Below, piece by piece: positions 1 through 37,854 of a stretch of 37,854 nucleotides of DNA (positions are counted from its first letter, which is position 1; every line of letters begins with the position of its first letter). The position numbers and the translations under genes are program-made. The DNA is from an uncultured delta proteobacterium (GTDB taxonomy: Bacteria > Bdellovibrionota_C > UBA2361 > CAIXSY01): contig CAIXSY010000334.1 of the NCBI GenBank assembly GCA_903922175.1, forward strand, positions 1 to 37,854, given 5' to 3'. The notes under the pieces are model-generated. The model searched no databases, had not been told where the DNA came from, and worked only from the letters and a program-made list of their open reading frames with translations.

Positions 1-70
1 GACCACGCTCACGAATTATTAAGCCACCCGGGGTTATTGAGCAGTTACAAAGAAAAGTCAGCTATTCAAC

Positions 71-76
71 TATAAT
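71..76 (+). promoter_or_regulatory. possible -10 element upstream of the 455-aa gene
   Basis: A perfect TATAAT hexamer lies about 90 bases before the ATG at 164 in an AT-rich stretch. No convincing TTGACA-like -35 sits 16-18 bases upstream, so this is only a candidate promoter. Confidence 0.3.
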
Positions 77-163
77 CGCTTATATATATCCCCCAAAGAA
101 GCTACCTTTTGGAAGTAGTACGGCTGTGGTAACTCTCAGATACACTTATTCAGGGATTCACGG

Positions 164-1531
164 ATGGATTCGTCAGAGAACACTGCAGTTGCTTCCTCTG
201 AGGCCGGGCGGGGCCGTACATTTCCGCTTACGCTCGTATCGAATCGTGCCGCTTTCGTTAACGGACTCAAGTCGGGGAATCTAGGGGCTTTTCTGGCTGA
301 AGTCGGAGAGCGCATACACGAGCTGAAGGTGCGCAAATTAGCCCCTGCGGAATTTACAAACAGCGTCTTTGAAATCCTGACGTCGTTTCTTGTGCGGGAA
401 ACAGGGAGTCGTAATCTTGAAGACTCGATGGGCCTACTTTTCCACCAGATGTGGGGCGGTGGGGCTGAGCTGCGGTTGTTAGCTGATCTATATTACAGAC
501 TTCGCAAGTTAAAGGTTCAAAGTTCCCAGCCTGCCTCATGGCAGGAGATCGACTTTGATCAAAGCCGCTTTTTGACTGAACTTGAAGCAGTGCTTTGTTG
601 GTATGGTCGGCGCAAGGTCAGTCTCTCTGTTCTCGACGAGGAGCTGCCGCGTGATCATGAAGCTGATGTTCTTTTTGGCGTGCGTTTGTTCGATGGCAGG
701 ATCCGCCACGGAGTTCCTGGGTTCGAGGTCGTCTGTGGACTGCGTCTTTCTGGGCATGCCGATGAACAGCTTTGGCTCAAGGTACAGTTTCGAGACGGAA
801 CAAACTTTTTAAAGGGCAAGCATGCCTGGCTCGATCAATCAGGGCTCAACTACTGTACGCGTTCAACAGAGGGGCGCGTGAGTGCCGTTTTGCCGATTAG
901 CCCAGATCATCAGCGTCTCATAGTCGATGAGGCTAAGGTGTTTATCCCCTACGTTGCGCTAGGGGTGCAGCCGGGGAAACAAACGCTCGAAACCGTACTG
1001 AGCCTCGTGGCTGAGGATGGAGCTGAGTTGCTTGTGCATTCACAGGTGCATACCTTTGTTGTTCCGCCATGCTTTGAGATTCGCGAGGTCAGCTCATTTT
1101 CGCCGCACCTTTTGGGGATGTGGGAGAATGATGTGGCGCGAGGTGACGGGCTCTTCGATTTTGGCGTGGACACCAGCGCTGAAGCGTTGACTATCAAGGG
1201 TAATGTGAGCCTCTTCGATCGCGATGAGAAGGATGTGAAGCTTGAGTGTCGCTTGCTCCACGAGGACGAGACGGAAATAACGCTGAGCGATCGCTATCGC
1301 GATCTGTTGAGCGCTACCCTCATCCCGGATCGCCCGGTCAGGTTTTATGCCAATGCTTCTTTTTCGATTCCGCTTCTGGCGCTCAATTTAGAAGAGGGAC
1401 ACCACGAGATACTTGTCGAAGTAGTTCTGATTGCATCGAATGGGCGACTGCTCTTTGGCACGCGTGAGATGGTCTGCGTCGAGATCGCGGCGCTGACGGT
1501 AGACAATCCTTTGGCGGTGTTCCTCAACTAG
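164..1531 (+). CDS. hypothetical protein, two beta-sandwich-like regions
   Basis: The 455-aa protein is not recognised. The ATG at 164 is preceded by AGGG eight bases upstream, which supports this start. The first ~150 residues look helical and are moderately charged. Residues ~165-300 and ~325-445 are rich in alternating hydrophobic/polar stretches, as in two beta-sandwich domains. The first of these has a pattern (DGTNFLKGKHAWL, later VFIPYVAL and a GKQTLETVLSL strand) that I associate with uncharacterised domains describing 'extra' strands in bacterial stress or chaperone-linked proteins. No signal peptide or membrane segment is visible, so it is probably cytosolic. The gene stands alone and converges on hipA; its stop codon lies inside a hairpin. 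Being an ORF of real length with a ribosome site makes it a confident gene of unknown role. Confidence 0.75.
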   Translation: MDSSENTAVASSEAGRGRTFPLTLVSNRAAFVNGLKSGNLGAFLAEVGERIHELKVRKLAPAEFTNSVFEILTSFLVRETGSRNLEDSMGLLFHQMWGGGAELRLLADLYYRLRKLKVQSSQPASWQEIDFDQSRFLTELEAVLCWYGRRKVSLSVLDEELPRDHEADVLFGVRLFDGRIRHGVPGFEVVCGLRLSGHADEQLWLKVQFRDGTNFLKGKHAWLDQSGLNYCTRSTEGRVSAVLPISPDHQRLIVDEAKVFIPYVALGVQPGKQTLETVLSLVAEDGAELLVHSQVHTFVVPPCFEIREVSSFSPHLLGMWENDVARGDGLFDFGVDTSAEALTIKGNVSLFDRDEKDVKLECRLLHEDETEITLSDRYRDLLSATLIPDRPVRFYANASFSIPLLALNLEEGHHEILVEVVLIASNGRLLFGTREMVCVEIAALTVDNPLAVFLN

Positions 1532-1552
1532 CGCGGCTGGCGCCGCGCTAGT
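1527..1552. terminator. hairpin between convergent genes
   Basis: A perfect 11-bp inverted repeat (ACTAGCGCGGC / GCCGCGCTAGT, loop TGGC) lies between the 455-aa gene and hipA, which converge here. The stop codon of the left gene is within the stem. There is no clean T-tract on either side, so it may be a bidirectional but imperfect terminator. Confidence 0.5.
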
Positions 1553-1577
1553 CCTCTTCGTGTCCTAAAGACCTAGG

Positions 1578-2780
1578 TTACTCCAAATCCTTCGCTCGCT
1601 TTAGAACCAATTGCTGAAGACTATGCACCTCTTTCTCGTTAAAACCAATTTCGCCGAAGCGAGGTATCCACGCCTGTGCCTTCATGAGTACTTCATCAAT
1701 TAACCTTTGAACAACAGTCGCTCTCACCTCGAACCTCTCTCCGCAAGAGATAAAGTCCCGTCTCTTCAAATTGTCGTCTCGCCCCTCCAGCATAAGAGCC
1801 ATCTTTGTATCGCCGTATAAGTACGTCGACACAATGTCGTAGGCTGGGGTGAGGGAGGTGTGCCCCGTCAAGGGGTCATCGTAAACACTTATGTTTTTTG
1901 CGTGAAGATCTCCATTTCCTATTAAATAGGAGAATGCCTTTAGGCGAAGAAGCTTTGCAACTTCAACGATAGGAGTAGACACCCACCGCGAAAGTCCGTC
2001 TATGATTTCTCGAAAACTCAGTCGGTACTTATCCGCGGGATATCTATCGAGAATTTGGCACGCGTCTTCTTGATGAAGTTTGATGATAGTATCTGTGGCC
2101 TTGTCGTAGCGCCGATCAAATCGCTCAACGAGAAGACCCTTTACTAGATGTTTATCAGTCACAAGAGCTGAGGAGGCTACCTTGATTCCACAATCCGCTG
2201 CCATCAGCATAAAAAAAGCTTCGTTCTCAATAAGGTGAGGGAATTCTTTGGGAGTAAGCTTTAGGATATAGTGACGATGTTTTCTCTTAAGACGAACGGG
2301 CATTGAGATCATCGCAGCGGATACCTTGGGTTGTACTCCTGCGACTGCGAAATCATCCTGGGGCCCATTTTTGAGGATGCTAGTGCTGAATAGCTCCTCG
2401 AAGCTTATCTCTTGTAACGAATACACGGTGGATGGACGAGGCGGCGTAGCGGTGCGCTCGTAAGAGAGTGAGATATCCCCGATGGTGTCACTACCACTTG
2501 CTAAAAGAAGCGAGAAAAGGTCATCCTCTGAGGTCTTAATCGCCTGCCGTATCGCGTGAAGACGGAGTCCCTCAGGAAGAAGCCCCGCGAAGAAAGGGTG
2601 TAGGTTGTACCCTTGTATCTCATATTTTTCCTTAGCCGCGGGCATCGTGTAGGAAAGAGCAGGAGCATCAGGGCCATAATTCGTAAAAGAAAAGACTGCA
2701 CCAATTTTGGTGCGGGAAAGTTTTCCGATAATCTCATCTTTACGAAATACGTAGGCTTCTTCTACAAAGCGGGCATCCAT
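1578..2780 (-). CDS. hipA: HipA-family serine/threonine kinase toxin
   Basis: The 400-aa toxin belongs to a type II toxin-antitoxin module. HipA kinases phosphorylate a cytosolic translation target (glutamyl-tRNA synthetase in E. coli) and cause growth arrest. Family landmarks in order are the N-terminal FAGLLPEG block (64-71), the VAGVQPK loop (146-152), an ATP-site lysine in YILKL (~174), VERFDR (218-223), the catalytic NGDLHAKN (289-296) and the metal-binding YDIVST (314-319). All are intact, so the kinase is probably active. The length is close to that of full HipA (about 440 aa) and the N-terminal subdomain is included. The start overlaps the hipB stop (TAATG), implying translational coupling. 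The substrate of this particular HipA cannot be read from sequence. Confidence 0.9.
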   Translation of the reverse strand: MDARFVEEAYVFRKDEIIGKLSRTKIGAVFSFTNYGPDAPALSYTMPAAKEKYEIQGYNLHPFFAGLLPEGLRLHAIRQAIKTSEDDLFSLLLASGSDTIGDISLSYERTATPPRPSTVYSLQEISFEELFSTSILKNGPQDDFAVAGVQPKVSAAMISMPVRLKRKHRHYILKLTPKEFPHLIENEAFFMLMAADCGIKVASSALVTDKHLVKGLLVERFDRRYDKATDTIIKLHQEDACQILDRYPADKYRLSFREIIDGLSRWVSTPIVEVAKLLRLKAFSYLIGNGDLHAKNISVYDDPLTGHTSLTPAYDIVSTYLYGDTKMALMLEGRDDNLKRRDFISCGERFEVRATVVQRLIDEVLMKAQAWIPRFGEIGFNEKEVHSLQQLVLKRAKDLE

Positions 2781-3028
2781 TATGGGGCCTTTACGGCGAT
2801 AACCTCTCTGCCCTTTGCAACGATCAAAGAGAGTCCGAGTACTTTTAGTACCTGAAGCAACTTATCGAATCGCACGCTAGGCTTCCCCCGCTCTAGTTGA
2901 TTGACAAAGGTAAGGCCGCACCCCGCGAACTCTGCAAGCTTCTGTTGGGTAAGATCGAGTCGTTTTCGCTCAGCCTTTACAGCAGAACCAAAAAGTTCGG
3001 TTGGTGTCATGTTTTTATGCATTCGCAT
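2780..3028 (-). CDS. hipB: HipB-type antitoxin, XRE helix-turn-helix
   Basis: An 82-aa DNA-binding antitoxin lies directly upstream of hipA. Residues ~20-70 form an XRE-type HTH (LTQQKLAEFAGCGLTFVNQLERGK), followed by the short 'LGLSLIV' strand typical of HipB, which pairs in the dimer. It should neutralise HipA and repress the operon. The start is uncertain: ATGs occur at 3028, 3022 and 3010, and none has a good ribosome site, so the N-terminus could be up to six residues shorter. The stop codon shares a base with the hipA ATG. Gene order (antitoxin first) matches classical hipBA. Confidence 0.88.
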   Translation of the reverse strand: MRMHKNMTPTELFGSAVKAERKRLDLTQQKLAEFAGCGLTFVNQLERGKPSVRFDKLLQVLKVLGLSLIVAKGREVIAVKAP

Positions 3029-3068
3029 AAGTTTATAAGTAGATATCAGGCATCTGCCAGGAGGACAA
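3027..3068 (-). promoter_or_regulatory. candidate hipBA promoter/operator
   Basis: On the minus strand a TTGTCC (3063-3068) and a weak TATCTA (3040-3045) are 17 bases apart. Immediately downstream is a direct repeat ACTTAT-AA-ACTTAT (3027-3040) overlapping the first possible start codon. HipB operators are normally inverted repeats, so the operator reading is tentative. Confidence 0.3.
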
Positions 3069-3133
3069 GGGGTTTTATGCGATCGTGCTAATTTATCGGG
3101 CCACTTGAACTGTTTGGGTCAACTGCCCCGTAA

Positions 3134-3553
3134 TCAGAGCCCCTTGTGGCCCTTAGTGTTTAGCTCGGTGACTGCACGGAAATTAACGAAGGATACCAGC
3201 GAGTTGCTGCGCGCGGTGTGTGAGAGAAGGATTGAAGGAAGGATTGAAGAAGGATTGAAGGGGCACACACCCAAGTACACCTTGCGCCCTAAAAAACGTA
3301 CTGATTTCGGCGTGCTGCGCTTGCGGCACTCCTCATTGCTACAACAAAAGCTTATGCGCCAATCTAAGCCTAGCAGCCTCAGCGCTTCCCCCACTATTCC
3401 TCGCGGCTTGCGCTGGTAGTTCCCGCAATGCAGTACGCCTCCACAATGAGGGCAGCCCGCTGCTTTTACCCGCTCCGCCTCAGCCACGTCTTCTTGATAT
3501 AATTCTTGGATAAATAATGCCGTGATTAGTGCCACTAACTCTGATATTTTCAT
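3134..3553 (-). pseudogene. truncated zinc-ribbon protein, transposon-associated type
   Basis: The start at 3553 is chosen over the upstream codon because AAAGGAG precedes it by nine bases. The 139-aa product has a two-part zinc ribbon: CPHC at 34-37, then CC at 70-71 and C76 in 'CSNEECRKR'. It then has the block TPKSVRFLGRKVYLG (81-95). I associate that combination with a widespread, often multicopy family found near insertion sequences; that is from memory, not a search. After V96 the sequence changes character into a low-complexity 'NPSSILPSILL' run encoded by a short tandem repeat. The original C-terminus therefore seems to have been replaced by rearrangement. It is best read as a decaying remnant, although a start with a strong ribosome site remains. 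Confidence 0.6.
3229..3260 (+). repeat. short tandem repeat GGATTGAAG x3
   Basis: Three copies of GGATTGAAG begin at 3229, 3241 and 3252 (spacing 12 and 11). They fall where the zinc-ribbon ORF departs from its family sequence, so replication slippage or a deletion joint is likely. Confidence 0.7.
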
Positions 3554-3596
3554 CTCGAAGTTCTCCTTTGAATTTAATCGACTCAAAAGAGCTTCG

Positions 3597-3632
3597 CCCC
3601 GTCCGGGTTGATACTCAACTCGGCGGGGTTTT
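3597..3632 (+). terminator. possible Rho-independent terminator
   Basis: CCCCG (3597-3601) pairs with CGGGG (3624-3628). An inner GTTGA/TCAAC stem (3607-3611/3615-3619) and a TTTT run follow on the plus strand. No plus-strand gene ends here, so it may belong to the mobile remnant. The rest of 3633-3853 shows nothing I can name. Confidence 0.4.
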
Positions 3633-3853
3633 CCTCATATCTTCCATCACTTAATGTGACTCAAATCTCAGCAGAAACCATCAATTTTCCTGGCGGGGAA
3701 CATCGCAAGACCTCCCGGCTACTTACCCTTATTATTCTTATTTAACCCAAGAATCTAGGAGATGGTAGCAAGAATCAAGGATCATATTACTTCTGCCCGA
3801 ATCTCCCTTCGCCTTTTCGACTCCTTCCTAACTACACCGCAGGCAAGCACAAT

Positions 3854-3908
3854 AGGGCTGTCCCGGCACTAACGCTCGACCCGCCTTCGGGGCCTGTGGG
3901 ACAGCCCT
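3854..3908. repeat. 11-bp perfect inverted repeat before oleA
   Basis: AGGGCTGTCCC (3854-3864) and GGGACAGCCCT (3898-3908) form perfect arms. A smaller CCCG/CGGG hairpin sits in the loop. It lies about 90 bases before the oleA start and has no T-tract. It could be a repeat element or a structured leader. Confidence 0.55.
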
Positions 3909-3994
3909 CCTGTCTCACTTGTTTACTTCACCCGTTCTCGTATAGTATCAGCAGATTATCCGGGGGGGGATCCCGTAGGAGTCAGTGTAACTAT

Positions 3995-5056
3995 ATGATT
4001 AGATTCGCTTTCAAGCACGTTTGCATTGATTCGTACGCGGTTAACCTGCCTCCCAACGAGATGACCTCGGCCGAGATCGAGGACAGGCTCGCCCCTCTGT
4101 ATAAGCGCCTACAGATCCCGATGGGGACCCTGGAGAAGCTAAGCGGCATTCGCTCGCGCCATCTTTGGGACGTTAAGGTACTACCGAGCGAGGTTGCAAC
4201 GGTGGCGGCGACGAAGGCGCTAGAGAAGTCAGGGATCGAGCGCTCGCAGATCGGCGCGCTTTTTAGCTGTAGCGTCACGCGCGATAATTTTGAGCCAGCC
4301 ACGGCGTGTATCATTCACCATAATCTTGAGCTCGGTGAGCAATCGTTAGCTTTTGATATCTCGAATGCCTGTATCGGGTTTTCGGATGGGCTGATGATGC
4401 TTGGCAATCTGATCGAGAGCGGGATTGTGAAGGCTGGTATTGTCGTTTCGGGTGAGAACGTCGCCCGCATCGTCGACAACAACCTAAAAACGTTACTGCG
4501 CGAAGAGGCGCTTACGCGCGATGATCTGATCGAGCTTTTGCCGACCCTGACCCTGGGATCGGGAGCTGTGGCCTATGTCCTTTGTCATGACAGTATCTCG
4601 ACGCATAAGCATCGTCTGCTCGGTGGGGCGTTGCGCACGGCGACGCAGCACAGCGAGCTGTGCAGTGGTAACGCCGATTCCTGCGCCACAGATAAAAACG
4701 TAGAATCGATCTTGATGCGCACCGAGTCTTCGAAGATTATCGCTGCTGCCTCCAAGCTTGGTTCGCGTCTGTGGCCCGAGACCTCTGAAGTGCTTGGCTG
4801 GAAACGGGAAGATGTGCAGCATATCTTCTGTCACCAGGTTGGGCGTCAGGTAAACGAAGCTTTCTATCGCGAGATGGGGCTCGATTATCAAAAAGAGTAC
4901 ACCATCTATCGTGAGTACGGGAATATGGTGTCGGCGGCACTGCCGACGGCATTGGCTCTCGGTGTTGATGACAAGCCGGTGCGTAAGGGCGAAAAGGTTC
5001 TCTGCACAGCGTTCGGCAGCGGGCTTAACGGCGTGTTCTATGGGATTGAGTGGTAG
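3995..5056 (+). CDS. oleA: OleA, non-decarboxylating acyl-CoA condensing enzyme
   Basis: This thiolase-superfamily enzyme joins two fatty acyl-CoAs head to head into a long-chain beta-keto acid, the first step of cis-olefin synthesis. I use the ATG at 3995 because the alternative GTG start at 3896 adds a 33-residue tail with no family resemblance. TAGGAG lies about 13 bases upstream. In the 353-aa product the catalytic Cys is C126 (SNACIGFSDG), His is H280 (CHQVGRQVNEAF) and Asn is N310 (YGNMVSAALP). E100 in NFEPATA matches the glutamate that OleA donates across the dimer, which FabH-type enzymes lack. The neighbours oleBC and oleD confirm the assignment. The gap to oleBC is 179 bases, so oleBC may have its own promoter. 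Confidence 0.93.
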   Translation: MIRFAFKHVCIDSYAVNLPPNEMTSAEIEDRLAPLYKRLQIPMGTLEKLSGIRSRHLWDVKVLPSEVATVAATKALEKSGIERSQIGALFSCSVTRDNFEPATACIIHHNLELGEQSLAFDISNACIGFSDGLMMLGNLIESGIVKAGIVVSGENVARIVDNNLKTLLREEALTRDDLIELLPTLTLGSGAVAYVLCHDSISTHKHRLLGGALRTATQHSELCSGNADSCATDKNVESILMRTESSKIIAAASKLGSRLWPETSEVLGWKREDVQHIFCHQVGRQVNEAFYREMGLDYQKEYTIYREYGNMVSAALPTALALGVDDKPVRKGEKVLCTAFGSGLNGVFYGIEW

Positions 5057-5235
5057 AGATTTACAAGCAGGTGTACCGTCTAAGTAATTAATAATGTCAT
5101 CCCAAGCTCTCCCATTTTTCGGTGCAATTACCTTGATATTGGAAGTGCCACAAAAAGTGGAGAGAGGAACCTCCACCGTTGGCCGAAGTTTGTAGCTCAT
5201 CGGTTGAGGGTGTAAGCTTGCAGAAAAGTTGAAAT

Positions 5236-7875
5236 ATGCCGACCCCCGAAGTCTCGCCATCAACCCCCGATCTGTTGGCCTCGAAAAAAGAGGTGCCGTC
5301 AAAGTTCGGCAGGCGTAAACCTTTCGACCTCAAAAGCATCTTTCCATTCGAGAGTCACTTTCTAACGATCGCCGGCCATCGCATGCACTATGTCGATGAA
5401 GGTCAGGGGCCGGTGGTGATCTTGCTCCACGGCAATCCAACCTGGGCATTTTACTACCGCAGCTTGATTGCAGCTCTACGAGATCGCTTCCGTGTTATCG
5501 CCCCCGATTACATCGGCTTAGGGCTGTCAGACCACCCAATCGATGCTCACTTTCGTGCCATCGATCGCATTAGTCATCTGCAGGAGCTGATCAAGAATCT
5601 TGGAATTACCGAGTATTCGCTGGTGATGCATGATTGGGGTGGTTCGATCGGCACCGGCGTCGCCGTGCGCGATCCAGCCGCTGTACGGAGCCTCATCTAC
5701 CTGAACACGACACTTACCGAGACTGAGAGTCTGCCGTTTATTATCAAACGTGCAGCGCGACCGCTTATCGGAAAATTTTTGACCAAGACGACGCGCCACT
5801 TCTTAAAGCTTACCACCGATTGGGGCGTGTGTAAGAAGCTTCCGGCGGAGGTCAAGCAAGGTTACCTCTATCCCTATAAGACTTCGGCACGGCGCACTGC
5901 GATCTGGGACTTTGTCGCCGACATTCCGTTCGATAGCGATCATCCGAGCTACGCCGATATGCTCTACCTGGCCGAGAATATTCCCAAGCTCTCGCAGGTA
6001 CCGACGCTGATCGTCTGGGGGCTTGAAGATCCGTGTTTCCACCGTGAGATGCTAGGTCAGGTAGCGCGTCACTTTCCGAATGCCGAGGTGATAGAAATTC
6101 CAAATGGCTCGCACCTTGTGCTTGAAGATGCCCCCGATATTGCAATTCCGGCGATTAAAAATTTCCTTTCAGGTATTCCCGTTACCGATGATAGGAGCGA
6201 ACATGCGGTGTACGGCAGTGGCCGTGATATCCTGCGCGGTGCCCATCCGTTGTATGCGCATTTCCAGCAGCAGGCGCAGAGCCAGCCCAGCACCGATGCT
6301 GCGCTCGAAGCCCTCTTTTTCTTCGACGATCTGCGCTACCGGCGAGTTAGCTTTCGCGACCTCGGAGTGTTGATCAATAAGTATCAGCGTGGGCTGACCA
6401 AGCTAGGACTTGTTGCTGGCGATCGCGTGATCATGCTTGTCCCACCCGGGATTGATTTTTTAGCCCTTTCCTACGCAGTTATGGCGCGCGGTGCCGTCCC
6501 GGTCTATCTCGACCCGGGAATGGGCTACAAAAACCTGTGCCAGTGTATTCAGGATGTTAATCCTCAGGTGTTCATCGGATCACACAAAGCGCAGCTGCTC
6601 CGTTTGCTGAGAAAAGACCTCTTCCGACGCGTTAAATTCTCCTTTACCGCCGGACGTTGGAGCGTCATGCGCGGGCGAGATCTATCGTTTTTGCAGAGTT
6701 TCTCGTCGAGCCCGCTTGTGGCAGCGCCGGTTAGTGACATTGCGCTTATAGCCTTTACCTCGGGTGCGACCGGCATTCCCAAAGGGGTCGTCTATACCCC
6801 GGGGATGATTGAAGCCCAGCTCAAGATCTTTAAGGATATCTTTGGACTCATTGCTGGCGCCAAAGATGTTCCGCTTTTACCCGTATTCTCGCTCTTTAAT
6901 TTGGCGGCGGGTATCGGTAGTGTATTCGCACCGATGGATCCGGCGGCGCCGCTGACGCTCGATCCGCGCAAGATAATTCGCATCATTCAAGATCTAAACA
7001 TTCAGTATTCGTTCGGGTCGCCGACGTTGTGGAATAAGATCGCTGAGTACGGAGTGCGCAGCCGTCAAACGATGCCGACGTTGCAGAAGGTGCTTATGGC
7101 CGGAGCGCCGGTAAGCCGTGAGGTGCTGCAGCGCGTACGCGAAGCCGTGCCGCAGGGTGAAGTTTTTACGCCGTATGGTGCAACCGAAGCGCTCCCTGTA
7201 ACGCTTGTCTCGTCGAGCGAAATCATGGCGCATCAGCCTCTTCAGGCGCAGACGGGAGAGCAGGGGACGTACGTCGGAAAAAGGGTCCCGGGTGTGGCGC
7301 TGAAGGTGATTCGCCCAGTTGAGGCTGAGATTGAGAGCGTGGCCGCGGTTGAGGTTCTGTCTCCGTTACAGATAGGCGAAATTATTGTGCAGGGCGAAAA
7401 TATTAGCCCGCGCTATCTGCACCGAGAGGACGCCACGCGCATGGCAAAAATTAAGGACGGAAGCAGCTTTTGGCACCGCATGGGTGACATGGGTTACCTC
7501 GATTCAGACGGTGGTCTGTATTTCTGCGGACGCAAAGCACATCGTGTCGTGTACCGGGATCATGCTTTTTACAGCGTGCCCTGTGAACGCATCTTTAATG
7601 CGCACCATAAGGTACGCCGTAGCGCGCTCGTGACCTTTGGCCCGGAAAAGGCGCCGGCGATTGTCGTCGAGCCACATCCACGGCATTGGCCGGTGACGGT
7701 TGAAGCCAAACGGATCTTTATGTCCGAGCTTCAAGCGTTGGCCTCGGGCTCGATGCTGACCAAGGATATTAACCGCTTCTTCTTTCATGAATCGTTTCCG
7801 GTTGATGCTCGCCACAATGCCAAGATATTCCGCGATAAGTTGGGCGAATGGGCCAATCGGCAAGGGCAAGAGTAG
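5236..7875 (+). CDS. oleBC: OleBC fusion: beta-lactone decarboxylase + beta-lactone synthetase
   Basis: One 879-aa chain carries two enzymes. Residues ~35-312 are an alpha/beta-hydrolase related to haloalkane dehalogenases (OleB). It has the oxyanion motif HGNPTW (65-70), nucleophile D133 in MHDWGGS, a likely acid D265 in WGLEDPC and H293 in GSHLVLED. It removes CO2 from a beta-lactone to give the olefin. Residues ~330-879 are an ANL-superfamily enzyme (OleC), with P-loop FTSGATGIPKG (507-517), YGATEA (647-652), GDMGYLD (750-756) and the C-terminal lysine K863 in NAKIFR. It makes the beta-lactone from the OleD product using ATP. Both halves keep their catalytic residues. The fusion fixes a 1:1 ratio in the OleBCD assembly. 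No clear ribosome site precedes the ATG. Confidence 0.93.
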   Translation: MPTPEVSPSTPDLLASKKEVPSKFGRRKPFDLKSIFPFESHFLTIAGHRMHYVDEGQGPVVILLHGNPTWAFYYRSLIAALRDRFRVIAPDYIGLGLSDHPIDAHFRAIDRISHLQELIKNLGITEYSLVMHDWGGSIGTGVAVRDPAAVRSLIYLNTTLTETESLPFIIKRAARPLIGKFLTKTTRHFLKLTTDWGVCKKLPAEVKQGYLYPYKTSARRTAIWDFVADIPFDSDHPSYADMLYLAENIPKLSQVPTLIVWGLEDPCFHREMLGQVARHFPNAEVIEIPNGSHLVLEDAPDIAIPAIKNFLSGIPVTDDRSEHAVYGSGRDILRGAHPLYAHFQQQAQSQPSTDAALEALFFFDDLRYRRVSFRDLGVLINKYQRGLTKLGLVAGDRVIMLVPPGIDFLALSYAVMARGAVPVYLDPGMGYKNLCQCIQDVNPQVFIGSHKAQLLRLLRKDLFRRVKFSFTAGRWSVMRGRDLSFLQSFSSSPLVAAPVSDIALIAFTSGATGIPKGVVYTPGMIEAQLKIFKDIFGLIAGAKDVPLLPVFSLFNLAAGIGSVFAPMDPAAPLTLDPRKIIRIIQDLNIQYSFGSPTLWNKIAEYGVRSRQTMPTLQKVLMAGAPVSREVLQRVREAVPQGEVFTPYGATEALPVTLVSSSEIMAHQPLQAQTGEQGTYVGKRVPGVALKVIRPVEAEIESVAAVEVLSPLQIGEIIVQGENISPRYLHREDATRMAKIKDGSSFWHRMGDMGYLDSDGGLYFCGRKAHRVVYRDHAFYSVPCERIFNAHHKVRRSALVTFGPEKAPAIVVEPHPRHWPVTVEAKRIFMSELQALASGSMLTKDINRFFFHESFPVDARHNAKIFRDKLGEWANRQGQE

Positions 7876-7883
7876 GGCCAAGC

Positions 7884-8864
7884 ATGGCATACTATATTGT
7901 CACTGGCGGGGCTGGGTTTTTAGGTAAAGCTATTGCCGTGCGGCTTAAGGCCGAAGGTCACCGCGTGCTCTCACTCTCGCGCCGTGCGTATCCAGAGCTT
8001 GCTGCCATGGGTATCGAAAGCGCCTGCGCTGATTTAGGGGGAGAATGCGCCAAGTTCGAGCGTGTCTTTGAAGGGGCGGATGCGGTATTTCATGTAGCCG
8101 CGATGGTCGAGATGTGGGGCCACTATCAGGATTTTTTTAGAGCCAACGTGGTAGGAGCGCGCAATGTCGTCTCGTGCTGCAAAAAGTATGCGGTCCCGAA
8201 ACTCATATATACAAGTTCACCCAGCGTTATTGCCAACGGGGCAGATCTCTGTGGGGTTGACGAGAGCCAGCCATATCCGACGCACTATGAGGCATTTTAT
8301 CCGCAAACCAAGGCCCAGGCTGAGCGTGAGCTGCTGGCTGAAAGTAGTCTAACATTTCGCACGATTGCGCTTCGACCACATCTAATCTTTGGGCCCGGCG
8401 ACACCAATCTTGTGCCAACGGTGCTAAAAAAAGCTCGCGCAGGGCGTCTGCTAAAGATCGGCAGCGGCAAAAATCTCTCCGATTTTACCTATATCGACGA
8501 CTGTGTGCAGGCACACCTGTGCGCACTTCGTGCCCTCGACCAGAATCCGACCTGTGCTGGACGAGCCTACTTTATCAGCCAGGGAGATCCCGTTCCGCTC
8601 TGGGAGTGGATCGATCGAGTGCTATCCCGTAACCACATCGCACCGGTGACACGCCAGGTGCCGATCTGGCTTGCGACTTCGTTGGCTTCTGTGTGCGAAA
8701 ACGTCTGTCGCCTTTTGCCGGGTATGCCCGAGCCACCACTTACACGATTCCTCGTGTCGGAGATGCACACCAGTCATTATTTCAACATTGAAGCCGCCAA
8801 GCGCGAGTTAGGCTACCGCCCCAGTGTGGGGGTGTGGGAGGGGTTGGGGATGACTGGAGCATAG
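7884..8864 (+). CDS. oleD: OleD, NADPH-dependent beta-keto acid reductase
   Basis: This extended short-chain dehydrogenase reduces the OleA beta-keto acid to the beta-hydroxy acid used by OleC. The start at 7884 lies eight bases after the oleBC stop and places the Rossmann motif VTGGAGFLG at residues 6-14, as expected. The ATG at 7848 would overlap oleBC and add a poor tail. The 326-aa product has the catalytic YxxxK (Y139, K143 in YPQTK) with an SSPS serine region near 111-114. Tight spacing implies co-transcription and translational coupling with oleBC. Together with OleBC it would form the soluble or membrane-associated OleBCD complex. Confidence 0.93.
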   Translation: MAYYIVTGGAGFLGKAIAVRLKAEGHRVLSLSRRAYPELAAMGIESACADLGGECAKFERVFEGADAVFHVAAMVEMWGHYQDFFRANVVGARNVVSCCKKYAVPKLIYTSSPSVIANGADLCGVDESQPYPTHYEAFYPQTKAQAERELLAESSLTFRTIALRPHLIFGPGDTNLVPTVLKKARAGRLLKIGSGKNLSDFTYIDDCVQAHLCALRALDQNPTCAGRAYFISQGDPVPLWEWIDRVLSRNHIAPVTRQVPIWLATSLASVCENVCRLLPGMPEPPLTRFLVSEMHTSHYFNIEAAKRELGYRPSVGVWEGLGMTGA

Positions 8865-9374
8865 CCTCACGGTTGTCCATTAGTGCAGATTTTCCTATTT
8901 AGTATCTGTCCGGCAATTCAGTCTTTGGAGATCCTTCGCCGCGTAACGACTTGGTATTATTCGAAGCAGTTTTCGGCTCTGGATAGTTCCTGGCCATTTT
9001 TTGCTATTTCCGGACAGGCTCTAATTAAGACAATAGAAATTCATAACTACTCCCCGCTCATCAAACTGTGCAAATAGCAACAATAAGTGACCATTCTGAG
9101 AACAGATGACGCCTATGTCCAAGGTCGAACGCCGGGCTCCGGCAAGCACCGTCGAGTCGACGTGAGACGTCGACGTTTTACGTCCGGCTGACATCAGCGT
9201 TAGCCGATTAGGGGCGAGCAGTTAGCTTAGGGCCAGACACCTAAAGGCCGCCGTCTTCGCTCACTTTTCACCACAGGTACGGGGGGAGTTACCCCTAATG
9301 ATTTTTCCTAGTCCTGCCGAAATTAGTAGTACGCACTAAAGGGGGGGCTTCGCCCCGTGCGCACAACGGGGCAT
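8865..9374. other. 510-bp gene-free stretch with several hairpins
   Basis: No credible gene lies here; the 64-codon frame at 8883-9077 has no coding character. From 9131 on there are consecutive hairpins. GCCGG/CCGGC spans 9131-9143. A perfect 8-bp GTCGACGT/ACGTCGAC with loop GAG spans 9156-9174 and is followed by GTTTT. CGGCTGAC/GTTAGCCG with one G-T pair spans 9185-9206. GGGGC/GCCCC spans 9344-9356, just before the next gene. The hairpin at 9156-9174 could terminate ole transcription; the rest could be a structured leader or an unrecognised RNA. Confidence 0.5.
9156..9179 (+). terminator. possible terminator downstream of oleD
   Basis: A perfect 8-bp stem (GTCGACGT / ACGTCGAC) with a GAG loop is followed by GTTTT. 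It is 290 bases after the oleD stop, so its link to that transcript is uncertain. Confidence 0.4.
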
Positions 9375-11066
9375 ATGGCTGAAATACTAAAGAAAACCCG
9401 CAAAATACTTCTGTTCAACAACCTGTCACCGGGTGATGTCGTGGCGATGACGGCTGCGGTGCGCGACTTGCACCGTGCTCACCCCGGGGAGTTTGTGATT
9501 GGGGTACACTCCTCCGCGGGTGAGATTTGGGATAACAACCCGTATATTACTAAGTTGCCAATTAAGCTTGAGCCACTTGGAGACCAGACGGAGGCAGGAT
9601 CGAAGCATGAGGTTCTGATCAAGCGCGCCAAAGTAAAAATAGTTCTCGATGATCCCGAGATAGAAGTTTTTGACTGTGAATACAGCGGCGATTATCCTGC
9701 CTCGATCAATCGCTGCAATACTAATGCCTTCCACTTCATTCATGGATATGCGCACGACATTGGAAGGAAGTTGGGGGTCAAAATCCCGATCACCGAATAC
9801 AATGGCGATATTCACATCTCCGAGCAGGAGCGTGGCTGGATGTCGCAGATTGAAGAGAGGGGGATCAGAAGCAACTTCTGGGTAGTACTAGGTGGTGGAA
9901 AGTTCGACTTTACTGCCAAGTGGTGGGATCCAGCTCAGTATCAGAAGGTAATTGACCACTTCCTCGAGCGCATACTTTTTGTGCAGTGCGGCGAAGTTTC
10001 ACACCACCACCCACGTCTTAAAAACGTGATCGACCTCGTCGGTAAAACCGACATCCGTCAGTTCATTCGCTTGATTTATCATGCCGACGGCGTTCTTTGC
10101 CCGGTCACCTTTGCTATGCATCTTGCTGCGGCAGTGCCGATGCGACCCTTCGATAACTATGGTCGACGTAAGCCACCGCAGCGTGCGTGTGTTGTGCTCG
10201 CCGGTGGACGTGAGCCGACGCACTGGGAGGCGTATCCTTTCCATCAGTATATACACAGCACCGCGAGTTTGCCATGTTGCCGGGATGGGGGGTGTTGGAA
10301 GAGCCGCTGTCAAAAGGTCAACGATAACGACCCCAAGGACGAAAATTTATGCGACAGTCGGATCAAAGTAGCGCCGGATCTGTTTATTCCGAAATGCCAG
10401 ACTATGATCCGTGCGGAGACGGTGATTGGGAGGATTAAGCTTTATTATTCCGGTGGGCTGTTTCAGTATAATGAAGTCAATGACTACTCGAAGCCAGTCG
10501 TCGAGAGACGTGAACGCCCCCAACCGGATCGACACTGTTTGCGCTATCTTATTGAGCACTTTTGCCCCACCTCACTTCTTGATGTCGGGTGTGATCGAGG
10601 AGGGATTATCTCGGCTGCGCTTGAACAGGGCATCGACGCTTACGGATTAGGTCAGGGCACGCGGATTCTATTCACCGATGATGTGCGGGTGCCGAAGTCA
10701 CGTCTCTCTGTGTTTGATCTGAGCCTGGATCATTGGAAAAGCCCGCATCAATTTGATCTCGTTTGGAGCGCTCGGCCCGATGAGCTTGCGGGGCCGGAGA
10801 TGTGCGCCAATTTTATCACGACGATACGGGAGAACCTCTGTAGCGAGGGTGTTCTCTTTCTCACTCGTGATAGCACGTGGCGAGTGCCGGCGGCGGCGGA
10901 GCCGGACGACGAATGGATCAGTCGCTGGACGGCGCGGATTAGCGAGCAGGGATTCCAGCTCCTTGAGACCGAGTCGCTCAATGTGCGTGCGGTCGCCACG
11001 GACGAGCAATTTAAAAGATGTGCTCTCATTTTCAAAAAAACGTCATTCCCTCTAGTAACAATTTGA
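9375..11066 (+). CDS. GT9-like glycosyltransferase fused to a SAM methyltransferase
   Basis: The 563-aa protein has two parts. Residues ~8-365 resemble GT9 (ADP-heptose/LPS transferase-like). They start with KILLFNNLSPGDVVAMTAAVRDL and reach the donor-site region 'LVGKTDIRQFIRLIYHADGV...MHLAAAVP'. A Cys-rich segment CCRDGGCW...C...C...IPKC follows, shared with the paralogue at 13963. Residues ~395-555 are a class I methyltransferase with the SAM motif LLDVGCDRGG near 400-410 and an acidic/Asp post-motif. The likely role is transfer of a sugar and methylation of it or of the glycan during surface or flagellar glycosylation. I chose the ATG at 9375; the in-frame GTG at 9357 sits in a GTGCGCAC palindrome. 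Only five bases separate it from the next gene. Confidence 0.75.
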   Translation: MAEILKKTRKILLFNNLSPGDVVAMTAAVRDLHRAHPGEFVIGVHSSAGEIWDNNPYITKLPIKLEPLGDQTEAGSKHEVLIKRAKVKIVLDDPEIEVFDCEYSGDYPASINRCNTNAFHFIHGYAHDIGRKLGVKIPITEYNGDIHISEQERGWMSQIEERGIRSNFWVVLGGGKFDFTAKWWDPAQYQKVIDHFLERILFVQCGEVSHHHPRLKNVIDLVGKTDIRQFIRLIYHADGVLCPVTFAMHLAAAVPMRPFDNYGRRKPPQRACVVLAGGREPTHWEAYPFHQYIHSTASLPCCRDGGCWKSRCQKVNDNDPKDENLCDSRIKVAPDLFIPKCQTMIRAETVIGRIKLYYSGGLFQYNEVNDYSKPVVERRERPQPDRHCLRYLIEHFCPTSLLDVGCDRGGIISAALEQGIDAYGLGQGTRILFTDDVRVPKSRLSVFDLSLDHWKSPHQFDLVWSARPDELAGPEMCANFITTIRENLCSEGVLFLTRDSTWRVPAAAEPDDEWISRWTARISEQGFQLLETESLNVRAVATDEQFKRCALIFKKTSFPLVTI

Positions 11067-11071
11067 GATAC

Positions 11072-13195
11072 ATGACACTTGAATCCGAGGCTGTGAACAG
11101 TCCAGCGTTGTCAGCACAAGAGTCACTCTTGGGGGGGGCCGTGTCTCATATTGAGCGAAGAGAGTTTGAGCTCGCTGAGCTGGCTCTGCAAGTAGTGCTG
11201 CAAAAAGATCCAGGTTGCCTGTCGGCTGTTTGTTATTTGGCCGATGTTCGTTTTGAACTCGGCATGTGTGACGCCGCTCTGCAGCTTCTCTGCGCGTTGG
11301 TTAAAGAGCACTCGGATTATGTTCATGGCTACGAGACGCTGGGGGTCTTGCTGCTGCGGCAGGAAAAGTTTAGCGAGGCCCTGCCTCTCTTGCTTCGCGC
11401 TGTCGATCTGGGATCGGCTACTCACGCCATGCTGAATAATCTGGCAGTGGCCTTGCATAAGACCGGGCATTTAGCCGAGGCAGAAGCTGTTTTTATAAAA
11501 CTGATGGAGAGTGCTCCTTACTATCCTGAAGCACGCAACAATCTCGGTAATTTATTTCGCGACCAGCATAAGCTCGATCGGGCACTAGCGGAGTATTACC
11601 GTGCCGTCGCTTACCGCGCGGCTTATCCCGAGGCATATAGCAACATGGGGAATGTGCTGTTTGACCTAGGTCGCTACCCAGAGGCGGCAATCCGTTACCA
11701 ACAGGCTCTGGAGTTTGATTCTCATAATGCGGATACCTGGATGCGCTTGGGGCGTACGCTGTATGCCCAGGGGGACATGGCGCAGGCGCGGCTTCGATTT
11801 GAGCAGGCTGGACGCCTTCGTGCGGATTGGGCGGCACCGGTTTTTGAGGCGGCATTCTGCCTTGCGCCTATTATTCCGAGCCTTGAGGCGATCCAACACA
11901 TGCGCCGTCAATTAGAGATCGAGTTGACCAGCATAGCACTGTCAGGAAGGACGCTCAGTGATCCTCTGCGAGAGATCGCCAACATTAATTTCTACTTGGC
12001 CTATCATGGCGAGGACGATCTTGATTTGCAGAGAAAGACCGCGGCGGCCTTTCTCGTGGCTTGTCCCAGGCTGGCGTTTACCGCCCCACATTGTGCCGGC
12101 AGTCGATGTGAGGCGGGCCATGGGAGAAAGATTAAACTAGGGATTCTCTCGAAACACCTCTACCGGCACACCATTGCGCAGCTGTGGCGCGGATTGCTAA
12201 CTGAGATCTCTCGTGAGCAATTCGAGGTGCATGTTTTTACTATAGGTTCTCAAGAGGATTCTTACGCACAGATAATCAGGGAGCACGCCGACAGCACCAC
12301 GACGCTTCCCGATACCTTAGCTGGTGCGCAGCAGGCTATCGCCGCACGAGAGCTCGATATCCTGCTCTATCCGGATATCGGCATGGATCCGACCAGCTAT
12401 TTCTTAGCCTTTGCGCGGCTGGCCCCTGTGCAGTGCATGTTCTGGGGGCATCCAGATACGAGTGCAGTGCCGACAATTGATTATTTCCTTTCAGGCCGCC
12501 ACTTGGAGACAGACCAAGCCCAGAGTCATTACAATGAAAAACTAGTTCTACTTGAGCGCCTACCGATCTACTACTATCATCCAGCTGAGGTTGTTCTTCC
12601 TCGCGCACACTTTGGCTTGGACGAAAATTCGACTGTGTATCTCTGCGCGCAGAGTCTTTTTAAGTTTCACCCTGATTTTGACTACGCTTTGGGAGAGATT
12701 CTTCGTCGTGATCCGCGGGGTAAGTTGGTTTTGCTAGCCGCCCCGTCAGCGATCTGGAATGAACAGCTCTTGCAGCGTTTTGAGAGAACAATCCCCAACG
12801 TTCTAAAGCGCGTGGTGTTCGTGCCCCGTCTCGATGCAGACGAATATCTTGGCCTGCTGCGCTGCGCTGATGTCATGCTCGATCCCGTCCACTTTGGAGG
12901 TGGCAACACTTCCTATCAGGGGCTAGCTATGGGGGTTCCGATTGTGTCCCTGCCAAGCCGCTACCTACGCGGCCGTATCACGTATGCCCTTTACGAACAA
13001 TTAGGGCTGCTCGACTGTGTTGTCGAATCGATAGAGCAGTATATCGAATTGGCCTGTCGGCTTGGGACCGAGCGCGACTTTCGTGACAGCATACGAGATA
13101 AGATTCTTGCACATAAGGGAGTTCTCTTCGAAGATAGAGAGGCAGTTGTTGAGGTAGAGGCTATCTTGGAACAGCTTTTTCGAGGGAGCTACTGA
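11072..13195 (+). CDS. TPR protein with SPINDLY/OGT-type (GT41) glycosyltransferase
   Basis: The 707-aa product (ATG at 11072, five bases after the previous stop) has about six or seven tetratricopeptide repeats over residues ~20-270, for example 'PEARNNLGNLFRDQHKLDRAL' and 'PEAYSNMGNVLFDLGRYPEA'. A GT41 catalytic region follows from ~340. Landmarks are the KLGILSKHLYRHT start with its histidine, 'APVQCMFWGHPDTS', 'FKFHPDFD', and the donor-binding 'HFGGGNTSYQGLAMGVPIVSLP' followed by RGRITYALYE. GT41 enzymes add GlcNAc or fucose to Ser/Thr of proteins in the cytosol, with the TPRs selecting substrates. Its place between GT9-like genes and a giant Ser/Thr-rich protein suggests protein O-glycosylation. 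The donor sugar is unknown. Confidence 0.88.
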   Translation: MTLESEAVNSPALSAQESLLGGAVSHIERREFELAELALQVVLQKDPGCLSAVCYLADVRFELGMCDAALQLLCALVKEHSDYVHGYETLGVLLLRQEKFSEALPLLLRAVDLGSATHAMLNNLAVALHKTGHLAEAEAVFIKLMESAPYYPEARNNLGNLFRDQHKLDRALAEYYRAVAYRAAYPEAYSNMGNVLFDLGRYPEAAIRYQQALEFDSHNADTWMRLGRTLYAQGDMAQARLRFEQAGRLRADWAAPVFEAAFCLAPIIPSLEAIQHMRRQLEIELTSIALSGRTLSDPLREIANINFYLAYHGEDDLDLQRKTAAAFLVACPRLAFTAPHCAGSRCEAGHGRKIKLGILSKHLYRHTIAQLWRGLLTEISREQFEVHVFTIGSQEDSYAQIIREHADSTTTLPDTLAGAQQAIAARELDILLYPDIGMDPTSYFLAFARLAPVQCMFWGHPDTSAVPTIDYFLSGRHLETDQAQSHYNEKLVLLERLPIYYYHPAEVVLPRAHFGLDENSTVYLCAQSLFKFHPDFDYALGEILRRDPRGKLVLLAAPSAIWNEQLLQRFERTIPNVLKRVVFVPRLDADEYLGLLRCADVMLDPVHFGGGNTSYQGLAMGVPIVSLPSRYLRGRITYALYEQLGLLDCVVESIEQYIELACRLGTERDFRDSIRDKILAHKGVLFEDREAVVEVEAILEQLFRGSY

Positions 13196-13204
13196 AATAG
13201 TCAA

Positions 13205-13244
13205 CCTTCGCGTTACACTCATTATGAATATGCTAACGCGAAGG
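13205..13244. repeat. 11-bp perfect inverted repeat of the AACGCGAAGG type
   Basis: CCTTCGCGTTA (13205-13215) pairs with TAACGCGAAGG (13234-13244) across an 18-base loop. Further GAAGGAC/GCGAAGG copies follow to 13260. It begins ten bases after the OGT stop and may act as a terminator or be a dispersed palindromic repeat. A related motif recurs at 20341. Confidence 0.65.
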
Positions 13245-13327
13245 ACGAAGGACGCGAAGGGAGGTGTTACTTGTCCGAGTTGTTAGTCCTATGAAATAGC
13301 GCGATACTGTCGCATGGAGAAAATGCT

Positions 13328-13966
13328 ATGGCTCTTAAAAAATGTGTCTTTGTGCTCGCGACACCAGAGTATCAGCCGGAGATGTGCTCCTATACCCTCC
13401 CCAACCTAAAGGCCTACGCCGATCGTCTGCAGGCAGATTTTGTTCGGATTCAGGAGCGGCGTTTCCCCGATTTTCCGATAAACTACGAGCGCATGCAGAT
13501 CTATGAGCTAGGCAAGGGGTATGACTGGTGCATCAATATTGATGCTGATTTCTTGATTCATCCGATGATCGAGGACTTTACTGAGTGGCTCCCGGCAAAT
13601 ACCGTAGGGAATTGGTGGTACAGCAAGGCAAGTAATTTTTTCAACGTTGATCGAAATATCTACTTTGAACGCGATGGCCGGGACTATGGAATCGTCGATT
13701 GTTTGCTAGCGACCTCAAAATTAACCCACGACCTGTGGGAGCCGTTGCCGGGCCCATGCTCCGAGTATGCTGATATCTGCTTGCACAATGGAGAGCGTCG
13801 GATATCCGAGTTTTGCCTTTCGCAGAATGCCGCTAAATATGGCCTGAAAATTGCGGGGATGCTACGCACGCCGGAATATGCACAGCACATTAATTGCACC
13901 ACAGAAGAGCAGGGTAATCCGGCTGATATAGCGCGTGAAAAGCTGAGATCGTGGGGGCTTCTATGA
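13328..13966 (+). CDS. small DxD glycosyltransferase (GT-A type)
   Basis: The 212-aa protein begins with a Rossmann-like strand (KKCVFVLATPEY). It carries a DxD motif, D72-A-D74 in 'CINIDADFLIHP', preceded by 'YERMQIYELG'. This arrangement is typical of small GT-A nucleotide-sugar transferases in which DxD binds the metal. The short length means it is essentially only the catalytic fold, with no membrane segment. GGAG eight bases before the ATG gives a clear start. Its stop overlaps the next start (ATGA), so it is co-translated with the GT9-like paralogue. The family number and donor cannot be fixed from sequence alone. Confidence 0.7.
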   Translation: MALKKCVFVLATPEYQPEMCSYTLPNLKAYADRLQADFVRIQERRFPDFPINYERMQIYELGKGYDWCINIDADFLIHPMIEDFTEWLPANTVGNWWYSKASNFFNVDRNIYFERDGRDYGIVDCLLATSKLTHDLWEPLPGPCSEYADICLHNGERRISEFCLSQNAAKYGLKIAGMLRTPEYAQHINCTTEEQGNPADIAREKLRSWGLL

Positions 13967-15096
13967 ATCAGCCGATTGCTGCAATGCGCAAACTTCTCCT
14001 CGTGAATCTCGGTAGTCCTAGCCAGGTGCTGCTCTCGACCGCAGCGGTGCGCGATCTGCACGCCGCGTACCCGGGGAGATTCTTAACTGACGTTTATAGT
14101 GAATGTCCGGAAATTTGGGAGCATCATCCGCAGATCACCAAAATGGCTTGGCATGTCGAACCGCTGAGCGGGCCACGTGACATGCTCGCTCGTCATGAAG
14201 AGGCGGTTATCGGACGTGAGTTTAAGATAGTCAAGGAAGACCCCGAACTAGAGGTGGTGTTTTGTGAGCAGGCCGGGGAGCATCCGAGCTCGATTACCCA
14301 AAGTAATCGCGGCGCCTATCATGCGATTCATAGCTATGCCCATGACCTCGGAGCCAAGCTTGGCGTCGATTTTGAAGCCAGCAAGTTCTGCGCTGACATT
14401 CATATTTCGGCAGTCGAGCAATCGTGGATGTCGCAGCTCGAAGAGATCGGAATTCGTGACAGTTTTTGGATCGTCCATGCCGGTGGCAGCCGGGATATGC
14501 CAGCGCGGCGCTGGCCGACTGATTGCTACCAAGAAGTTATCGAGGCTTACCGTGGAAAGATTACCTTCGTCCAGGTTGGACGGGCGAATGAGGGCCACCC
14601 AGCTCTGCGTCATGTCGTTAACCTCGTTGGGAAAACTAATCTACGCCAGCTGATTCGGTTGATGTACCACGCAACAGGTGTCCTCTGCGCTCCGTCATTG
14701 ATGATGCATCTGGCTGCAGCGGTGCCGCTTCGACTTTTTGATAATCAGCGACGGCGCAACCCGCAGCACCGCCAGTGCGTTGTTGTTGCTGGGGGCAGAG
14801 AGCCGTGGCAATGGTATAACTATAGTACTCATCAGAGTCTGCACACCAATGGTATGTTGCCGTGCTGCGCCAGCGGCGGATGCTGGCGTACTAACGTCAA
14901 ACCTGTTGCGCTAGGCGCTTTGCCCGATGACGACTGTTGTGTGACGCCGGTTCGGACGGGAAACGACGTGCTTATTCCGAAGTGCATGCAGATGATAACT
15001 CCAGAGATGGTAATTGAGCGCGTGGGTATTGCCTATGAAGGCGGAGCGCTTTGGTATAACGAGGCAACAACGTCGACCGTGGTGCGAAGTACCTGA
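13963..15096 (+). CDS. GT9-like glycosyltransferase (paralogue of 9375-11066 N-half)
   Basis: The 377-aa product aligns end to end with the first ~370 residues of the gene at 9375. Shared blocks include 'AAVRDLHAAYPG', 'HSYAHDLGAKLGV', 'WMSQLEEIGIR', 'LVGKTNLRQLIRLMYHATGVLC', 'MHLAAAVP', 'VVAGGREP' and the Cys cluster CCASGGCW...CC...IPKC. It lacks the methyltransferase half. The family reads as ADP-heptose transferase-like (GT9). The start at 13963 is chosen for the ATGA overlap with the preceding gene and a GGGGG stretch upstream. It probably adds a second sugar in the same glycan. It is convergent with the methyltransferase at 15113, with a 16-base gap. Confidence 0.78.
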   Translation: MNQPIAAMRKLLLVNLGSPSQVLLSTAAVRDLHAAYPGRFLTDVYSECPEIWEHHPQITKMAWHVEPLSGPRDMLARHEEAVIGREFKIVKEDPELEVVFCEQAGEHPSSITQSNRGAYHAIHSYAHDLGAKLGVDFEASKFCADIHISAVEQSWMSQLEEIGIRDSFWIVHAGGSRDMPARRWPTDCYQEVIEAYRGKITFVQVGRANEGHPALRHVVNLVGKTNLRQLIRLMYHATGVLCAPSLMMHLAAAVPLRLFDNQRRRNPQHRQCVVVAGGREPWQWYNYSTHQSLHTNGMLPCCASGGCWRTNVKPVALGALPDDDCCVTPVRTGNDVLIPKCMQMITPEMVIERVGIAYEGGALWYNEATTSTVVRST

Positions 15097-15112
15097 AATT
15101 GATACGGGTTAC

Positions 15113-15886
15113 CTACTCCCTAGCGATATGCCACGCAGGCATCGGTACATCAAAGTAGGGGCCGGAGATCTCGCGTCGGCGGTAGACAATTGCTGGATGT
15201 GCCAATCCGAAGGAGCCGTCGGCTAGCGGAGCCGGCCGACCATCATCACCGATGACCATGCGCCGTACGATATCATTCTGTTGCAGCTCTTCGGGGAGGA
15301 AGAGGTCTCCCTGCGGCTCAAACAGGCGCTCAATCTCGGCCCGAATTGCAACTCCGAGTATGCCGTCGTCAAAGAAAGAACAGCAGTTATCGAATCGGGG
15401 CGCCATTCGACTATAGCTCGTACATACTATAAAGGTGCCGCCGGGGCGCAGCCAATAGTGCATCCGGCTCAGTGCTTCACGTAGGCTAATCGCGGGGATA
15501 TGCTGCAAGACGTAAACGCAGTAGACGAGATTCACTTGGTTGTGGCACTGCTGCGGTAGGATCGGCTGGAAGCGTGGATTGTTCACATAACGCCGCGCAT
15601 GCTCAAGCTGTACTGGAGAGTCGTCCACTCCGAGAATCTCAATATTTGGTTGGCGTTCGAGAATGGCTTTGGCTAGCCGTCCTACGCCGGTGCCGTAGTC
15701 CAGCAGGCGCTTGTCTTCAGGCATAACGTGCCGAAGGATTGCTTGAGCAAAAACCGGTGTTTCCTGCTCCCAGCGGGTTTCAAAAGGAATGTTGTTACAT
15801 AGATCGATGACGCTGCGGCGAGCAGCATCAAAGGCGCGCTCTTTGAAGAGTGGGTGCTGAGAAGGATGCTTGCTATTTTCGGTCAC
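15113..15886 (-). CDS. class I SAM-dependent methyltransferase
   Basis: This Rossmann-fold methyltransferase of about 257 aa has the SAM motif LLDYGTGVGRLAKAI, the acidic 'ILGVDDSPVQLEHA' second strand, 'VNLVYCVYVLQHI' as motif post-I/IV and 'LRPGGTFIVCTS' as the strand-5 motif. It resembles small-molecule or sugar O-/C-methyltransferases; the substrate is unknown. The start is ambiguous. The GTG at 15886 overlaps the end of the upstream gene by 14 bases and has AGTGAG upstream, while a TTG at 15910 would add eight residues. It is the second gene of a minus-strand pair facing the glycosyltransferases, so a role in modifying the same glycan is inferred. Confidence 0.78.
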   Translation of the reverse strand: MTENSKHPSQHPLFKERAFDAARRSVIDLCNNIPFETRWEQETPVFAQAILRHVMPEDKRLLDYGTGVGRLAKAILERQPNIEILGVDDSPVQLEHARRYVNNPRFQPILPQQCHNQVNLVYCVYVLQHIPAISLREALSRMHYWLRPGGTFIVCTSYSRMAPRFDNCCSFFDDGILGVAIRAEIERLFEPQGDLFLPEELQQNDIVRRMVIGDDGRPAPLADGSFGLAHPAIVYRRREISGPYFDVPMPAWHIARE

Positions 15887-16484
15887 CTGGTATTTTCTCA
15901 CTTTTTTCAAAAGTCGAATCGTCTTTCCAAGCCAGCTGTCGCGTACTTTTGCGCACGATGCTTAAGCCCGGTTGAAATGGAAGGGTTAGAATCTCACAGC
16001 GCTCCCCGTAGTTTTGACGAATGAAGTGTGCGGTGCGCCAACTGTCCGAACACTTGTCAGCGCGGGTAAAATATTCATTGATCGGATAGGTGTCGTGTAG
16101 GCAAATTATGCCGTCTTCAATCACATACGGGAAGAGCCGGTCAAAATCACGCAGTGAGGATTCATGCGAGTGGTCGGCATCAATCAATGCTAGATCAACT
16201 TGCAGGTTGAGTCCGGGGGCTTGATCGAAGAACTGCTCGGTGCTCATTTCGTAGAATTCGACGGGGAGTTGGTTGAAGGCCTGGTCTTTTTTAAGATCAA
16301 CGCCGATAATGCGTCGCGCCAAGGGTAACATATTTTTGATTATCGGCCCGTAACGCACGCCAAGTTCTAGGTAAACTCGTGGCTTGATCCACTGCGCTAG
16401 GAAGGTGATGAAGCTGGTGTGGTCAAAGCACTCATCCGGCGGTGGCAGGTTGCGCAGATGAATTGGGATCGGGACACTTTCCAT
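15873..16484 (-). CDS. class I SAM-dependent methyltransferase (Methyltransf_24-like)
   Basis: The 203-aa protein has the SAM motif 'VYLELGVRYGPI', then 'IIGVDLKKDQ', the characteristic 'VDLALIDADHSHESSLRDFDRLFPYV' and 'DGIICLHDTYP'. The IDADHSHE...LHD pattern is typical of the Methyltransf_24 group, which often acts on sugars or peptide-bound groups. No signal peptide is present. It is the first gene of the minus-strand methyltransferase pair, and its end overlaps the next gene. The ATG at 16484 has only a weak GGTAAG upstream. The context suggests glycan decoration. Confidence 0.8.
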   Translation of the reverse strand: MESVPIPIHLRNLPPPDECFDHTSFITFLAQWIKPRVYLELGVRYGPIIKNMLPLARRIIGVDLKKDQAFNQLPVEFYEMSTEQFFDQAPGLNLQVDLALIDADHSHESSLRDFDRLFPYVIEDGIICLHDTYPINEYFTRADKCSDSWRTAHFIRQNYGERCEILTLPFQPGLSIVRKSTRQLAWKDDSTFEKSEKIPGDRK

Positions 16485-16994
16485 TATCTTACCTATCGGA
16501 AAATTTACTAGAAGGCCTGAGGGCGATGTTGGGCAAGTTCAGTCCAACCAGATTTAACGGAGCTTCTGGGGGAAAGTTTGGTAGCTACTCAATAACCCCA
16601 GGAAGATCAGTATTTCCAATCAGTTAAGGGGTAGCCACGCTTGAAGGTCGCCAACGTGTATGCGTTCACGGGGTGTCCAGGAACTAATATATGCATCCTC
16701 AGCGTTCCCCGGTGTCCTCTGTGGTAGAGGAAATATCCTTAAATCAACTTTAACCGCAGGGGGCCCGTCTCGGCTCTCGCCAGCCGAGGCTGGGTTCTTG
16801 GCCCTACCATTAGCCGCCAGAGACTGACGCGGGGGAACGCATAGCTGCGATTTTACTAGCGATAAAAGGCACTTACGGCACCAATTGTTAAGATCCCCAA
16901 CCTTCCTGTCGACTATACAGAGGACCGTGTATGCAGCGCGTTGGCTGCGGTTTGGCCAAACCCAGAGAGTTTTGGGTTGAGACAGCTGGAGATT
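16485..16994. other. 510-bp intergenic region upstream of the repeat protein
   Basis: The methyltransferase pair and the giant repeat protein diverge here. A 148-codon minus frame (16620-17066) exists but has no family resemblance and overlaps the start of the repeat gene, so I do not call it. I see a TCCTCT/AGAGGA hairpin (16715-16731) and the REP-like hairpin listed separately. No sigma-54 or strong sigma-70 promoter is evident. Confidence 0.45.
16764..16789. repeat. REP-like hairpin, copy 1
   Basis: The 26-base sequence starting CCCGTCTCGG forms a CTCGGCT/AGCCGAG stem (16769-16775/16782-16788). It is identical to 25357-25383 except for one missing base, so it is a dispersed palindromic repeat. 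Confidence 0.65.
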
Positions 16995-19900
16995 ATGGTT
17001 ACCATAAAAGGATTTTCCGGCATAAATGGAGAAGCCGGAGGCGTGGTCGGGCTCGGAAAGGGGCAAGGCAGCTCCTCGCTGCGCTTGTCTATCGCGGCGG
17101 GGGATACGAGTGCCGAACCATTCGTTGATGCGGCAAGCTTTAGCGCAGTTACTGCAGAGGGAGTGAAGGCTAGTCCTCTTAGCTATCGTCAGACCATTTC
17201 ATCCAATTTTTATTCGCAGGTCAATGATGCCACTACGTATCTGAGTGGGGTGGTTACCCGTATTCAGGACCTAGGATCCAGTCTTAGTAATGCGATCACC
17301 ACTGAAATACGGCAGGCAATTAATGCCGAAATCAGCAGCCTCACCTCGACGTATAATCAGCAACGTGGTGGTGTGTCTGGAGTCACCGAGGCCTACACCA
17401 CATCTGATATTGCGCAGTTTCAGTATGCTCTTTCGAGCGCCTCAAGCAGCTCAAGTGTGTACTCAACAGCCTCCGTTGTCGATTCTCTTTCCCTCTCAAG
17501 CGTAGCCTCGCTTATGTCGCGTGTGGTCACTGGGCTGGCAGCCGGGCAGTCATCGTCGAGTAGTATGAATATCTCCTCGACCAGTGTTGCCAACGTCTTA
17601 ACCGCGGTTGTATCTTCGATTGCCACAAATACTTCATCGTCGAGTAGCCTGAATAACTCGTCGACGAGCGTGGCTAATGCGTTAATAGCGGTGACTAATA
17701 GTGTAACGACCAATCAGGCGTCGTCGGTCAGTCTGAATAATTCGTCGACGAGCGTGGCTGGTGCGCTTATAGCGGTGACTAATAGTGTAACGACCAATCA
17801 GGCGTCGTCGGTCAGTCTGAATAATTCGTCGACGAGCGTGGTAGGTGCGCTTATAGCGGTGACTAATAGTGTAACGACCAATCAGGCGTCGTCGGTCAGC
17901 CTGGACAACTCATCGACAAGTGTCACCAACGCGCTAACGGCAGTGACCAACAGCGTCACGACCAATCAAACCTCATCTGTCAGCTTGAACAACTCATCGA
18001 CGAGTCTGGCTGGTGCGCTAACTGCGCTGACTAATAGTGTTACGATCAATCAGGCGTCATCGGTTAGCCTGAATAACTCCTCGACGAGTGTGGTCAATGC
18101 GTTAACAGCGGTGACTAATAGTATCACGACTAACCAGGCGTCGTCGGTCAGTCTGAATAACTCATCGACCAGTGTGATCAACGCCCGAACGGCGGTGACC
18201 AATAGCATTGTGGTGAACCAAGCATCTTCAGTCAGCTTGAACAACTCGTCGACAAGCGTTCAGGTCGCGTTGAACGCCACTTCTGCCGTAATTTCTGCCA
18301 ACCAGGCCTCGTCGACCGATCTAAACACCTCCTCCGTTAGCATTGCGAACGCCATCACCGTTGTGAACGCCTCAATAACAGCCAACACGACATCATCGAA
18401 CAGCCTGAATACTTCATCGACGAGTGTTGCCGGTGCGCTGACGGCGGCGACCAACAGCATCGCCACCAATACGACTTCATCGACTAGTCTGAATGCCTCA
18501 TCCACGAGCGTTGATGGGGCGCTGATCGCAGTGCGGAGCAACAGCTCTGCCTTCTCAGCCTCGGGATCTAGCCTTGGAAACTCATCCACGAGCATTGCGA
18601 ACGCAGCCCGAGCTCTCAATATTTCTAGCGATTCTCTCTCTTTTTCGTCAATGGTCATTTTAAATGTTTCATCGACAAGTGTGCTCGTCGCGCAGATGGC
18701 AGTGAACAGTAGTATTGCTTCCAATGTCGCTTCATCCGGCAGCCTAAACAACTCATCAACGAGCATAGCAGGCGCGCTGACGGCAGTAACCAACACCATC
18801 GTCACCAACCAAGCATCCTCGGTTAGTCTTAACAACTCATCAACGAGTGTGGTTAACGCCCGCACCGCAGTGGCCAATAGCATTGTTGCAAACCAGGCAT
18901 CATTGAGTAGTCTCAACAACTCTTCAACGAGCGTCGTTAATGCTCGCACCGCAGTGGCCAATAGTATTACTACCAACCAAGCGTCATCGGTTAGTCTCAA
19001 CAACTCTTCAACCAGCGTCGCTAACGCGCAGACGGCGGTGACCAACAGCATTACCGCTAACCAAGCCTCCTCGGTCAGCCTGAATAACTCCTCGACTAGT
19101 GTAGTCGGTGCGCTAACGACGATGACCAACAGTATCGTCGCCAATCAAGCCTCATCGGTCAGCCTGAATAACTCCTCGACTAGTGTGGCCGGTGCGCTAA
19201 CGACCGTGACCAACAGTATAGTCGCCAATCAAGCCTCGTCGGTCAGCCTTAATAACTCGTCGACGAGTGTCGCTAACACATCGACGGCGGTGACCAACAG
19301 CATTGCCACCAACCAAGCATCCTCGGTTAGCCTGAACAACTCCTCAACCAGTGTGGTCAACGCACGAACGGCGGTGACCAATAGCATTACCACCAACCAG
19401 GCATCTTCAGGTAGCCTGAATAACTCCTCGACGAGTGTGGCTAATGCGTTGACGGCGGTGATCAATAGCATTGCGACGAATCAAACCTCATCGGTCAGCC
19501 TGAATAGCTCCTCGACGAGTGTGGCCAACGCGGGAACGGTGGTGACCAATAGCATCGTCGCGAATCAAACATCTTCAGGTAGCTTAAATAACTCCTCGAC
19601 AAGCGTGGTAAACGCGCGGACCGCTGTAATTAACAGCATTACAACTAACCAAGTGTCCTCGGCTAGTCTCAACAACTCATCGACGAGCATCGCCAATGTC
19701 TTCGTTGTCTTGTCGGGAAGCTCTGCCTCAAGCATGTCTTCTTCAAGCGTTGTCTCTGCTTCTTCGGCGAGTGCTGATATCGCGCTGAACACAGTGCGCG
19801 GCAGCTTAAATAACGCTTCTGGGACCATCTCGGCAGTCTCGGCAACACTTTCATTGGCAAGTGTTGGGGGTGCTAGGACTGATTCTTCAGCATCGGGTAG

Positions 19901-20255
19901 CTTAACGGCGGAGCTGCAGCGTCAGATAGCCCCTCTTGCCGTTAACTTTAATTCGGTCAAAACGCTCGCCTCACTGACGAATGAACGCCTTGCTGCGCGC
20001 AGCTACCAGATGGCAGCGGAGCAGGCCGTAGTTGATGTGGCGCAAGCCAATCTCGATAGCGTGGTTCAGCCCGAGAATAAAATTACGCTCGACGTGAACT
20101 CCGGTACGCGACTACGCGACTCTGAAGTCGCCGATAAATTGGCAGAGACAATCGCCGAGGCGGTGCGTAATAATCCTAAGCTTGGATTGGCTGCTGCGGG
20201 TGGATTGCAGACCCTAAGTGTCGAAACATTGCTAGGCCAAGCAAACAAAGAATAG
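16995..20255 (+). CDS. giant Ser/Thr/Asn-rich heptad-repeat protein
   Basis: The 1086-aa protein is not assignable to a known family. The ATG at 16995 (MVTIKGFSGING) is preceded by GGAG only three bases away; the upstream TTG start is less likely. Residues ~1-185 are a unique N-terminal region with a helical part (SLSNAITTEIRQAINAEISSL). Residues ~185-914 are 26 copies of a 28-residue unit with consensus ASSVSLNNSSTSVVNALTAV plus TNSITTNQ. The last ~170 residues hold a charged helix (NERLAARSYQMAAEQAVVDV) and an ENKITLDVNSGTRLRDSEVADKL tail. In each unit, positions 5, 12, 19, 26 and 9, 16, 23 follow an a/d heptad pattern, so a long, uncharged coiled coil is likely. There is no signal peptide, as for flagellin-type cargo. 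It may be a filament, sheath or surface protein and an O-glycosylation target. Confidence 0.8.
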   Translation: MVTIKGFSGINGEAGGVVGLGKGQGSSSLRLSIAAGDTSAEPFVDAASFSAVTAEGVKASPLSYRQTISSNFYSQVNDATTYLSGVVTRIQDLGSSLSNAITTEIRQAINAEISSLTSTYNQQRGGVSGVTEAYTTSDIAQFQYALSSASSSSSVYSTASVVDSLSLSSVASLMSRVVTGLAAGQSSSSSMNISSTSVANVLTAVVSSIATNTSSSSSLNNSSTSVANALIAVTNSVTTNQASSVSLNNSSTSVAGALIAVTNSVTTNQASSVSLNNSSTSVVGALIAVTNSVTTNQASSVSLDNSSTSVTNALTAVTNSVTTNQTSSVSLNNSSTSLAGALTALTNSVTINQASSVSLNNSSTSVVNALTAVTNSITTNQASSVSLNNSSTSVINARTAVTNSIVVNQASSVSLNNSSTSVQVALNATSAVISANQASSTDLNTSSVSIANAITVVNASITANTTSSNSLNTSSTSVAGALTAATNSIATNTTSSTSLNASSTSVDGALIAVRSNSSAFSASGSSLGNSSTSIANAARALNISSDSLSFSSMVILNVSSTSVLVAQMAVNSSIASNVASSGSLNNSSTSIAGALTAVTNTIVTNQASSVSLNNSSTSVVNARTAVANSIVANQASLSSLNNSSTSVVNARTAVANSITTNQASSVSLNNSSTSVANAQTAVTNSITANQASSVSLNNSSTSVVGALTTMTNSIVANQASSVSLNNSSTSVAGALTTVTNSIVANQASSVSLNNSSTSVANTSTAVTNSIATNQASSVSLNNSSTSVVNARTAVTNSITTNQASSGSLNNSSTSVANALTAVINSIATNQTSSVSLNSSSTSVANAGTVVTNSIVANQTSSGSLNNSSTSVVNARTAVINSITTNQVSSASLNNSSTSIANVFVVLSGSSASSMSSSSVVSASSASADIALNTVRGSLNNASGTISAVSATLSLASVGGARTDSSASGSLTAELQRQIAPLAVNFNSVKTLASLTNERLAARSYQMAAEQAVVDVAQANLDSVVQPENKITLDVNSGTRLRDSEVADKLAETIAEAVRNNPKLGLAAAGGLQTLSVETLLGQANKE
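17547..19736 (+). repeat. 26 tandem 84-bp repeats
   Basis: Units of 84 bases encode the 28-residue repeat, with 29-residue units at numbers 2 and 14. Adjacent units early in the array (17634-17885) are nearly identical at DNA level, which points to recent duplication. Units 9-14 are the most diverged. The reverse strand stays open through much of the array because of the codon pattern; those frames are shadows. Confidence 0.9.
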
Positions 20256-20338
20256 CCAGAGGCCTAAGCTCATGTTCGCATCCTCATTTGTAGAGAAAAC
20301 TCCGAAGCCCTATTGCCCAGGCCAGGGCGCAAGAATTA

Positions 20339-20401
20339 TTTTTAACGCGAAGGGCGAATACAAGGCATTACCCTCGTTCTTTCGCCCATTTGCGTTAAAA
20401 A
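20339..20401. terminator. strong bidirectional hairpin terminator
   Basis: TTTTTAACGC (20339-20348) pairs with GCGTTAAAAA (20392-20401). GGGCGAA (20352-20358) pairs with TTCGCCC (20381-20387), with small internal loops between the two stems. A and T tracts on both sides fit a two-way terminator after the repeat protein. Its AACGCGAAGG core matches the inverted repeat at 13205. Confidence 0.65.
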
Positions 20402-20565
20402 TAAAAACGTAGAAGTATCAATGGGTTATAGTGAACATTCTTACGCCTATCGCCCAGGCCGCTTGGTTGAAATCCGAGTTGAGACTGCTGTATAGTCGCC
20501 TCTATAAATAAAGCTCTGAACCTCAGGTAGTATGTGCAGGGCCCCAGTGCTGCGGGGGAGTTACT

Positions 20566-23500
20566 ATGTCGCGTTCTGATAATACCGCTCCACAAAATGT
20601 TTCTATTAAAAGCGCATTCAGTGCTTTAGAGCGTGGATCTGCGCGTAAGTATTTAGACGAATTTCCCAAAAGAGAGCAGGAGCGTGGTGCCAAGACATAC
20701 CACGACAGTGTCATTACTGTGATGGCGGGAGTTGGTGATGCTGACGATGGCGTTGCTGATAGCCAGGATGAGATGTCGAGTGTGTATAGAGCCGTAACGT
20801 TCCTTGTGTCTTCTAAAAATAGCCACACCGTACATGTGGAGTTTTATGAGTACGAGGGCCGGCATAATAAAGCACAGATAGTGTGTGATGCTGATTGTAC
20901 CTGTATTGAGGGGGTCGAGTGCGCGCATTGTGTGGCGGTAATGTACTGCATTATTGGTGGCATCCCGGTGCAGGGGATCGATGTCAATTTACCCTGCCCC
21001 GTTGTGTCAGCATCTTCGCTCAAGCCGAAAAGTGTTTTGCGTCCCCCGGACAATCTGCCTCCTCCCAAAGATGGAGCGGAGTGGTACAAGCGCAGCCTTG
21101 CAGCGCGAAACTCTAGTCCGGAACATGGGTTTGCGCGCCAGCTTGATGCACTTTATATCATGCTACGCTCCACCGGTGGGTGGTTACAAAATGCTGAGCT
21201 GAGCCAGATAGGCGTGTGTAACATTAGGGAGCGTTGGAATCGTATACGTTTCTGGGATAAAAACCCACGTGACGCCTGGAGCATGTGGCTTGCGCTAGCC
21301 GCGTACTCTCGCAAGATGGGATTTGAGCTACCTGGTATTAGTCTGAAATGGACAGATTTTAACGAGGGAGAGCGCTTGTGTCGTGAGTATGCACGCAAGC
21401 AAGAAGACCAGATCTGGATCGAAAAGCTCTCACATATTTCTAGCGCATCCTTTGCGGAAGAGGGGGCGGCGCGGCATTTGCGCTTACTTTTGAGCCATAA
21501 TTCTCTGGAATTGGAAGAGCGACCGGCTGAGCAGGCTCCATATTGCAAACTCTCTAAGTCGGAACAGGAGAAAATAATCGGGAGCCTAGAATACGGTTCG
21601 GAGCGTTTAGCCGATGATTGCATTGAGCTAACGTCGATACTGTATGCTTCGCGCCGTAGTGGTGATGGGTTAGGAGTCGGATTAGTGGAGCGGCGCGAGC
21701 TTAGAGCTGTTTTTCGGGAGGCAATCTGCAAGGGAGTAGTCGTCACCCGCGCCGGCCTGCCTTTTCGCATCGCGGAGCCGATTCTGCGGTGGAAGCTACA
21801 ACCGGTCGTCGATGGACGCTACCCGTTGCAGTTGGTAGATCCAGAGGGTAAACCATTTAATCAGGAGTACCTGGTATTGAGTGGCGCTCCGCACTGGTAT
21901 ATTACGGCCGACACAATATTCACAGGCCCAGCGCCATTGCCCGTTGATTTAGAAGCAAGGTCGCCTCAGATTGAAATACCGGCCTCTGCGCTGGAGTCGG
22001 AGGGAGGCGTGGCGTTATTGCGCAAAGTAGAGGCGCGGCTTCCAGTGGAGCTTGAATCGCGCATCGAGTCACTTAGGTTCGAGCCGTGCTTTCGGGTCAA
22101 GATATGTAACGAGAAAGGCGAGGGGGATACGCTAGTGGTCCAACTTTACGCGACCGCCGCTGAAAAGACTTTGCGATTTAAAAACGGTTCGTGGTGGGAT
22201 AGCGAGATCGACTTGAACCATGATTGGGAAAGTAGAGTCTTGAAAAATACACGACGGTATACCCAGTCTCCCAAGACTGTTCTCCCGAGTGAAAAGATTC
22301 GTTCCTATGATCGCTCTCTACTTTATGTGGCGAGTCGTTTGATGGCTCTGTCTGGGTTGCAAGCACGCTTTGATGATAGTGGTTATTCACGCAAAATAAA
22401 CAAACAGTTTCCCTCCTGGTTCGGTGACTGGATTGCGATGATTAAGGAGCCACTTAAGGTCGAGCTTGATCCGTTGCTAGAGGGATTCCGTAGTGATCCT
22501 GTTAGTGCTTCATTGATGCTTGAGTGCAGAGCCGCCGAGGGGGCCATCGACTGGTTCGACATAGAGGCCAAGCTTAGTGTTAGTGATACCACGTTAACAA
22601 AATCCGAGATCGATCTTTTACTAAAGGCAGAAGGGCGTTTTGTCAATCTTCCCGGCAAGGGGTGGCGCCGCATGCATTTGGGTATTACTGACGCCGACGA
22701 TGAGATGTGTGCCCGCCTTGGTTTGGGAAATAAAGACTTTCAGGGCGAGCCAATGCGTATACATGCCTTACAGCTTGCAGATGAGGCGGCGGCACAGATG
22801 CTTTCGACGGAGCAGTATCGCGCTATTCGTGAACGCGCCGATCAGATCAAAGCCAGGGTAACGCCGCCTGTGCCGGCCGCGCTGCGGGCCACGCTGCGGC
22901 CCTACCAGCTGGAGGGTTTTCATTTCTTAGCTTACTTGGCGCACAATAACTTCGGCGGGATCTTGGCTGATGATATGGGCTTAGGCAAAACGGTGCAGGC
23001 CTTATGCTGGCTTCTATGGTTGCGTGGCGAGTGTGGTGAAAACGATGAACCCGGCTTGGTCGTAGCCCCAAAATCTGTTGTGGACGTATGGGGCAAAGAG
23101 GCGGCGCGCTATGCACCGCAACTACGCGTTAGTATTTTGGAAGAGGTAAGCCAATCGCGTTTAGAAGAGCAGCGGCGCTCCAGCGATATAATCGTGCTTA
23201 ACTATGCACTGTTACGAAACCACGCCCAGCTACTGTGCCGTTACAAGTGGCATGTCGTGATCCTAGATGAGGGGCAGTGTATCAAAAACCCCGCTACCGA
23301 TACCGCGCGGGCAGCGTTTGCTCTGAGGGCTGAGCGCAGGCTAGTTCTTAGCGGGACACCGATCGAGAATCGTCTCTTAGATCTCTGGTCGTTAATGCAA
23401 TTTGCCTTACCGGGAGTCTTAGGAGATCGCGCTCACTTTCAGCGCCTCTATAACGGGAAAAATGATCGTTTGGCGCGCACTCGTCTAGCAGCCCGGGTGC

Positions 23501-24273
23501 GTCCATTTCTGCTGCGTCGTACTAAGGCAGTGGTAGCGGCCGACCTCCCTGAGCGAGTGGAGGATGAGATCAGTTGCGAACTTGAAGGTGTGCAGAAGAC
23601 TCTTTATCAAGCCGAGCTTAAGTACGGGCGTCAGCTCCTGCTCAAAGCTAAAACCCAGAAGGCTTTGGCCGAACTGCGCATGCATTTTCTCACTTCACTA
23701 CTGCGCTTGCGCCAAATATGCTGCCATCCAGCATTGATCGATGATCAGCACGAGCGCCAGCCTAGTGCCAAGTTCGAGGCTTTCTTTGAATTTGTTGAGC
23801 CAGTGCTGGCAGAGCGGCATAAGGTCCTAGTGTTTAGCCAGTTTCGAGGCGTTCTTGATCGCATTAGATCGGAATTGAACGCGCGTAAAGTTAAGACTTT
23901 CTTACTCACCGGTGAGAGCGAGGATCGCGGCGCTTTGGTGGATGCGTTTCAAGCCGATCCGGAGCCGAGTGTTTTTCTGATATCACTTCGTGCCGGTGGC
24001 TTCGGTCTTAACCTTACCAGTGCTAACTATGTTGTGCTATTTGATCCATGGTGGAACCCGGCAGTAGAGAACCAGGCTATAGATCGTACTCACCGTATTG
24101 GTCAAAGATCGACTGTTTTCGCCTACCGCATGATTACTAAGCGGAGCATCGAGGAGAAGATTCGCGAGCTGCAACGGCGTAAGAAGGTCTTAGTCGAGGA
24201 TGTGTTAGGCGAGGAACGATTCTCGGAGCAGCTCAGTCTTGATGATCTAACATTCTTATTTAGTGACGAGTAA
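20566..24273 (+). CDS. SNF2-family helicase with SWIM zinc finger
   Basis: The 1235-aa cytosolic DNA translocase starts at an ATG with GGGGGAG five bases upstream. Near the N-terminus is a SWIM zinc finger with C111, C113, C119 and H121 (CTC...CAH). A long middle region of unknown fold precedes the helicase. The SNF2 ATPase motifs follow: DDMGLGKT (~805), DEGQ (~901) in place of DEAH, SGTPIENRLLDLWS, FSQFRGVLDRI, LRAGGFGLNLT, and DPWWNPAVENQAIDRTHRIGQ near 1165-1180. All motifs are intact. Bacterial SWIM/SNF2 proteins of this size are often near nucleic-acid metabolism or defence genes. This one stands alone between a terminator and an accessory region. A housekeeping or remodelling role cannot be told apart from defence here. 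Confidence 0.9.
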   Translation: MSRSDNTAPQNVSIKSAFSALERGSARKYLDEFPKREQERGAKTYHDSVITVMAGVGDADDGVADSQDEMSSVYRAVTFLVSSKNSHTVHVEFYEYEGRHNKAQIVCDADCTCIEGVECAHCVAVMYCIIGGIPVQGIDVNLPCPVVSASSLKPKSVLRPPDNLPPPKDGAEWYKRSLAARNSSPEHGFARQLDALYIMLRSTGGWLQNAELSQIGVCNIRERWNRIRFWDKNPRDAWSMWLALAAYSRKMGFELPGISLKWTDFNEGERLCREYARKQEDQIWIEKLSHISSASFAEEGAARHLRLLLSHNSLELEERPAEQAPYCKLSKSEQEKIIGSLEYGSERLADDCIELTSILYASRRSGDGLGVGLVERRELRAVFREAICKGVVVTRAGLPFRIAEPILRWKLQPVVDGRYPLQLVDPEGKPFNQEYLVLSGAPHWYITADTIFTGPAPLPVDLEARSPQIEIPASALESEGGVALLRKVEARLPVELESRIESLRFEPCFRVKICNEKGEGDTLVVQLYATAAEKTLRFKNGSWWDSEIDLNHDWESRVLKNTRRYTQSPKTVLPSEKIRSYDRSLLYVASRLMALSGLQARFDDSGYSRKINKQFPSWFGDWIAMIKEPLKVELDPLLEGFRSDPVSASLMLECRAAEGAIDWFDIEAKLSVSDTTLTKSEIDLLLKAEGRFVNLPGKGWRRMHLGITDADDEMCARLGLGNKDFQGEPMRIHALQLADEAAAQMLSTEQYRAIRERADQIKARVTPPVPAALRATLRPYQLEGFHFLAYLAHNNFGGILADDMGLGKTVQALCWLLWLRGECGENDEPGLVVAPKSVVDVWGKEAARYAPQLRVSILEEVSQSRLEEQRRSSDIIVLNYALLRNHAQLLCRYKWHVVILDEGQCIKNPATDTARAAFALRAERRLVLSGTPIENRLLDLWSLMQFALPGVLGDRAHFQRLYNGKNDRLARTRLAARVRPFLLRRTKAVVAADLPERVEDEISCELEGVQKTLYQAELKYGRQLLLKAKTQKALAELRMHFLTSLLRLRQICCHPALIDDQHERQPSAKFEAFFEFVEPVLAERHKVLVFSQFRGVLDRIRSELNARKVKTFLLTGESEDRGALVDAFQADPEPSVFLISLRAGGFGLNLTSANYVVLFDPWWNPAVENQAIDRTHRIGQRSTVFAYRMITKRSIEEKIRELQRRKKVLVEDVLGEERFSEQLSLDDLTFLFSDE

Positions 24274-24279
24274 GGACTA

Positions 24280-24674
24280 GGGGGAGGGTGGCTTGTACCA
24301 GAGTGGTTTCTTGGCATGACTAGAACCAATTCGCATCGAGCAAACGAAGTAACCGTAGGGATGACCGGAAACGTCATATTAAAGAGGCCCGCTAGATACT
24401 CCTTTCCTTGTTGGTCGCCCATCCCATCGAAAGGGTTGTACAGCTTCGCTTTGACGAGAGCGCACTCGCTCACAAACTGCGTCAATTCTGTGCGGCAGCC
24501 AGCCGTGGGCCAAACGTTTCGTATAATAATTCTGCTCTGCTCGTTTGGGTGGAATGAGGGATCGAGAGCATGGGTTATAGTCACCTGTGTGGCGCATGAT
24601 AGCTCTTTTGCGAGGAATTGGTCCTCCTCTGGAAATTCGTGCGTGGTGTTTGTAATGAGGGTAATCGGCTTCAT
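24280..24674 (-). pseudogene. N-terminal fragment of an ATP-grasp protein
   Basis: From the ATG at 24674 the first ~108 residues look like the start of a RimK/DcsG-type ATP-grasp enzyme. They comprise KPITLITNTTHEFPEEDQ, 'IIIRNVWPTAG', 'KLYNPFDGMGDQQGKEYLAG' and 'FPVIPT'. Such proteins are normally 300 or more residues, with the ATP site further on. Here the frame loses resemblance after ~110 and runs antisense into the end of the helicase gene, so the ATP-grasp fold is missing. The gene is broken at its 3' part, probably by a deletion at the helicase junction. No ribosome site is visible. Confidence 0.6.
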
Positions 24675-24793
24675 GCATGCTATTTAATGTGGAGCATACG
24701 ACATCCTACTATGCCACTGCCGAACAGAAAAGCTCATAAGACCAATGGACGCTGCGCAGTGAACGAGCGTAATAAAGGCTAGCAGCGGCGCTG

Positions 24794-25156
24794 CTATTCT
24801 ATCATCCCGCCCGCAGCGCTGTCCCACGTGAAGGTCTTCCCTGTCCCTTGAGGATGGGTCGATGTTCCGGTAAAGCCGTTATCGGCGGCTTGCATCGTCA
24901 GTGTAACTCCTTTGGAGAGGGCGGTTACCCCGGGCAGGACTTTACAGGCAGCATCAGCGCAGCTTAAGTACTTTTCACTATCTACAAAATACGCCTCTTC
25001 GGCGATAGCGACATGGTATAGGTCGGTCCGGGCACGGGTGTCGAAAGCGCGCTTACGGTACGCGGCATATTGCGGCACGGCTACGGAGACCAAAATACCG
25101 ATGATAGTCATTACGACGAGAAGTTCAATCAGGGTGAATCCAGTTGTGGAACGCAT
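24794..25156 (-). CDS. type IV pilin-like protein
   Basis: The 120-aa prepilin has a six-residue leader MRSTTG, then FTLIELLVVMTIIGILVSVAVPQY. This is the class III signal with E at +5 and the hydrophobic spine helix, to be cut by prepilin peptidase before F. The start is fixed by GGAGG seven bases upstream; the longer frame to 25441 is not needed. The globular part has one Cys pair (C in SCADAACKV) and ends in a short aromatic/Gly-rich tail. It is small for a major pilin and no assembly genes are nearby, so it could be a minor pilin, a pseudopilin or a stray major pilin copy. It sits in the inner membrane before assembly. Confidence 0.85.
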   Translation of the reverse strand: MRSTTGFTLIELLVVMTIIGILVSVAVPQYAAYRKRAFDTRARTDLYHVAIAEEAYFVDSEKYLSCADAACKVLPGVTALSKGVTLTMQAADNGFTGTSTHPQGTGKTFTWDSAAGGMIE

Positions 25157-25273
25157 AAAGTACCTCCACTTTATGCTTCGGAGAAAGTCGCCAAAAGTTT
25201 CCGGTCTAGCGGCAGGAAGATGATTTTTTGTTCCATTGTAACTAGTCAGCACCATTGGAGGAGGGCGAGTGCT

Positions 25274-25466
25274 ACGTGGGACAAGACGGCTAAGGCCGTG
25301 GGCTGTGGCCGTAGCTGCATCGGATGCAGTCAGCAGAAAACTGACTTCGGATCGCTCCCGTCTCGGCTCTCGCCGAGCCGAGGTCTGGAGGTTGGTGAAA
25401 CATCTTGCGGCGAGAGACGGAGAGAGCCGATTACAGATCAACGCTCGTCGGTCTGAGGCGAAGCCT
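25274..25466. repeat. structured direct repeat, copy A (long)
   Basis: This element shares blocks with 29734-29865 in the same orientation. The blocks are ACGTRGGACAAGAYGGC, GTCAGCAGAAARCTGA, a TTACAGA/CTACAGA segment and CGTCGGTCTG...GCGAAGCCT. Hairpins at corresponding positions are preserved (25286-25299; AGTCAG/CTGACT at 25328-25346). This copy is about 60 bases longer because it contains the REP-like hairpin. It lies between the pilin and higA. Confidence 0.65.
25357..25383. repeat. REP-like hairpin, copy 2
   Basis: This 27-base element has a CTCGGCT/AGCCGAG stem and differs from 16764-16789 by one base. It sits inside the long direct repeat copy A and is absent from copy B, as if inserted there. 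Confidence 0.65.
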
Positions 25467-25642
25467 CGCTAGTTAATATACATAGCGATGGAATGTCAAA
25501 GGAGAAAATAACTGGTACAGGGTAGCCCCCCCCCTGAGTGCAGTGATGATCGCACGGAGCGAGTAGCCGAGCGCCGGAGGACTTTCCCGGGGAGGGAGAT
25601 GATGTTCGAGGTGACGTTCTCTCACACACCGCACGGCAGCTC

Positions 25643-25939
25643 TCAGGCTCTTTTGCGTACTTCTCTCTCAATCGCTTCTCCCGAGTCAATACGAACCACA
25701 TCAAGATCATAGTCCATCTGGATTCCAAGCCAGAACTCAGCGGAATTACCGAAATACCTCGCCAGGCGGAGCGCCGTGTTGGCTGAGATGCCACGTTTGC
25801 CAAGCACGATCTCATTGATACGGCGTGCGGGGACACCTAGCGCAAGCGCCAAGCGATTTTGACTAAGTTCGAGAGGGACAAGGAATTCTTCCTGGATTAT
25901 CTCACCAGGGTGGATCGGATGTAATCTGTTTTTTGCCAT
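25643..25939 (-). CDS. higA: HigA-family antitoxin (XRE, VapI-like)
   Basis: The 98-aa protein opens with the HigA signature 'HPIHPGEIIQEEFLVPLELSQNRLA'. An XRE helix-turn-helix (LALALGVPARRINEIVLGKRGIS) and the 'ARYFGNSAEFWLGIQMDYDL' dimer region follow. All are intact. It is the second gene after the toxin, as is usual for higBA, with GAGG seven bases before the ATG and seven bases after the higB stop. HigA neutralises the HigB mRNA interferase and represses the operon through its HTH. With the toxin gene broken next door, it may persist as an orphan antitoxin that could still neutralise related toxins. Confidence 0.9.
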   Translation of the reverse strand: MAKNRLHPIHPGEIIQEEFLVPLELSQNRLALALGVPARRINEIVLGKRGISANTALRLARYFGNSAEFWLGIQMDYDLDVVRIDSGEAIEREVRKRA

Positions 25940-25946
25940 AGAAGCC

Positions 25947-26218
25947 TCAGTGATAATCTACAATTTCAACGTTACAAGCGTCACCATTATGCCATTCGAA
26001 ACAAATGCGCCACTGATCGTTAATTCGGATACTCCACTGTCGTGTTCGGTTACCGTGCAGTTTCTCAAGTCGATTGGCTGGCGGCACACGTAAATCGACT
26101 ATCGAAATAGCTCGATGCAACATTCGAAGCGTCCGCAAAGCTACCTGTTGGATATCCGGCGGAAGCTTTCGAGATTAAATATCCGGGCGGTTTCTGGACA
26201 TCGGAAGCTACGTATCAT
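25947..26218 (-). pseudogene. higB: HigB-type toxin gene broken by a frameshift
   Basis: HigB of this RelE-like family is a ribosome-dependent mRNA interferase of about 92 aa. From the ATG at 26218 the frame reads MIRSFRCPETARIFNLES, a proper HigB start, then diverges and stops after about 26 codons (TAG). In another frame the expected continuation is clear: SRKLPPDIQQVALRTLRML, then RVPPANRLEKLHGNR, SIRINDQWRICF and VEIVDYH, ending at TGA 25947. The family normally has a few more residues between IFN and SRKLP, so a small non-triplet deletion near 26180 explains the break. A TAA closes the second frame just upstream, so only a TTG- or ATG-started C-terminal part of about 50-63 residues could be made. 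It is probably inactive. Confidence 0.82.
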
Positions 26219-26224
26219 GAAACC

Positions 26225-26262
26225 AGTATATAACGACATGCGTTAAACGTAAAGCGTTAAAC
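26225..26262 (-). promoter_or_regulatory. higBA promoter with flanking direct repeats
   Basis: On the minus strand a TTTACG -35 (26248-26253) and a TATACT -10 (26225-26230) are 17 bases apart. Two exact copies of GTTTAACGC (plus-strand 26240-26248 and 26254-26262, 14-bp period) straddle the -35 and are a good candidate HigA operator. The predicted start falls on or next to the higB ATG at 26218, so the mRNA could be leaderless. Confidence 0.6.
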
Positions 26263-26328
26263 TACCTAGTCAGCATGTTTTCTTGCCAAGAAATAATTAA
26301 TTAAGTACGATGTGCTACGAAGTTACTA

Positions 26329-27780
26329 CTACTCTGGCTTTCCGTTGCAGTCCTGCGGATTATAACGCCGCGAGAGCGCGCGCTCCACAACCAAACGCGG
26401 CAGGTCGGCAGGTGACCACCACGGGCTCTCGACGAAATTATCCTGTAACATTTCGCGTAACCAAGCGCGAAATTGCGCTGAGGCAGCTTGCCCACGCTTG
26501 GTGCGATCACTAAAACATTCACTGAAGCTGTTATCTACAACTTTTACATTCTTTCCTTGGGCGCGGAGTGCTCTCGTGGCAACTACACGCGCAATTACGC
26601 CTGCCTGGAGACGATTGTTTTTAAAGAAGTCCTGCTCAGGTAGGGCGATGCCGACACTTTCAAATAGCTCCTTGCCCTCTCCACTGCGAATCCTTTCGAG
26701 AGCAGGCCATATAGAATACAGGCATTCATCGACAAAGTACGGCCGGCTCTGCCCGAGAGTGCCGCTGATTATCGAGTCGCCGAGGAATGTGGTTCCAGCA
26801 TCGCGCTTAGTCATCAGGCCGTGTTCTAACGTATGTAAATGCCGATTGGCCCATCTCAGTGCGAGCTCAGAGGAGGGGCGCATATATACGAAGCTGCGCC
26901 TCACACAGCAGCCTCTGGTTAGAATCGTCGAATCCGAAAGCAGAGTTCCATCCAGGTCCCAAAGCACTCTGGGAGAGTTTTCTTTAGACCAACGCACAAG
27001 GTTAGGTAGGACCGCTTTCAAGAAGTTTAGCTCAGCATTCGCTACTTGGTCGTATTCGCCGAATGTCAGTGACGGGGCGGCAACTTTAAGCCATGAACGC
27101 AGATCTATAGAGAAGGATGCGATTGTATCTTTATATTTTGATTGGTCTATACGCAACTGCAGCGGCGGCAATCCGCCAACTCCTGCGCGCCACGATGAGG
27201 CTTTCCCATCGATCGCCTCGTGACCTTCTACGCCACGTCCGCCGGCCGCATCCCTAATACAAGGAGTAACTAAATCGGCGATGGCATGCGTGGGACTTGG
27301 GATCGCCTCGACCTTCCATCCGCGAGCTGCGTCGAAAACCAGCTTTGTTCGTGTAGGATCCCAAAGTCTATTATCCATCGCTATGTAGACACCTGGCCGC
27401 CGCACACGCAGCGCCTGCAACGCGAAATCAAGCTGCTGTGGCGCATCGGAGCCATATTCGTCAAAAGGTCGCCTCGCCCCGACGAGAATGATTGTCTTGT
27501 CGCTTCTCGGAAAAGCCTTTTTAAGAGCACGACCGGTTTCGCAGATCGTAGCTGTGTCGTGCGTAATAATAATTAGCCTCTCGGTAGAAGATTGGATGGT
27601 ATCCACTATTTTCTGCTGGTCCGACGCAGTAATTTTTCCGGGCTCTTGATTTGAAAGCGAAGTAAGGCGTGCTCTGACCTTAGCGCCAGCTGCGATGAAT
27701 CGTGCCGCCTCAGTATTTACGCTCTCGGTGGTGATGACGCGTACAGTAATGTGCTGTCTTTGTCTAATATCTGAATACAT
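26329..27780 (-). CDS. degenerate asparaginase-like domain fused to a HAD hydrolase domain
   Basis: The 483-aa protein has two parts. Residues ~10-165 match the short L-asparaginase fold, with 'RLIIITHDTATICETGRALKKAF', 'IILVGARRPF...GSDA...LDFAL' and 'PGVYIAMDNRLW'. Functional asparaginases have TTGGTI and HGTDT; here these read TTESVN and HDTAT, so the catalytic Thr motif and the Asp of the second triad are gone. Residues ~265-460 contain 'VLWDLDGTLL', the HAD nucleophile/acid motif, then 'YMRPSSELA', 'GLMTKR' and 'VKVVDNS', possible later HAD motifs. The first domain probably binds a ligand rather than hydrolysing asparagine, while the HAD may be active. It is preceded six bases upstream by the ATPase gene and lacks its own ribosome site, so the two are coupled. 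Confidence 0.7.
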   Translation of the reverse strand: MYSDIRQRQHITVRVITTESVNTEAARFIAAGAKVRARLTSLSNQEPGKITASDQQKIVDTIQSSTERLIIITHDTATICETGRALKKAFPRSDKTIILVGARRPFDEYGSDAPQQLDFALQALRVRRPGVYIAMDNRLWDPTRTKLVFDAARGWKVEAIPSPTHAIADLVTPCIRDAAGGRGVEGHEAIDGKASSWRAGVGGLPPLQLRIDQSKYKDTIASFSIDLRSWLKVAAPSLTFGEYDQVANAELNFLKAVLPNLVRWSKENSPRVLWDLDGTLLSDSTILTRGCCVRRSFVYMRPSSELALRWANRHLHTLEHGLMTKRDAGTTFLGDSIISGTLGQSRPYFVDECLYSIWPALERIRSGEGKELFESVGIALPEQDFFKNNRLQAGVIARVVATRALRAQGKNVKVVDNSFSECFSDRTKRGQAASAQFRAWLREMLQDNFVESPWWSPADLPRLVVERALSRRYNPQDCNGKPE

Positions 27781-27786
27781 AAGAGA

Positions 27787-28725
27787 TTATTCATTTTTCA
27801 ACTTAAAAAACTGCTTGAGGTCTTCGCGCGAAAGCTCTGGTCCGCTTCGAAAAATAGCGGGCAGGCCGATATTAATTTCGGGCAGTGATTTTTCGCGACC
27901 CCTTATGCGCCCAAAGTTACGATTCCGAACTATGTGGAAACGATTACTTTCTGCGTTATAGGCTAGCCATGAGTGCTGATCGTCGCTTTGGTAGTATGAG
28001 ATGTATGAGATTCCCGCGCGCTGAAAAGTCTCTTGCGCCGTTAAGAGCGAGTAAAGGTCGGGGGGACTTCCGTGGTGTTCGGTAATGATCGCTCGCGCGG
28101 CCAAACCCTGAGGAAGGGTCATACAATTATCAGCCAGTTTTTTTGGCCATTCATAACCACATACTCTCTCATGAAGACTAAGAAAATTGCGGATTGTCGC
28201 CGTAGCATACCATGAAGGATTTTCAGGGCGAAACGCTGCTAGTAAATTCAGAAGAAGGCCTGGACTTCCAAAACACCAACTCATCGCCCATTGAAAACTT
28301 TCAGCAGGAGTTTCTTTATTGGCGAATTTTTGCAGCTCATGTGCTTCCAGAGGTGCGATTTCAAAATAGGTCGTATTTGTGCAGCGTGGGTGATTGGAAT
28401 TACTCAATTCACTGGGAGGGGTAAGTAAGTCCAGAAGTTCACTCCATACTCGCACCTGGGCGGTACCAGCGCAGCGAGGATTTGGTTCCTCGTCAAGCTT
28501 CACATACACGAGAGGATCGCTTTCAAAGCGACGATGAACTTCGCTTAGAATTAGGCTTTTCCCCATGCCGCTAATCCCTCTGAGAACCAGGTCGGCCTCG
28601 GTGTTATCGCGAAGTGTCTCTGTAACTTTATCGCATATGCGATTTAGTACCTCGTGCTGGGCAGGGAGGAGGGTTATCGGTGCGCATGTGCGCCTAGGCA
28701 GCGCTGCTGTAGTTTGCAAATTCAT
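27787..28725 (-). CDS. P-loop ATPase (STAND/AAA-like)
   Basis: The 312-aa protein has a clear Walker A, GISGMGKS at 50-57, preceded by 'EADLVLRG'. A following 'LVYVKLDEE' strand could be Walker B-like but is not certain. The ~180-residue C-terminal part is helical with no recognised effector. The arrangement suits a small regulatory NTPase of the AAA/STAND type. The start at 28725 has AAGGA about 11 bases upstream. It is first in a two-gene operon with the asparaginase-like/HAD protein, the stop and next ATG being six bases apart. It diverges from a TrmB-type regulator. A sensor-switch ATPase controlling the partner is inferred. Confidence 0.7.
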   Translation of the reverse strand: MNLQTTAALPRRTCAPITLLPAQHEVLNRICDKVTETLRDNTEADLVLRGISGMGKSLILSEVHRRFESDPLVYVKLDEEPNPRCAGTAQVRVWSELLDLLTPPSELSNSNHPRCTNTTYFEIAPLEAHELQKFANKETPAESFQWAMSWCFGSPGLLLNLLAAFRPENPSWYATATIRNFLSLHERVCGYEWPKKLADNCMTLPQGLAARAIITEHHGSPPDLYSLLTAQETFQRAGISYISYYQSDDQHSWLAYNAESNRFHIVRNRNFGRIRGREKSLPEINIGLPAIFRSGPELSREDLKQFFKLKNE

Positions 28726-28809
28726 AAAATATTAATCCTTAAAATTTCCTAGGGCCAATCTTAAAGAAAGCCAGCTCTTAGTCTATAAATGGCGGCGTCA
28801 TAATAGGAT

Positions 28810-28831
28810 ATATGCTATAAAGCGTATTATA
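28810..28831 (-). promoter_or_regulatory. ATPase-operon promoter overlapping a palindrome
   Basis: On the minus strand TGG-TATAAT forms an extended -10 (plus-strand 28826-28831). The palindrome ATATGC-TATAAA-GCGTAT (28810-28827, one G-T mismatch) overlaps it and the expected start point. It is a natural candidate operator for the divergent TrmB-like regulator. Confidence 0.45.
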
Positions 28832-28872
28832 CCAGCTAGTTATCGCGTCCTTAAAACTCGACAAAAATATGG

Positions 28873-29715
28873 ATGTCGGCTAAAATTGACGACATGGACC
28901 AACTTGATTCGGAACTGCTTGAAATTGGTCTCTCCGCAGTCGAAGTGCGCGTCTATCGCGCTCTTTTCGAGGCGGGGAGCGCAACTGCGCAGGTTGTCGC
29001 CACAAAGGCGACCCTTCCGCGCTCGACGGTGTATGGTGCGCTTGATCTGCTAAAAGAGCGTGGCCTGATCTCGGTAAGTGGCGCCCCGCGGCGGCAACGC
29101 TTCGTCATGAATGAGCCCTCGGCGCTGTTAGAGATGCTTTCAAAAGAGGCGGCTCGAACTGAGAAGCGGCGCCAAACGGCTACGGGACTTATCAGTATGC
29201 TCGCCCCACAGTTCAAAAAATGTGCCTGGCAGCCGACACGTGTTAATTACGCCGAGGGAAAGAAAGAGGTGGAGCGTCTCTTGTATCAGTTTCGTCCGCT
29301 ATGGCAGGCAAGTTACCGCCGACTTAATCACTTTACGATGTGGGGCTACCAGGATCATACTTTCGTGCAGGAGTACAAAAAATGGCATGAAGTGGCTTGG
29401 ACCAATCGCGACCCGAAGCAACAGATCCGTCTATTCTCGAACAAGGAGGGGATAGCGCAGCAGCGAGCCGAGATGATTAGTGGACGGGAGATACGGCTTT
29501 TGCCCGTGGGCATTGAGTTTGCAAGCAGCATTTGGATACATGGTGAATATATCGTACTGGGTGCAACACGCGAGCAACCGCACTATGCGGTAATTATGTG
29601 GGATCCGATACTGGCCAAGAATCAGCGCGCAATATTTCAATTTCTTTGGCAGGCGACTGAACCCGATTCAAAAAAACTAGGGATGTTACCGACGGAATCT
29701 CAAGAGAGTCGGTAG
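28873..29715 (+). CDS. TrmB-family transcriptional regulator
   Basis: The 280-aa protein has an N-terminal winged helix of the TrmB type, 'LLEIGLSAVEVRVYRALFEAGSATA...RSTVYGALDLLKERGLI' (residues ~14-68). A coiled linker (TEKRRQTATGLISMLAPQF) and a C-terminal domain of the TrmB effector/PLD-like kind follow, the latter with 'IRLLPVGIEFASSIWIHGEYIVLGAT' and a closing 'AIFQFLWQATEP'. Such proteins bind sugars or other small ligands and repress or activate nearby operons. It is divergent from the ATPase/asparaginase-HAD operon across 147 bases. ATGs at 28873 and 28893 are both possible and neither has a good ribosome site. It is the likely controller of that operon. Confidence 0.8.
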   Translation: MSAKIDDMDQLDSELLEIGLSAVEVRVYRALFEAGSATAQVVATKATLPRSTVYGALDLLKERGLISVSGAPRRQRFVMNEPSALLEMLSKEAARTEKRRQTATGLISMLAPQFKKCAWQPTRVNYAEGKKEVERLLYQFRPLWQASYRRLNHFTMWGYQDHTFVQEYKKWHEVAWTNRDPKQQIRLFSNKEGIAQQRAEMISGREIRLLPVGIEFASSIWIHGEYIVLGATREQPHYAVIMWDPILAKNQRAIFQFLWQATEPDSKKLGMLPTESQESR

Positions 29716-29733
29716 CGTCCCTACTTACATCAG

Positions 29734-29865
29734 ACGTAGGACAAGATGGCTAAGCCGTCGCCTACCGCCGTAGCCGTAACTGCAGCTGTCAGCAGAAAGC
29801 TGATTGCGGTTCACTGAGAGCGGACTACAGAACGGTTCAACAATCGTCGGTCTGTAGCGAAGCCT
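29734..29865. repeat. structured direct repeat, copy B (short)
   Basis: This element is homologous to 25274-25466 in the same orientation. Its first stem is GATGGC-TAA-GCCGTC (29745-29759) and a second is TCAGC-AGAAA-GCTGA (29789-29803). CTACAGA/TCTGTAG then closes a larger loop (29824-29857). It ends at the stop codon of the minus-strand gene at 29864 and follows the TrmB gene. Confidence 0.65.
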
Positions 29866-30442
29866 AGTCTTTGTTATAATCACTAATTATGCAGTGAATG
29901 GGTGCCGGGATATCCTCGATCTTCTTTGGTGGCTCACTCACCAGAAAGCCGAAGGTTACGGTGTGGGCGAGTCCCACGAGGGCATAAGCTGCGGTGGAGA
30001 AAACGCTGTCAGCCACAACGGCGGGCGCCCAGAGAAAGGTTGCCGTAAAGCCTTTTCCAACGGTGTCGACATCAGAGTATAGTGTCGCGGTCATATCACC
30101 GATACACCAGAGCGAGGCTCCTACCCCCTTGAAAAGAGCTGCGGGGCCGCTGAGGAGATAAATCGGTTGCCAGCCTTTACGCTCGGTTGAGCGAAGGTCT
30201 GGGTTGGACTGTTGAGCACCTGGGGTATTGGCAATTGATGAGTTGCCATGCACGGGAGTGCCGGGTACCACCACCATTCTCGGCTGAGGAGGAATTTCGC
30301 CTTGATAGATTCGGGCGGGGTGTCCAACAACGGCGTCACGGTCTGCAGGATCGATCTTAAAGCTGTCTTGTTCCTCAGCGAGCACGCTGAAGGAAATAAG
30401 CATAGTTAGTAGGGCAAGAAAAAGGGTGCTTGGTGTTTTCAT
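29864..30442 (-). CDS. exported protein of unknown function
   Basis: The 192-aa product starts at the ATG at 30442, since MKTPSTLFLALLTMLISFSVLA is a typical Sec signal peptide cleaved before EEQ. The 16-residue extension of the longer frame would spoil it. GGACGG lies upstream. The mature part has a Pro-rich segment (residues ~45-85), then hydrophobic/Gly-rich stretches 'IYLLSGPAALFKGVGASLWC' and 'FLWAPAVVADSVFSTAAYALVGLAHTVTFGFLV' that could associate with a membrane. No family is recognised. The 3' end abuts direct repeat copy B. Confidence 0.65.
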   Translation of the reverse strand: MKTPSTLFLALLTMLISFSVLAEEQDSFKIDPADRDAVVGHPARIYQGEIPPQPRMVVVPGTPVHGNSSIANTPGAQQSNPDLRSTERKGWQPIYLLSGPAALFKGVGASLWCIGDMTATLYSDVDTVGKGFTATFLWAPAVVADSVFSTAAYALVGLAHTVTFGFLVSEPPKKIEDIPAPIHCIISDYNKD

Positions 30443-30565
30443 AAGATGCCGTCCTGTCCGCAGTCTACACTCCAGTGCGAGAAGGTGCAATGGGACCTGA
30501 CATGTGAGAAATTTCTAGTGCGAGGTTCCTCTTTAGGCGGTAGTGCTTCAGCGGGGTACTCTTGG

Positions 30566-30639
30566 TCCTGGTGCTGGTCATGGTCCAAATTCATGACCAT
30601 GGTCATGGCCAAGAATTAGGACCATGACCAGCACCAGGA
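30566..30639. repeat. 21-bp perfect inverted repeat with palindromic loop
   Basis: The arms at 30566-30586 and 30619-30639 are exact complements. Inside, AATTC/GAATT (30588-30592/30613-30617) adds pairing after one mismatch, and the loop holds a 16-bp palindrome CATGACCATGGTCATG (30592-30607). The sequence is built from variants of GGTCATGG. It can form a very stable hairpin or a cruciform. There is no T-tract. Confidence 0.85.
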
Positions 30640-30746
30640 TTTAGCTAAAGTTCTACCTCATTGGCTTGCCCGGCTTCAGCTGGAAAAGTTTCCGGCGATT
30701 AGAAGAAAAAGTAGTGGCGTACCAGGGGAAACAAGGGGAAGGGGAT

Positions 30747-31112
30747 TCATATGCAGCAGAGCAAGATGAATCGAGCGATGAAGACTGTGGCGGTAAGGGT
30801 GAGGCAGTACGAAAAATGTTGTCCCGCTGGTGGCTCGGTAGCATCAGCGCTTCTTGTTGCTAGGAGTAGTAGAAGTGCTGCCAAGAGTGGTGCGACAACA
30901 ATGCTCGTCCCAAATGACAGCTCGCCGCCAATTGGATGATGATAGAACAGAAAACTAATGGCTCCGAGAGAAGCGCCAACAGTCCCTGTTAGGAAGAGTG
31001 AGGGCTTTAGGCGATTAAGCACAGGGATAGACTCAGGCCACTCTGTTACGCCGCATCCAATGGCGCCATCAATAAAGGGACTTAGGATTTGAAAAAAAAC
31101 GTCGAAAAACAT
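30747..31112 (-). CDS. small membrane protein of unknown function
   Basis: The 121-aa product starts at the ATG at 31112; the longer frame uses TTG and adds 16 residues. It has three likely transmembrane stretches: 'LFLTGTVGASLGAISFLFY', 'TSIVVAPLLAALLLLLA' and 'CLTLTATVFIARFILLCC'. There is also an amphipathic start (FFDVFFQILSPFIDGA). No family is recognised and no ribosome site is strong. It is divergent from the flagellar operon, sharing the upstream region with the sigma-54 promoter. Its reality rests on the membrane pattern. Confidence 0.5.
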   Translation of the reverse strand: MFFDVFFQILSPFIDGAIGCGVTEWPESIPVLNRLKPSLFLTGTVGASLGAISFLFYHHPIGGELSFGTSIVVAPLLAALLLLLATRSADATEPPAGQHFSYCLTLTATVFIARFILLCCI

Positions 31113-31243
31113 GGCTAATTTCCCAAAGTTCGCATAAGTATTTGGTTCGACTGTTCTCAATCGGAGTTCCTTGGCCCCCTCTCTGCGTCAACTCCCCATC
31201 ACTCTCCAAATCACTAACCCTCTGTAATCTCTAGATCCATTCC

Positions 31244-31259
31244 TGGCACAGCCATTGCA
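31244..31259 (+). promoter_or_regulatory. sigma-54 (RpoN) promoter of the flagellar operon
   Basis: TGGCAC, five bases, TTGCA gives GG at 31245-31246 and GC at 31257-31258 with the exact 10-base spacing, matching the -24/-12 consensus. Transcription should begin near 31270, about 80 bases before motA. An enhancer-binding activator of the FlrC/FleQ kind would be needed; it is not in this window. Confidence 0.85.
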
Positions 31260-31308
31260 ACATTGTCTCCGGGCAGCTGTGTCTTTAGGCCGCAGTGCCA
31301 ATAAAACT

Positions 31309-31330
31309 AGTGCAGCGCTCGCGCTGCACT
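31309..31330 (+). other. hairpin in the motA 5' leader
   Basis: AGTGCAGCGC/GCGCTGCACT is a perfect inverted repeat (9 bp around a CTCG loop) between the predicted start site and the motA ribosome site. It is followed by TTAT, not a T-tract, so mRNA stabilisation or translational control is more likely than termination. Confidence 0.55.
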
Positions 31331-31348
31331 TTATCAGGATTGTTACTT

Positions 31349-32146
31349 ATGGCTCTTACTATGGTTTCACGATGGAAGGGTTCCGCAGGCGAGAGCAACC
31401 TTGACCGCGGGGTTGTCGCTGGTTTGTCGCTTTCGGCGTTGATGATTATCCTGGGCATGTTAATGGGCAGCGGTGGCGTGCTTAATTTTGTAGACATAAG
31501 CAGCGTTCTCATCGTCTTCGGTGGCACGCTTGGGGCGACGCTGGTTAATTTTAGTCCCGGTGACATGATCTATGCATGGGAGGCCTTTAAATCGGTCCTG
31601 CTTAAGCGCCCGAACTCTCCCACGGGGCGTATTCGTTATATGGTCGACCTGTCGCATGCGGTGCGCACCCGAGGGCGAGTAGGTGCGTTAGAGGGTGAGG
31701 CTGGAATTACAAAAGACGCTTTTCTTAAGCTTGCCATGGAGATGACCGTCGATGGACAGGCCTCAACCGAAGTGCAGCGCATTCTAGAGACCGAGATGCG
31801 CATAGCCAATGACCGTGCTTTTCGGGCAGTCCAGGTATTCGAAACTATGGGCAATTACGCGCCTGCATTGGGATTAATTGGAACTGTTATCGGGTTGATT
31901 CAGATGCTTGGGGCTCTAGGTGATCCGAGTCGAGTCGGTCCGGCCATGGCGACCGCGCTTGTAACCACATTTTACGGGGCAATTGCTGCTAATTTAGTGT
32001 TCCTCCCGGTGGCTGGAAAGCTGCGTAATCGGGCTGAGGAAGAGGCGCTGGTCAAAGCTATTACTATTGAAGGCATGATTGGAGTCGGCAATGAGGAGAA
32101 TCCACTGGTGATCGAACAGCGCCTGCAGAGCTTTATCACCGTATAG
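31349..32146 (+). CDS. motA: MotA/PomA flagellar stator subunit
   Basis: The 265-aa protein forms the ion channel and force-generating ring of the stator with MotB. The ATG at 31349 has AGGA nine bases upstream; the longer frame adds a poor extension. TM1-2 are 'VVAGLSLSALMIILGML' and 'VDISSVLIVFGGTLGATLV', a cytoplasmic loop (residues ~70-170) follows, and TM3-4 are 'APALGLIGTVIGLIQML' and 'VTTFYGAIAANLVFLPVAG'. These four match the MotA/PomA family. It looks PomA-like in its first TM pair, hinting at the sodium type, but that cannot be decided here. It is first in the operon after the sigma-54 promoter. Confidence 0.92.
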   Translation: MALTMVSRWKGSAGESNLDRGVVAGLSLSALMIILGMLMGSGGVLNFVDISSVLIVFGGTLGATLVNFSPGDMIYAWEAFKSVLLKRPNSPTGRIRYMVDLSHAVRTRGRVGALEGEAGITKDAFLKLAMEMTVDGQASTEVQRILETEMRIANDRAFRAVQVFETMGNYAPALGLIGTVIGLIQMLGALGDPSRVGPAMATALVTTFYGAIAANLVFLPVAGKLRNRAEEEALVKAITIEGMIGVGNEENPLVIEQRLQSFITV

Positions 32147-32159
32147 ATTGAGGCTAGCG

Positions 32160-32675
32160 ATGTCCGCTCCGTCTTTTATTACGCAGCTAACTGGAAGTAA
32201 CGAGTGTGCGCTGTCACGCTCGTTTACCTTTCAATATACCTCGATGATCCTTATAATTCTGACGTTTATTACCGGAACCTTAAGTGTTCCAGCACCGCAG
32301 GCGCTGCATCCAGTGGCGCTCCAGGTCCCGGCCCCACAGCCGACTCCGGCAGCGCTGCGTTCTCGGCACACTGTTAATCTCACTGAGAATGCCATCAGCT
32401 TTAGTCCTACATTTGATGCTCAGGGAAAGTTGATTGCAGATGATACCTTGCGTGCCATCGAGGCAGTCGTAGCGCGCCACGACGTGAGTGCGGAGATTGA
32501 GCTGTTGGCCTCTGAGGGTGAGTTCGCCGGAGCTACGCTGCGGGCGATCGAGATCCATCGTTTCTTAAGAGCGTCGGGTGTGCCGCCAAGAGCAGTGCGG
32601 GTCTTTGTCGTGCTTAGTAGCACCCCGCTCGAGAATTTGGTAGCTCGATGTAGTTTCACCAGGGAGGAGTCGTGA
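32160..32675 (+). CDS. MotB-like protein lacking the ion-carrying Asp
   Basis: The 171-aa product starts at an ATG with GAGG six bases upstream; the TTG at 32148 is rejected. It has one TM (residues ~22-42, 'FTFQYTSMILIILTFITGTL'), a Pro-rich linker and a periplasmic region that resembles a reduced OmpA/MotB domain ('LRAIEIHRFLRASGVPPRAVRVFVVLS'). Aligned with the next gene, the TM position of the conserved Asp is Ser (S28), so it cannot carry protons or sodium. The peptidoglycan-binding residues of a full OmpA domain are also degraded. It overlaps the true motB by four bases (GTGA) and is cotranslated. It might be an accessory or scaffold stator protein. Confidence 0.72.
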   Translation: MSAPSFITQLTGSNECALSRSFTFQYTSMILIILTFITGTLSVPAPQALHPVALQVPAPQPTPAALRSRHTVNLTENAISFSPTFDAQGKLIADDTLRAIEAVVARHDVSAEIELLASEGEFAGATLRAIEIHRFLRASGVPPRAVRVFVVLSSTPLENLVARCSFTREES

Positions 32676-33295
32676 GCTTCCCCGCGCTTCCGCGCCGCAG
32701 AGTATCGAAGCCCTCAGTATGGTTGGTAACGTTTGGCGATCTTTTGACACTACTACTTTGCTTCTTCATCGCCACGATGACGTTGCATCCCTCCCATAGT
32801 CCATCGACACGACGGGCAACTGCTCGAAATTCCACAATTTCTGGAAAAGAGAGTGTTCTTGACGCTGGGCAGCGCGCCCTTGGCACCACGCTTGCACTTA
32901 CACAGGATAGGCAAAGCGTCTTGCATCAGCCGCCAGAGGAGAAGATCGAGGTAAAAGTCGCTCTTTCTGATGACAGTTTCGCGCAAGTTCGCAGCAAGTT
33001 GAGTGATACGGCCAAGCGCAAATTAAATAACGCAGTGTTTACAGATGGTTATAGTGTTCGGGCAGTAGTAGTACACGCCTGTGCCGACAAAAAACGCTAC
33101 GCGGCAGAAGAAACTGCATCACTATCTGTAGAAAGAGCGCTTAAGGTCAGAGGTCAACTTATTGACAGTGGCGTAGCGCCAGAGGTGGTTAGAGTTCGTG
33201 CCCTTGGTGAACAATGTGCGGCTCTTCCGGCACATGCTAGGGGAGGCAACGCGGTAGTGGTGGAAATTACTCAGGTTCGCAAGCATCATGGCTGA
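32672..33295 (+). CDS. motB: MotB flagellar stator subunit
   Basis: The 207-aa protein anchors the stator to peptidoglycan and carries ions. Its TM 'WLVTFGDLLTLLLCFFIATMTL' contains the essential Asp at D23 in the standard TF-x-D context. The periplasmic part ends in an OmpA-like domain ('SLSVERALKVRGQLIDSGVAPEVVRVRALGEQ'). It starts at a GTG preceded by AGGGAGGAG and overlaps the previous gene's stop. It is shorter than E. coli MotB (308 aa), the linker being reduced. It overlaps fliL by eight bases. Confidence 0.9.
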   Translation: MSFPALPRRRVSKPSVWLVTFGDLLTLLLCFFIATMTLHPSHSPSTRRATARNSTISGKESVLDAGQRALGTTLALTQDRQSVLHQPPEEKIEVKVALSDDSFAQVRSKLSDTAKRKLNNAVFTDGYSVRAVVVHACADKKRYAAEETASLSVERALKVRGQLIDSGVAPEVVRVRALGEQCAALPAHARGGNAVVVEITQVRKHHG

Positions 33296-33899
33296 CGATA
33301 AGAAGCAACAAAAAGAGAAGGGCAAAGACGCCAAAGAAGCTAAGCCGCCCGAGGGTGATGCTGAGGCTTCAGCGGCGGCGCCAGCCTCTAAGAGCAAGAA
33401 GACGCTCTTCATCGTTATCATCGCTATTGCTATGGGCATTGCTTTGCTCGTGGTGGTTGGTGTCGTTGTCAGTATGCGGAGCAAGTCACAGGCTGCTGCA
33501 GCGGAACATGAGCTAAGTCCTGAGGCGGCGGCCCAGGGCACCGTTGTTCAGCCCAAGCTTGAAGGCAGCGGCGAAGAGGATGAGGTTGTTGAGGGTGAGG
33601 AGCCGATGGGGGCTATTCTTCCGCTCGATACCTTTGTCGTGAACCTGAGCTCCGGCAAATACCTGCGTATCCAGATTCAGTTTGAATTTAACGGTCGTGA
33701 TATTCCCAAGCGTATGTACGCAAAGTTGGTGCCATTGCGTGACGCAATTATCACGGACCTGTCGTCGAAGAGTGCGGACGACTTAGGCGTGGGCAAGGGC
33801 AGGGAAGGGCTGCGCAACGAGCTGCGCGACACGGTTAATGAGATGCTCGGCAAGGAAGAGGTCAAAAAAGTCTATTTTACTCAGTTTGTGATTCAGTAG
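33288..33899 (+). CDS. fliL: FliL, stator-associated flagellar protein
   Basis: The 203-aa single-pass protein surrounds the stator and helps torque and ion flow. It has a charged cytosolic start (~1-38), one TM ('TLFIVIIAIAMGIALLVVVGVVV'), an acidic linker and the C-terminal FliL domain ('LPLDTFVVNLSSGKYLRIQIQFEF...RDAIITDLSSK...LRDTVNEML...VYFTQFVIQ'). The ATG at 33288 lies within motB. This is standard stator-switch operon order and there is nothing unusual except a long acidic linker. Confidence 0.92.
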   Translation: MADDKKQQKEKGKDAKEAKPPEGDAEASAAAPASKSKKTLFIVIIAIAMGIALLVVVGVVVSMRSKSQAAAAEHELSPEAAAQGTVVQPKLEGSGEEDEVVEGEEPMGAILPLDTFVVNLSSGKYLRIQIQFEFNGRDIPKRMYAKLVPLRDAIITDLSSKSADDLGVGKGREGLRNELRDTVNEMLGKEEVKKVYFTQFVIQ

Positions 33900-33910
33900 T
33901 GAGGGCGTAA

Positions 33911-34942
33911 ATGAACCAAGTATTAACACAGGACGAAATCAACTCACTACTGCGTGGGCTCTCCGAGGGAGATGTCGAGACCGATAGTATTGAAGCTGTC
34001 GATCAGAACTCGAAGAACGCAAAGAAGTTCGATCTTGCCAACCAGGAGCGCATCATCCGCGGCCGTATGCCGACCATGGAATTAATCCATGATCGCTTCG
34101 CGCGCCAGTTCCGTACCGCATTCTCGAAGTTTCTTGGACGTACGACATTCGCTAACGTCGGTGGTATTGAAATGATCAAGTTCGGCTTGTTCATGAAGAA
34201 GCTGCCGCTGCCATCGTCGTTGCACATCTTTCGTATGCCACCGCTCTCCGGCTACGCTCTTATGGTGGTTTCCTCACCACTTGTCTTCGGTATTATAGAC
34301 AGCCTCTTCGGCGGCTCTGGTCAAAATAAGGTCAAGATTGAAGGCCGAGAGTATACGCCGATCGAGATCCGTTTAATCGGCAAAGTGGTGATGATGGCTC
34401 TCGACGTGCTTAAAGATGCCTGGGCTCCGATTCACCCGGTGGATTTCGTCTACGTGCGCAGTGAGTTTAATCCATTGGCGGTAGCGATTGTGCCGCCGAC
34501 CGATGTGGTGATTACCGTTACGGTTGAGGTAGAGCTTGAGCAAGAGACAACGACGCTCACTATCTGCACGCCATACTCGACGATCGAGCCTTTACGCAGC
34601 AAGCTAGCCACGGGATTTCAAAGCACTCGGCTTGAGGTCGACACAGGCCTTGCACGTCGCATGGAGGTCAGTGTTAAGCAAACGACCGCCAATATGTCGG
34701 TGCAGCTGGCTACGGGTGCAATTAAAACGGCCGATTTCCTCAAGCTGCAGAAGGGCGACATCATCACCCTTGATACCAATCCTTCCGAGGAAGCGATGCT
34801 GATGATTGAGGGAACGCCTAAATATTACTGCTACGTAGGGTCGTATCGCGGCAACCGGGCGGCGCGCATGACGCGGCCGATCCCACGACGAGATCTGATT
34901 AATTTTCGCAACAAACAGGAGCTACTGAAACATGGCGGATGA
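33911..34942 (+). CDS. fliM: FliM flagellar motor switch protein
   Basis: The 343-aa switch component binds phospho-CheY to set rotation direction and forms the C-ring. The N-terminal 'VLTQDEINSLLRG' is the CheY-binding peptide. The middle domain includes 'GRMPTMELIHDRFARQFRT' and 'DSLFGGSGQN', and the C-terminal SpoA part holds 'LKLQKGDIITLDTNP' and 'YRGNRAARMTRPI'. GAGG lies before the ATG. It overlaps fliN by 11 bases. All expected parts are present. Confidence 0.95.
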   Translation: MNQVLTQDEINSLLRGLSEGDVETDSIEAVDQNSKNAKKFDLANQERIIRGRMPTMELIHDRFARQFRTAFSKFLGRTTFANVGGIEMIKFGLFMKKLPLPSSLHIFRMPPLSGYALMVVSSPLVFGIIDSLFGGSGQNKVKIEGREYTPIEIRLIGKVVMMALDVLKDAWAPIHPVDFVYVRSEFNPLAVAIVPPTDVVITVTVEVELEQETTTLTICTPYSTIEPLRSKLATGFQSTRLEVDTGLARRMEVSVKQTTANMSVQLATGAIKTADFLKLQKGDIITLDTNPSEEAMLMIEGTPKYYCYVGSYRGNRAARMTRPIPRRDLINFRNKQELLKHGG

Positions 34943-35294
34943 TATGCAAGAACAGTTGGAAGGAGTAGCCAAAGCTGCAGGTGAAGTTTCTGCGGCGGCC
35001 GCTGGTGCAGGGCAACGTCCGGGGACGGGCAAGGGCCAGACGCTCGAATTCATTCTCGACGTTACCCTCCAGGTAACGGTCGAAGTGGGTCGTGCGCGGA
35101 TGACAATTCAGGACCTGCTTCAGCTGGGCCAAGGCTCGGTGATCGAGCTTGAGAAGCTCGCCGGTGAGCCGCTTGATATATTTATCAACGGTAAGCAGGT
35201 GGCGCGTGGTGAAGCGGTTATCGTCAATGAAAAATTTGGCGTGCGCTTGACTGATATTATCTCGCCGGAAGACCGGGTTGAGACTTTGGCGTAA
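34932..35294 (+). CDS. fliN: FliN flagellar motor switch protein
   Basis: The 120-aa C-ring component has an Ala/Gly-rich start and the SpoA domain 'LDVTLQVTVEVGRARMTIQDLLQLGQGSVIELEKLAGEPLDIF', then 'VARGEAVIVNEKFGVRLTDI', matching FliN. GGAG nine bases upstream of the ATG lies inside fliM. FliN caps the switch complex with FliM and docks the export apparatus. Five bases separate it from fliO. Confidence 0.95.
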   Translation: MADDMQEQLEGVAKAAGEVSAAAAGAGQRPGTGKGQTLEFILDVTLQVTVEVGRARMTIQDLLQLGQGSVIELEKLAGEPLDIFINGKQVARGEAVIVNEKFGVRLTDIISPEDRVETLA

Positions 35295-35299
35295 TACAG

Positions 35300-35812
35300 A
35301 TGAAACTTCAAGCCAGCTACATAGGGCTTATCCTCGGAGCCACGATCAGCACTGCGGTGTTGTTTGCGGCGAGTGCGAGCGCACAGGCAGCAGTGCCAGC
35401 GAGCGACTCCACCCAAGCGGTGCAGGGAAAGCTTGAGCGTACTCGCGAGCTCCTCAAGGATGTGCAGGGAGAGAAGGGCAAGGCAGGAGAGGCCAGTCTC
35501 GGGGAAGACCTCACCCATACGGGCTATCGCGTTTTCGAGGGCCTGCTACTCTGCCTCGGTGTTTTAGCTATCGGCGTTTACCTGGCCAAGCGCTTCGGCC
35601 TCAAGGGCGCTGTGAGCGCGGGACGCAAAATTAAAATTGTCGAGCGGACACCACTTTCGGCACGCACATCGCTTGTCTTAGCCCAGGTTGAGGGCAAATC
35701 TATTCTTCTCGCCGTGGGGCCTGACAATGTCTCGTTCGTAGAACTGAAAGATGGTGGTCTTTATGGTGATGCAGTTGATCTGGCGGCGCTAGCCTCGGGT
35801 AAGGAGGCGTAG
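35300..35812 (+). CDS. fliO: FliO, flagellar export assembly protein
   Basis: The 170-aa protein helps assemble the FliP5 export-gate core. It has a signal/anchor start ('YIGLILGATISTAVLFAASASAQAA'). A second TM ('VFEGLLLCLGVLAIGVYLA') precedes the cytosolic FliO domain with 'RKIKIVERTPLSARTSLVLAQVEGKSILLAVGPDNVSFVEL'. A typical FliO has one TM; here a cleavable signal before it is possible. No ribosome site is obvious. Its stop abuts the fliP ATG. Confidence 0.88.
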   Translation: MKLQASYIGLILGATISTAVLFAASASAQAAVPASDSTQAVQGKLERTRELLKDVQGEKGKAGEASLGEDLTHTGYRVFEGLLLCLGVLAIGVYLAKRFGLKGAVSAGRKIKIVERTPLSARTSLVLAQVEGKSILLAVGPDNVSFVELKDGGLYGDAVDLAALASGKEA

Positions 35813-36580
35813 ATGAAACGCCTGACCGCAGTACTTCTTGCGCTCTCTCCTTTTTTCCTCTTCGGTGTTGCCCCTGTCTTTGCTGAGGGGAGCTTGCCCG
35901 ATCTAGCTATTAACATAGGCGGCTCTCAGCTCGCCTCTGACGGCGGCATCTCAGCCAGTCTCAAGATATTGTTTCTGCTGACGATGCTTTCGTTCGCACC
36001 GGCGATGATTTTGACGATGACCTCCTTTACGCGTATCGCCGTTGTTTTGGGGATGACCCGTACGGCTCTCGGTACACAATCGATGCCGCCGAATATGGTG
36101 ATCACGGGGCTTTCACTTTTCTTGACGTTCGCCATCATGAGTCCCGTTTTTGAGAAAAGCTACAACGAGGGGATTCAGCCATATCTCGATGGCAAGATGG
36201 AGGATAAGGAGGCGATAGAGAAGTCGTTTGCTCCGTTAAAGCAGTTCCTTGTGCGTCACGCGCGTGAGAAAGACCTCGCCCTGTTCCTCGACATCACGCG
36301 TTCAGAAGCGCCCAAGGAGGAGCATGATATCCCTTGGCAGGTGGCGATTCCGGCGTTTGTGCTCAGTGAGCTTAATCTCGCTTTCCAGATCGGCTTTTTG
36401 ATTGCGCTACCATTCCTGGTGCTCGACATGGTGGTCTCCTCCGTGCTGACCTCGATGAGCATGATCACACTGCCGCCTGTGGTGATCTCACTACCACTCA
36501 AACTGATGCTCTTTGTGGTTGTCGACGGCTGGCATTTAATTATCGGCTCTTTGGTGCAGACCTATCATGTAACCGGCTAG
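35813..36580 (+). CDS. fliP: FliP, flagellar type III export gate protein
   Basis: The 255-aa core export-gate protein has an N-terminal signal peptide ending near 'VAPVFAEG'. The FliP signatures follow: 'TMLSFAPAMILTMTSFTRIAVVLGMTR', 'QSMPPNMVITGLSLFLT', the periplasmic/cytosolic loop, 'IPAFVLSELNLAFQIGFLI' and 'LPLKLMLFVVVDGWHLIIGSLVQTY'. GGAGG lies before the ATG, which directly follows the fliO stop. It is full length and ordinary. Confidence 0.96.
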   Translation: MKRLTAVLLALSPFFLFGVAPVFAEGSLPDLAINIGGSQLASDGGISASLKILFLLTMLSFAPAMILTMTSFTRIAVVLGMTRTALGTQSMPPNMVITGLSLFLTFAIMSPVFEKSYNEGIQPYLDGKMEDKEAIEKSFAPLKQFLVRHAREKDLALFLDITRSEAPKEEHDIPWQVAIPAFVLSELNLAFQIGFLIALPFLVLDMVVSSVLTSMSMITLPPVVISLPLKLMLFVVVDGWHLIIGSLVQTYHVTG

Positions 36581-36590
36581 CGGAGAACGT

Positions 36591-36860
36591 ATGGGCGTAG
36601 ATCAATTTCTGAGGTTGGGACAGGTAAGCATCGAAACGGCGCTGCTCGTTTCGGCGCCGATCCTCGTGCTCGGGCTTGTCGCCGGGCTGGCGGTGAGTAT
36701 TTTTCAGGCGGCAACACAGATCAACGATGCCGCACTAGCCTTCATCCCCAAGATCGCCTCAGCCGCCATCGGCCTGGTCTTCTTCGGCAACTTTATGCTC
36801 AATCGCTTGGCTGGGTTTACCGCCTGGGTTTACGGTCAGATTCCCAACCTTTCACCATAA
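36591..36860 (+). CDS. fliQ: FliQ, flagellar type III export gate protein
   Basis: The 89-aa protein has two hydrophobic helices: 'TALLVSAPILVLGLVAGLAVSIFQAATQIND', a FliQ hallmark, and 'IASAAIGLVFFGNFMLNRLAGFT'. GGAG lies six bases before the ATG. It packs with FliP and FliR in the membrane gate. Standard length and order. Confidence 0.95.
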   Translation: MGVDQFLRLGQVSIETALLVSAPILVLGLVAGLAVSIFQAATQINDAALAFIPKIASAAIGLVFFGNFMLNRLAGFTAWVYGQIPNLSP

Positions 36861-36869
36861 TCATTCGCC

Positions 36870-37691
36870 ATGCAACTGCTGTCAGTCCCCGATTATCTTT
36901 TGCAAAATCTCAACGTATTGTGGAGTTTTATACTTTTGATCGTGCGCTACGCCGCACTCCTCATGACTCTGCCCGGCATAGGCCTTGGCATGGCCGGGAT
37001 GTTTATTCGCATCCCGGCAGCGATGGTGATGGCGTTTGCTACACTCAATCCAGATAGCTATGCGCAGATGCCTACGGAGTGGCCGGCGATGGTAGGAGGA
37101 TTCGTATCGGAGATGCTCTTTGGCTCAATTTTGGGGATTATCCCCTTGATGATTGTGGCCGGGGTGCAGACTGGAGCGAGCATCGCCAGTACGACGATGG
37201 GGCTAACCGCCTCCAATCTGATAGATCCAACTTCGGGTGGGCAGATCCCCGATCTGGCGCGTCTTTTCGGTGATTTTTCGGTGATGATTTTCTTAGCCCT
37301 TGGTGGTCATTACGTCTGTCTGCATGCCGCTTCGGGACTAGGTGGTACCTTTGTTCCGGGAAGTTTTTTTGCAGCACAAAACACCGTTGGTCTGTTCGTC
37401 GATCGCAGCGCTGATATCTTTCGCATGGGGGTAATGGTCTCGGCGCCTGTGGTCGTGGCGCTGCTGCTGACACAGTTTGTGATGGGGCTTCTCTCTAAGG
37501 CAGTGCCGAGCGTCAATGTTTTTATCGTCAGTTTTCCACTTACCATTGGTATCGGCATGATCCTTTCGGTGATGGTGCTGCCCGAGCTTGTTACGTTCGT
37601 ACGCCATGAGGTGGTGCGTATGGAGAATACGGTCGTCTTGGTGGCGGAGGACCGAGCGGTAACGGCGACGGAGGGCGTGAGGGCACCGTAA
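36870..37691 (+). CDS. fliR: FliR, flagellar type III export gate protein
   Basis: The 273-aa multi-pass protein completes the FliPQR gate. It has hydrophobic segments throughout and the FliR-type blocks 'MLFGSILGIIPLMIVAGVQTGASIASTTMGL' and 'LFGDFSVMIFLALGGHY', plus the terminal 'VFIVSFPLTIGIGMILSVMVLPE'. The ATG lies nine bases after fliQ. flhB would be expected next but a repeat region follows instead, so the operon may be interrupted or end here. Confidence 0.94.
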   Translation: MQLLSVPDYLLQNLNVLWSFILLIVRYAALLMTLPGIGLGMAGMFIRIPAAMVMAFATLNPDSYAQMPTEWPAMVGGFVSEMLFGSILGIIPLMIVAGVQTGASIASTTMGLTASNLIDPTSGGQIPDLARLFGDFSVMIFLALGGHYVCLHAASGLGGTFVPGSFFAAQNTVGLFVDRSADIFRMGVMVSAPVVVALLLTQFVMGLLSKAVPSVNVFIVSFPLTIGIGMILSVMVLPELVTFVRHEVVRMENTVVLVAEDRAVTATEGVRAP

Positions 37692-37730
37692 GGTGTGATA
37701 GAGAGGGGCTCGCCGGGACCGAAAAGGGGT

Positions 37731-37854
37731 CAGGGGACGTAGTAGTAGTAATTTCCCTCAGTAGTAATTTCCCTCAGTGACAGCGCGGAATTGAGCGTAG
37801 TAGTAATTTCCAGTAGTAGTAATTTCCCTCAGTGACAGCGCGGAATTGAGCGAA
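37731..37854 (+). repeat. tandem repeats at the window end
   Basis: A 37-base unit beginning GTAGTAATTTCCCTCAGTGA occurs at 37761-37797 and 37816-37852 (55-base period), with shorter copies of TAGTAATTTCC at 37744 and 37801. It follows AAAAGGGGTCAGGGGACGTAG (from 37723), a sequence I associate with REP-associated IS200-like transposases. No transposase is within the window. Confidence 0.6.

Follow-up and report, generated by a model that had tools for sequence, protein, structure and literature searches.

From what did a giant and almost uncharged repeat protein arise, and what would a bacterium use it for? The question is raised by a gene at positions 16995-20255 of a stretch of 37,854 nucleotides (the window) from a lake bacterium, which the initial annotation had described as encoding a near-uncharged protein of tandem units without a signal peptide. 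The open reading frame is real, with a start ATG at 16995, a GGAG ribosome-binding site directly 5' of it and a stop at 20255, and it can be divided as follows.

16995..20255, + strand: giant repeat protein gene (1086 aa), whose product has an N-terminal segment like flagellin D1 and, behind it, 26 units built on heptads
16995..17081, + strand: N-terminal 29 residues (MVTIKGFSGINGEAGG...), Gly-rich where flagellin has its D0 helix
17082..17369, + strand: flagellin D1-like segment, about residues 30-125, with helices predicted by AF2 at 70-98 and 103-125
17574..19760, + strand: 26 tandem units, each of four heptads, 25 of them 28 residues long and one 29
19761..20252, + strand: C-terminal helical region, in which TRLRDSEVADKLAE, starting at 20106, bears a suggestive likeness to the SRIRDADVA motif of flagellin

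The 26 units occupy residues 194 (nt 17574) to 922, have the consensus SSTSVANALTAVTNSITTNQASSVSLNN, and give autocorrelation maxima at 28, 56, 84 and 112 residues. The span from 194 to 895 is 701 residues, or 25 x 28 + 1, and there is thus a single 29-residue unit in the protein (residues 530-558) and not two as had been annotated. The repeats are composed of Ser (27%), Asn (15%), Thr (14%), Ala (13%) and Val (12%), and with 1.9% charged residues (about 2%) their description as near-uncharged was accurate, as was that of the N-terminus: no signal peptide can be seen in the sequence, where the highest 19-residue hydropathy within the first 60 residues is 0.8. Compared with each other, the units have diverged to pS = 0.72, which is near saturation, at a pN of 0.23, which shows that purifying selection acts on the protein sequence of the units and that the array does not stem from recent slippage. 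The giant protein had no significant match in Pfam, NCBIfam, PHROGs, PDB sequences or phage genomes.

The family is present in four of the 46 genomes of the class that were searched, all from one order, namely the window's own genome and those that we call G018, G026 and G027. All are metagenome bins (the window's own with an estimated contamination of 6.8%), and two of the four members are incomplete. The homologue of G027 (ErkenSummer_bin-0574, a lake metagenome bin) has 3286 aa and about 110 units, which have diverged as in the 1086-aa protein (pS 0.76, pN 0.31), and that of G018 has 38% Ser with poly-Ser runs. The motif M[VA]xIKGFxG is common to all three members that have an N-terminus (alignment A3). 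DUF5344 and Phasin_2 were considered as domains at the termini of the homologues and rejected, the matches being far below the cut-offs. The contigs of G018 (G018:C9) and G026 (G026:C20) end within the repeats of the giant gene, and together with a contig of a further genome (G013:C96) they form a set (L015, L016, L179) in which the assembly breaks within the giant gene or shortly ahead of where it would be expected. Short-read surveys will probably miss the family, as contigs break at this repeat gene.

The fold of the repeats is best approached through their register. In G027 the units alternate between 28 and 21 residues, and 105 of the 106 distances between units are divisible by seven (57 of 28, 38 of 21 and 10 of 49, with one of 22), while the hydrophobic spectrum, taken over 2952 residues, has its maximum at 3.50 residues. 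In the 1086-aa protein, 114 of 167 V/I/L/M/F residues lie on one 3-4 (heptad) ladder of 8 of the 28 positions (S2 V5 L9 V12 I16 N19 S23 L26), of which S2, N19 and S23 are polar, in line with the initial annotation, where polar residues had been placed at some a/d positions. These regularities strongly support the view that the repeats are a heptad sequence, and most likely they would form a long α-helical coiled-coil rod, presumably oligomeric, with a surface of Ser, Thr and Asn instead of charged residues. As a continuous helix, and only as such, the 729 residues would measure 108 nm at 0.1485 nm per residue, and the G027 homologue about 438 nm, so that the annotated rod of about 100 nm stands under this condition. 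Counted against a coiled-coil rod are the Arg found at ladder position 9 in 5 of 25 units, and the low helix propensity of sequences rich in Ser, Thr, Asn and Val.

Structure prediction gave contradictory answers, and of the annotated coiled coil it is the heptads that stand, and not yet the fold. For the full 1086-aa protein AF2 returns low confidence over most of the chain and a β-structure at about residues 640-850, with strands of 25 residues and 3-residue turns at pLDDT 80-94, whereas the 28/21 homologue is predicted as a nearly continuous helix with a mean pLDDT of 49. The repeats could accordingly be read as a β-solenoid with one 28-residue coil per unit, a short stiff β-rod behind the flagellin-like segment; the near-identical units are rich in Ser, Thr, Asn and Val with a conserved Asn, and the known heptosyltransferase substrates AIDA-I and TibA are β-helices (PMC4358343). 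We consider this unlikely, since AF2 gives confident and unrealistic β-solenoids for perfect repeats, among them a randomised S/T-rich mucin repeat (PMC11795689), an artefact that the β model of the near-perfect window repeats fits, and for this reason the register is weighed above the model. A solenoid is also ill-suited to unit lengths that change only by seven and to the 3-4 hydrophobic spacing, the homologue is predicted as helical, even if with low confidence, and the best Foldseek match of the model (E=0.24) is not significant. The natural 28/21 repeat may be a useful benchmark for the artefact.

A second alternative to the coiled-coil rod is a glycosylated, mostly extended stalk of Ser, Thr and Asn, mucin-like or serine-rich-repeat-like and without a regular fold, which would leave the cell by the flagellar or some other route. 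The poly-Ser runs and high Ser content in G018, the glycosyltransferase neighbours and the low AF2 confidence for most of the chain all suit such a stalk, which we nevertheless hold to be quite unlikely, as strict ladder positions and a 7-residue register kept over 100 units are not expected of a disordered chain.

The origin of the protein is seen in the part that precedes the repeats. Residues about 30-125 align with flagellin D1 in hhalign (P=0.0016 with a first set of flagellins), and the score of 27.9 obtained with a larger set was reached by none of 150 shuffles and none of 150 heptad-phase shuffles. Profile searches of whole genomes are a stronger and unbiased test of this homology. A profile of the repeat family, run against 46 genomes, had one match outside the family, a true flagellin of 611 aa (E=6.9e-5). 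A profile of the N-terminal segment, run against 29 genomes, retrieved after the family a series of flagellins, mostly of 550-660 aa, from E=1.7e-5 onwards, and 18 of the 19 loci that were fetched (E=1.7e-5 to 0.02) proved to be flagellins, as called by N- and C-terminal flagellin domains with local HMMs. By these searches, the segment that leads up to the repeats is a homologue of flagellin D1. The giant protein does not match Pfam Flagellin_N (PF00669) at the curated cut-off, which makes it by its sequence a flagellin-derived protein rather than a standard flagellin. The canonical D0 N-terminal helix is absent as well, the first ~29 residues being Gly-rich, and with both of these features the protein may not polymerise or be exported as flagellin is. 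Those of the ~550-660-aa flagellins of the order that we read have a variable domain of FG-GAP/VCBS-like repeats (LGDVNxDGxLDI; e.g. L084 58-1893 and L138 46-1974, both on the - strand), and a literature search for flagellins with FG-GAP found no report.

At the other end of the protein, TRLRDSEVADKLAE aligns with the flagellin motif SRIRDADVAxExAE (hhalign 25.8, reached by none of 200 shuffles) and is about as far from the end of the protein as the motif is in flagellins. The C-terminal profile (A4) retrieved no flagellin from 29 genomes and the C-terminal end of the G026 homologue has no SRIRDAD-like motif, and the likeness of the C-terminus to flagellin thus stays suggestive.

Upstream of the giant gene, at 9357-16484, sit the glycosyltransferase and methyltransferase genes of a glycosylation island.

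9357..11066, + strand: GT9 (heptosyltransferase-family) enzyme with a Cys cluster and a fused methyltransferase-like domain (PF01075 E=7.5e-7; alignment A1)
11018..13195, + strand: TPR and GT41 protein glycosyltransferase, OGT/SPINDLY-like (PF13844 E=1.1e-24, over the cut-off)
13328..13966, + strand: glycosyltransferase-like protein of 212 aa with a DxD-like motif, kept in homologous islands, no Pfam match
13951..15096, + strand: second GT9 enzyme, which shares the Cys cluster of the first (PF01075 E=4.6e-10; A1)
15113..15910, - strand: class I methyltransferase (PF13489 E=6.4e-13), with a conserved place next to the giant gene in two islands homologous to this one
15873..16484, - strand: second methyltransferase (PF13578 E=9.3e-10)

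The initial annotation had suggested a search for homologues beside glycosylation genes, and such an arrangement is borne out in four genomes: the homologues are flanked by the same gene set, rearranged and with extra GT2 and GT41 genes. Among the 46 genomes, GT9 enzymes of the Cys type are confined to the same four as the giant gene and to G013, whose contig breaks off within the Cys-type GT9 gene in a position that shows synteny with G027. The Cys cluster is invariant at C307, C308, C313, C332 and C347 (alignment A1). Elsewhere, relatives of the GT9 enzymes come from Planctomycetota, Verrucomicrobiota and a small number of other groups, and in the first two of these Ser runs of at least 6 in long ORFs occur at 8 of 13 loci of GT9 relatives, compared with 1 of 13 recA loci from these genomes; in density this is 9.6 and 0.6 runs per 100 kb. 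This enrichment connects the GT9 family with Ser-rich proteins and supports, without proving, a glycosylation of the giant protein on Ser/Thr. N-glycosylation by an NGT-type enzyme was rejected, as N-X-S/T sequons are only mildly enriched in the repeat protein (57 against 45 +/- 5 in shuffles) and many units in G027 are without any; this too makes Ser/Thr the preferred sites. In Planctomycetota and Verrucomicrobiota the Cys-cluster GT9 genes were seen close to proteins that carry poly-Ser tracts, Rhs/YD-like ones among them (L020 14359-20697, L025 14337-19264, L027, L028, L029, L032-L034, L036 and L039). Literature searches for the Cys-cluster GT9 family and for heptosylation of Ser-rich proteins in Planctomycetes found nothing.

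Beyond the island, the window holds a HipBA-type toxin-antitoxin pair (1578-3028, - strand; a HipA-like kinase and its HTH partner) and genes for long-chain olefin synthesis (3896-8864, + strand), with an oleA-like ketosynthase, an oleB-oleC fusion (haloalkane-dehalogenase-like/olefin β-lactone synthetase) and an oleD-like dehydrogenase. At its end, 37742-37852, a 55-bp unit with 16-bp sub-repeats occurs twice in tandem.

How the protein would reach the outside is suggested by a further set of genes on the same contig, 11 kb from the giant gene, which includes those of the flagellar export gate.

31295..37691, + strand: flagellar operon of motA, two unassigned ORFs, fliL, fliM, fliN, fliO, fliP, fliQ and fliR (NCBIfam)

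Just 5' of this operon, at 31244-31259 (+ strand), is a perfect sigma-54-type site, TGGCACAGCCATTGCA. There are 18 flagellin matches in the window's genome and up to 36 in genomes of the order; a promoter common to the giant gene and the flagellins of its genome was looked for and not found, and in G027 and G018 flagellar genes do not adjoin the giant gene. Flagellar export, which had been proposed for consideration, now has positive evidence in the N-terminal segment homologous to flagellin D1. With no Sec signal, a flagellin-derived N-terminus, flagellar export genes and glycosyltransferases of the cytoplasmic type, the simplest account would be that sugars are attached to the protein in the cytoplasm and that the flagellar apparatus then exports it. 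The protein could instead be a cytosolic, cytoskeleton-like coiled-coil filament that is never exported, its similarity to D1 being a relic. Both the missing signal peptide and a D0 segment that is not conserved as in flagellin would agree with this, and we still find it improbable, since the flagellin ancestry and the conserved island of cytoplasmic-type protein glycosyltransferases point to export.

Our best explanation is hence a giant flagellin-like surface protein, a flagellin-derived coiled-coil rod that would receive its sugars in the cytoplasm before the flagellar type III apparatus exports it; in our judgement this explanation is about equally likely to be right or wrong. A flagellin ancestor would have kept its N-terminal D1 segment and exchanged its D0 helix for a Gly-rich leader, and its variable D2/D3 part would have given way to 26 (in a relative about 110) heptad-built units of 28 or 21 residues. 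Two GT9 enzymes and one TPR-GT41 enzyme, all soluble, would together with the methyltransferases probably modify the Ser/Thr surface while the protein is still in the cytoplasm. The protein would then pass out through the flagellar apparatus, and the rod may decorate the flagellum or the cell, form a sheath around it or stand out from it. More tentatively, and with considerable doubt, the rods could be "flagellar hairs" that project from or sheathe the flagellum, each chain 0.1 to >0.4 micrometre long (the upper figure is for the homologue, whose repeats span about 2,950 residues), with the GT9-GT41 island dedicated to modifying the heptad repeats.

A literature search for flagellins with coiled-coil repeats found nothing, and we know of no description of a rod-bearing, probably glycosylated flagellin relative of this kind. 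In its sequence the protein resembles the stalks of trimeric autotransporter adhesins, which are long, built of Asn/Thr/Ser-rich heptads and have Asn at some core positions; unlike these it has no Sec signal, YadA-type anchor or Pfam match. The GT41 enzyme shares TPR repeats and a GT41 domain over the Pfam cut-off with OGT, SPINDLY, bacterial OGT and HMW1C/NGT, all of which it matches in the PDB, although identity is only about 25-37% even among the members from these islands. The GT9 enzymes resemble the BAHT/TibC system, where a soluble GT9-like enzyme with a C-terminal Cys cluster is encoded beside a Ser-rich repeat protein (PMC4358343). Their Cys cluster is reminiscent of the four-Cys iron finger of TibC, with a different spacing (C339, C342, C358 and C370 in TibC; PMC4358343), no NCBIfam model or PDB sequence matched them to TibC, and their putative substrate is not an autotransporter. 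If our explanation is true, this would be a natural system for a soluble glycosyltransferase set acting on a repetitive heptad or Ser-rich substrate. The analysis also links the Cys-cluster GT9 family with poly-Ser proteins in several phyla. A close parallel to the protein itself is found in the giant flagellins of Bermanella marisrubri and Oleibacter marinus, recognised flagellins that form thick filaments and have large duplicated domain-extension inserts (PMC6248924). They too exceed 1000 aa and have a D1-type N-terminal segment and a large repeated insert for D2/D3; the giant protein differs from them in its replaced D0, in not matching Pfam Flagellin_N, and in an insert of 26-110 short heptad units encoded in a glycosylation island, and with it the flagellin lineage would come to include a very long, apparently glycosylated rod of tandem repeats.
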